The translations under genes and the position numbers were made by a program. This document shows, in pieces, positions 1 through 59,908 of a DNA stretch of 59,908 nt. Every line of letters starts with the position of its first letter. Positions within the stretch are counted from its first letter, which is position 1. A model generated the notes under the pieces. It saw nothing but the letters and a program-made list of their open reading frames with translations, searched no databases and was not told the origin of the DNA. The stretch is from Bacteroidota bacterium. GTDB taxonomy: Bacteria; Bacteroidota; Ignavibacteria; Ignavibacteriales; Melioribacteraceae. Location of the stretch: contig JAMCSN010000338.1 in assembly GCA_023381535.1 (NCBI GenBank), positions 1-59,908 of the forward strand, written 5' to 3'.

Positions 1-46
1 CACCAGTTTAGATTAGCTGTTTTCACTTTCCCATGGTAAGATTTAC

Positions 47-103
47 TTTTGAGGCAATGACTATTTTTTCTATCATCTACGGTTAGTTTTTTTTTGAGGC
101 AAT
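47..103. repeat. 12-bp direct repeat pair upstream of the toxin-antitoxin operon
   Basis: The 12-mer TTTTGAGGCAAT occurs at 47-58 and again at 92-103, 45 bp apart. Nothing else recognisable is seen in the first 130 bases. It could be a regulator site or a trace of the event that brought the toxin-antitoxin pair here; chance is also possible in such AT-rich DNA. Confidence 0.4.
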
Positions 104-130
104 CCGAGAGCGTCATATGGCTAATAATAA

Positions 131-162
131 TTTGAAAATATGGGTGTGATAGACTATATTTG
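131..162 (+). promoter_or_regulatory. Bacteroidota-type promoter of the phd-parE operon
   Basis: TTTG at 131-134 and TATATTTG at 155-162 are separated by 20 bases, an exact match to the Bacteroidota consensus TTTG-N19/21-TAnnTTTG. The same DNA also reads as a good sigma-70 promoter (TTGAAA, 17 bases, TATATT). The start codon follows at 183, with an AAGGA ribosome site seven bases before it. Confidence 0.7.
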
Positions 163-182
163 GTCTAAAAAAGGACTACACT

Positions 183-455
183 ATGAGAATGAGTGAGGCA
201 GTAAAATCAATTAGTTACCTCAAAGCCAATGCTGCTAATATGATTGAGGAGATCAATAAGGATCAGAAAACATTTGTTATTACTCAAAATGGCGAAGCTA
301 AAGTTATAGTTCAAGACATAAAAGTTTATGAAAAGACACAAGAAACTATGGCTATGCTAAAATTATTAGCAATGACTCGTGATAAAAGTAAAGATGCTAA
401 AGGAATTCAAGAAACATTTTCTAATCTTCGTAATGAATTGAAATCTAATCAATGA
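183..455 (+). CDS. Phd/YefM-family antitoxin
   Basis: This 90-residue protein has the usual length and sequence style of Phd/YefM antitoxins. The N-terminal half (about 5-50), with KSISYLKANAANMIEEI and FVITQNGEAKVIVQD, fits the fold that dimerises and binds operator DNA. The C-terminal half is charged and helical, as expected for the part that wraps and neutralises the toxin. The last four bases (ATGA) overlap the start of the toxin gene, so the two are translationally coupled. The start at 183 is preceded by AAGGA; an in-frame ATG at 189 is an alternative. By analogy it would repress its own promoter at 131-162. The family call is strong; the exact partner specificity is inferred from the neighbour. 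Confidence 0.88.
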   Translation: MRMSEAVKSISYLKANAANMIEEINKDQKTFVITQNGEAKVIVQDIKVYEKTQETMAMLKLLAMTRDKSKDAKGIQETFSNLRNELKSNQ

Positions 456-781
456 GTATGAAATACAAAGTTATTATCGATCCCCAAGCAAAACTAGATG
501 TCAAAGAGATATTCATTTACGTTGCTGTGAACGATAGTATTCAGTCTGCAAATAAACTTTTAGATGCTTTGGAAGAAACTTGTTCAAAACTAGAGCGAAT
601 CCCAGAGCGGGGACATATTCCTCCTGAACTTAGACCCACTGGAATTAAAAAATATTTGGAAATTCATTACAAACCTTACCGAATAATCTACGAAATCGAG
701 AAAAATATAATATACATTCATTGCGTAATTGACGGCAGAAGAAATATCCAAGAAATCTTAAGCGATAGATTTTTAAGATAA
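452..781 (+). CDS. RelE/ParE-family toxin
   Basis: The protein has 109 residues, typical for the ParE/RelE fold. Features seen are the opening YKVIIDPQAKLDVKEIFIYVA, the central segment LERIPERGHIPPELRP, and the closing IHYKPYRIIYEIEKNIIYIHCVIDGRRN, which matches the conserved C-terminal strand with R and H. RelE members cleave mRNA on the ribosome and ParE members inhibit gyrase; the sequence alone does not settle which applies, although the 'RGHIPPEL' segment is common in ParE-like proteins. It overlaps the antitoxin by four bases and converges with der, whose end lies 31 bases away. Confidence 0.87.
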   Translation: MSMKYKVIIDPQAKLDVKEIFIYVAVNDSIQSANKLLDALEETCSKLERIPERGHIPPELRPTGIKKYLEIHYKPYRIIYEIEKNIIYIHCVIDGRRNIQEILSDRFLR

Positions 782-812
782 AGGCTATATAACCGCTTAA
801 AAAAGGATCCCG

Positions 813-2126
813 CTATTTTTCTTTGAATGAAAGTGTTATCGGCACGCCTTCGAATCCGAAATTCCTTCTAACCATCTTTTCAAGAAAGCGCTTGTAGTGA
901 TCCGGTATGAACTTGTGGTTGCTGGCAAAAAACATGAAGATGGGATAATGCTCGCCCACTTGTGTGATGTATTTTATTTTTATCTCCTTACCCGTCGGCG
1001 ACGAGGGAGGCGGACTGTTTTCTATTTCCGGCAAAAGAACTTCGTTCAGTTTGTTTGTTGGAATTTTTTTGTGCCGCTCTTCGTGAATCTTTTTAGCTAC
1101 TTCGATGAGTTTGAAAATTCTTTGCTTCGTTAACGCAGATACGAACATAACAGGCACGTAATCGATAGAACCGATTTTATCTATTATCGCATTGGCGTAA
1201 TGTTTCGCCGTGTTCGTATCCTTCTCAATCAAATCCCATTTATTAACCGCGAGGATCAAACCTTTTCTTCTTCTTACCGCTTCTTGAATAATTTTCTGGT
1301 CTTGATTTTCTACGCCGAGATTTGAATCGAGCAGAAGAATTGCAACGTCGCAGTTCCACAATGCTTTGTAAGTTCTAACATTGGAAAAGAATTCGATATT
1401 CTCTTTCACTCTGGATTTTTTGCGGAGTCCGGCGGTATCAACTAGTACAACTTCTTCACCGTAATATTTCAAAACGGAATCAATACTATCGCGCGTTGTG
1501 CCGGGAATATTTGTGACAATGCTTCTGTCGAAACCAAGCAGCGCGTTAACCAATGAAGATTTTCCAACGTTCGGTTTTCCGATTATAGCAAGATGAAGAC
1601 GCGGGTCTTCAGTTTCTTCTCCGCTTGGAAACTTCAAATGTTTTTCAAGATCGTCCAGAAGATCGCCGAGGTTTCTTCCGTTGAGCGCCGAAACGTCGTA
1701 AACGTGTTTAAGTCCGAGCGAATAAAAATCCGATTTGTTCACTGCAAACTCCGGCGTATCGCTTTTGTTTACAAGCAAATAAACGGGCTTGTTGGATTTG
1801 CGCAAGATACCGGTAATATCTTTATCAATAGGCGTTAGACCAATTTTTCCATCGACAACAAAAAGCATTGCGTCGCATTCGCCCAAAGCAATTTCAATCT
1901 GCTCGCGTATTACGGTTTCAAAAAGATCTTCGGAGTTCGGAACGTAACCGCCGGTATCGATAACGCGGAAAGTTTTTCCGTTCCACTCAACATCGCCGTA
2001 ATTTCGGTCGCGGGTAACGCCGCTTTCGTCATCAACGATTGCGTCTGTACTTTTTGTAAGCCGGTTGAACAATGTTGATTTTCCAACATTCGGTCTTCCG
2101 ACGATTAAAACTAACGGTGCGCTCAT
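813..2126 (-). CDS. der: Ribosome assembly GTPase Der (EngA)
   Basis: Der is a double-domain GTPase needed for maturation of the 50S ribosomal subunit. Two complete GTPase domains are visible: G1 motifs GRPNVGKS (about 10-17) and GKPNVGKS (about 183-190), G3 motifs DTGG and DTAGL, and G4 motifs NKSD and NKWD. A C-terminal KH-like domain follows (about 350-437), with FASNHKFIPDHYKRFLEKM. Length 437 matches the family. The gene is single, separated from the T9SS operon upstream by a 321-bp repeat-rich gap and converging with the toxin gene. Nothing is missing or odd. Confidence 0.97.
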   Translation of the reverse strand: MSAPLVLIVGRPNVGKSTLFNRLTKSTDAIVDDESGVTRDRNYGDVEWNGKTFRVIDTGGYVPNSEDLFETVIREQIEIALGECDAMLFVVDGKIGLTPIDKDITGILRKSNKPVYLLVNKSDTPEFAVNKSDFYSLGLKHVYDVSALNGRNLGDLLDDLEKHLKFPSGEETEDPRLHLAIIGKPNVGKSSLVNALLGFDRSIVTNIPGTTRDSIDSVLKYYGEEVVLVDTAGLRKKSRVKENIEFFSNVRTYKALWNCDVAILLLDSNLGVENQDQKIIQEAVRRRKGLILAVNKWDLIEKDTNTAKHYANAIIDKIGSIDYVPVMFVSALTKQRIFKLIEVAKKIHEERHKKIPTNKLNEVLLPEIENSPPPSSPTGKEIKIKYITQVGEHYPIFMFFASNHKFIPDHYKRFLEKMVRRNFGFEGVPITLSFKEK

Positions 2127-2155
2127 TTATTCCAATAATGATTAACGTCAAGTTA

Positions 2156-2277
2156 CCCCGACATTTAGAGGGTGTGTGATAATTCATTTTTTTAGAAAAA
2201 ATGTTTTGATTTCATTTTAAAAACGAAACCGAAATTTGCTTGACGACCTATTTTCACACACCCTCTTTATGTCGGGG
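2156..2277. repeat. 122-bp element with 27-bp imperfect terminal inverted repeats
   Basis: The left end (2156-2182) and right end (2251-2277) are inverted copies matching at 24 of 27 positions; each contains CCCCGACAT and GAGGGTGTGTGA. The interior of about 68 bp is AT-rich and non-coding. No flanking direct duplication was found. The GAGGGTGTGTGA ends recall the termini of IS256/Mutator-type elements as remembered, so this may be a solo non-autonomous remnant. A chromosomal cruciform without mobility is the alternative. Confidence 0.6.
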
Positions 2278-2299
2278 TGTTTATAGTAATTAAAGGTAC

Positions 2300-2342
2300 G
2301 GCTTTAGCCAAATTTCTTTTTTGTGCATTTGGACTAAAGTCC
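2300..2342. repeat. Pair of small palindromes (REP-like)
   Basis: GGCTTTAGCC (2300-2309) and GGACTAAAGTCC (2331-2342) are two short hairpins separated by a T-rich spacer. They share the core motif 'CTTTAG/CTAAAG' in opposite senses, as expected for dispersed intergenic palindromes in this kind of genome. They lie between the DUF5683-like gene and der, where no gene is present. Confidence 0.45.
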
Positions 2343-2366
2343 ATCTCTTTTTTTTGTTTGCTCAAT

Positions 2367-2408
2367 CTCCGGCATTGGCGAAGCCATCCCTTCAGGAGAA
2401 TGCCGGAG
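2367..2408. repeat. 42-bp cruciform with 10-bp outer stem
   Basis: CTCCGGCATT at 2367-2376 pairs perfectly with AATGCCGGAG at 2399-2408. Inside sit a second hairpin (GGC-GAA-GCC) and a weak third (TCC-CTTCA-GGA), giving a three-way junction. No T-run follows on either strand, so an intrinsic terminator is unlikely; a dispersed REP-like element is the better reading. Confidence 0.5.
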
Positions 2409-2447
2409 TTATTCGTTCTAACAACTTGATTTGTACAAGGTGATGCA

Positions 2448-3320
2448 TCAAAATCTAAACTGTAGATTTAACTGGGGGTAATATACGGTTTTAAATCCAT
2501 CGTTGAACTGTTCCAAGCTTGCGTGCAGTTCCAAATCCTTATTATAGCTGTGAGCAGACCACGCGGCATCGATTGCGCTGATTATATGATTGACGACTAC
2601 AACAACAACCGCTTTCGATGCGACATTATAAAGATCGTTCGCCTTGCCTCTCATTTCGGAATAATCATGAAATTGCGGAACGAGCGGATCGCCGTAAGTA
2701 TATGCTTTGTTCGGATCGTCGCCGAACTGCTGCCAGCCCACATTATACTGCGGATATTTTCCGATCAATTCATAATACTGCTGTTCGCCGTGATAAGGAA
2801 GTTTGTGCGAGTAATATCCGCCGATCGCTTCTTCCAACCTGTTGAGTTCGCTCCAGTCAACTGTGCCGTTTGCGTAGAAAACTTTATACTGAGTTGGATC
2901 AACACCGCTGTTAATTGAGTTAGCATGAGCAACAGTCCATTTTGCATAACGAACAACCGACCAATTCTGATCAGCATAATTTTGGAAAAAGGTTGTCTCG
3001 TCGTCTCCCTTTTTATTGTAAACGACCGAAACGGTTATGGCGGCGGCTTCGATTGCGATAAACGCTATTGATTTAATATAGCTTTCAGCGTAGAACTCAC
3101 CAGCTCCCGGTACTGCTGCTGATAAAGCTGCGGCTAACCAAGGAGACTTTTCGGAAACTTTTAAATTGTTTTCATCTTTGAAAGAAATTTTTTGCGATTG
3201 ATTGAACGAAGTTCTTGAATCAATATTTAAGACTCCGCTCAAAGAATGTTTTTGTTCTGATTGACCGAAAACAATTATTGAACCGAATATGACTGTTAAG
3301 AATACCAATTTAGTTTTCAT
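2448..3320 (-). CDS. DUF5683-like envelope protein
   Basis: The chosen ATG at 3320 gives 290 residues, starts with a signal peptide (MKTKLVFLTVIFGSIIVFGQ) and is preceded by an AAGGATC ribosome site. It sits eight bases after the stop of the upstream gene. The longer reading from 3395 overlaps that gene by 68 bases and hides the signal peptide, so it is rejected. The motif SPWLAAALSAAVPGAGEFYA followed by a hydrophobic segment (about 75-100) is the hallmark of DUF5683-like proteins, common and uncharacterised in Bacteroidota. The C-terminus LNLQFRF ends in phenylalanine, as outer-membrane proteins do. It is the last gene of the type IX secretion operon. Function is unknown. Confidence 0.75.
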   Translation of the reverse strand: MKTKLVFLTVIFGSIIVFGQSEQKHSLSGVLNIDSRTSFNQSQKISFKDENNLKVSEKSPWLAAALSAAVPGAGEFYAESYIKSIAFIAIEAAAITVSVVYNKKGDDETTFFQNYADQNWSVVRYAKWTVAHANSINSGVDPTQYKVFYANGTVDWSELNRLEEAIGGYYSHKLPYHGEQQYYELIGKYPQYNVGWQQFGDDPNKAYTYGDPLVPQFHDYSEMRGKANDLYNVASKAVVVVVVNHIISAIDAAWSAHSYNKDLELHASLEQFNDGFKTVYYPQLNLQFRF

Positions 3321-3327
3321 ATGATCC

Positions 3328-6300
3328 TTAGAAACTAAAATCGAATAAAATACCGCCGTAGAAACTCCATTCTTTTCCGTATGTAACGGTTTCACCCAGA
3401 ATTTTCCGGGAGAATTTATCGAACGAATATGCGGCGTTGAAAAACACGCTCGTCGGGAAAAGATAGAACGAATTCATTTTGATTCTTACTTCGGCGCCGA
3501 CACCCTTTTTGAAATTTGAAATCGACGGCATGTTTCCGTTCCATGCGTTACCGAGATCGCCGTAAACGGAAAAATAAACTTTATCCAAATATATCTGCCC
3601 GATCCTTGTATCGATATCTTTGAACAACGGGAAACGGTACGTAACATTGAGCCAGCCGAGTTTGTTTCCGCTGACCGAATAGAACGGATAACTTTTCATA
3701 CCGATCAAACCGCCGAGATAAAAATCAAAAAAGTCCGGCACAGTTTTACCAAGAATTCCGGCAACACGCAACTGGAAATTGAGCGTGTTGTCTTTGAAAA
3801 CTTGTATGTACTCCTTCCAATTCACTTCAAGCCGGCTAAAATCAAAATTTTGATAAATGGGTACAAGGTAGCCGTCACTCACTTCATAATTTCCGTCGGG
3901 GTTGTAACGGTTGGATTCATAATCATATTTTACTTCAACTTTTCTTCCAACCGGATTGATATCCGAATCGGTCGTCGGCTTAATACCTTCATGATTGTAC
4001 TTTACTTGAAAATCTCTGCCGATCAAGTAAGTGTCGTCGGTCGTAGGATAAAGAATTGCCGTGTTCGGAAAAATAAAACTTCCGAGCGTTGCAGTATAGC
4101 TGCTGTAAATGAATCTCATCTCAAGCTTGTTTGCGTCGTTAATTATTTTGTGCCGCGCGATGAAATCAACTTCAAAAAGATTATACGTTACATCCGTGTT
4201 GGTGTTTTGAGTCGGGTCAAGCGGATCAAAAATCAACGGCGTATTTGATTTTCTGCTGATGCTGTAAAGCTCAAGTCCAAGTTCCGGCTTTAATCCAAGA
4301 CTAAAAAGCAGCGGAAGTTTATCCCGGTAATCAAAACTGAGGAACAGATCACGCTCCAATCTTTTATTGATTGCACCGCCGCCGAAAATACTGTACCGGT
4401 TCAGCATGTCGCTCGATGTGAAATAAATGCCGGGTTTTATTTTATCCAATCCGGAATTTGATGTGTTGTAGTTATCGTAACGAATGAAAGGCACAATCGT
4501 CAATCGTGAAAAAGCGCCGGTGTATTTTTGAGGCGTGTAATCGGGAACGTCAAAATCGTTGTAATTGCGTAACGCGTTGAGATTGAATTTTGCCAGGTCC
4601 CCTTTCGGTTTGTCTTCTCCGAGCGGAGGATTTTTTGTCCAAACATATTTTTTTGTCGGATCAACTTTGCTCTGTTCCGATTGATCTATATAAAATATTT
4701 TGAATCCGTTTGAGTTGTAGCCGGCATAAACAATGTTTCCGTTTTGATCCACGTTGGGCATGTACGCGCCGCCAACAACGTTGGTCAGTTGTTTCGATTC
4801 TTTCGTTGCAAAATTGTAACGGTAGATATTCGAAATGCCGGTTTGATCGGAACAGTAAATTAAATTTCCTTCGGCGTCAAAGACCGGGTCGCGGTTATCG
4901 GAACCGTTCTTGATTAACAAATCAAACCCGCTTCCGCTCGTATCAACTTTGGCAATCTCTCTCGAATTAGCGATTGAAAAGCCGAACACAACATATTTGC
5001 CGTCGGGAGAAAATTTTGGATTGAAAACTTGTTCGCCGTTGTTAAAAAACGTCAGCCGTTTGAATTCTTTTCCGTCCGAGTTAACAATTCCAACGTTGGT
5101 TGATCCGTCCTTCTGAAAAAGGAAAACAATTTTGCTTCCGTCTTTTGAAATGTTCGGATTGTTGGCACGCAAACCGAAAGTTATTCTCTGTTCCTTGTCT
5201 TTGTCGATATCGTAAATATAGAGATCGTGAATGTCTGCCATCTTCGGATTGTCTTGGCTCAACTTTGCGTACAGAATTTTATTTTGTCCCGGCAAATACG
5301 AAACCGACGAACGAACCATGCTGACAAGCTGGCGTTCTTTGTTCGTTTCGAGGTTCAACTCGAATATACCGGAGAACATGAAGTAATCGTTGTCCTTGTT
5401 CGAGATAAAAAGTATTTTCTTGCCGTCGGGTGAAAATGTCGGATAGAAATTTCCGAACCCTTCGCCGGAAATAATTTTTCCTTCAACACGATTATCGAGT
5501 ACGTCTTTGATTCTTTTTTTGTAGTCTGCTTTAAGGAACGAACTCCACTCGTCGTAAATCTGGTTGCCGTCTTTGCCGAGCACATCCTTAAACGCAGCGT
5601 CAATTGTAAAATTGGTGAGCTTGCCGAGTTTGTACGAAATTTCTTTCAGTTTTTCTTCGCCGTACTTTTGAGAAATGTATCGTGTTAACGCAAAACCGGA
5701 ATTGTAAACGGATTCGTTGCCGAGACTAGTTTTGTCAAACACGCCCATCTGATTCCAAGTCAGCATTTTGTTATCTATAGCGTAGCAGCGGAGGATCATG
5801 TCGCGGTGAGTGTCCCAATTATCGTAATCAAAATCTTTGCGCATGTACTGTGCAGTTCCTTCTGCAAACCATGCCGGCACATTAATAGTTGCAATCGGAT
5901 ACGAACCAATAAAATTTGGAAAGCCGTATAGAATATCTGGACGACGTTTGTCTTCATAGTTCAAAAATTGAAGATAGATCGCCGGAATAGTTCTGCCAAG
6001 CTTCATTGCAGACTGAATCTGAACCATGTGCGTGAACTCGTGCGAGATAACGTTGCGAAGCCAGTTGTGCGCGCCGCGCAAATCGTAATCGAGCGCCGAA
6101 GCCCAGATTTCAATTTTGTTGTCGAAAAAATATGTCGCGCCGTTCGAGTAATCGTCGATGTCTTTAATTACAAAATGGACCGGGTCGGGTTCGTAATCGT
6201 ACAATGACGTAATCGGTCCCCACACTTCTTCGGCAATTTTCAAAACGGTTCTTGCAGTGCGTTCCGCTTCGGGATGATAATGCACAAAGACATGTTTACC

Positions 6301-6396
6301 TTTGATAGTCAGCCATTCGTAATCGGGATGATATTCATCGAACTGAGCCGAAATAATTATCGGTAGAAAAAGAAATAGCAAAAAGAGTTTTTTCAT
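3328..6396 (-). CDS. Gluzincin peptidase - TolB propeller - outer-membrane barrel fusion
   Basis: This 1022-residue protein has a signal peptide (1-18) and three parts. Residues about 20-280 carry a zinc peptidase site, H119-E120-F-T-H123, with a likely third ligand E179 in WFAEGTAQY, a gluzincin arrangement. Residues about 300-590 hold TolB/PD40 propeller blades, seen as repeated FSPDGKK / FSPDGKYVVF / SKDGSKIVF motifs. Residues about 620-1022 look like a beta barrel, with alternating hydrophobic strands and a final GGILFDFSF ending in F. Such proteins are often labelled 'biopolymer transporter Tol', but the catalytic residues here are intact. It lies 26 bases after the M6-like gene and 7 bases before the DUF5683-like gene, in one operon with porU and porV. 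It is probably a protease held at the outer membrane; the substrate is unknown. Confidence 0.82.
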   Translation of the reverse strand: MKKLFLLFLFLPIIISAQFDEYHPDYEWLTIKGKHVFVHYHPEAERTARTVLKIAEEVWGPITSLYDYEPDPVHFVIKDIDDYSNGATYFFDNKIEIWASALDYDLRGAHNWLRNVISHEFTHMVQIQSAMKLGRTIPAIYLQFLNYEDKRRPDILYGFPNFIGSYPIATINVPAWFAEGTAQYMRKDFDYDNWDTHRDMILRCYAIDNKMLTWNQMGVFDKTSLGNESVYNSGFALTRYISQKYGEEKLKEISYKLGKLTNFTIDAAFKDVLGKDGNQIYDEWSSFLKADYKKRIKDVLDNRVEGKIISGEGFGNFYPTFSPDGKKILFISNKDNDYFMFSGIFELNLETNKERQLVSMVRSSVSYLPGQNKILYAKLSQDNPKMADIHDLYIYDIDKDKEQRITFGLRANNPNISKDGSKIVFLFQKDGSTNVGIVNSDGKEFKRLTFFNNGEQVFNPKFSPDGKYVVFGFSIANSREIAKVDTSGSGFDLLIKNGSDNRDPVFDAEGNLIYCSDQTGISNIYRYNFATKESKQLTNVVGGAYMPNVDQNGNIVYAGYNSNGFKIFYIDQSEQSKVDPTKKYVWTKNPPLGEDKPKGDLAKFNLNALRNYNDFDVPDYTPQKYTGAFSRLTIVPFIRYDNYNTSNSGLDKIKPGIYFTSSDMLNRYSIFGGGAINKRLERDLFLSFDYRDKLPLLFSLGLKPELGLELYSISRKSNTPLIFDPLDPTQNTNTDVTYNLFEVDFIARHKIINDANKLEMRFIYSSYTATLGSFIFPNTAILYPTTDDTYLIGRDFQVKYNHEGIKPTTDSDINPVGRKVEVKYDYESNRYNPDGNYEVSDGYLVPIYQNFDFSRLEVNWKEYIQVFKDNTLNFQLRVAGILGKTVPDFFDFYLGGLIGMKSYPFYSVSGNKLGWLNVTYRFPLFKDIDTRIGQIYLDKVYFSVYGDLGNAWNGNMPSISNFKKGVGAEVRIKMNSFYLFPTSVFFNAAYSFDKFSRKILGETVTYGKEWSFYGGILFDFSF

Positions 6397-6422
6397 TGAG
6401 TACTAAGATAGATTAGAAAAAT

Positions 6423-9407
6423 TTATTTGATGACCGCAATCTTTATGATCTTGCTTGCAGACGCACCGCTGCCGCCCTTAACTTCCAGATGGGCATAGTA
6501 AATGCCGCTTTGAACTTTGCTAACATTCCAAGTTGTTTCGTTATCCATTCCGCCGGTAGCTTTGCTGTTGAGTTCTGCTACCAACTCTCCCGCCAAATCG
6601 AAAATTTTTATATTCACATCGGAGTTCTCATTCACGTAATAACGGATTTTTGTTTCACTTCCGTAAACCGGATTAGGCCAGTTGTAAGCTTTGCTCATTG
6701 GGAAAAAATCTTGCGTTTTGTTTTGACTGCTTGGAGTTCCTTGAACAATTGACCGATTATAACTATCGCCATAATAAGATGCCCAAAACGGGAAGGAAGG
6801 TATTCCGATTGACCAAACATTCAGGCGATTATCTGAGCCAAGTACTGCCAAGGTGGTTGGGTTTCCAGTTGGTTGATCACTAAAACCGCTATAACCAAGT
6901 ACCTGGGAAACCATATTCTGAACTCCATTAGAAATTGGAAAACCATTAACAACCTTGCCAGAAGAATTGATCAGATAAATCTCCCCATCGCTACTAGTAG
7001 CAACCACTCCAGGAGTAAAACTGAGAATGTCATTTACAAATAATTTTCCATTGTTATTAACAAACGGAAAATTATCAGCCAAAACACCTTGAAAATTGTA
7101 TGCTTCAATATTAGCGCCATTAGCAACTACTATTCCAAAATTGCCGTTGGTCAAAACATCTCCAATAGAAAAAGAATTAATTTCATTGGTTGAATTAATC
7201 TGAAAGCTAGTTTCAATTTGGTTATTCCTAATTACATAAAAAATATTCTGACCCGCTAAAAGGACTATTCTCTCATCAGGCCTTAAAATGGAAATCGCCA
7301 TTTTGAGTGGGTGTGCAAACGTTAACTGTTCACCGGTACTACTAGCAAGAATGGATCCAGACATAAAACTATAATTGATGTATCTAGCTACTATCTGTTT
7401 AATCGGTTGGTTGATACTAAATGTAGAATCAATTTGTACAATTTTATTATTATTTAACAATTGCCCAAGATCGATACGTCTTACTCTTCCATCAGAACAA
7501 CCGACTAATAATCCTGCAGCATTGTAAGCAAATGTCGGCGGACACGTAATTGTGTAAGGCAATTTATAACTATGATAGTATTGATTAGTGCTGTCCGCAT
7601 AATAAACATTTAACACATTCCCAACTGCCCCGATGTAAAATTCATCGTCAATTTTAGACACCGAAGTAATTGGTCTGAATTCTGAAAAGTCATTTATTGA
7701 CTGAATAGAATTAGCTGTAAGATCATCAATTAACAGTTTTGTACCGTCAGTAAGTATTATCTTTATTGTATGTAGCTTTCTTAAAAAATTTAAAGTTTTT
7801 TTCTGATTACCAAGATTTAGCCGTATTGACTGAATCGGTTTAACAAGATCGTTCCCGAATGAAACATTGAAACCCATCTTATTAGCAGCGGCGGAGAAAT
7901 TCTGCATCGTAATCAAACTGTTAGCACCGGTGTTTGAATTCGTGTTCGGTTTGGAATCGGGACCAAAAATGTTTTTGAAATATTTTCCTTTATTGCCGGC
8001 ATACCACATATCTTCCTGAGCGGCTCTGCCGTAATCTTCACCCAAAAGCGTGGTAATTTTTTTACCGATGTCGAAGATGCCGTCTGCCTCTTCGACATAA
8101 ATTCCGCGGTGATTATCGTCGGCGTTAATTTTGTCATCAGCAATGTTCGCGTTAATTATGTTGTCATCTATGTGCCATATAACGATACCGTTTCCCGGCG
8201 CCGCCCAATCGGGTTCATCAACGTCGGTTATCACGCCTTTAAGCGTATCAACTTGGTACCACTGAAACTTTCCTTTGTCTCTATCAATATTAAATGTAAA
8301 AGTTTGACTTCCTTCTTTTGCGGTTATTACCAAACCGTCTTTGTTAACATCACGCTCCCGGTTTTCAATTAAAAAATATTCCGTTGAGTTGATAGGAATT
8401 TTTAGAATTGTTGTGTCGTTCAAAGTTGCGGCGATACGTGCGGCAAGATTCACATTCTTATCGCCAATTGATAAAGTCACCGGTGTTGCCCAACCAAGAA
8501 ATACTTTTTCCCATGCGGAGGGTTCCGGCGGAAATAAACCGCTGTACGCAAAAAGTGCATCGCCGTCCATCAAACCGAATCTGCCTACCGAGCTAACACC
8601 GGTAACAGTGTTGAACAAGTCCGGCAAACCGAGATACGTGCCTATGTTGCCTACCAAAATTCCGTTGATGGTTGTTTTCACCAACATTGTTCCGCTGAAC
8701 GTTGATTCTTCGTGCGACTCGGTGGAAGGCAGTATCATTGTGTTCGTGATTAAAAACTTTCCGCCGTCAACCGGAAAACCATTGAAGTCGCTGCCTAAAA
8801 TCGATTGGAACGATTTCAAGCCAAGATAAACCGAAGGCAAGTCTCTTTCGCTTTCAATTGATGAAAGTTTCGGCGCTTCCCTACCAACTCCCGCATGAAA
8901 AATTGTGAACAGGTTGTATTTGGAAAAATCTTCGTCGGGGAAAGCTGCATCGGCTAATTGCCAAACTTCCTTTGTAAACTTTCCAAGTCCCGAAAAATCC
9001 GAAGCGTTTTGAGGCGGCGGCGAATAGTTGCGCATCGAATCGGGAACGGTTATTACTTGCGGTAAAATTTTGTAAACAATATTCAGTTTGCCGTTGGAAA
9101 CTTTTTTGAAATAATTTTTCGCGAATTCAAGATGATTGGAAAAATAATTTGCATCAAAAGGAAGCGGGTCAATTATTTCAGTGCCGTAATTCTGGGAATA
9201 GATCGAGCCAAACTTTCCGTTGCCGTAAGTGTTTCTATCGTTATCCTTCTGAAATTCCACCATCACGGCAAGAATTTTCAGCGTGTCGGACGAGTTTGAA
9301 AATCTCGGAGAGCTTTCCAAATGATAGTTGTTTCTACCAACAAAAGATTGGGCAGACAGGCTGCCCAACCAAATTAATATAAGAGCAAATGAAATTGTTT
9401 TTTTCAT
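6423..9407 (-). CDS. M6-like secreted protein with T9SS sorting domain, active site lost
   Basis: The 994-residue protein has a signal peptide (1-19), an M6 (immune inhibitor A-like) region at about 40-520, a WD/PQQ-like propeller region at about 570-880, and a type A sorting domain at about 905-994 (YNWPNPVYGSETKIRYYV, then IKIFDLAGELV and SGIYYAHLEV). In active M6 enzymes the zinc motif HEFGH precedes LGLPDL. Here the same place reads G253-N254-I-G-T257 followed by YLGLPDLF, so both histidines and the glutamate are gone while the flanking motif remains. The frame is intact. It is therefore probably a non-catalytic surface protein exported by the neighbouring PorU/PorV system. Six bases separate it from porV. 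Confidence 0.85.
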   Translation of the reverse strand: MKKTISFALILIWLGSLSAQSFVGRNNYHLESSPRFSNSSDTLKILAVMVEFQKDNDRNTYGNGKFGSIYSQNYGTEIIDPLPFDANYFSNHLEFAKNYFKKVSNGKLNIVYKILPQVITVPDSMRNYSPPPQNASDFSGLGKFTKEVWQLADAAFPDEDFSKYNLFTIFHAGVGREAPKLSSIESERDLPSVYLGLKSFQSILGSDFNGFPVDGGKFLITNTMILPSTESHEESTFSGTMLVKTTINGILVGNIGTYLGLPDLFNTVTGVSSVGRFGLMDGDALFAYSGLFPPEPSAWEKVFLGWATPVTLSIGDKNVNLAARIAATLNDTTILKIPINSTEYFLIENRERDVNKDGLVITAKEGSQTFTFNIDRDKGKFQWYQVDTLKGVITDVDEPDWAAPGNGIVIWHIDDNIINANIADDKINADDNHRGIYVEEADGIFDIGKKITTLLGEDYGRAAQEDMWYAGNKGKYFKNIFGPDSKPNTNSNTGANSLITMQNFSAAANKMGFNVSFGNDLVKPIQSIRLNLGNQKKTLNFLRKLHTIKIILTDGTKLLIDDLTANSIQSINDFSEFRPITSVSKIDDEFYIGAVGNVLNVYYADSTNQYYHSYKLPYTITCPPTFAYNAAGLLVGCSDGRVRRIDLGQLLNNNKIVQIDSTFSINQPIKQIVARYINYSFMSGSILASSTGEQLTFAHPLKMAISILRPDERIVLLAGQNIFYVIRNNQIETSFQINSTNEINSFSIGDVLTNGNFGIVVANGANIEAYNFQGVLADNFPFVNNNGKLFVNDILSFTPGVVATSSDGEIYLINSSGKVVNGFPISNGVQNMVSQVLGYSGFSDQPTGNPTTLAVLGSDNRLNVWSIGIPSFPFWASYYGDSYNRSIVQGTPSSQNKTQDFFPMSKAYNWPNPVYGSETKIRYYVNENSDVNIKIFDLAGELVAELNSKATGGMDNETTWNVSKVQSGIYYAHLEVKGGSGASASKIIKIAVIK

Positions 9408-9413
9408 CTTAGA

Positions 9414-10604
9414 TTAAATTCCGCGCGGGAAACCTTTTTCTGTCTGAGTCTTCGATCCCCAACCTATCAAAAGCGTAAACCTCAGAGTATTTGAGAGAGG
9501 ATGATTTTCGGTTCCTTTAAAGATATCCGTTGTTATATAACTGAAATCGAATCCGTAAAGATCGTATCTGATACCGGCGCCAAGCGTGACAAATTTTCTG
9601 TTTCCATGATTCGGGTCTTCATAGAAAAATCCGGCGCGCAATGCGAACATAAAATCTTGCGGGATACCATACCAGTATTCAACTCCCATCGAAGTAACAA
9701 CAGACTGCAAAACTTCGCTGAATGGTCTATCAGTCCAAGAAGTAAAAATGGCTTCATAAAAAGGAGGACGCACGCTAGCATAAGTTCCCGTACTTGTTAA
9801 AACTGAATCTTTAGCTTTACCGATAAGTAGGCGACTGAAATCCAGAGTGTATGTTAAGGAATTATAATCATCTTGAAAAATTCTTGCCGCTAAACCAACT
9901 CTTAAATTTGTCGGAATAGGATCTGCTTGAGCTTGATCGATATATGTTATTTTTGGGCCGATGTTAGAAAGATTGATACCAAGACTAAAATCATTTCCGA
10001 CATCACCAAGAAGAGGAACATCCAAATGCTCGGGGCGCCACATTGCAGCTACATCGAAACTAACAGATGTAGCAACGCCTGATCCTTGTTCATACTCGGT
10101 AGGTTTATCTGAAAGACGACTGTGTATCAAACGGAAATTGAAACCGAATCCCCAATTCTGGCTGATTTTTGCAGCGTAGCCAAGTGTAAGCGCCGCATCG
10201 AAGGAACGGAATGTTCCAATCGGATCCGGAGAATTAGAAGCTGTGCGGACAAACTCGCCGAAGTTCATATAAGTTATGCTTGCGGTTACACTGCCGTTTA
10301 AATCATCTATGTATTGGCGGTAAGTTGCGTAATCATAAAATAAATCGAGATGGAATTGCGGCAGCCAGTTGCTGTGAGTGAAACTGAATTCCGAGCCGCT
10401 AAGAAATGCTATTCCGGCGGGATTCCAGAAAATTGCAGCGGAATTGTCTGCCAATCCCGAACCCGATTCACCAAGTCCGCCGGATCTTGAATCCGGCGCT
10501 AAGAGCAAAAATGGAACGGCGGTAGTTTCTGTTTGAGCTTTAATATTGTCTTGAAACAACATTATCAATGCACACGCTATCATCAGCATCGATACTTTTT
10601 TCAT
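9414..10604 (-). CDS. porV: Type IX secretion outer-membrane protein PorV (LptO family)
   Basis: PorV is an outer-membrane barrel of the FadL/LptO kind that shuttles T9SS cargo to the attachment complex containing PorU. The protein has 396 residues, a signal peptide (about 1-23), and the family N-terminal motif APDSRSGGLGESG followed by AAIFWNPAGIAFL, then repeated amphipathic strands ending in LGAGIRYDLYGFDFSY and LRFTLLIGWG. It lies 47 bases after porU, a pairing seen in many T9SS genomes, and 6 bases before a sorting-domain protein. PorQ, a paralogue, is the main alternative; adjacency to porU favours PorV. Confidence 0.92.
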   Translation of the reverse strand: MKKVSMLMIACALIMLFQDNIKAQTETTAVPFLLLAPDSRSGGLGESGSGLADNSAAIFWNPAGIAFLSGSEFSFTHSNWLPQFHLDLFYDYATYRQYIDDLNGSVTASITYMNFGEFVRTASNSPDPIGTFRSFDAALTLGYAAKISQNWGFGFNFRLIHSRLSDKPTEYEQGSGVATSVSFDVAAMWRPEHLDVPLLGDVGNDFSLGINLSNIGPKITYIDQAQADPIPTNLRVGLAARIFQDDYNSLTYTLDFSRLLIGKAKDSVLTSTGTYASVRPPFYEAIFTSWTDRPFSEVLQSVVTSMGVEYWYGIPQDFMFALRAGFFYEDPNHGNRKFVTLGAGIRYDLYGFDFSYITTDIFKGTENHPLSNTLRFTLLIGWGSKTQTEKGFPRGI

Positions 10605-10651
10605 TTTATTTCCTCCAGGGAACTATTTATTCTAAAACTTACCTTATTATT

Positions 10652-13600
10652 TTATCTAATTACTGCTAATTTTCCAAGCACATTATCCTTGTACTTGCCG
10701 TCAACGGATTCAACGATCAGTTTATAGAAATAGGTGCCGTTTGCAATCTGGTTGCCGTCGTCGTCTCTGCCGTCCCAATCGACGCGAACATATTTATCCA
10801 TCACGTCAAAATCTTCAATTTGTTTTATCATTCTGCCGGCAACTGTATAAACTTTTATCTTCACATTGATCGGCACAGAAACGTTGTGCTGAAATGTGAA
10901 TGTAGTGTTCGAACCAAACGGGTTCGGGTAATTGTAAACATCGCGAACTACAATTCCGTTATCCGGCGAGACAACGGTGAACGAAGCATTTTGCGTTGAG
11001 AAGTTGTTGAAAACATCCCACGCCTTAATTTGAATAGTATAGTCGCCCGGATTCATATTGCCGAACCGATAATTGATTGCACCGGATTTGCCGCCGGAAT
11101 TCAGATCGCCTACAAAATAATTTGTGAAGTCGATTGTCTTGGATACAGCGCCGTTAACAATGCCTTCAAGCTTATGACCGATTCCGGTTCCGGTTGTGTT
11201 CAATCCGTTATGATCAGTTAGCTTTGCGATCAATGTAAAATCGGGATTGACGAGATAAGAATTTGCAAAGTTGGTGTTGTCGAAATAAATCGAAATGTCC
11301 GGACCTTTGCCGTCGTTAACTGCATTGGGGTTCGTTCCACCTACAATAATATTTCTTGTATATCCTACGCCGTCTGTGCTGTTGTTGTAAACATAAGCAA
11401 CGATCTTTCCATTCTTGTTTTCGTACGAAATATCTTTCGGCACAACAAATTCAGTTTGGAAATCTCCGTTGTTTATTGTCACTCTGCCTCTGTAAATCAG
11501 TCCGCCGGGGAATGTTACAGTATAATTCATTTCGGCAAAATATCGTGACTGTTCGGAATCGAATACGCTGATGATGGCTTCGCCGTTAAACTGATTTTTT
11601 GAACCATCGGCATTTCTAACAGAACCGTTAATCTTAACGGTGTCTAATGCGCTGACCTGAACGTTTGTCTGCAAAGTTTTTCCGTTCACTGAATCAATCT
11701 TTGCGGGAACTATCGGTTCGTCCAAACGAACCGAAGGATCACCGAACAGATGGAATTTTTCATCGTTGCCTTCAACTCTAAACTGCTTGGTTAAGAAAAA
11801 TGCCTTGCCGATTGTGATTGGAAGATTATTCGTTTCGCGAGCACGGAATAAATTCGTGTACAAAGAATCGTTGATAGCGGCGTTGGCTGTAGAGAACACG
11901 ACACGCGCAGCAGTGAACGCTGCAATCTCGCCGGCATTCGGCATCGTCAACATCATTTCCGCACTGCTCTGGTTTGTCGGATCGTCGTATTTACCAAAGT
12001 CGCATGTTGCCGCCGTCAAGAAAAAGTATTTGTCATTTTTGATTTGCGGAATGCTCACCTTCTTATCGAAAACAACTTCGTGCGCCAACACTTCCGGATT
12101 GCCGTGCCCTACATAATTAAAAATTAGAGTTCCGTTATTGATGGCATCGATCATTGCTTGATTCACGCCGGGTTTTCTTCTTCCGAGTCCGGTATAAACC
12201 GTCGGATACGCCACCAAATAAATTTTATTCTGGTCGAAGTATTTGGGGAGTTTGTTTTTTGCAAGGTTCTCGGATTGTGAAGTATGAATGCTTCCGTCAT
12301 CCACTCCCAATGCTTGAGGTCCGTCGTCTGCAACCAGAGTAACGGTATTTCGCCACAAACCTTTATCGAGAGTAGTTTCGTAAGCAATAATTTTGTCAAC
12401 CACTGATTTAGCATCATCCTCGGTATCAATCGGAAGTCTGCCAATTGCCAAATCAGCTTTTGAATCGTTGCCGGAGATGCGCGCATAATAATCATCCATC
12501 GGGTAAGAATAAATTTCATCGAGCGATTCCGGCGTTTCATAAGTTGGAACAAAGTTGTTGCTCAATTTTTCGGAATTCAGGTAATCGTAAGTTCCGTCGC
12601 CAAACAATAAAACGTAAAACGGTTTTATCTGCCAGTTGTCGTAAGCGTATTTCAAAAAATCGCGGATGGCGGTTGGATCAAGAAGACCGCCGTCGAATTC
12701 ATTCATTATGTCGTCAACGTAAAAAATTTGCGTGGAAAGTTTGTAAGGCGATTGTGACGATCTGTAAGCCGCATATCTTTCGGCTTGTGTTTGAAAATTT
12801 CTCGATGTAATGACAATCATTTCACTTCCGGCAACGTTTCCACGAATGTTAGAGTTTGACATTTTTGTACCGTTCGCCGGTGTTAGAAATGCCGACGCTG
12901 TTACAGCATAATATTTATGGACTGCGCCGTTTAACTCGCTCTCTTGAAATTTATACTGCCCGCCGCTGATCGATGCGCCGCTGACAAGCTGCACATTTGC
13001 AAAATCTGTAATGTCAAAAGTTTGAATAGAACTGTTGGAAAAGTTGCTTAGACCGTACTCTATGGTTGCCGTGGTATCTTTGGAAAAGAACAACAAGTTA
13101 TCGCTTACAGCTCTTAAATATTTTTTGTACGCAATTTCAAAATAATCCAGATAGACTTTTGCGCTTGCAGATCCGGTGTTAATTGCGAATTTGAGTGTGC
13201 TGCGTTCGTCTGCTAATGTACCGTTGTAAACTGCACTGCCGGAATCTGCTACGCCGTAAATATAATCCGAGTTACCGAAAAGATTTGAATTGTAGATTTG
13301 CACGCCGCTCTCTTGAACATTAAATGGAATGATTGGAGACGATGCATTGACTTGCCTGAATTTGTATCTAATACTGCTTGCTGGAACAATCCCATTCAAC
13401 GAAGTAAGATACGTTCTGCTTTTTGTGTCAATATCTAACACATCACCAAAATAGTCTCTGCCGGATTTTCCAATGTTGATGCTGTCTTTATCTAAACTTT
13501 TAAATGCTTGCGTGAAAGGTTGAACATATGCATTTTGAATATTCAGCGACTGCTTCGGCGCCATTCTTTTTCCGTTTGCCCCGCCGTAGGTCAGCCAGTA

Positions 13601-14617
13601 ATAATTTTTCTTGTTGTAAGGATTTTTAACTCTAACAATTCTTTTCAGAGATTTATTGTATTCCCAAAATTCCGGCGGTCTTCCGTAAAATAAAACGTAA
13701 TCGGCAGTATCAAATTTTCCATCCGATTCACCGGCAACATAAATTGCGTTCTCGGTCAATCCTTGGTTATTCGAAACCGCTAAGTTTTCAGGCAGAGCAT
13801 AACCGCCGTACCCGTAAATTTTTATCGTCCTCGGGTCAACCGATGCAGCATCAATCCCCAGTCCTTGCAAGAAAGCTTGATCGATTTTGTAAATACCCTC
13901 GGTTGGAGTTTCGAATCTGTACCAATCGCCCGCAGCTAAAGCCGAATTTGGCATCTTAGCCATACGTTGTTTTTGTACAACTCCCCAATTTCTCGCAACA
14001 TTCCAATTCAGCACAGCGCTTTCGAGAGTATTATCCTGAATTAATTGCCGGGTTGCTGTTGGCAACGCAAAATTAATTTTGAAAACCAATCTCTTAATCA
14101 GTCTGCTTGAATTAGTGTTGGGATCAAACTGAATTGGATAAATCTTAATTGACTGCACGGGAAGGTTTCTCACCAAACCAAATTCGCCGAACGCAACCAG
14201 ATCATGTTTCATTTGCACGTTGTACTTGGAGCTTTCAACATATTTTTTTACAAATGAAACGGAGTCTTTCATCAGTTCCGGCGTTGGCAAATATCTGCCG
14301 CTCAAATTAGAAAATTCAGAACTCAACACCTGGATTGTGTTGCCGAATTCGGACGGCACCCCGATGTTGATTTCTCTAACCTGTTCTTGAGGTAGCCCTG
14401 CACTGCGATAGTTCTCTACATAGCCCCCGAGCAAATCCAGTTTCAAATACTGCTGAGTTTGAGTTTTTACAATAGCGGTATCGGAGTAAACCGGTCTGTA
14501 CTCAATTACAATGGAAGATGCGTCGGAAGACAAAACTTTAATGTCTTGGGCATATGATAGGACATTTAAAATAAAAAAGAGAAACACTAGAGAGAATTTG
14601 AATTTAATCATCGCCAT
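10652..14617 (-). CDS. porU: Type IX secretion sortase PorU (C25 gingipain-like)
   Basis: PorU removes the sorting domain of T9SS cargo and joins the protein to a surface anchor. The 1321-residue protein has a signal peptide ending near YAQ (about 24), a long N-terminal region, and a C25 caspase-like catalytic domain at about 620-960. The catalytic histidine lies in FNYVGHGNPE (about residue 838) and the cysteine in LTAATCDFG (about 871). The C-terminus (about 1225-1321) is itself a type A sorting-like domain, with YNYPNPFGSNTTFTF and ANGTYFYKLIV, as known for PorU. A second ATG two codons downstream of the start is an alternative. First gene of the five-gene operon running to 2448. Confidence 0.93.
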   Translation of the reverse strand: MAMIKFKFSLVFLFFILNVLSYAQDIKVLSSDASSIVIEYRPVYSDTAIVKTQTQQYLKLDLLGGYVENYRSAGLPQEQVREINIGVPSEFGNTIQVLSSEFSNLSGRYLPTPELMKDSVSFVKKYVESSKYNVQMKHDLVAFGEFGLVRNLPVQSIKIYPIQFDPNTNSSRLIKRLVFKINFALPTATRQLIQDNTLESAVLNWNVARNWGVVQKQRMAKMPNSALAAGDWYRFETPTEGIYKIDQAFLQGLGIDAASVDPRTIKIYGYGGYALPENLAVSNNQGLTENAIYVAGESDGKFDTADYVLFYGRPPEFWEYNKSLKRIVRVKNPYNKKNYYWLTYGGANGKRMAPKQSLNIQNAYVQPFTQAFKSLDKDSINIGKSGRDYFGDVLDIDTKSRTYLTSLNGIVPASSIRYKFRQVNASSPIIPFNVQESGVQIYNSNLFGNSDYIYGVADSGSAVYNGTLADERSTLKFAINTGSASAKVYLDYFEIAYKKYLRAVSDNLLFFSKDTTATIEYGLSNFSNSSIQTFDITDFANVQLVSGASISGGQYKFQESELNGAVHKYYAVTASAFLTPANGTKMSNSNIRGNVAGSEMIVITSRNFQTQAERYAAYRSSQSPYKLSTQIFYVDDIMNEFDGGLLDPTAIRDFLKYAYDNWQIKPFYVLLFGDGTYDYLNSEKLSNNFVPTYETPESLDEIYSYPMDDYYARISGNDSKADLAIGRLPIDTEDDAKSVVDKIIAYETTLDKGLWRNTVTLVADDGPQALGVDDGSIHTSQSENLAKNKLPKYFDQNKIYLVAYPTVYTGLGRRKPGVNQAMIDAINNGTLIFNYVGHGNPEVLAHEVVFDKKVSIPQIKNDKYFFLTAATCDFGKYDDPTNQSSAEMMLTMPNAGEIAAFTAARVVFSTANAAINDSLYTNLFRARETNNLPITIGKAFFLTKQFRVEGNDEKFHLFGDPSVRLDEPIVPAKIDSVNGKTLQTNVQVSALDTVKINGSVRNADGSKNQFNGEAIISVFDSEQSRYFAEMNYTVTFPGGLIYRGRVTINNGDFQTEFVVPKDISYENKNGKIVAYVYNNSTDGVGYTRNIIVGGTNPNAVNDGKGPDISIYFDNTNFANSYLVNPDFTLIAKLTDHNGLNTTGTGIGHKLEGIVNGAVSKTIDFTNYFVGDLNSGGKSGAINYRFGNMNPGDYTIQIKAWDVFNNFSTQNASFTVVSPDNGIVVRDVYNYPNPFGSNTTFTFQHNVSVPINVKIKVYTVAGRMIKQIEDFDVMDKYVRVDWDGRDDDGNQIANGTYFYKLIVESVDGKYKDNVLGKLAVIR

Positions 14618-14716
14618 TGAAAGTTATTTGTTATAGAATAAAGTATTTCAGTAAAAAGAATTCAAAAGCGGTAAACAAACTCTCTATAATTTTTCTCCGA
14701 TTTTCTGGGACAAAAT

Positions 14717-14899
14717 TTAGGTAAGATACCCATACTTTGTCAAGTCAAAATCTACTATAGCGATTTTGAGCACAGTGTACTTCATTTGATGCTTTTCAGA
14801 GTTTCCAACAATGAAGTTGTGAATATTATACGAAAGTTTGAAAGTTTTTCCGTCTTGATCAATTAATTCAAAATCGGGAGCTTTCTCGCCAACAATCAC
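14717..14899 (-). pseudogene. Truncated peroxiredoxin (AhpC/TSA, Bcp-like) remnant
   Basis: The first 23 residues (GEKAPDFELIDQDGKTFKLS) are a textbook peroxiredoxin N-terminus. After that the sequence departs from the family and ends at 60 residues, far short of about 150, with no peroxidatic-cysteine motif (TxxC). The GTG start overlaps the stop of the HD gene by two bases (GTGA), so it was probably once the second gene of an HD-peroxiredoxin pair that lost its 3' part. No further peroxiredoxin sequence is visible in the 99 bases before porU. It could be read as a very small novel protein, but that is less likely. Confidence 0.7.
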
Positions 14900-15507
14900 A
14901 GTCCTAACAATTCCTTATTCTTTTTCATCGCATCGATGCAAAATTGAATGTGTTCTTCTATCGGTACTCCGAGTTCTTGAGCACCTTTCATTATGTCGTC
15001 TCTGCTCACAGCGCGCGCAAAAGCTTTGTCCTTCATTTTTTTGATCACCGACTTCACTTCAACTTCATCAATGCTTCTGCTTGGACGGACATAAGTAACG
15101 GCAGTGATGAACCCGGCAAGTTCGTCGCACGCAAAAAGAGTTTTCTTCAACAGAGTATCGCGCGGAATGTTTGCGTAATCGGCATGAGACATAATTGAAT
15201 TTCTAAACTCTTCATCAAAACCTTTTTCTTTTAAAATCTCGGAACCCTTGAAAGGATGCCCGCCTACGCGAAGTTGGAGCTTCGCTTCAGCGAAGTCAGG
15301 TTCTTCTGCAGTTGGAAACATTTCGTAATCGAAATCATGCAGCAATGCAACGTTGCCCCAGTAATTTATATCTTCGCCAAATTTTTCTGCGTAAGCTTTA
15401 ACGCATGATTCAACGGCATAAGCGTGCTTCAGCAAACTATCGCTCTTAGTATATTCTTGAAGAATGGATAAACAAAAATTTCGGTCACGAACAAAATCAT
15501 TACTCAT
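14896..15507 (-). CDS. HD-domain phosphohydrolase-like protein with a repeat-derived insert
   Basis: The 203-residue protein has the HD signature ALLHDFDYE (about 54-62), with an upstream histidine in LLKHAYAVE and downstream metal-site candidates in HPFKG and MSHADY, matching small HD/HDIG proteins that hydrolyse nucleotides or similar phosphoesters. The substrate cannot be told. Between EE and HPFKG, where relatives usually run straight on, it carries about 14 extra residues (PDFAEAKLQLRVGG) encoded by a palindromic DNA segment at 15259-15300. It lies 21 bases after nth, probably in one operon with ferredoxin and nth. Confidence 0.82.
   Translation of the reverse strand: MSNDFVRDRNFCLSILQEYTKSDSLLKHAYAVESCVKAYAEKFGEDINYWGNVALLHDFDYEMFPTAEEPDFAEAKLQLRVGGHPFKGSEILKEKGFDEEFRNSIMSHADYANIPRDTLLKKTLFACDELAGFITAVTYVRPSRSIDEVEVKSVIKKMKDKAFARAVSRDDIMKGAQELGVPIEEHIQFCIDAMKKNKELLGL
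15259..15300 (-). repeat. In-frame palindromic repeat inside the HD gene
   Basis: This 42-bp stretch contains GCGAAG and CTTCGC units in opposite orientations (for example CTTCGC-TGAA-GCGAAG and CGAAG-CTCCAA-CTTCG on the coding strand). Its length is a multiple of three and it adds 14 residues, so it leaves the reading frame intact. The behaviour resembles palindromic elements inserted in coding genes, as in Rickettsia. Confidence 0.6.
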
Positions 15508-15528
15508 TACTTCTCTCCTTTATCCGGT

Positions 15529-16188
15529 TCACACGGCTTTCTTGGTGTTCGGGTTGAAAGAAGGACAAACGTCAGCTAAGACACATTCAAAACATTTTGG
15601 TCTATTCGCCACACAAGTAATTCTGCCGTGCGTTGCCAGCCAATGAGAAGAATTGATCCAATAACTTTCCGGCAAAAGTTCTTTCAAGCGCGATTCAATT
15701 TTTTCCACATCCTGAGATTTAATAAATCCGAGCAGGTTGGATAATCGTCTTACATGAGTATCAACCGCGATTGCCGGTATTCCGAACGCATTGCCGGCAA
15801 CGACCGACGCAGTCTTTCTCCCGACGCCCGGAAGTTTTACCAGCTCATCGAAATCAGAGGGAACTTTTCCATTGTATTTTTCAATTAACATCGCGCAGCA
15901 GTTCTTCAGGCTTTTAGCTTTCTGTCTGTAAAAACCGGTGGAGAAAATATCTTTCTCCAATACTTTGCTTGGCGCTTTAACATAGTCTGCCGGTTTTTTG
16001 TACTTCTTGAAAAGATCTTTTGTAACGATGTTCACACGTTCATCGGTGCACTGCGCGGATAATATTGTTGAGATCAGTAATTCAAAGGCGGATGAATATT
16101 CCAGCGCGGGTTTAACCGCCGGGTAAATTTTCGAAAGCAGATCGAAAACTTTTTTTGCGTGTTTTTTTTCTGATGCTGTAACACTCAT
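15529..16188 (-). CDS. nth: Endonuclease III (DNA glycosylase/AP lyase)
   Basis: Nth removes oxidised pyrimidines and cleaves the abasic site in base excision repair. The 219-residue protein has the helix-hairpin-helix motif LPGVGRKTA containing the catalytic lysine, the catalytic aspartate in AVDTHVRR, and a complete [4Fe-4S] loop with spacing C-x6-C-x2-C-x5-C (CVANRPKC FEC VLADVC). Length and order match the family. The start overlaps the stop of the ferredoxin gene by four bases (ATGA), so the two are co-translated. Confidence 0.97.
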   Translation of the reverse strand: MSVTASEKKHAKKVFDLLSKIYPAVKPALEYSSAFELLISTILSAQCTDERVNIVTKDLFKKYKKPADYVKAPSKVLEKDIFSTGFYRQKAKSLKNCCAMLIEKYNGKVPSDFDELVKLPGVGRKTASVVAGNAFGIPAIAVDTHVRRLSNLLGFIKSQDVEKIESRLKELLPESYWINSSHWLATHGRITCVANRPKCFECVLADVCPSFNPNTKKAV

Positions 16189-16511
16189 TCAAATCTCTTA
16201 TCGTTTATTTTCAGCCGTTCGACCGGCTGATTATTTATGATATGACTCTGAATGATTTCTTCGACATCTTCCAATTTTACGCCTCCGTACCAGACTTGTT
16301 CAGGATAGACAACCACTGTCGGACCAAACTCGCACGCATCGAGACAACCGGAAATATTGGCTCTTACCTTCGAGTTCATTCCCAACTCTTTTAGCCGGTC
16401 TTTAAACTTTTTGCGGATCTCTATCGAACCTTTTTCGGAACAGCACCCGCGCGGATGACCGGGCTCTCTCTTGTTCTCGCAAACGAAAATGTGTTTTTCG
16501 AATCTCGGCAT
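16185..16511 (-). CDS. Thioredoxin-like [2Fe-2S] ferredoxin
   Basis: This 108-residue protein resembles the thioredoxin-fold 2Fe-2S ferredoxins related to the NuoE C-terminal domain. Four cluster cysteines are visible: C11 (FVCEN), one of the CC pair at about 23-24 (PRGCC), and C-x3-C in GCLDACEFGP, followed by VVVYPEQVWYGGV, a motif typical of the family. It probably carries electrons in the cytoplasm; no partner oxidoreductase is nearby. It is the first gene of the ferredoxin-nth-HD run and lies just downstream of the tRNA-Glu terminator. Confidence 0.9.
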   Translation of the reverse strand: MPRFEKHIFVCENKREPGHPRGCCSEKGSIEIRKKFKDRLKELGMNSKVRANISGCLDACEFGPTVVVYPEQVWYGGVKLEDVEEIIQSHIINNQPVERLKINDKRFE

Positions 16512-16531
16512 AATCGGTTTTACCTTTTAAA

Positions 16532-16561
16532 CAAAAAAGGGAAACAAAAAATTTCCCTTTT
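16532..16561 (-). terminator. Intrinsic terminator of tRNA-Glu
   Basis: AAAAGGGAAA (16535-16544) pairs with TTTCCCTTTT (16552-16561). On the minus strand the hairpin starts two bases after the tRNA and is followed by a T-run, the form of an intrinsic terminator. Confidence 0.8.
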
Positions 16562-16563
16562 AG

Positions 16564-16637
16564 TAGCGCGTACGGGGGTCGAACCCGTGATCTCCGCCTT
16601 GAGAGGGCGGCGTCCTGGACCACTAGACGAACGCGCC
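16564..16637 (-). tRNA. tRNA-Glu (anticodon CTC)
   Basis: On the minus strand the sequence folds as a full cloverleaf. The acceptor stem is GGCGCGT paired with ACGCGCT (one G-U pair), and the anticodon stem CCGCC/GGCGG frames a loop with CTC, read as glutamate GAG. The T-arm is ACGGG-TTCGACC-CCCGT. The 3' CCA is not encoded. A promoter lies just upstream (16652-16682) and a terminator just downstream. Confidence 0.95.
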
Positions 16638-16651
16638 ATTTTTGAGTAACA

Positions 16652-16682
16652 CAAAAATAATCCAATGAGCAGAATAAACAAA
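16652..16682 (-). promoter_or_regulatory. Bacteroidota-type promoter of tRNA-Glu
   Basis: On the minus strand TTTG (16682-16679) and TATTTTTG (16659-16652) are separated by 19 bases, an exact fit to TTTG-N19/21-TAnnTTTG. The tRNA 5' end lies 15 bases further on. The upstream end of this promoter overlaps the T-rich tail of the preceding gene's terminator. Confidence 0.75.
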
Positions 16683-16699
16683 CCTTTACAAGTAAAGGT
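16672..16699 (-). terminator. Terminator after the aldo/keto reductase gene
   Basis: ACCTTTA and TAAAGGT (16682-16699) form a hairpin with a small loop. On the minus strand it is followed by TTGTTTATT. It lies 15 bases after the stop codon of the aldo/keto reductase gene. Confidence 0.65.
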
Positions 16700-16713
16700 G
16701 AATCAAAAATAGT

Positions 16714-17661
16714 TTAGAGACCTAACTCTTTCAGATAACTGTCAATCAGATTCATTTCTTCATCGGTCAAGTCGTAGTCTCCCGCTGCAATATTTTCTTT
16801 CACCTGTGCCGGTGTTCTGGCTCCAACTATAGCAGAAGTAACTGCCGGATTTTTCAGAACCCAAGCAACAGCAAGATTAGCTACAGTCTTTTTATTTTTC
16901 GCAGCGACCGGTCTCAGTTTTTCAACCAGCTCGAGCGCTTTGCCGAATAACGGTTCTTTAAAAAATTCATTCCTTCTTCGCCAATCATCTTCGGCAACTT
17001 TGTTCATATCAAACTTGCCGGTCAACAATCCCGCCTGCATAGGACTGTAAGCAACAACACCAATCTCATTCTTAAGGCAGAACGGCAAAATTTCTTTGCT
17101 TACATCTCTTTTGATCATGCTGAACGGCGGCTGCAAAGATTGAACTTGACCGATCTTCATGCATCTTTCGAGAAGCGGTACATCGAAATTACTAACACCA
17201 ATGTATTTCACCTTCCCTTCCTTTTTGAGATCAATCATAGTTGCCCAGGATTCCTCAACGGGCGTGTTCGGATCAGGCCAATGAAATTGATAAAGATCGA
17301 TGTAATCTGTCTGCAATCTTCGCAAACTATTTTCAATTTCCATGTGAATGTTTTTCGGTTCGAGATTATTTACAGCATTGCCCTTACCGTCATTTAATAA
17401 GCCGCACTTTGTAGCGATAAAAACTTTGTCGCGCATACCTTTCACGGCTTTGCCCACCACTTCTTCCGAATGACCGAATCCGTAAACGGCAGCGGTATCA
17501 ATCCAATTTATTCCGTTCGATATCGATGATTGAATTGCTTTCACCGATTCGTCATCGTCAACTTTACCCCAGCCAAATTGCCACGGTCCGCCGATTGCCC
17601 ATGCGCCGAATCCAACAACAGTCAGTTCCGGTCCGTTTTTCCCAAGTGCTCTTGTTCTCAT
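16714..17661 (-). CDS. Aldo/keto reductase
   Basis: The 315-residue protein belongs to the NADP(H)-dependent aldo/keto reductases, TIM-barrel enzymes that reduce aldehydes or ketones. The full catalytic tetrad is visible: D55 and Y60 in WIDTAAVYGFGHSEE, K85 in FIATKCG, and H127 in YQFHWPD. The sequence KYIGVSNFD and the C-terminal AIVGARTPAQVKEN are family motifs. The natural substrate cannot be read from sequence. It follows pdxB by 41 bases on the same strand, probably in the same transcript, and ends at a clear terminator. Confidence 0.93.
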   Translation of the reverse strand: MRTRALGKNGPELTVVGFGAWAIGGPWQFGWGKVDDDESVKAIQSSISNGINWIDTAAVYGFGHSEEVVGKAVKGMRDKVFIATKCGLLNDGKGNAVNNLEPKNIHMEIENSLRRLQTDYIDLYQFHWPDPNTPVEESWATMIDLKKEGKVKYIGVSNFDVPLLERCMKIGQVQSLQPPFSMIKRDVSKEILPFCLKNEIGVVAYSPMQAGLLTGKFDMNKVAEDDWRRRNEFFKEPLFGKALELVEKLRPVAAKNKKTVANLAVAWVLKNPAVTSAIVGARTPAQVKENIAAGDYDLTDEEMNLIDSYLKELGL

Positions 17662-17702
17662 GTATTTCTCCTCCTTTTTAATAGACAGTTTAGATGAAAT
17701 TT

Positions 17703-18848
17703 TTATTTCGATTGAATGTTAAATCCCAGTTCGTTCAACATTTTCACAATCTCCATTCGGCAATTTTCCAGTACTATATCATAGAATGGAAATTCTCGTC
17801 TCACCGGGTAACTGCCTCTCTGCTTCTCGAAAGTCCCGACGGAACTTCGCAGCCTCCCGTCATCATCAAGAATCTTATAAGTATGAAAAACAGCTTCTGA
17901 AGAAATTTGTTGTTCTGGCTTGTCTGTACAATCTATCATTATCAATTTAGAACCTGTCGGTTGAGGTAGTTCTAACGGATACCATTTAGGATCGATTCCA
18001 AAATTAAAAAATGAGCTGATTGCCCTTACGCAAACCGCAGTTCCGTTTGCTTTGCCGTCTGCAGAATAACCGGCGATGTGCGGAGTTGCGATATTCACAA
18101 GTGAAACTAATTCACGATCGATGTCCGGCTCGTTTTCCCAAACATCCAGCACGCAAGCTTTTACCACTTTATTATTGATTGCATTTTTCAAAGCAGAGGT
18201 GTTAACCACTTCTCCGCGCGATGTGTTGATGATGATTTTCTCGCGATCAAACTTATTAAAGAAAGATTCGTCAGCCATGTGTAAAGTTTTGTCGCGCCCT
18301 TCCTTATTTAGCGGCACGTGAAATGTTATTATATCACTCCGAGAAATCAATTCATCGAGATCAACAAAACCTTGATTGCCTTCTGCGCGCGAGCGCGGCG
18401 GATCATTCAACAATACTTTCATACCGAATGCTTTCGCTGCCCGCGCAACTTTAGTTCCAACATTTCCCACACCAACAATTCCAATAGTTAGATCGGGTAA
18501 CAATAAGTTTTTCATTTCAGCCAGAGTTAGAAGCGCCGAAGAAATATACTGCATCACCGAAGACGAATTGCAGCCCGGCGCGCTAATCCATTTTATGTTG
18601 TGCACGTCGCAATACTTTGCGTCAATGTGATCAAAACCGATTGTTGCCGTAGCAATAAATTTAACGTTGGAGCCGTCCAAAAGACTTGCGTCGCACTTAG
18701 TTCTCGTCCTCACTAAAAGTGCATCGGCATCTTTAACGGTTGCTTTTGTAATCTCGCCCGGTGCGAGGTACTCGATTTCAGCGAAAGGTTCAAGCACTCC
18801 TTTGAGGAACGGAATTTTATTGTCTGCTACAATTTTTATTTTTTTCAT
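17703..18848 (-). CDS. pdxB: 4-phosphoerythronate dehydrogenase PdxB
   Basis: PdxB oxidises 4-phosphoerythronate in the DXP-dependent pathway to pyridoxal phosphate. From the ATG at 18848 the protein has 381 residues. It shows the NAD-binding motif GIVGVGNVG (about 123-131) and the catalytic set R211 (NTSRGEVV), E240 (WENEP) and H257 (TPHIAGYS), with spacing (29 and 17) equal to that of the E. coli enzyme. PHIAGYSADGKANGT closely follows the PdxB-specific form of this motif, and a C-terminal domain follows. A start 20 codons upstream is possible but adds residues that do not match the family. SerA-like dehydrogenases are the alternative; the C-terminal motif argues against this. Confidence 0.9.
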   Translation of the reverse strand: MKKIKIVADNKIPFLKGVLEPFAEIEYLAPGEITKATVKDADALLVRTRTKCDASLLDGSNVKFIATATIGFDHIDAKYCDVHNIKWISAPGCNSSSVMQYISSALLTLAEMKNLLLPDLTIGIVGVGNVGTKVARAAKAFGMKVLLNDPPRSRAEGNQGFVDLDELISRSDIITFHVPLNKEGRDKTLHMADESFFNKFDREKIIINTSRGEVVNTSALKNAINNKVVKACVLDVWENEPDIDRELVSLVNIATPHIAGYSADGKANGTAVCVRAISSFFNFGIDPKWYPLELPQPTGSKLIMIDCTDKPEQQISSEAVFHTYKILDDDGRLRSSVGTFEKQRGSYPVRREFPFYDIVLENCRMEIVKMLNELGFNIQSK

Positions 18849-19007
18849 CTGATCAATAGTAACGTACCGGTTTTCTAATTTATAACTTATACGGTGTGAA
18901 AGACACAAATGAAAATTAGCAGATAAGACGAACTAATTCCATTCTTCAGAGAGATTATAACAAATCGGCGGATAACAACTGTTAACGCGAAAAATTTATG
19001 TTCACAT

Positions 19008-19784
19008 TTACTTTTTCTTCTTTGCTTTTTCCATCAGCTCAAAAAACGGCTTGAACAAATCAATCGGCACCGGGAAAATGGTTGTAGAATTTTTCTCCGC
19101 CGCGACTTCGGTTAGCGTTTGCAAAAATCTCAGTTGCAGCGCATACGGAGAACTGCTGATGATCTTCGACGCATCTGCCAAACGCTGTGATGCTTGGTAT
19201 TCTCCTTCGGCATGAATGATTTTAGCGCGGCGTTCCCTTTCGGCTTCAGCTTGTTTTGCAATTGCACGCTGCATCTCAACCGGCAGATCGACATTCTTAA
19301 CTTCAACTAGAGAAACTTTAATGCCCCACGGTGACGTGTGTGTGTCGATGGTTTCCGTCAGATGTTTATTGATCTTTTCCCGCGCGGCAAGAAGTTCATC
19401 CAACTCAGATTGACCAAGCATACTTCTTAAAGTTGTCTGTGCAAGCTGTGAGGTTGCAAATAAGAAATTCTCAACTTGAACTATTGCCTTTGCGGCATCA
19501 ATTACGCGGAAGTAAATAACGGCGCTAACTTTAATCGAAACGTTATCGCGCGTTATCACATCTTGTGACGGAACTTCCATAGCTACAACGCGAAGACTTA
19601 CTTTCACCATTCGATCAACAATCGGAATCAGGAAAATCAGTCCCGGTCCTTTTGCGCCGATCAATCTTCCTAATCTAAATATTACGCCGCGTTCATATTC
19701 TCTCAGAATTCGTATTGCGCTTGAAAGAATTATGATAACGAAAAAAATAATTATGAAAAGTACTGTTATCGATTCAGGCTGCAT
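19008..19784 (-). CDS. Slipin (stomatin-like SPFH protein)
   Basis: The 258-residue protein has one N-terminal membrane segment (about 5-27) followed by [22 protein letters not shown], the start of the SPFH/band-7 domain, and then a helical region rich in A, E and R (about 170-215) typical of slipins. Slipins organise membrane domains and usually pair with NfeD proteases. Here the nfeD gene lies directly upstream with a 23-base gap, the classical operon. Confidence 0.95.
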
Positions 19785-19807
19785 GTCTCTTCCCTCCTAT
19801 AAATTTT

Positions 19808-21115
19808 TCAATTCAAACTTCGCTTGATTCTTAATTTTAGTTCTTCAATTCCAATAACTTGGACTTTCATACCATTAGCAATTTTGTCTGCCGGACTTTC
19901 CGCATTCCAGATTTCGCCGTGCAGCGATACTTGTCCCGAATGACCGGGCGAAATTTCCGAGAGCGCAATTCCGATCTCTCCAACCAATCCTTCGCTGCCG
20001 GTTGACGGCTTCATTCGTTGGGCGGCAAGTCCTTTCCCGATCGCAAAAACAAAAAATAAAACAGTTAAGATTGTTGCGGTGATTATTACACTGATCGAGA
20101 TGGAAACAAACTCAAACGAAACATCAGTGTTAATCAGCATTAGCGATCCCACTACGAAAGAAATTATTCCTCCAGCTGTGAGCAAACCGTGACTTACAAT
20201 TTTTATTTCCGCGATGAAAAGAATAACTGCAAAAACGATCAGCGCTAAACCGGCATAATTAATCGGAAGAGTATGAAACGAATAAAACGCGAGTACTATC
20301 GAAATAACGCCGACAATTCCCGGCAATATTGAACCGGGATTACTTAGCTCGAATATGAGTCCGTAAATTCCAATCATCATAAGTATGTAGGCAATGTTCG
20401 GATCGCTGATTATGTCTAAAAGTTTTTGAACGACATTCATTTCTTTGTATCTGATCTCGGCATTCTGCGTGATGATTGTCCGTTCGCCGCTTGCAGTTTC
20501 AACTTTGCGCCCGTCGAGCTGATTTAGAAGATCGTTCAAATCTTTGGCGATGATATCTATAATTTTTTCTTTCAGCGCTTCGGTTTCCGATATAGACACA
20601 CTTTGCCGCACTGCTTTCTCTGCCCATTCAACGCTTCTGTGCCGCTTCTCTGCAATGCTTCGGATAAATGCCGCGGCATCGTTGGTCACTTTTTCCATCA
20701 TGATATCGAGACTGTCTTTTTTATTTGATTGACCGCCCCCGCTCATCATTACCGGGTGCGCGGCGCCGATGTTTGTACCGGGCGCCATTGCGGAAATATT
20801 TGCAGCGAGTGTAATAAACACTCCGGCAGATGCAGCTTGAGCACCGGATGGGAAGACATAAATTATAATCGGAACATTTGATGCGAGCATATCGCTCACG
20901 ATTAATCTTGTTGATTTTAGCAGACCGCCGGGCGTGTTGAACTGAATTATCAAACACTCAACATTTTCTTCGTTCGCTTTCTTGATTTCATCGTGAAGAT
21001 AATCGGTAACAACAGGATTAATGGCGCCGTCGATTTTGGCTACATCAATTACATGTTGGGGATTTTTGTTGGGCAACAACATCAGAAAGAGTAATATGAA
21101 AACTATCTGCTTCAT
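19808..21115 (-). CDS. nfeD: NfeD-family membrane serine protease (long form)
   Basis: This is the long form of NfeD: an N-terminal signal segment, a ClpP-like serine protease domain (about 20-220), several membrane helices (about 235-365), and a C-terminal OB-fold domain (about 370-435). The nucleophile is expected in FPSGAQAASAGVF and the catalytic lysine in the following KRHRSVEWAEKAV region, as in the related archaeal stomatin protease. The known role of the family is cleavage of the partner stomatin's C-terminus, and the partner follows 23 bases downstream. Length 435 fits. Confidence 0.93.
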   Translation of the reverse strand: MKQIVFILLFLMLLPNKNPQHVIDVAKIDGAINPVVTDYLHDEIKKANEENVECLIIQFNTPGGLLKSTRLIVSDMLASNVPIIIYVFPSGAQAASAGVFITLAANISAMAPGTNIGAAHPVMMSGGGQSNKKDSLDIMMEKVTNDAAAFIRSIAEKRHRSVEWAEKAVRQSVSISETEALKEKIIDIIAKDLNDLLNQLDGRKVETASGERTIITQNAEIRYKEMNVVQKLLDIISDPNIAYILMMIGIYGLIFELSNPGSILPGIVGVISIVLAFYSFHTLPINYAGLALIVFAVILFIAEIKIVSHGLLTAGGIISFVVGSLMLINTDVSFEFVSISISVIITATILTVLFFVFAIGKGLAAQRMKPSTGSEGLVGEIGIALSEISPGHSGQVSLHGEIWNAESPADKIANGMKVQVIGIEELKLRIKRSLN

Positions 21116-21369
21116 ATTTATTTACTCTAAAAATAATAACGTCGCGTGTCACAGAAGCAAGAAATCAAAACTTCAATTTCAATTCGATAAAAAAGTAACT
21201 AATTCTCGACCAACAAGCAATGAATTGATTTTACATGCATAGTAACCGCCGACTAGATCGTTACTGCAAAAAAAGAGAAGGAGAATCGTAAGTTTCTCCT
21301 TCTTGTCAAACCCGCAATTCTCTAGGAATCATCAAAATCTGTAAACTCCGGAGAAGTTTATCTTAGTAT
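21116..21369. other. Gap between nfeD and the MITE
   Basis: No gene is seen in these 254 bases. They contain the upstream region of nfeD on the minus strand, with only a weak promoter-like TATTTTTA, and the terminator at 21268-21304 that serves the chemoreceptor gene. Confidence 0.5.
21268..21304 (-). terminator. Intrinsic terminator of the chemoreceptor transcript, displaced by the MITE
   Basis: AGAAGGAGAA (21276-21285) pairs with TTCTCCTTCT (21294-21303); on the minus strand this is followed by a run of seven T. It must end transcription coming from the chemoreceptor gene, whose stop is now about 350 bases upstream because the MITE lies between them. Confidence 0.8.
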
Positions 21370-21652
21370 CTCATGTTACGCAAAAGAAGGTTGAAATAAT
21401 TTTATACCTTCGACATATGTCGCTCCTCTGGAGCTTAAACTAAGGGGAGGACAACCTTTCTACCAATATTTCGTCCCTCCGGGACTATGAACACTACAAA
21501 ATAACGCGAAGAACGCCATTTCTAAAAGCTCCGATAGGAGCGGCATATTGGTAGCACTCCACGCACCAAAAACAGTCAAAGCCCCAGCGGGGCGACATAA
21601 TGTTGAAAATCTCGCCACTGGCGGACAGTTTTTGTTTTTTGCGTAACATGAG
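21370..21652. mobile_element. 283-bp MITE with 16-bp terminal repeats and 7-bp target duplication
   Basis: The ends are perfect 16-bp inverted repeats, CTCATGTTACGCAAAA at 21370-21385 and its complement at 21637-21652. The flanks are a perfect 7-bp direct duplication, TTAGTAT at 21363-21369 and 21653-21659. There is no transposase, so it is non-autonomous. The interior holds four copies of a hairpin unit of the form ATATGTCGCTCC-n-GGAGCT. These lie at about 21412-21436 and 21460-21488 in one orientation, and about 21527-21554 and 21578-21604 in the other. The right duplication contains the chemoreceptor stop codon. Confidence 0.88.
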
Positions 21653-23755
21653 TTAGTATTTAACTAACTTGCCGTTTGACCGAACAGCCAGCTGACTTTG
21701 TGAATTATCCAGCGCATTGTTCTTTTCCATTCTATATAATCCTTCGTCCAATTTAAAGCGTGCAATTAAATCTTGTAAATTCACGGTCATTCTATTGAGG
21801 TCTTCTGCCGCACGTGCTATCTGCTGAACCCCGGAGGCGCTTTGATTGGTTACACTGCTGATCGATTCAATATTCCTGCTGATTTGTTCTGCGGCTGACG
21901 ATTGTTCTTCGCTGGCTGCTGCAACTTGAGTAGAAATATCGACCACTTCTTCAGCACCGGAAATAATTTGTTTTAATGCCTGCCCTGCTTTATCGGCTAA
22001 TACCTTTCCTTTTTCAACTTCAGTAGTACCTTCATTCATCGAAACCACTGCGCCTTCGGTATCTTTTTGTATTTGCCGAATCATTGTAGCAATTTCCTTG
22101 GTAGCTTTTGTAGTTCGTTCGGCCAGTTTTCTAACTTCGTCAGCCACAACAGCAAATCCACGCCCTTGTTCTCCTGCGCGAGCAGCTTCTATTGCAGCGT
22201 TTAATGCTAATAGGTTGGTTTGATCTGCAATATCATCAATCACTTGAACAATTTCTCCGATTTCATTGCTGCTTTTCCCTAAAGCTTGAACAATTACCGC
22301 GGAGTTCTTAACTACATCTGCAATACGGTTCATGCCCTCAATCGTTTCACTTACAACTTTGCCGCCGTCTTTTGCAATTGTTCCTGCATTCTTAGCCGAT
22401 TCGGAAGCTCTTGCAGAATTTTTCGTTGTCTCAAAAATTGTTTTAGTCATTTGCTCAACTGCGCTTGCTACTTCAGCAGTTTGAGAACTTTGTTCCTGTG
22501 CGCCGGCTGCCATCTCTTCTGAGCTTGATGAAATTTGACTGCTTGCACTTGCCGTTGCATGAACCGCTTCCGATACATCTGAGAGTGCGCCGCCGAATGA
22601 ATCTGCTAAACTGTTAATACTATTTTTAATCACTGCATAATCCCCTTTGTATTCGCCGGTCATGCGTACAGTTAAATCACCTTGAGCAAGTTTTTCCAAT
22701 ACTTTGCTCGATTCATTTATCGGTTGAACAACAGCGTCAACTGTTGCATTAAGACCGCCAACCAATTCTTTATAGCTGCCATTGAACTTCTTGACATTAC
22801 CCCGTGTAGAAAGGTTGCCGTTAACCGCAGCTTCGGCAAGCATGTTTGATTCGAGAACGGTATCTTTTATTGCACTAACTGCCACACCAATTGACTTAAC
22901 AGTATTTTGAACTCCTGCATTAATCTGATTTAAACTATTAGCCAGAATTCCTATTTCATCATTCGATTTAATTTCGATCAGCGTCAACTTAGAATCCAAA
23001 TTAATATCAAGATCACCATTTGCAAGCTGCTCTCCGCATTTAGAAAGATTTTGAATATCCACATCCTTAATACCATTCATTTTGACAACAACTTGATTAA
23101 TAGATTTGGACAAATAATTTGAAATGAAAATTCCTATCAAAAAAGCAAATGCAATACCAACCCCTAACACTAAATATATTTCTATGCTCGCAGTACTATA
23201 TTCCTTTCCGATTTCCTGATACAAAGAATCTGCAAGATGTTCCTCTGACGTAATAAGACTGTCTAATTCTTCGGTTATTCTTTTTGCATCAAGATCAAAT
23301 TCACCGGCTTCAAATGCATGTGCTTCTTGTTCATTTTCTCCCAGTGCCAACTGGATACCTTTTGCCACCATCGGCTTAAACCCCTCCCATGATTTTTTAT
23401 ATTCTTTAAATAACCTTTTCTCTTCAGGATTTAGATTTGTAGCAGCGAACTTTGTCATAAGTTCATCTGCCTTTCTTTCATGATCAGAGATTACTTTATT
23501 GAGCATTGCCCGCTCGGATGCATCCTTTGCTGCTACAAGATTGGCAACGGAGAGACGAATCTCGTAAAGTTCCTGTTCTGTGTTGCTCAATTCTACTAAA
23601 GGGACTGCCCGTTCTTCGTACATTTGTTTTGCATTACCATTCATTAGCGACATCTTGCTGATGCCGGTATAGCCAATAAATGAGGCAATTAAAGCTGCAA
23701 ACATGAAACTCATTAAAAGTTTTGTTCTGATTTTAAGATCATAAAACCATTTCAT
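21653..23755 (-). CDS. Methyl-accepting chemotaxis protein
   Basis: The 700-residue chemoreceptor has a membrane helix (about 12-32), a periplasmic four-helix-bundle sensor (about 35-190), a second membrane helix (about 193-213), two or three HAMP-like segments (about 215-400), and the cytoplasmic signalling hairpin. The hairpin tip reads [20 protein letters not shown] (about 515-535), near-identical to the consensus that binds CheA and CheW. Methylation-site helices flank it. The C-terminus (LVKY) has no CheR/CheB pentapeptide. It is the last gene of the REC-kinase, cheW, chemoreceptor run. The stop codon lies within the target duplication of the adjacent MITE, yet the reading frame appears intact. 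Confidence 0.95.
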
Positions 23756-23812
23756 TTTGTTTTCCTTTCTTATTCATTATTAAAAAACTTTGGATTCCTT
23801 AACATCATTTTA

Positions 23813-24298
23813 TTAAGCTATTTCTTGTAATTGTGCTACTTCTTCTTTTAGTAAGATTTTATTAAGATCAATAAGAATGAGAAGTCTATCTTCGAGTTTA
23901 CCAACCGAGCTGATGAATTCTGAGCCAACACCGGCAACAATTTCAGGAGGAGCTTCAAAAATGTCCGCCGGAACCCGTAATACTTCGTTGACGGAATCTA
24001 CGATGAAACCAAAAACCTTATCTCCGACGTTGACAACAATTATTCGTGTGTCTTTGTTATGCTGTTTTCTTTCGAGACCAAGTCTATTTCTTAAATCAAT
24101 GACCGGTATTACTCTGCCGCGCAAATTGATTACCCCTTCGACAAAATCGGGGGAATTAGGAACCTTTGTTATTTGAGTCATCTTGTTGATTTCTTGAACA
24201 TTCAAAATGTCAACTCCAAATTCTTCGTTGCCAATTTTAAAGCTGACGAGCTGAAGAAGTTCGTTAGTATCGTCTTTCTTTTGACTTAAGCTGCTCAT
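23813..24298 (-). CDS. cheW: Chemotaxis coupling protein CheW
   Basis: CheW links chemoreceptors to the kinase CheA. The 161-residue protein shows the family motifs LVSFKIGNEEFGVDILNVQE, ITKVPNSPDFVEGVINLRG, and VIPVIDLRNRLGL, plus the C-terminal LLILIDLNKIL. It lies 57 bases before the chemoreceptor gene and 36 bases after the REC-kinase gene. No cheA, cheR or cheB is in the window, so the partner kinase must be elsewhere or the neighbouring unusual REC-kinase is involved; the latter is speculation. Confidence 0.96.
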   Translation of the reverse strand: MSSLSQKKDDTNELLQLVSFKIGNEEFGVDILNVQEINKMTQITKVPNSPDFVEGVINLRGRVIPVIDLRNRLGLERKQHNKDTRIIVVNVGDKVFGFIVDSVNEVLRVPADIFEAPPEIVAGVGSEFISSVGKLEDRLLILIDLNKILLKEEVAQLQEIA

Positions 24299-24334
24299 TT
24301 AGTATCACTCCTCTATCAAGTTCTTTTTTAATTC

Positions 24335-25423
24335 TCAATTATTATTTCTTAATGGAATTCCAAACTCTACAATAGTGCCGGCACCTTCTTCGCTTGCAAT
24401 TTTTAAGTATCCGCCGTACAATTTTATTATCAACTTCGCAATGGCTAATCCAAAACCAAGACCTTCTATGAATGTCTCCTCTTTTAAAAATTGATTCAAT
24501 GGGCTAATGAGGTTTTTGTTTACATCCTTAATCCCAATTCCATGATCGGTAACATTTGTATTAAAATATTGCCCGTTAGCTTTACCGTTAATTTCTATTG
24601 AACTACCCGTTGAAGAAAACTTCGCAGAATTTTCAGCCAACTCTTCAAGTAAAGTTTCGAAATGCGTTACGTCTATTTTGATTTCCCCTTTTTCAAAATG
24701 AATCTTCAAATCTTTCTCTCTTCCAAAATCGGCAATTTTATTTTTTAATTGAGACGCTAAATATTCCGGTTCAACTTCATATACTTGAGACGATAAGCTG
24801 TTTATGAAAAGATTGTCTTTGCTTAATGAGAATAATTCTGCATACACCAAAAATTTTTCTATTCTTCTATGAAGTCTTTTTCCCGAATATCTAATTTTCT
24901 TAGCCATCTGTTTTAGTTCTTCTTTTGTCAACTCTTCAATATCGTTCTCAATGATTTCGGAGAATCCCAAGATTCCGACTAACGGTGTGCGTAATTCGTG
25001 AGGTACTTTTCTTATCAAAGTATCCCGGAAATTCTCTACGATAGATAGACAGTTTTCTTTTTTTCTTAAACGCGTATTTATTGCGTCTAACACGTCGTCC
25101 ATTCTAAACGGTTTCATTAAATAATCATCGGCGCCAAGCATCATCCCTTTTCTAAAATTTTGCGCTTCTGCTTTAGCTGTTAGAAAAATAAAAGGTGTAC
25201 CGGCTGTGTTGGGATTTTCTTGAAGTTTCTTCAACATCTCATAACCGTCCATCTGGGGCATAAGAATATCACACAGAATTAGATCAGGTTCTTTTGAAGT
25301 GGAGATATCTAAACCTTCTTTGCCATTTGCCGCACTTAAAACATTAAACCCCTCGTTCTCAAGCATTTCTTGTAAATTCGCTCTTATGTCCATCTCGTCT
25401 TCAACAATTAAAATTGTCTTCAT
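24335..25423 (-). CDS. Soluble response regulator-histidine kinase hybrid (REC first)
   Basis: The 362-residue protein begins with a receiver domain (1-120; phospho-acceptor D52 in LILCDILMP, T82, K104) and continues into a HisKA domain with H142 in KVPHELRTP, then a HATPase domain (about 240-360, with N box ENSAKFSS and G box GLGFGLAIAK). There is no membrane segment and no sensory domain, so the kinase is probably controlled by phosphorylation of its own receiver. Such REC-HK proteins serve as relays in Bacteroidota. It lies immediately upstream of cheW, which suggests a link to chemotaxis-type signalling. Confidence 0.92.
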   Translation of the reverse strand: MKTILIVEDEMDIRANLQEMLENEGFNVLSAANGKEGLDISTSKEPDLILCDILMPQMDGYEMLKKLQENPNTAGTPFIFLTAKAEAQNFRKGMMLGADDYLMKPFRMDDVLDAINTRLRKKENCLSIVENFRDTLIRKVPHELRTPLVGILGFSEIIENDIEELTKEELKQMAKKIRYSGKRLHRRIEKFLVYAELFSLSKDNLFINSLSSQVYEVEPEYLASQLKNKIADFGREKDLKIHFEKGEIKIDVTHFETLLEELAENSAKFSSTGSSIEINGKANGQYFNTNVTDHGIGIKDVNKNLISPLNQFLKEETFIEGLGFGLAIAKLIIKLYGGYLKIASEEGAGTIVEFGIPLRNNN

Positions 25424-25547
25424 ATATTTCTCCGTTATTGCATAGTAAATATTCGATGTTAAAAAAATATTTATTACTGAAAATGTTTCGAACGGATTAG
25501 AATTGTTTCAAGGGGATGTTGAGGGGCATGATTAAGATTAAAAATTG

Positions 25548-26306
25548 TTAAACGGTATTCTGCCTTAGTTTAGTTGCGTATCTTTTACTGATTTCAAACG
25601 ATTCCGGAACATTTTTAAGATGTACCAAAAAACTTGAGTTATACCATTTTTCCATCTTGACCAAATAATCGATATTAATAATTGTAGAACGGTGAATGCG
25701 TAAAAAATTTTTGCATGGCAGAAGTTCTTCCCATTTAGAAATTGACTTTCTTAGCAGGTATGATTTTCCATCAAGCAAATTGATAGAAGAGTACTGTCTT
25801 TCTGCAACTATGAATAATATTTCATTTATTTTTATAAGATGCGGACTGCCGTTAGCATGTATAAATATTTTATCATCAATTGTGTATTTCTTCGGAGAAG
25901 GACTTTCCTCTGCTTTGGTGAATACACCTTTTAATGTTTCTATTCTATTCAAACGCGACGAGATTGATTTCAGAAGTTCTTCCGATTTGAATGGTTTGAA
26001 CAAGTAATCGTCGGCTCCCAACTCCATTCCAAGCCGAATATCATTTCTTTCTACTTTTGCGGTCAAAAAAATGAAAGGAATTGATTTTGCGCTATCATTT
26101 TTAGACAACTCTTTGAGAACCGAATAGCCGTCCATACCGGGCATCATTATATCACAGATTATCAAATTCGGAAGCTCGCTTTGGGCTATCGTAATTCCGT
26201 CTCTGCCGTTCTTAGCAGTATAAACTATGAAGCCCTCTTCGCTATGTAATGCGCTGATAATTTCCCGAATATCTTTTTCGTCTTCGATAACTAATATTTT
26301 TTTCAT
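25548..26306 (-). CDS. LytTR-family response regulator
   Basis: The 252-residue protein has a receiver domain (1-120; D52 in IICDIMMPGMDG, T and K conserved) and a C-terminal LytTR DNA-binding domain (about 150-250), with LRIHRSTIINIDYLVKME and the typical RQYSSINLLDGKSYLLRKS. It would bind pairs of direct repeats at target promoters. Its start overlaps the stop of the 999-residue sensor kinase by four bases (ATGA), making that kinase its most likely partner. The next gene downstream (REC-kinase) begins 124 bases on. Confidence 0.95.
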   Translation of the reverse strand: MKKILVIEDEKDIREIISALHSEEGFIVYTAKNGRDGITIAQSELPNLIICDIMMPGMDGYSVLKELSKNDSAKSIPFIFLTAKVERNDIRLGMELGADDYLFKPFKSEELLKSISSRLNRIETLKGVFTKAEESPSPKKYTIDDKIFIHANGSPHLIKINEILFIVAERQYSSINLLDGKSYLLRKSISKWEELLPCKNFLRIHRSTIINIDYLVKMEKWYNSSFLVHLKNVPESFEISKRYATKLRQNTV

Positions 26307-29302
26307 CTTTGCCTATTAGGAATTTCAGCGGTGAATGTGCTTCCTTTTCCAAGCTCCGATTGAACGGTTATTTTACCCTTATGCAAATCAACGGCTTGCT
26401 TTACAATTGACAGCCCCAATCCGGTGCCGGGTATTTCTGCGGTGTTTGTACCCCGATGAAACGGCACGAACAAATGACTCATATCATCAGCAGGAATTCC
26501 GATTCCTTCATCTGCAACCGATATCCGGATCCAATCCTTAATGGACGCGATGGACAACTCAACTTTACAGCCTTCCGGTGAATACTTAAATGCGTTTGAA
26601 AGCAAATTTGTTAGGATAAATTTTATCAGTTTAGGATCCAAACTGTATTTTATTTTTTTCATCGAGTAATTGAATACAAAATTGTTTCTCTCGTTTCCAT
26701 TGGATTTTGTTTCTTCAATTACTTCTGTACATAATTTATACAAATCAACCATATCGGGATTGAATAATATCTTACCGCTTTCGGTACGGCTAATTGTTAA
26801 TACATCATCCAAGAGTTTTGTTAAATAATCCACCGATTTTTTTATCTTGTCAAAATACTCATTTTGTTTTTCTTCTCCCCATTTTTTACCGTAACGCTGT
26901 ATCAATTCTGCCGAAGAAAGAACAGATGTAAGCGGCGTTCTAAACTCGTGCGAGGTGGTAGAAATGAATCTTGTTTTTAATTCGTTAAGTTCCTTTTCTT
27001 TATCAAGCGATTGCCTCAGCATCATTTCAAGTTCTTTCTCTTTTTGAAGCTGCGCCCTTAAATCTGCATTAAGATGGTCCAGTTCTTCGGTTCTTGTTTC
27101 CACCAATTCTTCAAGATGTTCACGGTATTTGTGAATAGTTTGTTCTGCATTCTTGCGTTCGGTGATATCATGCGCTACACCTTGAAGTCCAACAACCGCA
27201 TCATTTTTTACAATAGGATATTCAAAAACTTCAAGAAGAATTTTATTGCCGTTTGCGTGATTGATTTCTACGAGAATTGATTCTTTCAAAAATTCTCCGC
27301 GAAGGTGCGCCCGGGTTTTGTCTTTTGCCAGCTCATTAATTTCCGAATCGGTAGCATACCAATGCTTTTGACCGATCCACCGGTCAACGGTGTATCCGGT
27401 AATTGTTTCGACAGAAGGCGAGATATAAGTAATGTTTGCATCGGAATCCTGAGTGTAGAAGAAAAAATAGGGAGTACCTTCAATAATCATCCTCATTTTT
27501 TCTTCACTTTCGATCAGCGCAGTTTCAGCTTTTTTTCTATCAGTAATATCTTGAATGACCCCAAATAAAATTCTGTTCCTACTGTCATAATTAGCAACAG
27601 AGTGAATATCTTTAATCTCACCGATGTCAACAGTTCTAATTTTGAATTCTATATTGTAAGGCTCATTTTTTTCAATCAAATTTTTGAGAGCGAGGTCCAA
27701 TAGCTGCCTATATTCCGGTAGCACAACTTTTTTAACAACTTCAAATTCCATCTCATGCCAATCAACTCCATAGATTTTAGCCGCCCCTTCGGAAGCGATT
27801 ATAACTTGAGAATCCAAATGCAATTCCCAATTGCCTGACTTAGAAGTTAGTTCTGCCCGCTTTAATCTGGCTTCGCTTTGACGAATAAGTTTTTCGAATT
27901 TATACTCAACGGTTTTATCGCGGAAGACTAAAACCACACCTTCAATCTTTCCCAGCTCATCTCTGATAGGTGCACCGCTATCTGCTATTGGTATTTCTTT
28001 TCCGTCTCTTGAAATTAAAAGCGTATGATTTGCCAGTCCTACCACAACTCCTTCTTTCAAAACTTTATGGACAGGATTTTCAACTATGTTTCTTGTTTCT
28101 TCATTAATAATATTGAATATTTTTTCAATCGGTTTTCCGATTACCGCCGTTTCACTCCAGCCGGTCAATTCTTCGGACATGTGATTCATTTGTTTAATAT
28201 TTCCATTCGTATCGGTGGTAATTACACCGTCTCCAATACTATAAAGTATTGTTCTAAACTCCTGATAGTACTCGCGCAGTTCTTTTTCCTTGACAAATAA
28301 TTCTCTATAGATATTTCTTTGGCGGTAATGATAGTACCAGATAAACCCTACACTAAGAACCAAGATTAAAAGAATTGTAAATGAGATAATTACTTTTTCT
28401 CTAAAATAAAGACCGGCGTAAATTTCGTTGTCGTCTTCTTGAGCGATCATCACCCATGGAGTACCGGGTACCGGACTAATGTAAGCCAATACTTTAGTGC
28501 CGTGATAACTTATGCCTTCCAAAATTCCCTTGTAACCAAGCACAGCTTGTACTGCGGGGATTTCTTTTCTTGTTAAAGGTATGCTTAATTTCAAGGCAGT
28601 GTTCTTCTGATGAGTGAGTTCATTTAAATAGAGCGCCCCGTTTTTTTCTTTTCTTAGAATTAAGGTCTCGGCGGTTTTACTTGGTGTCGGCCATGTCTTA
28701 ATAAGCGGGTATAAGTAATCATTTGGATCAACGCGAAAAATTATAATTGCAATTACTTTATTGTTGTTACCCAAAATCGGGGCAATGTAATCGAGATGAA
28801 TTTTATTGTGCAATTGGCATAAATACAAATCAGTGTTAATTATTTTTCTAGATTCTACCGCTTCTTGAACAAATTCCTTTGTTGCAGCATCCATTTGCTT
28901 CTGTTTGGGCTCCAAAGAAAGCAATAAATTTCCTTTAGCATCGGTAATCATAATATTTCTATAAGTACTATCGGCATTAATCAAAGCTATTCTTCTCATT
29001 ATTTCCGATCTGACGAAAATATTTGATTTAGAATCAAGCCACTTTTCCAAACCGTTAATAAAGAAAGGTTCTTGTGAAAAAACTTTTGCGTCGGATAATC
29101 TTTCTTTATTCCAATTGACAATTTGAGATATCTTAAGACTGGCAATTGCTTTTAGCTGGTTATTCGCCTCATCGTGTATAGTATTTTCTTCGTAAGAGAA
29201 ATAAAAATAAGAGCCGGAAATAATAAGAAGACTTATCAAACCGGTAAGAGCAAGCACGTTTCTTTTCTTTGTTAAGAACATATTATCTTTTTTCCCCATC
29301 AT
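26303..29302 (-). CDS. Cache-like/PAS sensor histidine kinase
   Basis: The 999-residue kinase has a membrane helix (about 16-34), a periplasmic Cache-like sensor (about 35-300, containing LLLSLEPKQ and VSPVPGTPWVMIAQE-style strands), a second helix (about 304-326), and three PAS domains (about 345-460, 477-590 and 600-715). A coiled coil, HisKA (H near 784 in STTSHEFRTPL) and HATPase (about 890-995, with NLLSNAFKYS and GTGLGLSIVK) follow. All catalytic motifs are intact. It overlaps the LytTR regulator gene by four bases and begins eight bases after the preceding kinase gene, so it is part of one long transcript. Confidence 0.93.
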   Translation of the reverse strand: MMGKKDNMFLTKKRNVLALTGLISLLIISGSYFYFSYEENTIHDEANNQLKAIASLKISQIVNWNKERLSDAKVFSQEPFFINGLEKWLDSKSNIFVRSEIMRRIALINADSTYRNIMITDAKGNLLLSLEPKQKQMDAATKEFVQEAVESRKIINTDLYLCQLHNKIHLDYIAPILGNNNKVIAIIIFRVDPNDYLYPLIKTWPTPSKTAETLILRKEKNGALYLNELTHQKNTALKLSIPLTRKEIPAVQAVLGYKGILEGISYHGTKVLAYISPVPGTPWVMIAQEDDNEIYAGLYFREKVIISFTILLILVLSVGFIWYYHYRQRNIYRELFVKEKELREYYQEFRTILYSIGDGVITTDTNGNIKQMNHMSEELTGWSETAVIGKPIEKIFNIINEETRNIVENPVHKVLKEGVVVGLANHTLLISRDGKEIPIADSGAPIRDELGKIEGVVLVFRDKTVEYKFEKLIRQSEARLKRAELTSKSGNWELHLDSQVIIASEGAAKIYGVDWHEMEFEVVKKVVLPEYRQLLDLALKNLIEKNEPYNIEFKIRTVDIGEIKDIHSVANYDSRNRILFGVIQDITDRKKAETALIESEEKMRMIIEGTPYFFFYTQDSDANITYISPSVETITGYTVDRWIGQKHWYATDSEINELAKDKTRAHLRGEFLKESILVEINHANGNKILLEVFEYPIVKNDAVVGLQGVAHDITERKNAEQTIHKYREHLEELVETRTEELDHLNADLRAQLQKEKELEMMLRQSLDKEKELNELKTRFISTTSHEFRTPLTSVLSSAELIQRYGKKWGEEKQNEYFDKIKKSVDYLTKLLDDVLTISRTESGKILFNPDMVDLYKLCTEVIEETKSNGNERNNFVFNYSMKKIKYSLDPKLIKFILTNLLSNAFKYSPEGCKVELSIASIKDWIRISVADEGIGIPADDMSHLFVPFHRGTNTAEIPGTGLGLSIVKQAVDLHKGKITVQSELGKGSTFTAEIPNRQR

Positions 29303-29310
29303 AATTAGTA

Positions 29311-31083
29311 TTAATGTTCCGGCAGATTAAATGAAATAGTCGTTCCTTTGCCAACTTCACTTTCCACTGATATTGTGCCGCCGTGTTTTTCCACAAACTC
29401 TTTACAAATGATTAGCCCCAGTCCGGTTCCATTTTCTCCCTTTGTTCCTTTTGTTGTTACCTGCGTATCTATCTTAAACAATTTGTCTGCAATTTCTTTT
29501 TTCATACCTACGCCGTTGTCTGCAATCTCTACTTTTACAAAGTCTCCGTCGGTGGCAGCTTTAACTATTATAACACCTTCTCCATTTGTAAACTTAATAG
29601 AGTTTGAAACGAGGTTCCGGATGACTGTTTCAATCATATCGGCATCGGCGTAAGCTTTTATGTCCGTACTAATTTCAGATTCCAGTTTAATCTGTTTATT
29701 ATTTGCGGCAATTTTCTGAGAACTAAAAACGGAATCAACAATCTTCCGCAAAGATATTTCTTGGGGATCAAATTCCACCCGGTTGAGCTGAACACGCGAC
29801 CATGTTAAAAGGTTATCGATGAGTGTTAAAAGGTCTTTAAGTGAAGAATAAATTCCTTGTATGTAGAATTTCTTATCATCCTCAGAAAGCTCAGCGTAAT
29901 CATCAATCAATATTTCTGCAAACCCTAACATACCGCTGAACGGGCTGCGAAGATCGTGTGCAATTATTGAAAAAAATTTATCTTTTTGTTTGTTGAGTAA
30001 TTCCATTTCTTTCTGTGCTGCCATCAGTTTTTCATGGAATTCAATTCTTTGTGTGATATCGTCCATCACCCCTACAATTCCGATCACGTCATTCTTGTCG
30101 TCATACAAAGGGGCTTTGTTAATATTTAACCATACCGATCTTCCATCGGGAAGAGCAATTTTCCGTTCAATATTTTTTAAGGCGATCTTATTATGAATTA
30201 CCGCCTCGTCTTCTTCATCGGCAAGCCACTTCTCATTCTTAGAGATTATCCGCTTGTTATTGTTAAGAAGAATATTTTCTTTATCAACTTTGAAAAATTC
30301 CAGAAATGATTGATTCACAAGTGTAAATTTCTTTTCCAAGTTCTTTACAAAAATAAATGCTGGAGCCGTGTTGAGAATACTATCGAGTTCTTTTCTTTTT
30401 TCCCCGATTTCTGCGGTTAACTTTCTGCGTTTTTTTACATCCAAAATAATTATAAGAAATAGAGCTGTTAAGAGTACAATATAAACTAATATCAAAGCCA
30501 AAAAATAATTTAGATTCCTCTCAAGTTTGGAATGAAATGCTTGTATCTGTTCTAATGTAACCTGTTCTTCTTCATCGTCCAAAAGCTGCCAGTAGTTATC
30601 GAGTTTCTTATAAATATTATCTTCAATACGAATGATCTCAAGATCCAAAAGCTTGGTGTGCTTCAAAGAAAAGGAAAGATGGTTTAACCTGTAAAGTTCT
30701 TCGCGAATTGTTTTTTCCAAAGGTAAGAAGTATTTAACAAATCTCGGGTGATTGTTTATTAGTCTTTCTAATCGTTTTAGATTTTTCCGAAGTGAATCGA
30801 GATCGGCAAAATACTTTGTGGAATCCAGTCTGTTACCGGTAAGCACAAAACTTTTGCTCACTATCTCAAGCTTCTGTATTGAAGAAAGCAAATCCTGAGT
30901 AGCAATTCTTAACTCTGAATTTAACACAATAACATTGGAGCTTTGGCGGAGTTCTTGCTTGGAAAAATAGAGTATTGCGCTAATTGAAAGAACTATAATA
31001 AGCGAAAATATCCATCCCGCAATAACTTTTTTCTCGATGGAAATATCACGCCACTTCTTAATTAAAGATGCTGTGTTCTTCAT
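29311..31083 (-). CDS. CHASE3-like PAS histidine kinase
   Basis: The ATG at 31083 is chosen because a GGACGGTGA ribosome site lies just upstream and it begins five bases after the previous gene's stop; a start at 31116 would overlap that gene. The 590-residue protein has two membrane helices (about 22-42 and 190-212) enclosing a helical periplasmic domain of CHASE3 type, a PAS domain (about 225-345), HisKA with the histidine in IIAHDLRSPFSGM (about 373) and HATPase (about 480-590, GTGLGLIICKEF). It has no receiver, so it may signal through the neighbouring regulators. Confidence 0.9.
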   Translation of the reverse strand: MKNTASLIKKWRDISIEKKVIAGWIFSLIIVLSISAILYFSKQELRQSSNVIVLNSELRIATQDLLSSIQKLEIVSKSFVLTGNRLDSTKYFADLDSLRKNLKRLERLINNHPRFVKYFLPLEKTIREELYRLNHLSFSLKHTKLLDLEIIRIEDNIYKKLDNYWQLLDDEEEQVTLEQIQAFHSKLERNLNYFLALILVYIVLLTALFLIIILDVKKRRKLTAEIGEKRKELDSILNTAPAFIFVKNLEKKFTLVNQSFLEFFKVDKENILLNNNKRIISKNEKWLADEEDEAVIHNKIALKNIERKIALPDGRSVWLNINKAPLYDDKNDVIGIVGVMDDITQRIEFHEKLMAAQKEMELLNKQKDKFFSIIAHDLRSPFSGMLGFAEILIDDYAELSEDDKKFYIQGIYSSLKDLLTLIDNLLTWSRVQLNRVEFDPQEISLRKIVDSVFSSQKIAANNKQIKLESEISTDIKAYADADMIETVIRNLVSNSIKFTNGEGVIIVKAATDGDFVKVEIADNGVGMKKEIADKLFKIDTQVTTKGTKGENGTGLGLIICKEFVEKHGGTISVESEVGKGTTISFNLPEH

Positions 31084-31087
31084 CGTT

Positions 31088-33316
31088 TCACCGTCCAACA
31101 TTTTTAAGTAAGTCAATTAATTCAGCGGGGACAAATGGTTTGGAAATATAGTGCGAAAACCCTTTTGACAAGAACTCATCTTTGTCTTCGCCTTTTGCGT
31201 ATGCCGTAACAGCCACTACCGGCACTTTCTTGTAGTGCGGTATTTCCCTAATGACTTGTGTTAATTCGATGCCGTCCATTCCGTGGCGCAGATTAACATC
31301 CATGAGAATTATATCGTATTTGTTTTGATTGACCTTGCTTAAAGCTGTTTCGGCATTTTCAGCTAAATCGATTTGATAAAATTTTGATAGAGTTCTTCTC
31401 ACTACATCGAGAGCGTACTTATCGTCTTCAACATATAGTATTTTACAGCTTGTTGGTTTTTCACTCAAGACTTCGCTTGTTTGCGGTAAGCCCGGCAAAA
31501 CTTCCGTTTGAACCGACGACGGCAAGAAAGGTAATTCCAAAATGAAACTAGATCCTTTTCCTTCAGTGCTTTCGAGAGATATTTTACCATTCAGCAATTC
31601 CGCATATTTCTTAGCAATTGATAGACCGAGACCTGTCCCTTCAAAACTTCTGTTTAATCCTTCGCTTACCTGTCTGAATTCTTCCCAAATTATATCATGT
31701 TTATCAGCCGGAATTCCAATTCCCGTATCTTTCACTTTGATAGCAAGGTACGTATTGTTTCCCCTAACATTTTTATCCAAACTAATTTCGACACCGCCGC
31801 GGTGGGTAAACTTTAGAGCATTGCTCACTAAGTTATTTAGTATTTCCCTAAACAATTGTTCATCGGTTCGGATTAAACAAGGCGAGACGCTGAGTTCTTT
31901 CTTAAAGAATAAATTCTTCTGTTCCGCTAATTTGATAAAAGTTTTATGTACGTCGTTAATTATCATGCAAACGTCAACATCGGTCAGTTTAAGTTCAACT
32001 TTACTTGATTCAACTTTTGATAATTCTAAAATTTTGTCGAGTGTATCTTTCAGTCTTTTCGATGAATCTAAAATTCCAAGAGCCATTTCTTTATCATCCG
32101 CGTCGGTAACGGATTGCGCTAAGAATTCGGCATAACCCATAATTCCAATAAATGGGGTTCGGAGTTCATGGCTCATATTGGCAAAGAAATTTGATTTAAG
32201 CCGGTTCATTTCTTCGGCTTTTTCCTTTGCGCGAATTAAATCTGTCTCCATTTTCTTTCGTTCGGTAATATCGTCAACCAAAGACGCCACTGCAATTATC
32301 TTTCCATCCTCATCAATAAGCGGTGTATTATACCACTCACAAATAATAACGCTGCCGTCCTTAGTGATGTTGTTATTCGTGCTGCGAAGTCCGCCACTTT
32401 GATCGAGCAAAGCTTGCCAAACTTTCTTTACATGCGGCTTTGCTTCTTCCGGCAGAATTAATTCCGCCGCGTGTTTTCCTATTGCCTCATCGCGCTTGTA
32501 GCCAAAGATGCGCTCCGCGCTTGGATTCCAATCCGTCACTCTGAAGTCGAGGTCCCATCTAATAACACCCAATGGAGTTTCTTTGACATGCAATGCCATT
32601 TCCTTTTGACTTAGTTTCAAATCGCTTTCTGCCTTTATTCTTTTCTTAAGATCCTTGTGCAGTAATACAATTGTTGTTGCCGAAATTAGAAAGCCTAAAA
32701 TCAAGCTTCCGATAAGTTCATAAAGAGTCTGGCGCCGCATCTCCGAACGTTCTACTGAATACCTGCTCAATCTCTCTCTTTCATAATAACGTATTTGATT
32801 TAGAACAAGTCGAATCTTATCCATAATTACTTTGCCGCGATTAGAAACAACCAATTGTTTAGCAGCATTAAATCCTCTGCTTTTGTTTACATCAAGAGTT
32901 TCTTTAAGCTCGCTAAGTTTGGCGTTAACCAGCAATGACAGTGTATCGAGTTCGAGTTGTTGTTCGGGATTCAGAATCATTTTGTTTAGTTGCACTATCA
33001 CAAAATTTATACTGTCAATTGCTTCTTGATATGGCTGTAAGTACGGAGACTTACCTGTTAGAAGATAACCCCTCTGACCGGTTTCCGCATCTGAAAGCAA
33101 CGAATGGAGATAGTCTAGATTATGCAGTTTGTGAATTGTTTCATCCACATCATGAGCAGAATCAATTAATCGGTTGAAACTTCGGTATGTAATTGTACCC
33201 GCCAGAATGAAAATAGCAATTGTTAAAAGAAATCCAAGTTTAACGATTCGTTCGATTGGCAGTTTTGATTTTTTCAAATTAGTCCTGCTTTTATTGAAAG
33301 ATTTATTTGTGTGCAT
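31088..33316 (-). CDS. CHASE3-PAS hybrid histidine kinase with C-terminal receiver
   Basis: The 742-residue hybrid kinase has membrane helices at about 28-50 and 195-217 enclosing a clear CHASE3 domain (DAETGQRGYLLTGKSPYL is the family signature). It continues with PAS (about 235-350), HisKA (H in FFANMSHELRTPF, about 380), HATPase (about 485-600) and a C-terminal receiver (about 620-742; aspartate in IILMDVNLRHGMDG). It lies 32 bases after the 1324-residue kinase. A hybrid of this type needs a histidine phosphotransfer protein; none is seen in the window. Confidence 0.93.
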   Translation of the reverse strand: MHTNKSFNKSRTNLKKSKLPIERIVKLGFLLTIAIFILAGTITYRSFNRLIDSAHDVDETIHKLHNLDYLHSLLSDAETGQRGYLLTGKSPYLQPYQEAIDSINFVIVQLNKMILNPEQQLELDTLSLLVNAKLSELKETLDVNKSRGFNAAKQLVVSNRGKVIMDKIRLVLNQIRYYERERLSRYSVERSEMRRQTLYELIGSLILGFLISATTIVLLHKDLKKRIKAESDLKLSQKEMALHVKETPLGVIRWDLDFRVTDWNPSAERIFGYKRDEAIGKHAAELILPEEAKPHVKKVWQALLDQSGGLRSTNNNITKDGSVIICEWYNTPLIDEDGKIIAVASLVDDITERKKMETDLIRAKEKAEEMNRLKSNFFANMSHELRTPFIGIMGYAEFLAQSVTDADDKEMALGILDSSKRLKDTLDKILELSKVESSKVELKLTDVDVCMIINDVHKTFIKLAEQKNLFFKKELSVSPCLIRTDEQLFREILNNLVSNALKFTHRGGVEISLDKNVRGNNTYLAIKVKDTGIGIPADKHDIIWEEFRQVSEGLNRSFEGTGLGLSIAKKYAELLNGKISLESTEGKGSSFILELPFLPSSVQTEVLPGLPQTSEVLSEKPTSCKILYVEDDKYALDVVRRTLSKFYQIDLAENAETALSKVNQNKYDIILMDVNLRHGMDGIELTQVIREIPHYKKVPVVAVTAYAKGEDKDEFLSKGFSHYISKPFVPAELIDLLKNVGR

Positions 33317-33348
33317 AGCACAAAAGATATCTACATGTAGATTCTAAA

Positions 33349-36300
33349 TTAGAATTTAACTGTGAATACAGAACCTTTCCCTTTTACGCTTTCTACCGTA
33401 ATTGTTGCGTTGTTAAGATCACAATATTTTTTTACGAGCGCCAATCCCAAACCGTTGCCTTCAAAACTTCTGGAATATCCATGCTCTTCTTGTGTAAAGG
33501 GATTATACATGTGAGCCATAAATTCTTCCGACATTCCAATGCCTGTATCGGCAATACTTACAAATACTTTTCCTTCGGCAACTTTATCCACTGTTAAATC
33601 AACTTTGCCTTCTTTGGTGTACTTAATCGCATTATCTATAAGCTGAAAAAATATTTGTCTAACGGAATATTCATCGGCATAAATGTTAGCATCCGTTGTC
33701 TTACAATGTAAATTGAATTCAAGATTTTTTTCTTTAGCAGCGAATATGAATTCATTGTATATATTGATAAGAAATTTGCCGGAAAGATTCAGTTCCACCG
33801 GCGTAAAATGGTAACTATCGGTTTGTATTTCCGCCATGTTAAGAATGAGATCGACTGTTCGAATAATTCTTTTACCGGCGCGATCTAAAGAATTAAACAT
33901 TGTGAATAATTCAGGTTCGATCTTGTCTTCCAATTCATCTTTCAGATAACTAGTTGAACTGACAATGACATTAATTGGTGTTCTTATTTCATGCGACATT
34001 TGGGCAAGAAATTCAGACTTTATCCGCTCGGAATTTTCGGCGGCATCTTTGGCTTTTATCAGTTCCTGTTCATACAACTTTATGTTGGTAATATCTGTAA
34101 TTGTTCCAACGTAACCTTCAATTTGACCTTCGGAATTAAATTCGGGAATTGCTTGACCCATCACCCAGGCAGTAGTTCCGTCAGGACGAATGAATCTATA
34201 CTCTGTAACCGACGATTGTCTTTTGTCAGTAGCAGATTTCCAACCTTTAGCTAACCATATCTTGTCTTCCGGATGAACCGCTCTAAGCCAGCCGTCTCCT
34301 AATGCTTCATCCGCTTTCATTCCAGATAATTGGCACCACTTTGGGTTCACGTAGGTTGTATAACCGTCTGCTCTGGTCCGGAATATGCCTACAGGAGAAT
34401 TTTGCGCGAGCGTTTGAAACAACAGTTCACTTTCACGTAATGCTTCTTCGGCATGCTTGCGCTCGGTTATATCGAGAACTGCAGTTAGGGATGCCGGTTT
34501 TCCATCCAGCACAATTGACTCGGCAGACATAATTCCTATACCTATTTCCCCGGTCTTTTTGCGAAACATGAATTCGAAATCACGTAGAACACCATTTGCA
34601 ATAAAAAAGTCATTAGCGCGCTTGCTTTCGGTTGCATCTGCCCATAATTGCAAGTCTTTTCCACGGTGTCCAATTATATCCTCACGGCTAAATCCCGTTA
34701 ACTTTAGAAAAGCACTGTTTACATCCACGAATAGATTTTCATTATTCTGAATTGACATTGCTATAGGTGATGACTGGAACGCCTTGTTGAATTTTTCTTC
34801 CGATGACCTTAACGCTTCTTCCGCTTGCTTGCGCTCGGTTATATCTTGATTAACTATAATTGCACCTTTGATATTGCCGCCAGCATCGCGAATTGGAACT
34901 CCAGAATTTAAAATTGTTTTCCGTGTGCCGTCAAAGCACTCTATTCTTATTTCTTCATTAAGAGAAATCTCGCCTCTTGTTATAGCTTTAGCTGCAGCCC
35001 ACTCATCGGCTTCAATTCGTTTACCTGTATCAACCCACCAACCTTTATATTCTCCGTATCTTTCCATGCCAACCAATTTGGCTCCTGCCCATATTTTTTC
35101 TCCCTCTTTGTTACCAAACTTGATCCTTCCTTTTTCATCAATTACCCAAACACCAACCGGTAAAGTTTCCAATACAACCCGTAATAGTGCTTCTTGCTGC
35201 TTGAGAGCTTCTTCGGCATGCTTGCGCTCGGTTATGTCTTCCTTTACAGCCAAGAAAAATATTCTGTCATTTTTAATCGGTACAATTGTAGCTGATTCCC
35301 AATACAGTTCACCGTTCTTTTTCTTATTGTGAAATTCACCTCTCCATTCTTTGCCGGATTTAATAGTTTTCCAAAGTATTTCATACTCTTCTTTTGATTT
35401 CTCACCGGAGCTTAATATTCTTGAACTTTTGCCTTTTACTTCTTCAAAAGTATATCCGGTCAACTCAATAAATTTTCGATTTACATATTCAATCTTACCG
35501 TCTTCATCCGTAATTATGGTTATAGCCGGGCTATTTTCTACAGCGCGGGAAAGAAGTAAAATTTGTTCTTCGGCGCGTTTTCTTTCGGTAATGTCTGCTG
35601 CAACGCCAATTAGTGCGATAGGATTATTTTCAAAGTCTTTTACAACAGATGTGGAAAGGTAAACCGGAAATTCTGAACCGTCTTTTCTCTTGTTAATCAG
35701 TTCCCCTTTCCAATTGCCTTCATTTGTGAACTTCAAAACCTCTTGCTGTATTTCGGGCGTGACTAGCGAACGGGGCTGAACAATGGATATATGCTGCCCT
35801 ATCAACTCTTCCTTTTTAAACCCATAGGTTTTCGTGAAGGACTCGTTTACATACATAATTTTGTTCTTGTCATCTGTAATTGAAACACATTCGTTTATGC
35901 TCTCAAGAGAATGAGCCAGCATCCTTATTTCTTTTTCAGCTTGTTTCTGCGCGGTAATATCCACCATTGTTCCGAACAAAACTTCTTTCTTTAAGTCCTC
36001 GTCATACATCAGCGATACGCTATCATACACCCAAACATAAGAACCATCTTTTTTCTTCAACTTCATAACATAATCTTTCACTTCTTTTCGTTTTCTCAAT
36101 AGCTCAATAAGTCTTTCTCTATCCTTTGGATCAGCATATAAACTTTTAGCAGAAATCTTTTTGATGCTTTCTATTGAGTCATAACCTAACACTTTTAAGT
36201 ATTCATTATTGCATTCTATAATTTGCCCTTCGATTGTCGCTTTAAAAATTCCGGCGAGACTTCTTTCAAAAAGATTACGGTATTTCTCTTCGCTTTTATC

Positions 36301-37323
36301 GATCGCTTTTTGAGTTTGTTTTTTCTCGGTTATATCTCTTATATGCGCAACAACGTTCGAGAGACCGTTTATTTCGATCAACTTCGTATAAACTTCCGCG
36401 TTTAGAATTGTACCGTCTTTTTTTATGTAAGTTCTTTCAATTAGTCTATCACCGGTTACAGTTTTACGGCTAAATTTTGCGGGTAAAAGATGTTTTTGTT
36501 CATCGGGCCAAATAATATGATGTGATTTTCCTTTTAATTCCTCTTTAGAGTATCCGAAAATTTTGCACGCCGCAGTATTGCAATCTGTAATTATGCCGTC
36601 TAAATCCGCAACAATAATTCCGTCTGCCGATAACTCAAATAAGAAGTGGTATCGTTTCTCGCTGCCTTCAAGTTTAAGACTCAACTCCTCTCTTTTAAGA
36701 ATATCTCTTACTAAACTTGTGCTGAGAAGTATAACAATAACAGAAATTACAACACCGCTAAGTGCCAAAAGGGTGACAATTTCTTCTAAGCTTGCGATTG
36801 CTTTCCGTGCATCATTATCAAGTTTTTCTCTTTCATATTTTTCAATTGATTGGATTGTATTTTGTAAAGTGTCGATGAACAACTTGGCTTCATAGTCTTT
36901 ACGTGCCATCGTTTCTAATACCGCCCCATCTTCTTCACGTGTTTTAATTATTTCATCGAACTTTGCAAGAGCATTAACCATCAAACGTTCGGAAGCTACA
37001 AACCTTTTCTGAATATCTTTCTGTGCGTTCAACGCAGTTTCCAAATCGCCAATTAATCTGTTTAATCTCTTTCTTGCATCATAAAATGCTTCCAGATATT
37101 CTTTGTTACCGGAGATAATATACCCTCTTTCTCCGCGCTGTGCATCCTTTAGAGAAATAAGAACACTGTCTATGTGTAGATTTATTTTTGTTAGAAGACG
37201 TTCTTCCTGATCAGTTTTCAACACCTGATCGGTTTTATTATATAGAACAACGCCTATCATTAAAAGTAGCAGATTGACCAGTAATATGGCATAACTTTTC
37301 TTGTGCTTTTTGAATACCGACAT
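33349..37323 (-). CDS. CHASE3 histidine kinase with seven PAS domains
   Basis: The 1324-residue protein starts with a membrane helix (about 13-30), a CHASE3 domain (AQRGERGYIISGNKEYL) and a second helix (about 185-205). Seven successive PAS modules follow, each ending in a form of DITERK/DITEKK, then HisKA (H near 1108 in FLAQMSHEIRTPI) and HATPase (about 1210-1324, GNGLGLALVKKY). It is the first gene of the kinase run down to 25548, preceded by an AAAAAGGAAG ribosome site. Two PAS junctions share a 29-base identical DNA segment (34442-34470 and 35207-35235), evidence for recent module duplication or conversion. There is no receiver. Confidence 0.93.
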   Translation of the reverse strand: MSVFKKHKKSYAILLVNLLLLMIGVVLYNKTDQVLKTDQEERLLTKINLHIDSVLISLKDAQRGERGYIISGNKEYLEAFYDARKRLNRLIGDLETALNAQKDIQKRFVASERLMVNALAKFDEIIKTREEDGAVLETMARKDYEAKLFIDTLQNTIQSIEKYEREKLDNDARKAIASLEEIVTLLALSGVVISVIVILLSTSLVRDILKREELSLKLEGSEKRYHFLFELSADGIIVADLDGIITDCNTAACKIFGYSKEELKGKSHHIIWPDEQKHLLPAKFSRKTVTGDRLIERTYIKKDGTILNAEVYTKLIEINGLSNVVAHIRDITEKKQTQKAIDKSEEKYRNLFERSLAGIFKATIEGQIIECNNEYLKVLGYDSIESIKKISAKSLYADPKDRERLIELLRKRKEVKDYVMKLKKKDGSYVWVYDSVSLMYDEDLKKEVLFGTMVDITAQKQAEKEIRMLAHSLESINECVSITDDKNKIMYVNESFTKTYGFKKEELIGQHISIVQPRSLVTPEIQQEVLKFTNEGNWKGELINKRKDGSEFPVYLSTSVVKDFENNPIALIGVAADITERKRAEEQILLLSRAVENSPAITIITDEDGKIEYVNRKFIELTGYTFEEVKGKSSRILSSGEKSKEEYEILWKTIKSGKEWRGEFHNKKKNGELYWESATIVPIKNDRIFFLAVKEDITERKHAEEALKQQEALLRVVLETLPVGVWVIDEKGRIKFGNKEGEKIWAGAKLVGMERYGEYKGWWVDTGKRIEADEWAAAKAITRGEISLNEEIRIECFDGTRKTILNSGVPIRDAGGNIKGAIIVNQDITERKQAEEALRSSEEKFNKAFQSSPIAMSIQNNENLFVDVNSAFLKLTGFSREDIIGHRGKDLQLWADATESKRANDFFIANGVLRDFEFMFRKKTGEIGIGIMSAESIVLDGKPASLTAVLDITERKHAEEALRESELLFQTLAQNSPVGIFRTRADGYTTYVNPKWCQLSGMKADEALGDGWLRAVHPEDKIWLAKGWKSATDKRQSSVTEYRFIRPDGTTAWVMGQAIPEFNSEGQIEGYVGTITDITNIKLYEQELIKAKDAAENSERIKSEFLAQMSHEIRTPINVIVSSTSYLKDELEDKIEPELFTMFNSLDRAGKRIIRTVDLILNMAEIQTDSYHFTPVELNLSGKFLINIYNEFIFAAKEKNLEFNLHCKTTDANIYADEYSVRQIFFQLIDNAIKYTKEGKVDLTVDKVAEGKVFVSIADTGIGMSEEFMAHMYNPFTQEEHGYSRSFEGNGLGLALVKKYCDLNNATITVESVKGKGSVFTVKF

Positions 37324-37666
37324 AGTCTTTACTTCTTCCTTTTTCTCATTGTTTTACCAATCATTTTGCATAACACCATTCACAAAATCAAAAATCTTAT
37401 TTTAATTACCAAAACTCCCTTAAAATTAAATAGTTACAATTGAGCATCTTGATTGCTGTTCCATCATCACTATCTAATAATCTGTTCGTATAGTTTTGCC
37501 GTGAATGAACTGCCATCGCGATTAATTTCTTAATCAAATTATTAAATCGCTGGGATCGTGTATGTTCCTTGAGGGAAAATCGGCTGGATTCGGCAAGACC
37601 CCAGCGAAATGAGGTATTGCTCACATAAAAAATATTTTTGCAGATTTTTTTCTTACTTCATTGTTC
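37324..37666. other. 343-bp gap upstream of the kinase operon
   Basis: No convincing gene or RNA is seen. The gap must hold the promoter of the kinase operon on the minus strand; only partial matches such as GATTTTTG at about 37390 are visible. A 72-codon reading frame at 37406-37624 has no recognisable domain and is not called. Confidence 0.4.
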
Positions 37667-38029
37667 TTATGTTCTGTTAAAAATAGCGGGGACTTTATCT
37701 ACAAAATCCGACTTTGAAACAAACCCGTCTGCACCGGCGGCTTTAGCTTCATCACGATACTCCGCGGTGTCGTATAATGTTAAGATGATTACTTTAGGCG
37801 GATTTACCATTTTCTTAATCAACCGTGTTGCCGATAGCCCGCCTATGCCAGGCATAGATATATCCATAAGCACAAGATCAGGAAGGTCGGCTGTCGCCTT
37901 GTTGACAGCATCCTCGCCTGAAGTTGCCCAACCGATAACTTCCACGTTACTATTTGCAGCAATAATATTATTGGCAGCTTCTAAAAACCGGCGGTTATCG
38001 TCCACTAACAGAATGCGTTGTTTCTTCAT
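37667..38029 (-). CDS. Single-domain response regulator (REC only)
   Basis: From the ATG at 38029 the protein has 120 residues, a bare receiver: MKKQRILLVDDN (acid pocket), D56 in LVLMDISMP, T in VIILTLYDT and K in GFVSKSDF. There is no output domain, so it probably works like CheY or Spo0F, passing phosphate or binding a partner. A start at 38098 would add 23 residues that overlap the promoter at 38068-38098 and do not belong to the receiver fold. It lies 343 bases upstream of the seven-PAS kinase gene. Confidence 0.88.
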   Translation of the reverse strand: MKKQRILLVDDNRRFLEAANNIIAANSNVEVIGWATSGEDAVNKATADLPDLVLMDISMPGIGGLSATRLIKKMVNPPKVIILTLYDTAEYRDEAKAAGADGFVSKSDFVDKVPAIFNRT

Positions 38030-38067
38030 GCTTATTTCTTTTGCTGTAGCAACAAAAATTTTAGGCG

Positions 38068-38098
38068 TAAATATATGTGCTGTCTGTTGACTCGGCAA
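38068..38098 (-). promoter_or_regulatory. Bacteroidota-type promoter of the REC-only gene
   Basis: On the minus strand TTG (38098-38096) and TATATTTA (38075-38068) are 20 bases apart, matching TTTG-N19/21-TAnnTTTG except for the last base and one upstream base. The predicted start of transcription is about 30 bases before the ATG at 38029, which supports that start codon. Confidence 0.55.
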
Positions 38099-38204
38099 TA
38101 AGGAAATTCCTTAGAAGACAGGTGAAAATACCTAAGGCGCTTGTGAAGAAAACATGAGAGGTAGAATAATGAATCTAACGGCAGACTGGTGCAAAAACAG
38201 CTTG

Positions 38205-38225
38205 CCCCGATGCTTTTTATCGGGG
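38205..38225 (-). terminator. Hairpin after mazF
   Basis: CCCCGAT (38205-38211) and ATCGGGG (38219-38225) form a 7-bp stem 30 bases past the mazF stop. The sequence after it on the minus strand contains only a delayed TTTTT, so terminator activity is uncertain; a dispersed repeat is the alternative. Confidence 0.4.
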
Positions 38226-38254
38226 GCGTTCGCTTGATTGACTTAGCTACGACA

Positions 38255-38602
38255 TTATAAGTTTAGCAAAGCATTTATTTTATTTAAGGTTTCTGTCAAT
38301 AGAAGCTTGGACAGCTTGCAGATATACTCAGCTTCTCTAGTTTTCCAATCAAGATTTTTTATTTGATCGGATAATATCACACCGGCAATTTCTAAATTAT
38401 CAGGAAGCTTGACTTCGAAAGGATATCCTTTTACTAGACTTGTAATAGGGCAAAATATAGCTAGGTCAGTTTTATTGTTATATGCCAACGGAGAAATTAC
38501 TAAAGCAGGTCTTCTTCCAGATTGTTCGTGTCCGGATTGCGGATTAAATGATAACCAAACGATATCTCCACAATCAGGAATATACTGCTTTGATTTTACC
38601 AA
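38255..38602 (-). CDS. mazF: MazF endoribonuclease toxin
   Basis: The 115-residue protein is a MazF/PemK-type mRNA interferase. It shows the family motifs GDIVWLSFNPQSGHEQSGRRP and ALVISPLAYN near the N-terminus (including the catalytic arginine region), FCPITS in the middle, and GVILSDQIKNLDW towards the end. It overlaps the mazE gene by seven bases, so both are made from one message. MazF cleaves single-stranded RNA at short sequences; its specificity is not readable from the sequence. Confidence 0.95.
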   Translation of the reverse strand: MVKSKQYIPDCGDIVWLSFNPQSGHEQSGRRPALVISPLAYNNKTDLAIFCPITSLVKGYPFEVKLPDNLEIAGVILSDQIKNLDWKTREAEYICKLSKLLLTETLNKINALLNL

Positions 38603-38838
38603 TATTCAGCTCCAACTTTTTTTCCAAAGTCAATTTCTTTATGAAGATTCGATTTTTTTACCCCAGATATCAATTCTTCCAAATTATATTTTCTTTCCTC
38701 AACTGGCTCAACAATAATTTTGTCATTATCCAGTGTTAGATTTACATACTCATCTTGTCGAATCCTTGATTGGAAGGCAAAAGCCTTTGGAATTCTTAGA
38801 GCTAAACTATTCCCCCATTTTTGAATTTTGATACGCAT
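38596..38838 (-). CDS. mazE: MazE antitoxin (AbrB fold)
   Basis: The 80-residue protein starts MRIKIQKWGNSLALRIPKAFA, the standard AbrB/SpoVT swapped-hairpin DNA-binding domain of MazE. The acidic C-terminal tail (about 55-80) would bind MazF. A ribosome site AAGG lies eight bases before the ATG. It probably represses its own promoter; a 9-bp repeat covers both the -10 region and the start codon (38870-38878 and 38830-38838). Confidence 0.94.
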   Translation of the reverse strand: MRIKIQKWGNSLALRIPKAFAFQSRIRQDEYVNLTLDNDKIIVEPVEERKYNLEELISGVKKSNLHKEIDFGKKVGAEYW

Positions 38839-38896
38839 ACTAAAACCTTTTTTTTGTTTCTACAATAAAGATACGCATGGGATTCATATTTCACAA
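38830..38896 (-). promoter_or_regulatory. mazEF promoter with paired 9-bp operator candidate
   Basis: On the minus strand TTGTGA (38896-38891) and TATCTT (38873-38868) are 17 bases apart; read as a Bacteroidota promoter it is TTG-N20-TATCTTTA. ATGCGTATC occurs at 38878-38870, overlapping the -10 element, and exactly 40 bases later at 38838-38830, where it forms the start codon. Four helical turns of spacing would suit cooperative MazE binding. Confidence 0.5.
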
Positions 38897-38921
38897 TAAA
38901 AAATAAATGAGATCGATATTA

Positions 38922-39614
38922 TTACTTCTCATTAGAAATAATGCCTACTTTTATAGCGTACAGTACTAATCCGGCAATATCACGGATTTGCAACCTGTTC
39001 ATTAATTGTTTGCGATGGGCTTCTACAGTTTTAGTACTGATGTTCAATTTATAGGCAATCTCTTTTGTGCTGTTTCCCTCTGCTATTAATTGTAAAATTT
39101 CTCTTTGCCGTGAAGTCATCTTTTCTAAAGGCAACGGGCTTATTTTTGATTTCGAGTTTTTATCGTCCAGCCTTGCAAGTAGATTCTTTACAACACTTTT
39201 TGAAACAAATGGCGCCAAGTATTTGTTTCCTTTCATAACCGCATTGATGGCAATTTCTAATTCATCAGCCGCAGTATCCTTCAGTAAATACCCGGATGCG
39301 CCAAACCGCAGTGCTTGCAGCACATACTCATCACTCTTATGCATGGACAAGATAATGATTCCAATTTCTGGAAATTCTTTTGATACAATTTGCGTAACCT
39401 CTAATCCGTTTAGTTCCGGCATAGCAATATCCATCAGTACAATATCCGGCTTGTGCTTTCTAATTAAATTAAGCGTTTCTCGTCCATCGCTCGCTTCGGC
39501 AATAACTTTCATTCCCGGAATTTTATCCAATAACGCCCGCAGTCCGGCTCTTACAATATTATGATCGTCCGCCAAAATTATTTTTATTTCTTCCATATTT
39601 CTTCTTGCAGCCAT
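38922..39614 (-). CDS. NarL/FixJ-type response regulator
   Basis: The protein has a receiver domain (D62 in IVLMDIAMPELNG, counting from 39614) and a C-terminal LuxR-type helix-turn-helix (about 165-225, MTSRQREILQLIAEGNSTKEI and ISTKTVEAHRKQLMNRL). The ATG at 39614 shares its A with the kinase stop codon (TAATG), which suggests translational coupling; the ATG at 39596 (MEEIKIIL), preceded by AAGAAG, is an alternative start. Its partner is the HisKA_3 kinase directly upstream, the usual pairing for this class. Confidence 0.95.
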   Translation of the reverse strand: MAARRNMEEIKIILADDHNIVRAGLRALLDKIPGMKVIAEASDGRETLNLIRKHKPDIVLMDIAMPELNGLEVTQIVSKEFPEIGIIILSMHKSDEYVLQALRFGASGYLLKDTAADELEIAINAVMKGNKYLAPFVSKSVVKNLLARLDDKNSKSKISPLPLEKMTSRQREILQLIAEGNSTKEIAYKLNISTKTVEAHRKQLMNRLQIRDIAGLVLYAIKVGIISNEK

Positions 39615-42265
39615 TATGTCAAACGAAAAATTGCTTGAACTTCTGTTCCCCCTTTTTCGGATGATGTTATTTTGAATTCGCCTCCGGCTAATTGAGTCCG
39701 CTCTTCCATACTTAATATGCCCAGACTTCTTCCTTTCAACGCTTGTCCTCTCAATTCATTTACATTAAATCCTTTACCATCATCACTTATTCTTAGATGT
39801 ATTGCATCATTTACTAAGGTTAAACTAACCACAGCCTTTTTCGCTTCTGAATGTTTCACTACATTGTTTAATGCTTCCTGGGCAATTCGATAACAGTTGA
39901 GCTGCAAGTCTTTCGGTAATTCTAATCCGGCAAGGTTAAACTCTAAATCGAATTTGAACTTTGCGCTTTCTGCAGTTCGCTTTACCAGCCATCCTAAAGC
40001 TGATTCAATTCCCAAATCATCAAGAATTGATGGTCTCAAATTCAATGACATATCTCTTACCTGTTGTAAAGACTGCTCCAGAAAAGAAATTGCAACTCCT
40101 AGTTCCTTTTTCGTTTCAGATGATTTAACTTTTCTTTCGATTGATTGAAGATTAATTTTTGCCGCTGTTAATGTCTGCCCAATTTCATCGTGTAATTCCC
40201 GCGAAATATTCTTCCTCTCGCTCTCTTGAGTTTCAAGCAATCTGCGTGAAAGAAGCCGTAGCTGATTATCCGCTTCCTGTACCTCTGCAAATAGTTTGCT
40301 TCTCTCTTCTTCAGCTTTTTTTCGTTCGGTGATGTCTTCGAGAATAGCTATTGCACCTATGACTTCTCCTGCTGCATTACGTAGCTGTGCAGAAGTAATA
40401 CTGGTATCAATCTGTGTCCCGTTTTTTCTCTGGCGATGTCGAACTATATCCGAGAAGGTTTTGCCCTGTAAAACGCTTTTGATCATGTTGTGGAAATCCG
40501 CTAACCCTTCCTCAGGCACGGTCGGGCACACCTTCCCAATGGTTTCCTGCTCGCTCCATCCGAACATCTGTTCTGCACCGGCGTTCCAATTCATTATTCT
40601 GCCCAGAGGATCTACAGCAAGAATTGCAAGCGGCGACGCTTGGATGATTGTTTGAAGTCGCTCATGGGCTTCCCGCAACAACATCTCCGTCCGCTTGCGT
40701 TCGGTGATGTCAGTCATTGATACAAGTACTTTCGACCAGGTTTCCTCATACCCCGGTAATATTAACAATTTGAAGATTACATTGTTTCTTTTGCCTGTAA
40801 GAGTTTGAGTATCGGCTTCGCATTCGAACACCGTCTTGCCTGCCGTTAGCGCAATCAACCCTTCTGTAAATACTCGGTATGATTCTTTTCTAAATATATC
40901 GACTAAGCCCTCTAATAAATCCTCTTTGCTTTTTGCCTCATACAATTGAAGAGTGGCTTCGTTTACAGCAATAAACTTTAACATTGTTACGCATTTTGCA
41001 ACTTCATCGGGATGTATCTGAAAATACGTTTTGAAATCTTCGACCCCGGCGGCTCGGAGTTGATCAATGTGCTTTTTAATTTCGGAGTGATCTTCCCACC
41101 ATAAAGAAACCGGTGAATGTTCAAACAGATTACGGAATCGTTCTTCGCTTTCTCGAAGAGAATTTTCAACGTTTATTCTTTCATTGTTTTGTTGCTCTAA
41201 CGATTCTGCCATCCGGTCAAATGTCATCGCTAATTGTCCTAGTTCGCCTGAATTGTAGCTAACATTACTTCTTACACTTAAATTTCCAGTTGACATTTCA
41301 TTTGTTGCATTTATCAGTTTCTTAACAGTTTTTAGAATGTACTTTTCGCTTAAGATAAGAACGCCGGCCAATATAATTGCAAACAAAGCTCCAATCAAAA
41401 ATAGATTTCTGTAGAGAGTTTTATTTATATCAGAAAAGAATTTCTCTTTATTTTTGCCAACAACTAAATGTAATTTCTTTTGAAATAAATTGCTCTTAGT
41501 CGTGGCGAAAACAAATAAGTACTTCTGATTGTTTGGTCCCTGTGCTTCAATTATTCCGTTACCTTGCTCAGAAACGCTTCTTAAAAATGTTGGTGTAACT
41601 ATTTTTTGTATTATTTCATTCGAAAAATAGTTCGTAGTTAGAATATCTCCTTCATCATCAATTTTTATGAACAGAGACTTTTCATGAAATATCTTCGCTA
41701 GATCCTTTTCAATTGCATCTATATATGAAACATTAAGTGAGGCAAAAAGAACGGCTTTAACTTCTTGGTTTTTATCAAGCAGAGGATAGCCCAAATTGAT
41801 AATTCTTTTGCGACTAATTGGATCAACAAAATATTCCCCAACTGAGAACTCACCGCTTTGCATCACTTCTTCAAAAAATTCATTGTTTGAATAGTCTATT
41901 TTGTTTTCAATTTGTCTTCCGCTTGCAAATAAGGTCCCGTTTTTACTGACTACACCTAAATTTACATATCGGTTGAATTTTGTCAATAGACTGGAGAGAT
42001 AACTTTTGCAGCGAATTGAATCTGTAAAATATTCCTTAGGTAGATTAGATAATGACGTCAGAAGTTGGCGGGCTCCATCAATAGTCTTCGCTTCTTCAAT
42101 TAAAATAAAATTCACTAATTGAATTGCCTCGTCTTTCAAATCCACAATACTACGTTCCCGGTCTTGTTCGGCATCATAGATCGAAAACGCTATGAATGGG
42201 ACGGTTGCAACAACAGTAATTAATAAAATCCGGAATTGCAGACTTTTAAGAAATCTAATCTTCAT
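39614..42265 (-). CDS. NarX/DegS-class sensor histidine kinase
   Basis: The 883-residue kinase has a membrane helix (about 10-30), a Cache-like periplasmic sensor (about 40-285), a second helix (about 288-310), HAMP (about 310-365), an atypical PAS (about 372-520) and a second PAS (about 535-650). A HisKA_3 domain follows, with the histidine in NISRELHDEIGQTL (about 690), and HATPase (about 780-883, ISDDGKGF and GLGILSMEER-like motif). The HisKA_3 type pairs with NarL regulators, and one follows immediately. The start is preceded by a weak ribosome site; a 10-bp direct repeat lies about 125 bp upstream. Confidence 0.94.
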   Translation of the reverse strand: MKIRFLKSLQFRILLITVVATVPFIAFSIYDAEQDRERSIVDLKDEAIQLVNFILIEEAKTIDGARQLLTSLSNLPKEYFTDSIRCKSYLSSLLTKFNRYVNLGVVSKNGTLFASGRQIENKIDYSNNEFFEEVMQSGEFSVGEYFVDPISRKRIINLGYPLLDKNQEVKAVLFASLNVSYIDAIEKDLAKIFHEKSLFIKIDDEGDILTTNYFSNEIIQKIVTPTFLRSVSEQGNGIIEAQGPNNQKYLFVFATTKSNLFQKKLHLVVGKNKEKFFSDINKTLYRNLFLIGALFAIILAGVLILSEKYILKTVKKLINATNEMSTGNLSVRSNVSYNSGELGQLAMTFDRMAESLEQQNNERINVENSLRESEERFRNLFEHSPVSLWWEDHSEIKKHIDQLRAAGVEDFKTYFQIHPDEVAKCVTMLKFIAVNEATLQLYEAKSKEDLLEGLVDIFRKESYRVFTEGLIALTAGKTVFECEADTQTLTGKRNNVIFKLLILPGYEETWSKVLVSMTDITERKRTEMLLREAHERLQTIIQASPLAILAVDPLGRIMNWNAGAEQMFGWSEQETIGKVCPTVPEEGLADFHNMIKSVLQGKTFSDIVRHRQRKNGTQIDTSITSAQLRNAAGEVIGAIAILEDITERKKAEEERSKLFAEVQEADNQLRLLSRRLLETQESERKNISRELHDEIGQTLTAAKINLQSIERKVKSSETKKELGVAISFLEQSLQQVRDMSLNLRPSILDDLGIESALGWLVKRTAESAKFKFDLEFNLAGLELPKDLQLNCYRIAQEALNNVVKHSEAKKAVVSLTLVNDAIHLRISDDGKGFNVNELRGQALKGRSLGILSMEERTQLAGGEFKITSSEKGGTEVQAIFRLT

Positions 42266-42354
42266 CTTGTTACCATGAACAATTTTTTGAATTTAGTTTT
42301 CGATAAAAGTAATTTAGTTAAAAATGGGTTTATTTATTAGTATGTATTGTTATC

Positions 42355-42410
42355 GGTATGATACCTTTACTGCGAGTGTATGTTATAGATGTGCATACAA
42401 GTACATACAA
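42355..42410. promoter_or_regulatory. Direct repeat and palindrome upstream of the NarX-class kinase
   Basis: GTGCATACAA and GTACATACAA (42391-42410) are adjacent 10-bp repeats differing at one base, one helical turn apart. GGTATGATACC (42355-42365) is a perfect palindrome nearby. They lie 90-145 bp upstream of the kinase start, where an activator or repressor site is plausible. Confidence 0.4.
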
Positions 42411-42451
42411 TGAATTCCGGAAATCAGCAGGTCTTTAGAACAGGTAGAAAT

Positions 42452-42482
42452 AAAAAAAACCCGAATATGATTTGTATTCGGG
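42452..42482 (-). terminator. Intrinsic terminator of tRNA-Gln
   Basis: CCCGAATA (42460-42467) pairs with TATTCGGG (42475-42482); on the minus strand the hairpin is followed by eight T. It begins ten bases after the tRNA end. Confidence 0.85.
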
Positions 42483-42492
42483 CTTTTAGGTG

Positions 42493-42565
42493 CTGCCCCG
42501 TCAGGGGTCGAACCTGAAGTCTTCTGATCCAGAGTCAGACGTGTTGCCAATTACACTACGGGGCA
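42493..42565 (-). tRNA. tRNA-Gln (anticodon CTG)
   Basis: On the minus strand the cloverleaf has acceptor stem TGCCCCG/CGGGGCA, anticodon stem TCTGA/TCAGA with a loop containing CTG (reads CAG, glutamine), and T-arm TCAGG-TTCGACC-CCTGA. The discriminator base is G and CCA is not encoded. It has its own promoter (42579-42610) and terminator (42452-42482). Confidence 0.95.
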
Positions 42566-42578
42566 GTAAAATTTATTG

Positions 42579-42610
42579 CAAAATTAATGAACATTATTCA
42601 AGAAACCAAA
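42579..42610 (-). promoter_or_regulatory. Bacteroidota-type promoter of tRNA-Gln
   Basis: On the minus strand TTTG (42610-42607) and TAATTTTG (42586-42579) are 20 bases apart, an exact match to the Bacteroidota consensus. The tRNA starts 14 bases after the -7 element. The -33 element lies inside the last codons of the gene ending at 42594. Confidence 0.75.
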
Positions 42611-42944
42611 ATCTCTGTAAATGTTCTATTTTGGTCTCGATCATTCTCAGATTCCTTTTATAATCTTCCAACTTTTTATTTAATGTTGCAACTTTATCTG
42701 AACTCAGATTAGTGGACGTAGTTTCATCCAAATACTCTGCAACGATTAGCTGAATTTCTTTATGCTTTGCCTTTAGAATTTCCAATTCATTTTTGTTATG
42801 AGATCGCAGATAAAAAACACCAGCAACTGCCGACATTATTAATATCAGCACAAAGTAACGTGGAAACGAAAACGATATTGCAAACGGATTCGATGGATAA
42901 AATCTTTCGATAAAATCCCGAAACCCTCCCCGCATCCTCTTCAT
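42594..42944 (-). CDS. Small membrane-anchored coiled-coil protein, unknown
   Basis: The family is not recognised. The 116-residue protein has a short basic N-terminus (KRMRGGFRDF), one membrane helix at about 28-46 (YFVLILIMSAVAGVFYL), and then a charged region with heptad-like spacing of L, I and V (about 52-112), suggesting a coiled coil. The topology is probably N-in with the coiled coil in the periplasm. It lies just after the terminator of the repeat lipoprotein gene and directly before tRNA-Gln, with which it shares DNA at its 3' end. Confidence 0.6.
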   Translation of the reverse strand: MKRMRGGFRDFIERFYPSNPFAISFSFPRYFVLILIMSAVAGVFYLRSHNKNELEILKAKHKEIQLIVAEYLDETTSTNLSSDKVATLNKKLEDYKRNLRMIETKIEHLQRFWFLE

Positions 42945-42980
42945 AAAAACCCCATGCTATTAAGCCAACAGTAAACTTTT

Positions 42981-43018
42981 AAAAACTGGCGAGGCGCTCA
43001 AATGATGTCAGCGCCTCG
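42981..43018 (-). terminator. Terminator of the repeat lipoprotein gene
   Basis: CGAGGCGCT (42990-42998) and AGCGCCTCG (43010-43018) form a 9-bp GC-rich stem. On the minus strand it is followed by CCAGTTTTT. It lies 26 bases after the stop codon at 43044. Confidence 0.8.
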
Positions 43019-43043
43019 TCGTAAATGTAAATTTGAGTGTAAG

Positions 43044-46000
43044 CTACTTTGTTGCACCTACCAGGTTAAAAAATCCATCCGTTTCATCTGTTACTGTAGC
43101 ATCGCTCGCGTCTGTAATTCTAATCTTACCTAAAGAGGACACGGTCGCCGGAGTCGTCCAGTCGTATGCACCAGTGCTTTGTACATTGCTGACAATGTTC
43201 GTCCACGTTTGGCCATTGTCCAAAGTAAAATCGATATTAACGTTATTAACACCTTTCGACAACCATTCAATACGTTTCGGGGTGTTCACAGTCCATTGTT
43301 CTCCACCATTTGGTGTAACAACACGGATGAACTTCTTATAGATTGCAAATGTATTATCAGATTCATCAAAGGCACCGGCAATAGTCGGATTGGCAGCATC
43401 ATATTCAGAAACACGTATTTTGCAAAGTTCCGAACCAATGAAACCTCCGGTAGTGGTCGGTAAGTTTAATGTTGTTGGTACAACCCAATCATAGAATCCT
43501 GTATTATCCAAGTTTTCGCCGATAGTCGTCCATCCGGTTCCATCATTCAACGTGTATTCAATCTTAACTTTAGCAACGTTTACAGACCCCCATTGAATCT
43601 GGTATTTTTCTCCCTGAATCCAACTTTCACCACCATTAGGAAATGACACAGTAATTGAAGTTTTAGGCAAAACTGTAAAAGTGCCTGCACTTGTTGCAGA
43701 AGGTGACCCATTAACAGCTTCAGAAATTCTTACCTTGCAATCCGTCGAAGGTTGAGGGAATCCAAACGAGTATGAACCCGCGGCGGCAGGTGTGCTTGAA
43801 ACAATTGTTTTCCACTCCACTAAACTGGAACTGCTGTTGGTAGTGTATTCTATCTTAACATAATCTATTCCAATAGCGGTCCATGTTATGTTGTAGGACT
43901 GTCCAGCCCTAATGGTTTCATTGCCATTAGGAGCAGTGAGCGTAATTGACGCGACAGGTTTAATTGTAAATGTATTCGGGCTCTCTGACGAGGGACTTCC
44001 ACTAATATCACTAACTCTAACTTTACATTGTGTTGATTGCGTATTTGGAACAGCCCAACTGTAAGACCCAGTATTTGGAATTGAGTTTTCTATGGTATTC
44101 CAAGTTAATCCGTTGTTAGTACTATATTCCAATTTAACATCAGTGACACCGACAGCAGACCAGGTTATTAGCTTTGAAGTATTAGCATCCCACACCTCCC
44201 CGCCAACAGGACTTGTTAGTGTGATCGATTTAACAACTTGATTGGTGATAGTAAAATTATTATCGGATATATCAATTGGACTGCCAAACAACGCATCACT
44301 CACTCTAACTTTGCATTGGTAAGAAGTGAGATCGGGTAAATTATTCCATGTATAAGCGCCAATGCTCGGAGTAGAATTTGTAATAATTGTCCAGTTTGCG
44401 CCGCCATCAGTTGTGTATTCAATTTTTACGTTCGGAATGTTTTCTGACGAATACGTTATCGTTTGCTGAGATCCGCTTTGCCAAACTTCCCCTCCGTTCG
44501 GCGATGTCACTTTTACCGATGGAGCTGGTGTAATTGAAAATAAATTGTCGCTTACATCACTGGTTGCCTGATCCTGAGCATCGCTTATTCTTATTAAACA
44601 ATTTGTAGATGGTGTACTTGGCAATTGTGACCAAGTGTAAAATCCCGTGCTTGGCGTACTTGATACTAACGTACTCCAATTTATTCCATTGTTGAGTGTA
44701 AACTCTATCTTGACATTTATTACACCCATTGCAGACCAGGTTATACTCTGGGTTGATCCTGCGGCCCATTTCTCTCCTCCGTTCGGACTTGTTACAGTAA
44801 TCTGCTTTGCTTGTTGGTTCGTGATTGTAAAATTATTGTCCGATATGTCCGATGGACTTCCGTACATTGCATCGCTCATACGCACTTTGCATTGATAAGA
44901 TACAAGGTTAGGTAAATTATTCCAAGTATAACTGCCTGTACTTGGTGTTGAACTTGTCAACGTTGTCCAATTCGCACCGCCATCGGTCGTGTATTCAATC
45001 TTCACATTCGGAATGTTCACCGAGGTATATTTTATAGTTTGAGATGTGCCGCTTGCCCAAACTTCACCGCCATTCGGTGACGTCACGGCAATCGACGGCG
45101 CCGGTGAAATCGAAAACAAATTATTACTGTCATCAGATGGAGAACCGTCTTGAGCATCGCTGATGCGGATTTTACAGTTTGTTGAAGGAGTATTCGGCAA
45201 CTGCATCCATGTGTAAAAACCTGTACTCGGCGTGCTGGAGGTAATAGTATTCCACGATATTCCATTATTGATAGTGTATTCAATCTTCACGTTTGTAATG
45301 CCGGATGCAGACCAAGTAATATTTTGTGAAGTTCCCGCAGCCCATGTCTCTCCACCGTTAGGACTGGTCACCGCTATCAACTGGTTGCCCGGCGTATTAA
45401 TCGTAAAATTATTATCAGAATTATCACTTGGAATTCCATCACTAGCATCACTGATGCGAATCTTACACTGCAACGAACTAACATTCGGTAATCCATTCCA
45501 ACTATAAACGCCAGTACTTGGCGTGCTTGCAACAATTGTTGACCAGGTTGCCCCGCCGTCAATAGTGAATTCAATTTTTACATTCGCAGTATTTGTCGAT
45601 TGCCAAGTGATGTTGTTGCTTGAACCCGCATACCATTGCTCTCCGCCATTTGGTGAAAGGACTTTAACAGTCTGCTCGGGTAAAATTTGAAACGGGTTTG
45701 GACTTTCGGAAGATGTTACTCCATCTTGCGCATCTCTGATTCTAACCTTGGCAAGAGTTGTCGGAGTATTAGGTATCGGCAGCCAATAATAGATACCTGT
45801 GTTCTTGGTGGAATTAGAAATTACATTCCAATTCTGACCGTTATCAATCGTGTAATCTATCTTAACCGAATCAATTCCAGAACTGTACCAGGTAATTTGT
45901 GCCGAAGTGCCCGCTTGCCATGTTTCTCCGCCAACCGGAGATGTAATTCTTAAACTTTTATTTGCATTCTTAACAATCGAAAAAACTTTATCGCTTCTGT

Positions 46001-46349
46001 CGCTGCTTACACCATCAAGCGAGGACACCTGAATAAGACATTGACTGGAAACAGCATTTGGTATCGGGAACCAATTATATAAACCGGCATTTTGCAAACT
46101 ATCTTTTACTAGAGACCAACTGGTTCCGTTGTCAATCGAATACTGAATGCGAACTAAAAGTGTTCCGGTACCTTCCCACGTAATCTGATAACTGGAACCT
46201 TCGGCTAAAGTTTCTCCTCCGTTTGGCGTTATAACTTTGATGGCTGTATCGCCGGAGCCGGGGGTTTGGGGAGTTGTAACGCCCTCTTTGAACTTACATG
46301 AGGAAAGAATTAACAAACTAACCAAACAGCATATTAATATTCTTTGCAT
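43044..46349 (-). CDS. Surface lipoprotein with 11 Kre9/KNH-like repeats
   Basis: The 1101-residue protein starts with a lipoprotein signal (LLILSSCK, lipid cysteine about 18). Eleven repeats of about 95 residues follow, each opening with a form of TSPNGGExWxAGTSxxITW. Each continues NVKIEYTxDGGxxW and STPSTGxYTWxxLP, and closes CKIRISDAxDGSPSDxSDNxF. This is the pattern of the Ser-Thr-rich GPI-anchored/Kre9-like domain (Ig-like fold) common in bacterial surface proteins. Repeats 4-5 and 6-7 are alike as blocks (see findings). A GAGGAA ribosome site lies five bases before the start. It probably acts in adhesion or surface binding; there is no catalytic domain and no sorting domain. Confidence 0.85.
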   Translation of the reverse strand: MQRILICCLVSLLILSSCKFKEGVTTPQTPGSGDTAIKVITPNGGETLAEGSSYQITWEGTGTLLVRIQYSIDNGTSWSLVKDSLQNAGLYNWFPIPNAVSSQCLIQVSSLDGVSSDRSDKVFSIVKNANKSLRITSPVGGETWQAGTSAQITWYSSGIDSVKIDYTIDNGQNWNVISNSTKNTGIYYWLPIPNTPTTLAKVRIRDAQDGVTSSESPNPFQILPEQTVKVLSPNGGEQWYAGSSNNITWQSTNTANVKIEFTIDGGATWSTIVASTPSTGVYSWNGLPNVSSLQCKIRISDASDGIPSDNSDNNFTINTPGNQLIAVTSPNGGETWAAGTSQNITWSASGITNVKIEYTINNGISWNTITSSTPSTGFYTWMQLPNTPSTNCKIRISDAQDGSPSDDSNNLFSISPAPSIAVTSPNGGEVWASGTSQTIKYTSVNIPNVKIEYTTDGGANWTTLTSSTPSTGSYTWNNLPNLVSYQCKVRMSDAMYGSPSDISDNNFTITNQQAKQITVTSPNGGEKWAAGSTQSITWSAMGVINVKIEFTLNNGINWSTLVSSTPSTGFYTWSQLPSTPSTNCLIRISDAQDQATSDVSDNLFSITPAPSVKVTSPNGGEVWQSGSQQTITYSSENIPNVKIEYTTDGGANWTIITNSTPSIGAYTWNNLPDLTSYQCKVRVSDALFGSPIDISDNNFTITNQVVKSITLTSPVGGEVWDANTSKLITWSAVGVTDVKLEYSTNNGLTWNTIENSIPNTGSYSWAVPNTQSTQCKVRVSDISGSPSSESPNTFTIKPVASITLTAPNGNETIRAGQSYNITWTAIGIDYVKIEYTTNSSSSLVEWKTIVSSTPAAAGSYSFGFPQPSTDCKVRISEAVNGSPSATSAGTFTVLPKTSITVSFPNGGESWIQGEKYQIQWGSVNVAKVKIEYTLNDGTGWTTIGENLDNTGFYDWVVPTTLNLPTTTGGFIGSELCKIRVSEYDAANPTIAGAFDESDNTFAIYKKFIRVVTPNGGEQWTVNTPKRIEWLSKGVNNVNIDFTLDNGQTWTNIVSNVQSTGAYDWTTPATVSSLGKIRITDASDATVTDETDGFFNLVGATK

Positions 46350-46482
46350 TGATTCCTCTGTTGTAAATTTAGTTCATACATTCTAGTTGAAGTAAAGTTA
46401 ATAAATTTTCTTATTTTTATTAAGGAATTTCTTTCAGAAACTGTGCCTAAGATCACTGCTTAAATCAGGTTAGTAACTAAAC
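46350..46482. other. Divergent promoter region
   Basis: These 133 bases separate the minus-strand lipoprotein gene from the plus-strand propeller gene. The DNA is AT-rich, as expected for two promoters back to back. No clear consensus match is seen on either strand. Confidence 0.4.
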
Positions 46483-47352
46483 ATGAACACAGCTGCAATA
46501 AAATATTACCTGTTATTTTTACTATTGATCGGTTCTAATTTAAGCCCGGCTCAAAACTTTGTCTTTTCGGGAACCATTGGTTCATTTACAGCTGCTAAGT
46601 CTTTTTCAATCAGTTCTGCCGGCTACATTTTTGTAACAGATACATCTTCGAACGAGCTAATTAAGATTGATACACTCGGAAACGCTAGCAAGTTCATCGG
46701 CGGTTACGGCTGGCAGCAGTCCACATTTGATAACCCGACAGACGTATTTGCCACAACGCTGAATGTTTATGTCTCCGATAAGAACAACAACCGGGTTCAA
46801 TTTTTCGACAAAGATTTGAATTTCTTATCACAGCTCGCCTCCGAGAACATAACCGATTCTCGTTACGTGTTTAATTACCCGACTTGCTCAGCCGTGTCGA
46901 ATCAAGGCGATCTTTTTGTTTTGGATTCCGACAATAATAGAATTCTGAAATTTAATATACACGGCGAGTTTCAGGTAACTATCGGCAGTTTCGACGCCGG
47001 TTTATTTTCGTTATCCAACCCGATGAACTTTGCAATAACACGGGATGCAAAATTGCTTGTGGTAGATCCTCCGAACATCATAGAGTTTGACCAATTTGGA
47101 AACGGAATCAAAAAAATAAAGTTTCCGTTCGTGCCCACAAACATAAACGCAACGACACAATCAATCACTGTAAACAGCAAATCTCAAATAGCGATTTTTT
47201 CGAATTCGGATTTTGAACAAGGTAATTTTGACCCGCTTATTTTCAATCCGAAACTCGACCAAGATATTATGGATACGTTTTTGTTCGGATCGAAGTTATA
47301 TATTCTAACCAAGAGTTCCATTTTGATTTACAACTATGTGAAATCAAAATAA
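46483..47352 (+). CDS. NHL-repeat beta-propeller protein, exported
   Basis: The 289-residue protein has a signal peptide (about 1-23, ending SPAQN) and then NHL-type blades: KNNRVQFFDKDLNF, SDNNRILKFNIHGEF and YIFVTDTSSNELIKID. It is shorter than a full six-blade NHL protein of this kind, about four to five blades, so part of the propeller is divergent or incomplete. NHL propellers bind protein or sugar ligands; no enzyme residues are seen. It is the first gene of a plus-strand run of four, eight bases before the DUF2085 gene. Confidence 0.75.
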   Translation: MNTAAIKYYLLFLLLIGSNLSPAQNFVFSGTIGSFTAAKSFSISSAGYIFVTDTSSNELIKIDTLGNASKFIGGYGWQQSTFDNPTDVFATTLNVYVSDKNNNRVQFFDKDLNFLSQLASENITDSRYVFNYPTCSAVSNQGDLFVLDSDNNRILKFNIHGEFQVTIGSFDAGLFSLSNPMNFAITRDAKLLVVDPPNIIEFDQFGNGIKKIKFPFVPTNINATTQSITVNSKSQIAIFSNSDFEQGNFDPLIFNPKLDQDIMDTFLFGSKLYILTKSSILIYNYVKSK

Positions 47353-47359
47353 CTATCCT

Positions 47360-47821
47360 ATGCGTCTTTCCGTAAAATTGGTGATCGCGTTACTGATTCT
47401 AATTTGGTGCTTAGGAATTTTTTCCGAATGGCTCATCCCCGTTGATAATAAGCTTATGATCACTCTTCCGTTTTTACATAAAACTTATTCGCTCGTCTGC
47501 CATCAAATAAAAACGAAACTGATCACCGACGGCACCCACGAGACAATGGTTTGCGCAAGATGCAGCGGCATTTACCTTGGTTCGCTGATAAGCAGTATCG
47601 CGCTGATATTTTTCAATTTCAAGAAAAGTCTTGGCATTAAACTTCTGCTGATTTTTTCTGCGCCGATGCTGCTTGATGTTTTTCTCTACTCAATCAATGT
47701 TTACAGTTACTCAAAATTAATTGCCTTTTCAACGGGATTGCTTTTTGGTTCAGTCGGTTTTTTATATCTTTACAATGGATTGCGTCAACTTTTTGTTGAA
47801 TTAAACTCCGGGAAAACGTGA
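47360..47821 (+). CDS. DUF2085 membrane protein
   Basis: The 153-residue membrane protein has the DUF2085 signature: LVCHQI followed by MVCARCSGIYLGSL, with the CHQ and CxRC cysteines all present. Four membrane helices are visible (about 5-25, 68-88, 94-112 and 117-138). Function is unknown; the conserved cysteines suggest a metal or redox role. Its stop (TGA) overlaps the GTG start of the next gene by two bases. Confidence 0.88.
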   Translation: MRLSVKLVIALLILIWCLGIFSEWLIPVDNKLMITLPFLHKTYSLVCHQIKTKLITDGTHETMVCARCSGIYLGSLISSIALIFFNFKKSLGIKLLLIFSAPMLLDVFLYSINVYSYSKLIAFSTGLLFGSVGFLYLYNGLRQLFVELNSGKT

Positions 47822-48333
47822 AAAAATATTTACCAAGTATTGTTTGTGGTTTTGGCGCGGGCGTTCTTCAGATCGTCCCTTTCGTGAAAAGTTTTTCTTG
47901 CTGCTTCATCATGCCTATAGCCGCTTTCTTAGCATTAATATTAGATCAGAAAGCAAATCATACAATAGGAAGAATCCTAACTAAGAAAGCTGTTTATATA
48001 GGATTGATGACCGGAATATTCGCCGCAATTTTCGGAAGCGCGTTTGAAATTTTTATTACGTTCATTACAAGACAGAACGATATAATCGCTGCGTTCCCGG
48101 ATTTGCAGCGCATGCTTGACACTTTCCCAATCACCGAAGACATTAAGCGTGAGGTTTTGTATCTATTTCAAAATGTGAGAAATGAAATTTTAGCTACCGG
48201 GTTCTCTTGGATTTATACTCTTTCCATCCTGGTAAATAATTTCATAATCAATTTGATCTTCGGTGCAATCGGCGGATTGGTAGGATCTCAAATCATAAAC
48301 AGCAGAATCGATAACTCACAAAATAATTTCTAA
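47818..48333 (+). CDS. Membrane protein, DUF4199-like
   Basis: The 171-residue protein starts with GTG overlapping the preceding stop. Four hydrophobic helices are seen (about 5-25, 29-47, 60-82 and 135-160), with a polar loop at about 85-130 between the last two. The size and helix pattern resemble DUF4199 proteins of Bacteroidota, but the match is from general appearance only. It is translationally coupled to the DUF2085 gene. Confidence 0.6.
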   Translation: MKKYLPSIVCGFGAGVLQIVPFVKSFSCCFIMPIAAFLALILDQKANHTIGRILTKKAVYIGLMTGIFAAIFGSAFEIFITFITRQNDIIAAFPDLQRMLDTFPITEDIKREVLYLFQNVRNEILATGFSWIYTLSILVNNFIINLIFGAIGGLVGSQIINSRIDNSQNNF

Positions 48334-48334
48334 A

Positions 48335-48646
48335 ATGATTTCGGCATTAATTTTCAGTGCACATTTAATTTTCATTCTTATCATCTTCACAAAAAAATGG
48401 CAGAATGAATCGCTTGCCACGGCGTTCACAAATTTGGCATTGATTATTGTTTTGTTCGCGGTGGGATGGTCGATTGCAACTGCAGTTGTAAAACTTTTCA
48501 TCGACAGCAAAGGTTTCGGGATTCAGTTTGACTCCGACACAATTTCTCTTACGCTTCTTTCAATCGTAGAATACTTCTTTTACAAATTTTATTACCACGA
48601 AGATAAAACCGAACAAACCGTTACTGCAGACGATACGGAAAAGTAA
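48335..48646 (+). CDS. Small membrane protein, unknown
   Basis: The family is not recognised. The 103-residue protein has two membrane helices (about 3-19 and 30-53), a polar segment and an acidic tail (HEDKTEQTVTADDTEK). It begins one base after the previous stop, so it is part of the same plus-strand run. Its last 26 bases overlap the 3' end of the convergent tonB-like gene. Confidence 0.6.
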   Translation: MISALIFSAHLIFILIIFTKKWQNESLATAFTNLALIIVLFAVGWSIATAVVKLFIDSKGFGIQFDSDTISLTLLSIVEYFFYKFYYHEDKTEQTVTADDTEK

Positions 48647-49322
48647 TCACAACAGTTTGTTCAAGCTGCTTTGCGTTGGAAGGCAAAGGTTCAAACCGCC
48701 ATTGACGCAGTGAGTTTATCGCGGTCATTTCAAGTCTTGCATCGGCTTTAATCAAAGGAATGATATTGCTTACAGTGCCGTCCGGCAAAATTGTAAATCG
48801 AAGACGTAAATCAATTTCTTTTGAAACACCTTCGGGATATTCCGGCAAAGAGTAGCTATAAATTCGTCTAACTCCTCTTCCGCCGAAATCTAATTCAAAA
48901 CCAAATCCTCCGCCGCCCGTACCGTTTCCTTCCGGACCGTATCCGAAACCATCGCCTTTGTTGTTGCTTTTGAAAAGCGGCTTCACTTTACTGGCAGAAG
49001 TTTCATCTTCATTTTTTTTCTTCGAAGGACTTGCAATAGCGTCTTCATCTTTCAACTGATCGGATTTTGGAAGGTCAACTTTTTTATCTTCAACTTTTTT
49101 CTCCGGAGGTGTTTCAGGCGTTAATCCGCCGCTGCCGGGCTGATTACCTTGGCCCGCTGCGCCGCCACCGCCCATTCCAAAACCGGGACCGAACCCAACC
49201 AGAAGATAATCTTCCTGTTGGTTGTTGGCTCCGATACTCGTGAAAACAAGCCAGAGCACAAAGATTGCGTGAACGGAAATGGAGAAAAGATAAGATACTT
49301 TTTTCGGTTCTTTGAAAAACAT
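48621..49322 (-). CDS. TonB-family energy transducer
   Basis: The 233-residue protein has a cytoplasmic start, one membrane helix (about 10-28), a glycine/proline-rich and charged periplasmic linker (about 35-140, with GPGFGMGGGGAAGQG) and a TonB C-terminal domain (about 155-233), seen as LPEYPEGVSKEIDLRLRFTI, ILPDGTVSNI and INSLRQWRFEPLP. TonB or TolA proteins of this form bridge the inner-membrane motor to an outer-membrane partner. It is the last gene of the operon, one base after exbD. The partner may be the barrel encoded at 52590-54179. Confidence 0.9.
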   Translation of the reverse strand: MFFKEPKKVSYLFSISVHAIFVLWLVFTSIGANNQQEDYLLVGFGPGFGMGGGGAAGQGNQPGSGGLTPETPPEKKVEDKKVDLPKSDQLKDEDAIASPSKKKNEDETSASKVKPLFKSNNKGDGFGYGPEGNGTGGGGFGFELDFGGRGVRRIYSYSLPEYPEGVSKEIDLRLRFTILPDGTVSNIIPLIKADARLEMTAINSLRQWRFEPLPSNAKQLEQTVVITFPYRLQ

Positions 49323-49323
49323 T

Positions 49324-49725
49324 TTAGAATGTTAACGAATCAGTTTGCAAATTTATTTTTTTTATCCCGGCGGTTTTAAGCGTCTCAACAAGTCTGGCAA
49401 TTAAACCGATCTTCACAGACTTATCCACACGAATTGTAAAATCGTTTTGAACATTTTGTTTCAGCGCCGATACTTTATTAGCAAGATTGGAAAAGTTGAC
49501 CTCGTCAAAGCCCAAATACATCTTTCCGCGTTCGTCAATTATCATCAACGCTTTGGGTAAATCTTTTTTATCATCAATAATGGTTCGGTAGATATTAACG
49601 CTAACACCGGGTTGTGAAAGAAAATTTGAAGTCATGAAAAAAAACATCAGCAGAAGCATCACAACATTGACAAGCGCACCTACGTTGAACGAACTGACAG
49701 TTTTCAGTTTGGTCTCAAATTTCAT
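49324..49725 (-). CDS. exbD: ExbD/TolR-family protein lacking the essential aspartate
   Basis: From the ATG at 49725 the protein has 133 residues. The start overlaps the exbB stop by 11 bases, and the longer reading from 49770 adds residues that do not match the family. One membrane helix (about 15-35) is followed by a periplasmic domain. In ExbD and TolR the helix begins NVTPFIDVML, with an aspartate (D25 in E. coli ExbD) that carries protons. Here the aligned stretch is NVGALVNVVML, so the aspartate is N20 and the proline is alanine. The codon is AAT and the frame is sound. The periplasmic domain (IDERGKMYLGFDEVNFSNL and IRVDKSVKIGL) looks normal. Confidence 0.88.
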   Translation of the reverse strand: MKFETKLKTVSSFNVGALVNVVMLLLMFFFMTSNFLSQPGVSVNIYRTIIDDKKDLPKALMIIDERGKMYLGFDEVNFSNLANKVSALKQNVQNDFTIRVDKSVKIGLIARLVETLKTAGIKKINLQTDSLTF

Positions 49726-50368
49726 TGTTCTGCTCACTAATCTGCGGTTGATCCTTGTCATTGCCGTCAATGACGTCGATCAACTCGGTGACAATTCTCT
49801 CGATATCCAAAACAATTTTTTTTACTGCGTTCACAAAATAGTTGTACAGCGCTAAAGAAATCATTCCTACAATCAAGCCAACCGCGCTGGTAATTAATGC
49901 TTGCCAAATTCCACCGGCGAAATCGGCAACGGTAACGCTGCTGTGCAAATTCTGAATTACTCGAAAGGTTGAAACCATTCCCATAATTGTTCCCAAGAAT
50001 CCAAGCATTGGAGAAGCGGTTGCAAGCGTTGCAAGAATCGGAATTCCTTTTTCAAGTTTACTAATTTCCTGCTTGCCGCCGAGTTCAATTTCTTCAAGAA
50101 ATCTTTCTCTTCCAAATTTATATTTCTTCAAACCTCTCCGCATGATGTTTGATATAGTCGATTTATCTTCCATGCAGAAATCGATCGCTGTTTGAATTTC
50201 TTTCCTCTTTAAGATGTTCCGCATCTTCACCGAGAAAGTTGGAATATTAGTTTTCGCTTTTCTCAGCGCAGTCAACCTTCCATAAGAAATGAAGATGATA
50301 ACAACCAGACAAATAACCAGCAACCACAAAACCACTCCGCCGCTCAAGAGCATTTGAATCCATCTCAT
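49715..50368 (-). CDS. exbB: ExbB/TolQ/MotA-family protein lacking the conserved glutamate
   Basis: The 217-residue protein has three membrane helices (about 8-28, 105-130 and 150-175) and the family motifs ASPMLGFLGTIMGMVSTF and GGIWQALITSAVGL. In ExbB the second motif usually reads GIxEALxxT, with a glutamate (E176 in E. coli) facing the channel. Here that residue is Q156 (codon CAA) and the following TT pair has become TS. The threonine of the first motif (LLGT) is kept. The gene follows the HU-SPOR gene by 15 bases and overlaps exbD by 11 bases. Confidence 0.9.
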   Translation of the reverse strand: MRWIQMLLSGGVVLWLLVICLVVIIFISYGRLTALRKAKTNIPTFSVKMRNILKRKEIQTAIDFCMEDKSTISNIMRRGLKKYKFGRERFLEEIELGGKQEISKLEKGIPILATLATASPMLGFLGTIMGMVSTFRVIQNLHSSVTVADFAGGIWQALITSAVGLIVGMISLALYNYFVNAVKKIVLDIERIVTELIDVIDGNDKDQPQISEQNNEI

Positions 50369-50383
50369 AATCGAAATCCGGTT

Positions 50384-52564
50384 TTATTTAAAATTGTTTT
50401 CGCGCATGAATTGCCGTGTTGCGTTTTCGGAATTGAACGGCCCGATCCTGACGCGGTACCAAGTTCCTCCTTTTTGAGGAAGATACGCTTCAACTAGATA
50501 AGCATTAAAATTAAGCGACCGCAATCTTTGCACCTCTTGCTCGGCAGTTGCTTTAACGCGCCATGACGAAGCTTGGAAATTGTAATTCTTCCCATCATAG
50601 TAAATCGAATTGGTAATGCGCGTATCGGTCTTCGGCGTTCTGTATAAATTGTTTTTTGTTTCGACCGGTTGTTTGGATGATGCCGATAAATTTTTTGAAT
50701 TCGATGCGCTAAAATCAGACGGCATTTTTTTTGAACCTTGTGAACTCTTAACCGGCACAGGCGGTGTTGCCGATATCGGAAAATCGCTTGGCTCATCCAG
50801 CAAATACTTGGATGAATCCGGAGCGTTCTCTATAGCAGCTTTTATCGAATCTATTTTCGCCTGTGCAACATTCTGCGGCGCCGGCTTCAAGCTTAAATCA
50901 GTTGACTGCGAACTGTTTCTCATAACTAAGTAAACCGCAATAGCCACAACAGCAAAGATGGAGAGATATAACAAATACATTTTGGAACCGGTTACGTCAC
51001 GTTCCCGTATTTTGCTTACTGGTCTCTCACTTCTTTCGTCGGCATGACTTGAACGTCTTTCAAAATAATCGCCCGGCTCTTCAGCCAAACTAATTGCCAT
51101 GCGACTGCGCCGTTCTTCCTCTGAAGTTTTCACCGGAACAAATTCATATTTCGAAGGTGAAGAAGGAAACTCCATAAAAACTTTGTCGTCTTCCTTTGAC
51201 ACATGTTTCTTCAACGGTACTTCGGTTTCCAATGTTCGTTTCGGCTCTTCGTGAAAATCATCGTCAAGGAAAGCTCTGTCATGTTCAAGAGTTTTTTCAA
51301 GCTGAGCGAATAGATCCCGTATCGTTTCTTTATCAGTTTCAAGTTCAGGTTCGTGCTTGGCTTTGCCATCGTCGATCATTTCATAGTTGGCTTCTTCACT
51401 TTCCAAATGACCGAGACCAAATTCTTCCCGCAGTTCGTCGCCCCAGTTCCACTCAATTTTTTCTTCTGTCGGTTTTTCTGAGTCAAGCAGTTCTTCGATC
51501 GGTTCTAAGTCCTCGTCGAACTCTTCGGTTGCTTCATTCTCGGGCTCGCGAACCTTTTCTTCCTGAACTACATCTTCTTTCTGCTCGTCAGCATAATGTT
51601 CTTCTATAAACTCTTCTTCAGGTATATGTTCAATCGTTGGTTCTTGCTGATTAAGAAAAGCAGAAACATCAATGGTATCAAGGATTTCCTCTATATGTTC
51701 ATCCTTCATCCCGGGAGTTTCAATTTCATTTTGTTTTGGTATTTCCGCCGAATGATCCGACAGCAATTCCGCAAGAAGCGTTTCAGATGATTTCCCTTCG
51801 GAATCAAGATTTTCTTCCGCCAAATTCTCTTCGATCTGTTCGGAAATCATCTCTTGAACTTTTTCTGATTTATCCGGCAGAGAATCAAACTCAACCTTTG
51901 GCATTTCATCTTTTTCATTTTCAGAAGAACCGGAAATTTCCGGCAATCCTTCAATCAATGCTGAAAGGATATTTTGTTCTTCTTCGTGCGAAACATCGTG
52001 CGGTTCTTCAGTGGCTTGACTGAAAACAATATCGGAAGTCAAATCAGAAAGTGTGGATTGAGTTTCTTCTCCTTGCAAAGCCGGATGAGAAAATTTGTAG
52101 TAGTCTTCAAAAATATTAAAGTTAGGAATTTGGTCCGATTCGGAGATAAGTTCTCTTGCTCTTTCTTCAATCGATTTTTTCAAAACGGTGAAAGATGTTT
52201 CTGAATTCGGAAGGTCGTCAATTGTCAACGGAAGCAGCGGCTTCCCCACACCAATGCTGAAAACATTTGAATCCGGCTCGCGTATATCTTTGAATTTCGG
52301 ATGAACTTCAAAAGTAAGATAGAGGTTGTGGGAATCATGAGTGAAGTCAACCGAAAGCGGCGTAAAGATTACAGGCCGATTTGGTCCGTTCTTCGTATCG
52401 CTCGTTTTCAGTTGGAAAAAACCAATTCGCGGAACTTTAAGTGTGATCCCCTCGTAAAGACTTTCATAAATTCTCTCCGAGAGAACTTCGAAAGCTAATT
52501 CGCTCTGCGAGTTGGAAACACCTAATACTTCGGCTACTTTTTTTTGAAGTTCTTTTAAATTCAT
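50384..52564 (-). CDS. HU-domain / transmembrane / SPOR-domain protein
   Basis: The 726-residue protein starts with an HU/IHF-like fold (about 1-85; MNLKELQKKVAEVLGVSN, and later KVPRIGFFQLK in place of the usual DNA-binding arm). A very acidic, low-complexity linker follows (about 150-500), then one membrane helix (about 528-548, YLLYLSIFAVVAIAVYLV) and a C-terminal SPOR domain (about 650-726, VKATAEQEVQRLRSLNF, then WYRVRIGPF). HU-CCDC81/SPOR proteins are known in Bacteroidota. SPOR domains bind peptidoglycan stripped of stem peptides at division sites. The topology puts the HU end in the cytoplasm, perhaps touching DNA, and SPOR in the periplasm. It is the fourth gene of the envelope operon. 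Confidence 0.87.
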   Translation of the reverse strand: MNLKELQKKVAEVLGVSNSQSELAFEVLSERIYESLYEGITLKVPRIGFFQLKTSDTKNGPNRPVIFTPLSVDFTHDSHNLYLTFEVHPKFKDIREPDSNVFSIGVGKPLLPLTIDDLPNSETSFTVLKKSIEERARELISESDQIPNFNIFEDYYKFSHPALQGEETQSTLSDLTSDIVFSQATEEPHDVSHEEEQNILSALIEGLPEISGSSENEKDEMPKVEFDSLPDKSEKVQEMISEQIEENLAEENLDSEGKSSETLLAELLSDHSAEIPKQNEIETPGMKDEHIEEILDTIDVSAFLNQQEPTIEHIPEEEFIEEHYADEQKEDVVQEEKVREPENEATEEFDEDLEPIEELLDSEKPTEEKIEWNWGDELREEFGLGHLESEEANYEMIDDGKAKHEPELETDKETIRDLFAQLEKTLEHDRAFLDDDFHEEPKRTLETEVPLKKHVSKEDDKVFMEFPSSPSKYEFVPVKTSEEERRSRMAISLAEEPGDYFERRSSHADERSERPVSKIRERDVTGSKMYLLYLSIFAVVAIAVYLVMRNSSQSTDLSLKPAPQNVAQAKIDSIKAAIENAPDSSKYLLDEPSDFPISATPPVPVKSSQGSKKMPSDFSASNSKNLSASSKQPVETKNNLYRTPKTDTRITNSIYYDGKNYNFQASSWRVKATAEQEVQRLRSLNFNAYLVEAYLPQKGGTWYRVRIGPFNSENATRQFMRENNFK

Positions 52565-52589
52565 GCCGATTTATTTTTTTCGAACTAAA

Positions 52590-54179
52590 CTACCATCTGT
52601 ATTCAATGCCTGCTAGAATATCAAACGGCTTTTCTCGGTATTGCCTCCAGACAAAGTTACTTCTATTTAAAATGTTTTGAAAGCCCGCTGTGATCTTGAA
52701 CCCCTTCAGCAATTCGTATGAAAACGAAAGCGATAAATCGTTATAGTCTTGAAGTTTGTCCGTGTTGGCAAGGTCTGTATAAGCATTGAGCGCCAGCATG
52801 TATTTTGCTTTTATGCCGAGACCGAAATCAAAATCATATCCGTACTCAAGGGTTGAACTCGCTTCCGGTTGATATGGAATTTTGTTGCCCGATTGATCTT
52901 TGGCATCTTGAATTGTAAGATCACCCATGAAGTAGCCGTAAATACCGGTGTAATAATACATGTTCAGCTTTCCGAAAAATATTTTGGCTTCGGGCAAAAA
53001 TCGCAAATCAAATTTTCCGGGATTAACAACGTCGCTGAAATAACTAAAATTTTCCGTTTGGCTGTATCCGCCGGAAAGCGTAATGGTCATGTATTTATCG
53101 TTTTCGTACTTCAGCATACCAACAAAATTATGTTTCACTTTTTCGAATGCGTTATCATTAGCGCCAAGGTTGTAGTACAAATTTCTTCCGATAAGATCCC
53201 GCACAGAATAGAAGTTGGTATGCGGCTTATATTCGGCATCAAAAGAAAAATTCTTATCAATCTGGTATTGCACAGCCGCAAACGTGGCAAAGAAGTTATT
53301 GTTCCCCACTGCCGAATAATTAACACCGGCAGAAAATAAAAGAGAATTCATCGGTACAAATTTTATGCTGCCTTCAACCGAATAATAATTGTAATTACTT
53401 GTCGAGCTCAAATTTCCTTGAAGCGTTTGCCGTTTGTAAGTTCCGTTGAAACCAAGTTTAAATCCGTTCATCTTAATATCGAAAAGCGCATACGGATTTA
53501 TAACCGATTCACGGAATCCGTTTTCATTGAGAGACAGCACGTTGACATTGACACCGGCGCCGTAATTAACCCACCGGTTCAAGGAACTCGAAATTGAAAA
53601 CTGTCCAATACCCTTGTTCGATTCGCGCAGTAAATCCGGCGTAGGCGACGCGTAAAATTTATATGAATCGCGTGAGTACTGAGCAAATACTTTAATAGCC
53701 GTTCCGGGAAGGAATTCCGATTTGGTTGAAATGAAAAAGTTGTGAGTCATCGAAAGACCTGAAGTATTGAACCCGGAGTTGCTAAGGTAATCTTTAATAT
53801 TAGAACCCCAAACCCGCGCGTTGAACAAATAGTTGTCGAGCGATTTTGTCATGCTGAGCTCGCCGGTCGGAAAAGTATATCTGCCGAGCCGAATCTTTAG
53901 ACTTCCGTTATAGTACTCATCGAACGTTTTGATATCCGGCTTAAAAGAAACCGTCTGTGACGAAATCATAAGCGGCAGTTCGTCAGGGGTAAATTGCGGT
54001 GTGAAAAAATCTTTTGAAAGCGTCGGTATCAATTCCGGTTTTCCCTTGTGAGCAATTGGAACGTTCACACTTTGTCTTCCGGTTATCACAAAATCCGGTA
54101 GTTCTATTCCCTGCTGTTCGTTCTGAGCAACAGAAAAACCGGAAAAAATCAGCAGCAGAAAAATTGTTATTCGTTTCAT
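52590..54179 (-). CDS. Outer-membrane beta-barrel protein, TonB-linked, without plug
   Basis: The 529-residue protein has a signal peptide (about 1-18), then a short N-terminal segment with IELPDFVITGRQSV, a stretch like the region near TonB boxes in Bacteroidota receptors. The barrel begins by about residue 90 and runs to the end, with strands of alternating aromatic residues (for example LRFLPEAKIFFGKLNMYYYTG). It ends FDILAGIEYRW with a C-terminal aromatic, as barrels do. There is no plug domain of the usual TonB-dependent receptor. Its start overlaps the TPR gene's stop by four bases. With exbB, exbD and tonB downstream it is probably the target of the motor. Confidence 0.75.
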   Translation of the reverse strand: MKRITIFLLLIFSGFSVAQNEQQGIELPDFVITGRQSVNVPIAHKGKPELIPTLSKDFFTPQFTPDELPLMISSQTVSFKPDIKTFDEYYNGSLKIRLGRYTFPTGELSMTKSLDNYLFNARVWGSNIKDYLSNSGFNTSGLSMTHNFFISTKSEFLPGTAIKVFAQYSRDSYKFYASPTPDLLRESNKGIGQFSISSSLNRWVNYGAGVNVNVLSLNENGFRESVINPYALFDIKMNGFKLGFNGTYKRQTLQGNLSSTSNYNYYSVEGSIKFVPMNSLLFSAGVNYSAVGNNNFFATFAAVQYQIDKNFSFDAEYKPHTNFYSVRDLIGRNLYYNLGANDNAFEKVKHNFVGMLKYENDKYMTITLSGGYSQTENFSYFSDVVNPGKFDLRFLPEAKIFFGKLNMYYYTGIYGYFMGDLTIQDAKDQSGNKIPYQPEASSTLEYGYDFDFGLGIKAKYMLALNAYTDLANTDKLQDYNDLSLSFSYELLKGFKITAGFQNILNRSNFVWRQYREKPFDILAGIEYRW

Positions 54180-57142
54180 AGTTGTCTTAGTTTTTTTCTA
54201 GCTTCTTGTGCAAATTCACCCGTCGGATGTTTACTTAACACAGCGCGATACATATCCCGCGCTTGGTTTTTATCTTTCATCTTAACGTAACAATCGCCGA
54301 GTTTCAGTAATGATTTAGTGTACCATTCGTCGAACGATGAATATACCGATCTGACACGCACCAATGCGGTAATTGCATCTGTAATTTTATTCTGATTGAA
54401 CAGAACCACGCCGCTGTAATACTGTGCCTGGGCGCCGATATCGTCCGGTCGTCGTTCGGCAACATCGTTAAAATACTGCGCGGCTTTATCAAGATTGTTT
54501 CTTTGCATCTCGATCAAGCCCAATTCAATTTTTGCTTTCTCTGAAAAAACATTTCCTTCATAATAATTTACAACTTGTTCAAAAGTGGAATACGCATCGT
54601 CCGGCTTGTTGTTTTTCTCCTGACTTGTCCCTTCGAGATAAAGAAGTTCTGGAAGCCGGTTCGAATTTGGCATCCCCGCGATGGTCGACTGCAAAAGTTT
54701 TATCGCGCTGTCAAATTGATTTCTCACCGAGTAAATACGTACTAGTTCTACAACCGCCGAAATTCCGATGTCGGATTTCGGTGAACGCTGAATCACAATC
54801 TGAAAATTCTTCAATGCCTCGTCATCGTTCTTCATGTTCGATGCACTTTTACCGATCCAGTAATATGCACTTGGAACGTATTTGCTGTTCGGATACTTAG
54901 AAAGAAATTCCTGGTATGCGTTTATCGCAAGATTATATTTCTGAATGCTGTAATAAAGATCGCCTTTCTTGAAAAATATTTGGTCGTCGTAAGTGGAAGA
55001 TGGATGATCTGTGATGTATCGATCAATATAAGCTATTGCCTTATCCGGCTGGTTTTGTGCAACGTAGCAGTACTGAATTCCGTTTACCGCATCAAAGACA
55101 TATTGAGAATTCGGGAACCGACTGATTACGCCCGAATAATACGCGATTGACGAATCGTACTGCGCTAAATTAAAATAGGCATCGCCGATTGAGTAGTGAA
55201 CCATCGGTCGAAGCGCAGAACGCGGAAAGCGGGTTAACAAATTTTTGTAATTGGAAATTGCCTCGGCAAAATTATTCTGTTGGAAAAATATCCAGCCGAT
55301 AACGTATTGCGATTGATCAGCATATTTCGAACGCGGAAATTTTTTCTGCAATTCTGTGAATGCCTTAACCGCTTCGGCGGGTTTATCTGCTTTGTATAAA
55401 GACTGCGCGTACTGATAATATGCGTGATCGTTTTCGAGAGAAACTTTCGCACGTGAAAATATTTCCCGGTAAAGTGCGCTGGCTTTATCAAACTTCTTGG
55501 TTCCGAAGTAACTGTCGGCTAATCTCAGTTTTGCATCCGGTGTGTTCGGATCGTTTTTATATTTCGAAACAAACTCGTTGAAATAAAAAATGGCATTCGG
55601 AAAATCTTTCAAATTGAAATACGTGTAAGCTTTCCCAAGAACCATATCTTTTCTAATTTCATCATTGGAAGGCGCAACGGCGCTGTAAGATTTAAGTGCT
55701 TCGGAATATTTGCCTTGAGCAAAATAGCATTCGGCTAAATAGAAATTCACCTTGTCGTTTTCAAATTCCTTGTCGCGCGTTTTCAATTCTTCAAGGTTGG
55801 AGATTGCCGATTCATAATTGCCAGAATAGAATTCAACGACAGCCATTCCAAGCCGCGCTCTATTATTAAGGTCGCGTTGATCATCTGTAAGTTTGAGTGC
55901 TTCATTGAAATAATTTTTCGCATTGCCGTAATCTTTTTTGTTGAGGCGCATTTCTCCGAGCAAAGTGTAAGCTTTTCCGCGCGTTGCTTTATCGCTGGAA
56001 ATTGTTGCGTTCATCAAAGCTTTTTCGGCATCTGCCGGATCGCTTTGTTTATACATAACTGAACCCATTCCTAACTGCGCACGCGATGCGAGAGGACTGC
56101 TAGGATATTTCGCAACGAACTCGGAAAAAATTTCGTTCGCAGCTTTGCTATCGCCCAAATATCTTTTGCATTCGCCGCTCCAGTATAAGGAAGCAACTTT
56201 CAATGAGTCGCTCGTAGAATCGGCAAGCATCTTAAACTTTTTATAAGCGGCATTGTAATCGTTAAGCTGGAAATCGATCCACGCCAAATTGTAATTGATT
56301 CTATTCTTGTAACTCTCACCGTGAACTTGAGGCAAAAATTCGTTGTAAACTTTTGCCGCATCCGAATATTCTTGAAGCCGGATAAAAGAATTGGCAAGAA
56401 AAACTTTTGCTTCAAACAATCTTTCTTCCGGCAATTTTCTAATTAGCGGATCGCTCAGTTCAAGAATAGCATTATCATATTGTTTCAAATTAAAATAGCA
56501 AACGCCGATTCGCATCTGAGATTCCGGCGCCAATGGACTGTCTTTATAGTATGCCAGAAGTTCATCGTAGTACGTTACAGCGCTGGTGTAGTTGGCGGTC
56601 TTCTCATAAAGCTGTCCCAAAGAATAGTAGCTGTTCGGCAGATATTTATTTGTTTCTTTTTGTCCGATAGCATTTTTAAAATTTTCTTCCGCTTCGAGAA
56701 ATTTATTTTCCGCAAAGTAAGCTTCGCCCATCCAGTAATATGCAGATCCGGCGAATTGGCTTTTCGGATATTCAGCAAAAAGAATTTCCAAACGGTCGCG
56801 GCATCTCCGGTAATCTGTCTTTGTATAATAGATGGTTCCAAGTTTGTATAGCGCGTACTCTCTAAGATTGGAGAATCTGAACTTGTCGATAAAAGATTCA
56901 AATGCTTCTGCCGCACCGTCAAGCTGATTCAAGTTCAACAAGCAGTCCGCTTCATAATACTTTGCCATAGCAAGCTTTTCTTCAGCTAGGTTGTCGTTCG
57001 AAACAATATTTTTAAACATCAAGTAAGCCGTACCGAAATCGGAATTCTTATAAGCGTTGAATGCTTGAGCCATACGGTCGGATGAAATTTGAGCAAGCAT
57101 CGCAACTTGAAAACTCAACAAAAGAAAGATTGTTTTTTTCAT
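54176..57142 (-). CDS. Giant periplasmic TPR protein
   Basis: The 988-residue protein has a signal peptide (about 1-17) and then TPR-type repeats along its whole length, about 20-25 units. Many follow the form YYxxGxxYFxxxxYxxAxxxYxxFLxxYPxS (for example SAYYWMGEAYFAENKFLEAEENF), resembling the YbgF/CpoB and BamD kind of TPR. No other domain is seen. CpoB works with Tol-Pal and peptidoglycan synthases in cell division, which fits the SPOR and TonB/ExbBD neighbours. The gene follows the DUF92 gene by six bases and overlaps the barrel gene by four bases. Confidence 0.88.
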   Translation of the reverse strand: MKKTIFLLLSFQVAMLAQISSDRMAQAFNAYKNSDFGTAYLMFKNIVSNDNLAEEKLAMAKYYEADCLLNLNQLDGAAEAFESFIDKFRFSNLREYALYKLGTIYYTKTDYRRCRDRLEILFAEYPKSQFAGSAYYWMGEAYFAENKFLEAEENFKNAIGQKETNKYLPNSYYSLGQLYEKTANYTSAVTYYDELLAYYKDSPLAPESQMRIGVCYFNLKQYDNAILELSDPLIRKLPEERLFEAKVFLANSFIRLQEYSDAAKVYNEFLPQVHGESYKNRINYNLAWIDFQLNDYNAAYKKFKMLADSTSDSLKVASLYWSGECKRYLGDSKAANEIFSEFVAKYPSSPLASRAQLGMGSVMYKQSDPADAEKALMNATISSDKATRGKAYTLLGEMRLNKKDYGNAKNYFNEALKLTDDQRDLNNRARLGMAVVEFYSGNYESAISNLEELKTRDKEFENDKVNFYLAECYFAQGKYSEALKSYSAVAPSNDEIRKDMVLGKAYTYFNLKDFPNAIFYFNEFVSKYKNDPNTPDAKLRLADSYFGTKKFDKASALYREIFSRAKVSLENDHAYYQYAQSLYKADKPAEAVKAFTELQKKFPRSKYADQSQYVIGWIFFQQNNFAEAISNYKNLLTRFPRSALRPMVHYSIGDAYFNLAQYDSSIAYYSGVISRFPNSQYVFDAVNGIQYCYVAQNQPDKAIAYIDRYITDHPSSTYDDQIFFKKGDLYYSIQKYNLAINAYQEFLSKYPNSKYVPSAYYWIGKSASNMKNDDEALKNFQIVIQRSPKSDIGISAVVELVRIYSVRNQFDSAIKLLQSTIAGMPNSNRLPELLYLEGTSQEKNNKPDDAYSTFEQVVNYYEGNVFSEKAKIELGLIEMQRNNLDKAAQYFNDVAERRPDDIGAQAQYYSGVVLFNQNKITDAITALVRVRSVYSSFDEWYTKSLLKLGDCYVKMKDKNQARDMYRAVLSKHPTGEFAQEARKKLRQL

Positions 57143-57148
57143 AATAGG

Positions 57149-58033
57149 TCAGACTCTAACAATTTCTTTTAGAATGATTACAATTATGCCGCCGGAAATT
57201 CCGCACAGCAGATTAACTACGTCGTTATTGATCCAAACGTTGCCGCTGTTATGTTTGGTTTCTTTTCCACAGTGAAGTTTCTTCTCCGTGACTTTCTCAC
57301 AGACCACACATTTGTTTTGCGCTTGAATTGTCGCTCCAAGAAAACTATCAAACAAACTTCCAAAAAGTCCGGCAGTTAATATCAAAAGTAAGTATTGATG
57401 CACGGCAAAATCTATCCAGAAAATTCCGGAGAGCGCAATCGTTAGAGAACCGGCAATGGCGCCGATTGTTCCAATCAACGAAATTCCGCCGGAGACACCT
57501 TGTTCTACCGGTCGAAGATTCAGAATGTTATACGTAGCCGTTTTCTTCCATGTTCCAATCTCGGTTGCCCATGTATCGGCGCAAACAGCCGCCAGCATGG
57601 AGATATAAATTAAGAAATACAATCCGTCCGGACTCACAAAATCAGCTATGACAAGTACGCCGCCCAAACCGCCGTTTGCAATTACTTGAAGATGATCCCT
57701 TACACCGCTCTTTTCGAAATAGGTTTCAACCTGTGAATTTCTACTTTTCCTTAGCTTGGAGAGAATACTTGATAGAATGAAAAATGTTAGGATAGGTACC
57801 GACCATTTGATTCCGCCCAAACCAAAAATAAGGCTTGCAAGAATAAATGTTGCTATCGCGCCGCTTTTGGTAAGGAACTTAGCTATGTACGACAAATAGG
57901 TTACAATAGCTGCGAACAAAATGCCTAATGCCAAATTTTGAGCGAAAGAATTGTTCACTTGCGCAGATGCAATTAGAAAAGCCGGGTGCGTTATGTAGTT
58001 AATTATTTGCAGAAGAATTAGTGATGTACTCAA
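57149..58033 (-). CDS. DUF92 (TMEM19/VTE6-like) membrane protein
   Basis: The 294-residue protein has about six to seven membrane helices and the DUF92 motifs TKSGAIATFILASLIFGLGG, DTWATEIG and GSLFDSFLGATIQ. The C-terminal loop holds CVVCEKVTEKKLHCG, then NDVVNLLCGISGG, the usual form of the family. VTE6 members are phytyl-phosphate kinases; whether this bacterial protein has that activity is unknown. The start at 58033 is TTG with a weak ribosome site and no in-frame ATG nearby, so the exact start is uncertain. It is the first gene of the envelope operon. Confidence 0.85.
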   Translation of the reverse strand: MSTSLILLQIINYITHPAFLIASAQVNNSFAQNLALGILFAAIVTYLSYIAKFLTKSGAIATFILASLIFGLGGIKWSVPILTFFILSSILSKLRKSRNSQVETYFEKSGVRDHLQVIANGGLGGVLVIADFVSPDGLYFLIYISMLAAVCADTWATEIGTWKKTATYNILNLRPVEQGVSGGISLIGTIGAIAGSLTIALSGIFWIDFAVHQYLLLILTAGLFGSLFDSFLGATIQAQNKCVVCEKVTEKKLHCGKETKHNSGNVWINNDVVNLLCGISGGIIVIILKEIVRV

Positions 58034-58301
58034 TTATTTTTTGCGAATATAATCAAATGCGGCTATATCTAAAAGGATTGAGCGATGAACGATTAATTGG
58101 ACTTATCGATTTTTAAGATTTGTATTTCCTACTTCAAAAGATATCTTATATTGACTTGGTTTTACCATACTTCACTTTTTAAAAACATCGCCCCAATTTT
58201 AGAGTATCTTCTTTCTTCCCGCGACTCAAACAGAGTAGAGCAACCAACAATAAAACAATTATTCTTTTCATTTCTTACCTCACAACTATTTTTCAAAATA
58301 T
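58034..58301. other. Gap between the AAA ATPase and the DUF92 gene
   Basis: These 268 bases are AT-rich. The only feature seen is a 30-codon minus-strand reading frame at 58179-58271. It has a GAGG ribosome site and starts MKRIIVLLLVALLCLS, like a signal peptide. After that it stops soon (30 residues), so it may be the remnant of an exported protein or lipoprotein. Confidence 0.4.
58179..58271 (-). CDS. Possible remnant: signal-peptide-like 30-residue frame
   Basis: The protein is not recognised. It starts MKRIIVLLLVALLCLSRGKK, a signal-peptide-like run, with GAGG a few bases before the ATG, and ends after 30 residues at TAA. The DNA downstream holds several stops in all frames, so either the gene has decayed or this is a very short exported peptide. 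It lies 30 bases after the ATPase gene. Evidence is weak. Confidence 0.25.
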   Translation of the reverse strand: MKRIIVLLLVALLCLSRGKKEDTLKLGRCF

Positions 58302-59908
58302 CTACCCTGTACAAAATTTTGTTGTCCTTTCTGAGTAACTTTTTAAGCTGACCGAATTTATGTTCGCCAAATTCTCAGCCCATTTTTCATCATCGTGATG
58401 AAATCTCTTTGAATAATCATTAATGTCTTCTAATTCTGTTAACTTCGACAACAAATGATGTATTTCAGAATTATCAGCAGAGTTTCGAATCATATCAATG
58501 AAATCACCTAACCATTTATCATCTTTGAATATTCCCGGGAACCTAAATCTCAAATTTCCTTCCAATAATGGTCTAATAGATTGTGCTATGGATTTCTTAT
58601 CGCCCCTGCCGGTTGTTATAAACTCGGACAAAAGAAAATAGTGGTGGAAATAATCCAGCATGCCTACTGTATTAATATCCCATTCCGATATTTTACAATT
58701 TTCAGCTTTAGTTTCAGTTCTAACGCATTTTTTATCTGAAGATTTATTCTTATCCCAAACAAGCTTTGCAAATTCTGGTGAATGAGTAAAAATCAAGGTT
58801 TGGGATGAAAGTTGGCTTATGTTATATAATTCATAAGAAGTAGTGTCTTTCCGATGAACATCCATGCTGTTAATAGGATCGTCAATAACAACTATTTTAT
58901 TTCCTATTTGCGAATCTTTTTCAATACGTGCCAAGAAAAAAGCAAACGCCAATGTGGATTTATCCCCTTCGCTCAATGTATTCTTAAAGGAAGGTACATC
59001 ATCCGGTGAATTTGATTTGCCTAAATCAATTATTGAATTATTTATTCCGATTTTATATTCAAGCGAAGGTTTTCCGCCTGTATATACTGGTTTGGGGTTG
59101 CATAGCTCAAAACTTGCCCCACAATTAGATAAATATCTATTTATTCCTTCGCTATAATTCTTGAGTGTTTCTTCTGTAATTTTATTTAATCTTTCTTTTT
59201 TATCGTCCTTTTCCCTTGTCCGTTGATCTTTCTCCGAATGATTCCTTTCCAATTCTTCAATAAACTTTATTGTATCTGAGTTGAATCTATTCTTAATATT
59301 GTTCAATTGAGATAATCTTTCTTGTTCAGCAAGGGAAAAGGACGATAACTTTGTCTTGAAATTTTCTATATCATTATTAACACTTCTTACTTCAGAGTTA
59401 TATTTATCAAAATTAGCTCGAAGTTGATCTAATTCATCTTTACATTTATAAAAAGATGACAGGTCAGGACACTCAATTGGATTTGTTAATTTTTTATCAA
59501 ATAGTTCATTTATTAAACTCAAGAAATTCTGAAATGATCTCTCAAATTTTTCTAGCCCAATTTCCGACAATTTTTCCTTCACAATTAATTTATTACTCCA
59601 TGTATCTAGTCGTTCTTTGTTTAATTTTACTGTGCTCTTTTGCTCAGTTAAATTTTTACTTGGAAACGAATCCCCAATGGTTTTTACATCGGCAAAAATT
59701 TCCTTCTTGAACGATTTATATGATTCACTGAAGTAATCTTTATAATATTCAATCAAATCAATATTCTTGAGGTTCTGTGTGCAATAAGGACAACGGTCAT
59801 TTTTTAAGTATTCCGTTCCTTTATTCAACCATGCTTCACCGTTTTCATCTAATTTATCTTTAATATGTTTTTTTACATTAGCGGCAACTTTTTCTGAAAA
59901 TTCAGAGT
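58302..59908 (-). CDS. AAA_13-type ATPase, 3' part (cut by window edge)
   Basis: The frame is open to the end of the window, so the 5' part, including the Walker A motif, lies outside; the TTG at 59828 is not the real start. The visible part of about 535 codons has a CPYC zinc-hook-like pair (about 34-37 of the visible part), a long coiled coil, the ABC signature (LSEGDKSTLAFAFFLA), Walker B (KIVVIDDPINSMD) and a C-terminal region ending in RFHHDDEKW. This is the AAA_13/RloC-like layout. Members of this group include anticodon nucleases and other phage-defence proteins. A nuclease active site cannot be confirmed here. Confidence 0.82.
   Translation of the reverse strand, partial: SEFSEKVAANVKKHIKDKLDENGEAWLNKGTEYLKNDRCPYCTQNLKNIDLIEYYKDYFSESYKSFKKEIFADVKTIGDSFPSKNLTEQKSTVKLNKERLDTWSNKLIVKEKLSEIGLEKFERSFQNFLSLINELFDKKLTNPIECPDLSSFYKCKDELDQLRANFDKYNSEVRSVNNDIENFKTKLSSFSLAEQERLSQLNNIKNRFNSDTIKFIEELERNHSEKDQRTREKDDKKERLNKITEETLKNYSEGINRYLSNCGASFELCNPKPVYTGGKPSLEYKIGINNSIIDLGKSNSPDDVPSFKNTLSEGDKSTLAFAFFLARIEKDSQIGNKIVVIDDPINSMDVHRKDTTSYELYNISQLSSQTLIFTHSPEFAKLVWDKNKSSDKKCVRTETKAENCKISEWDINTVGMLDYFHHYFLLSEFITTGRGDKKSIAQSIRPLLEGNLRFRFPGIFKDDKWLGDFIDMIRNSADNSEIHHLLSKLTELEDINDYSKRFHHDDEKWAENLANINSVSLKSYSERTTKFCTG

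Follow-up and report, generated by a model that had tools for sequence, protein, structure and literature searches.

The closest described systems to the locus analysed here are the proton-driven motors ExbB-ExbD-TonB and TolQ-TolR-TolA, whose mechanism is given below as it stands in excerpts of the cited papers. Asp25, Thr148 and Thr181 have been called essential (excerpt of PMC12905483). Simulations of TolQRA described a water wire leading from TolQ E173 over T145 and T178 to TolR D23, with water entry only when D23 was unprotonated, and the same source describes the membrane Asp as the proton acceptor which the homologous motors of prokaryotes have in common (PMC12583513, in part). From the constant offset of 3 between the two numberings (T145/T148, T178/T181), TolQ E173 can be read as the counterpart of ExbB E176. 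Replacement of the Asp by Asn has been described for laboratory mutants: ExbD D25N is inactive and in E. coli does not form crosslinks to its partners (PMC11658791), and in MotB D22N the Asn mimics the protonated state (PMC9022066, PMC9389320). As for natural losses, the nearest precedent found in the open-access literature is ExbB3 of Sphingobium SYK-6, which lacks Glu176 and whose deletion did not reduce growth on the carbon sources tested (PMC8599685, in part). Among the papers listed in searches of the open-access literature, with subscription journals mostly missing, there was no natural ExbD devoid of the Asp.

The window, i.e. the whole analysed stretch of 59,908 nucleotides, carries on its minus strand the genes of a TPR protein, a putative outer-membrane protein and an HU-SPOR protein, followed by exbB, exbD and tonB (Table 1). 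The exbB and exbD genes overlap by 11 nt, and both reading frames are intact. The whole region of 48621-57142 looks like a Tol-Pal-type gene cluster, the order of which is kept in Ignavibacteriales-type loci. A literature search on the role of this cluster gave no result, and scans for promoters and terminators remained at chance level. Elsewhere in the window, a PorV-family protein adjoins a 1321-aa peptidase C25 protein (9414-14617), which are type IX secretion components. Four PAS sensor histidine kinases are located at 26303-37323; three of them have CHASE3, one has a sub-threshold dCache_1 match, and one of the four has six PAS_9 stretches. A probably exported 1101-aa protein at 43044-46349 shows a repeated S-P-N-G-G-E-x-W-type motif by eye.

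Table 1. Genes of the exbB-exbD-tonB cluster and the codons discussed in the text (window coordinates).
Feature	Position	Strand	Remark
TPR protein, 988 aa, YbgF/CpoB-type repeats	54176..57142	-	NCBIfam tol_pal_ybgF
Putative outer-membrane protein, 529 aa	52590..54179	-	Outer-membrane assignment by eye
HU-domain and SPOR-domain protein, 726 aa	50384..52564	-	Pfam SPOR 42.3 bits, Bac_DNA_binding 23.9 bits
exbB/tolQ-like gene, 217 aa	49715..50368	-	Pfam MotA_ExbB
ExbB codon 21, CTG = Leu	50306..50308	-	TM1 Ser in Asp-type orthologues
ExbB codon 156, CAA = Gln	49901..49903	-	E. coli ExbB Glu176 / TolQ Glu173 position
ExbB codon 161, AGC = Ser	49886..49888	-	Thr181 position of polar ring
exbD/tolR-like gene, 133 aa	49324..49725	-	Pfam ExbD; periplasmic domain intact, TM helix without motor Asp
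ExbD codons 16-19, GALV	49669..49680	-	SSLT in Asp-type orthologues
ExbD codon 20, AAT = Asn	49666..49668	-	E. coli ExbD Asp25 position
TonB-like protein, 233 aa	48621..49322	-	Pfam TonB_C; SHLS motif S14-H18-L25-S29

Family assignment of the two motor genes was clear at the Pfam level, with 94.4 bits for ExbB (PF01618, cut-off 22.9) and 65.1 bits for ExbD (PF02472, cut-off 25.4). The best NCBIfam names were tolQ (81.2 bits, below the cut-off of 221) and tolR (45.6 bits, below the cut-off of 127.3), respectively. An AF2 monomer model of ExbB (pLDDT 79.5) gave its best match to TolQ (8odt) with a TM(query) of 0.80. The ExbD monomer model had a mean pLDDT of 70.6 with an unreliable linker at 37-55, and its periplasmic domain matched 8p9r and 8vgc, in which ExbD is bound to the TonB D-box, with a TM(target) of 0.82. 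The TPR protein scored 332.5 bits against the tol_pal_ybgF model (cut-off 90.1) over 11 stretches. The 529-aa protein matched neither a Pfam family (E up to 0.1) nor an NCBIfam entry at the thresholds used. Its N-terminus, IELPDFVITG[RK]Q, was conserved in the six loci compared (one starts with V instead of I) and resembles a TonB box. The HU-SPOR protein is found at the same place in related loci.

Compared with Tol-Pal (TolQ-TolR-TolA with CpoB/YbgF), the cluster shares the sub-threshold tolQ and tolR names, the TPR protein that passes the tol_pal_ybgF cut-off and an ExbB model closest to TolQ structures; it differs in that the force arm carries a TonB_C domain and ExbD lacks the proton-binding Asp. 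The Pfam scans of locus genes showed no TolB, and TolB_N gave no match in G001, a metagenome-assembled genome (MAG) which may be incomplete, or in seven of the eight genomes searched. The likeness to ExbB-ExbD-TonB lies in the periplasmic model of ExbD, which matches ExbD/D-box structures, and in the TonB_C domain and SHLS motif of TonB; unlike that system, D25 is replaced by N and E176 by Q, and the Ser/Ser/Thr of the helix is lost. A TonB-dependent receptor domain was not detected by Pfam in the window genes scanned. The SHLS transmembrane motif is one described in PMC12905483 (in part); it is present in full in only 2/107 Asp-type TonBs, so it is no conserved mark of the locus, and S-3X-H occurs in 107/107.

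The hallmark acids of a proton-driven motor, namely the membrane Asp (D25/D23) of ExbD and the TM3 Glu (E176/E173) of ExbB, are absent from the window's proteins. A first-pass annotation of this DNA had placed ExbD N20 at D25 and ExbB Q156 at the channel Glu, and both assignments could be reproduced by alignment against PDB sequences (FNVGALVNV vs INVTPFIDV for ExbD; GIWQALITSAVGL vs GIAEALIATAIGL for ExbB), with the codons AAT and CAA read back from the DNA. Neither the check for a second ExbD which it proposed nor a search for a second ExbB found one in the window, using our own ExbB and ExbD profiles. The annotation expected no usual proton movement without these acids, and for the Glu the case is weaker than it implied: the function of the residue has been called unclear but essential (PMC8599685, in part), and TolQ E173 has been located at the mouth of a simulated water wire (PMC12583513, in part).

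A protein search with the window ExbD revealed 26 relatives. The site was covered in 25, and all 25 carried Asn, including one sequence at 40% identity (P0026). These 25 include the window and 16 sequences with an identity to it of at least 95%, so that P0018-P0024 and P0026 supply most of the independent information. Nine loci were found by scanning named genomes, of which L001, from the MAG Bacteroidetes DBS2-4.bin16, has Asn and Gln. Asp and Glu are present in seven, which belong to Ignavibacteriales, to Melioribacter and, in two cases, to genomes labelled simply Bacteroidetes; L009 ends before the site. Since each of the 11 window genes tested has its match in L001, with the order conserved, the same 11 lie in order in L005-L008, and L002-L004 and L009 carry those of the 11 that their contig ends allow, the loci can be regarded as orthologues.

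In the order to which the L001 genome belongs, 122 of 164 genomes matched the ExbD alignment. Both sites could be read in 122 rows, 118 with Asp/Glu and four with Asn/Gln; the Asn/Gln rows comprise the window plus the L001 place in three copies. After subtraction of 12 from the 122 paired loci (the three paralogues L040, L041 and L122, and nine repeats), Asp was present in ExbD and Glu in ExbB of all 108 Asp-type orthologous loci; this sample comprises most of the matched loci, some weaker or fragmentary matches being left out and L009 having no pair. Asp was likewise found in 90/90 ExbD-family genes from the phylum (70 genomes, better-scoring matches, 30 supplied with the match list and 60 selected from it, six of the genes seen earlier). 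These matches reach down to about 65 bits and the Asn gene of G001 scores 62.7 bits, so weak-scoring variants could be missed. Asp and Glu, the retention of which in close relatives the annotation would have read as a sign of error, are kept only in the more distant relatives. A sequencing error or strain quirk was rejected, as the same residue recurs in many separate contigs. That the sites reflect an artefact of sequencing, assembly or alignment is accordingly given next to no weight: the relatives with source names are all MAGs or metagenome contigs, but the alignment is fixed by flanking motifs as well as by the PDB alignments. For the Asn the artefact is practically excluded, and the Gln in the window's own branch rests on the window, L001 and P0027.

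The ExbB site is less uniform. Among 120 of the 220 ExbB matches, 113 had Glu, five Gln and two Tyr. Within the window's subclade, three of nine ExbBs carry Gln (the window, L001 and P0027) and six retain Glu (P0028-P0033). Gln also occurs outside the acid-poor clade, in P0062, P0069 and P0144, which lie on short contigs, and hence is not diagnostic by itself. Pairs of ExbB and ExbD of the sister contigs were assigned from equal contig sizes (26973, 15541, 4535 and 7184 bp), which gave P0018/P0029, P0019/P0028 and P0020/P0030 as likely pairs of Asn with Glu, and P0026/P0095 as a likely pair of Asn with Gln. As three of the six Glu-keeping ExbBs lie on contigs sized like those of Asn ExbDs, the two residues would appear to coexist.

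Phylogenetic trees were constructed with every second Asp-type locus (54/108). The ExbB tree revealed an acid-poor clade of 12 rows (support 100/99), which nests with the Melioribacter-type Asp/Glu motors. One of its two branches is the window's subclade; in the other, the Glu176 position is occupied by Gln in P0095 and by Tyr in P0058 and P0072. The ExbD tree gave a single clade with Asn or Ile (support 96/94), the Ile being that of P0147 and P0148, in which the motor Asp position has lost even its polarity. The acid-poor clade is related to the Ignavibacteriales/Melioribacter group. With long stems and a short ExbD, the grouping of P0026, P0095, P0058, P0072, P0147 and P0148 with the window's subclade may reflect long branches. 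The topology suggests that a single loss of the ExbD Asp probably came first and that the ExbB Glu disappeared afterwards, on two or more occasions if there was no regain. A simultaneous change of both residues is rejected by the ExbB site counts and the trees. The coordinated pair proposed in the annotation therefore holds insofar as both acids became amides, but the changes do not look simultaneous, the loss of Asp being ancestral and Glu being kept in six of the nine subclade ExbBs. This apparent order, in which loss of the acceptor Asp precedes that of the channel-mouth Glu, is in line with the water-wire mechanism that has been proposed. Compared with the Sphingobium ExbB3, which likewise lost Glu176 naturally, the window's clade differs in having lost the Asp, seemingly as the older change, while the three ExbDs of Sphingobium keep Asp25 (PMC8599685, in part).

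Further changes were found around both sites. In Asp-type ExbDs, the columns before and at the motor residue are almost fixed (S16 105/108, S17 108/108, T19 108/108, Asp 108/108), and in the subclade they read G in 9/9, A in 9/9, and V in seven or A in two of nine, such that the signature S-S-L-T-D became G-A-L/F-V/A-N in the nine members. The TM1 Ser of ExbB is present in 107/108 Asp-type rows (the other row being a gap) and in 0/9 of the subclade (Leu in eight, Phe in one). In the polar ring, position 161 is Thr in 108/108 Asp-type ExbBs vs Ser in 9/9 of the subclade, and T127, the Thr148 equivalent, is kept and invariant in all rows compared. Around the NIBS strand of ExbD, only K42 and the Pro behind V43 are changed (Pro in 108/108 Asp-type; Tyr in eight and Ser in one of nine). 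Loss of the strand itself is not claimed, since in the PDB-sequence alignment E. coli 44-49 corresponds to 40-45 of the window and V47 is kept as V43. Loss of a TM3 Pro was dropped as a part of the change, Pro being present there in only 58/108 Asp-type ExbBs.

Near-invariant columns lost in both the window and L001 amounted to 23/43 in ExbD, 21/72 in ExbB and 0/35 in TonB (93% conservation for TonB; 1/52 at 85%). TonB rows were taken by position, and the control rows L118 and L048, which lose 32 columns, are probably wrong ORFs. As controls, the worst single Asp-type row lost 9/44 ExbD and 7/72-73 ExbB columns, and a long-branch Asp-type clade of four lost 8/47 ExbD, 9/77 ExbB and 5/38 TonB columns. 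Identity to the outgroup L002 was 34% for the window ExbD vs 68 and 66% for two Asp-type relatives, and 44% vs 67 and 67% for ExbB; for the six other genes with data, the window lagged by only 1-10 points. It is in the engine, ExbD and ExbB, that most of the near-invariant columns were abandoned.

The selection acting on these genes was estimated from one sequence pair, the window and L001. The dN/dS of exbD was 0.014 (one non-synonymous and 17 synonymous differences), lower than that of the four other genes measured on this pair: tonB (0.053), the outer-membrane protein gene (0.069), exbB (0.084) and the HU-SPOR gene (0.126). This agrees with the view of the annotation that both genes are otherwise intact, and they look selected. 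The Asn shares its exchange with the MotB D22N and ExbD D25N mutants (PMC9022066, PMC9389320, PMC11658791, all in part); those changes are man-made, and the present one occurs in nature across the clade, where purifying selection apparently acts on it. Decay of the two genes under relaxed selection is very unlikely. It would be in keeping with the long stem branches, the many near-invariant columns lost and the mere 26 relatives retrieved with the window's ExbD, yet the low exbD ratio of this one pair, the Asn in every relative covering the site and the intact frames and operon argue against it.

A replacement for the lost acids was also considered. No new conserved acid was found in the hydrophobic segments of ExbB or ExbD; the candidates for a compensating acid, the newly conserved D51 and D64 of ExbD and D63 and E93 of ExbB, were rejected since all lie outside these segments. 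An ion might still be conducted by another path, perhaps not as protons, through ExbB D149, the Thr/Ser ring and the new Asn and Gln. D149, seven residues before position 156, is invariant in all groups compared, and in the polar ring T127 is kept and T161 is replaced by Ser. However, D149 is equally invariant in Asp-type motors (108/108) and therefore represents no compensation, and the ExbD helix contains no acid, has lost Ser16, Ser17 and Thr19 and shows Ile at the motor site in two sequences. Conduction by such a route is thus considered improbable.

The near-constancy of TonB would suit a different arrangement, in which TonB is powered by another, canonical ExbBD, or in which Asn and Asp ExbDs form mixed dimers, with the local ExbBD serving as an adaptor or half-motor. 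G001, a MAG of the same lineage with five PF01618 places, has two additional exbB-exbD sets in which both acids, Asp and Glu, are present (L040 and L041), both with TonB-like neighbours named by eye, so another motor of the cell may drive TonB. In E. coli, ExbBD and TolQR have also been described as cross-complementing (PMC11658791, in part). Against this stand the low identity of the G001 paralogues (only 24-28% where they match), the possibility that a MAG holds foreign contigs, and the constraint on the local ExbB and ExbD, which the arrangement leaves unexplained. Powering from elsewhere is regarded as a tentative alternative, clearly behind the explanation given next.

The best explanation, to which we assign a probability of roughly 0.6, is that one uncultured clade has switched off the proton engine of a Tol/Ton-type trans-envelope complex and kept its body. 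Among the options named by the annotation, the structural scaffold is thus the best reading. The sequences support a loss of the ExbD Asp at the root of the clade, along with further polar residues of its helix, and a later loss of the channel-mouth Glu of ExbB, at least twice barring regain, with TonB and the gene order hardly changed. Without the negative Asp there would be no water wire, no proton cycle and no power stroke, and without a proton cycle the ExbB Glu would be freed to drift. The window complex lacks both ends of the simulated wire (the E173 and D23 sites; PMC12583513, in part), which would explain the loss of the Glu after that of the Asp. The ExbB pentamer and the ExbD axle may still assemble and hold TonB. 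Together with the YbgF-type TPR, putative outer-membrane and HU-SPOR proteins, they could connect the inner membrane, the cell wall and the outer membrane without being powered. The SPOR domain would suggest the division site as a possible location, a role read from domain names only. The neighbours of the motor genes (the YbgF-type TPR protein and the SPOR domain) and the sub-threshold tolQ/tolR names point to a Tol-like envelope role.

Several observations count against an engine that is fully off. The polar-ring residues T127 and S161 are kept, as are ExbB D149 and, in ExbD, V43 (E. coli V47), and the Glu retained in six of nine subclade ExbBs means that some ion function might persist there. 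A normal contact between an Asn ExbD and TonB is opposed by the crosslink failure of D25N in E. coli (PMC11658791, in part). A more specific and doubtful proposal is that the 5:2 rotary motor has turned into a passive bearing, a torque-free trans-envelope tether for TonB, in which the Asn fixes the axle in a neutral, 'protonated' state that turns or slips without ion flow.

If the passive-bearing proposal is true, selection can act on a function of the Ton/Tol scaffold that needs no proton motive force. The clade has dropped the Asp, with the genes under apparently strong selection and TonB almost unaltered, and would represent a natural separation of the scaffold from the engine. The acid-poor clade makes proton-independent roles of Ton/Tol complexes testable.
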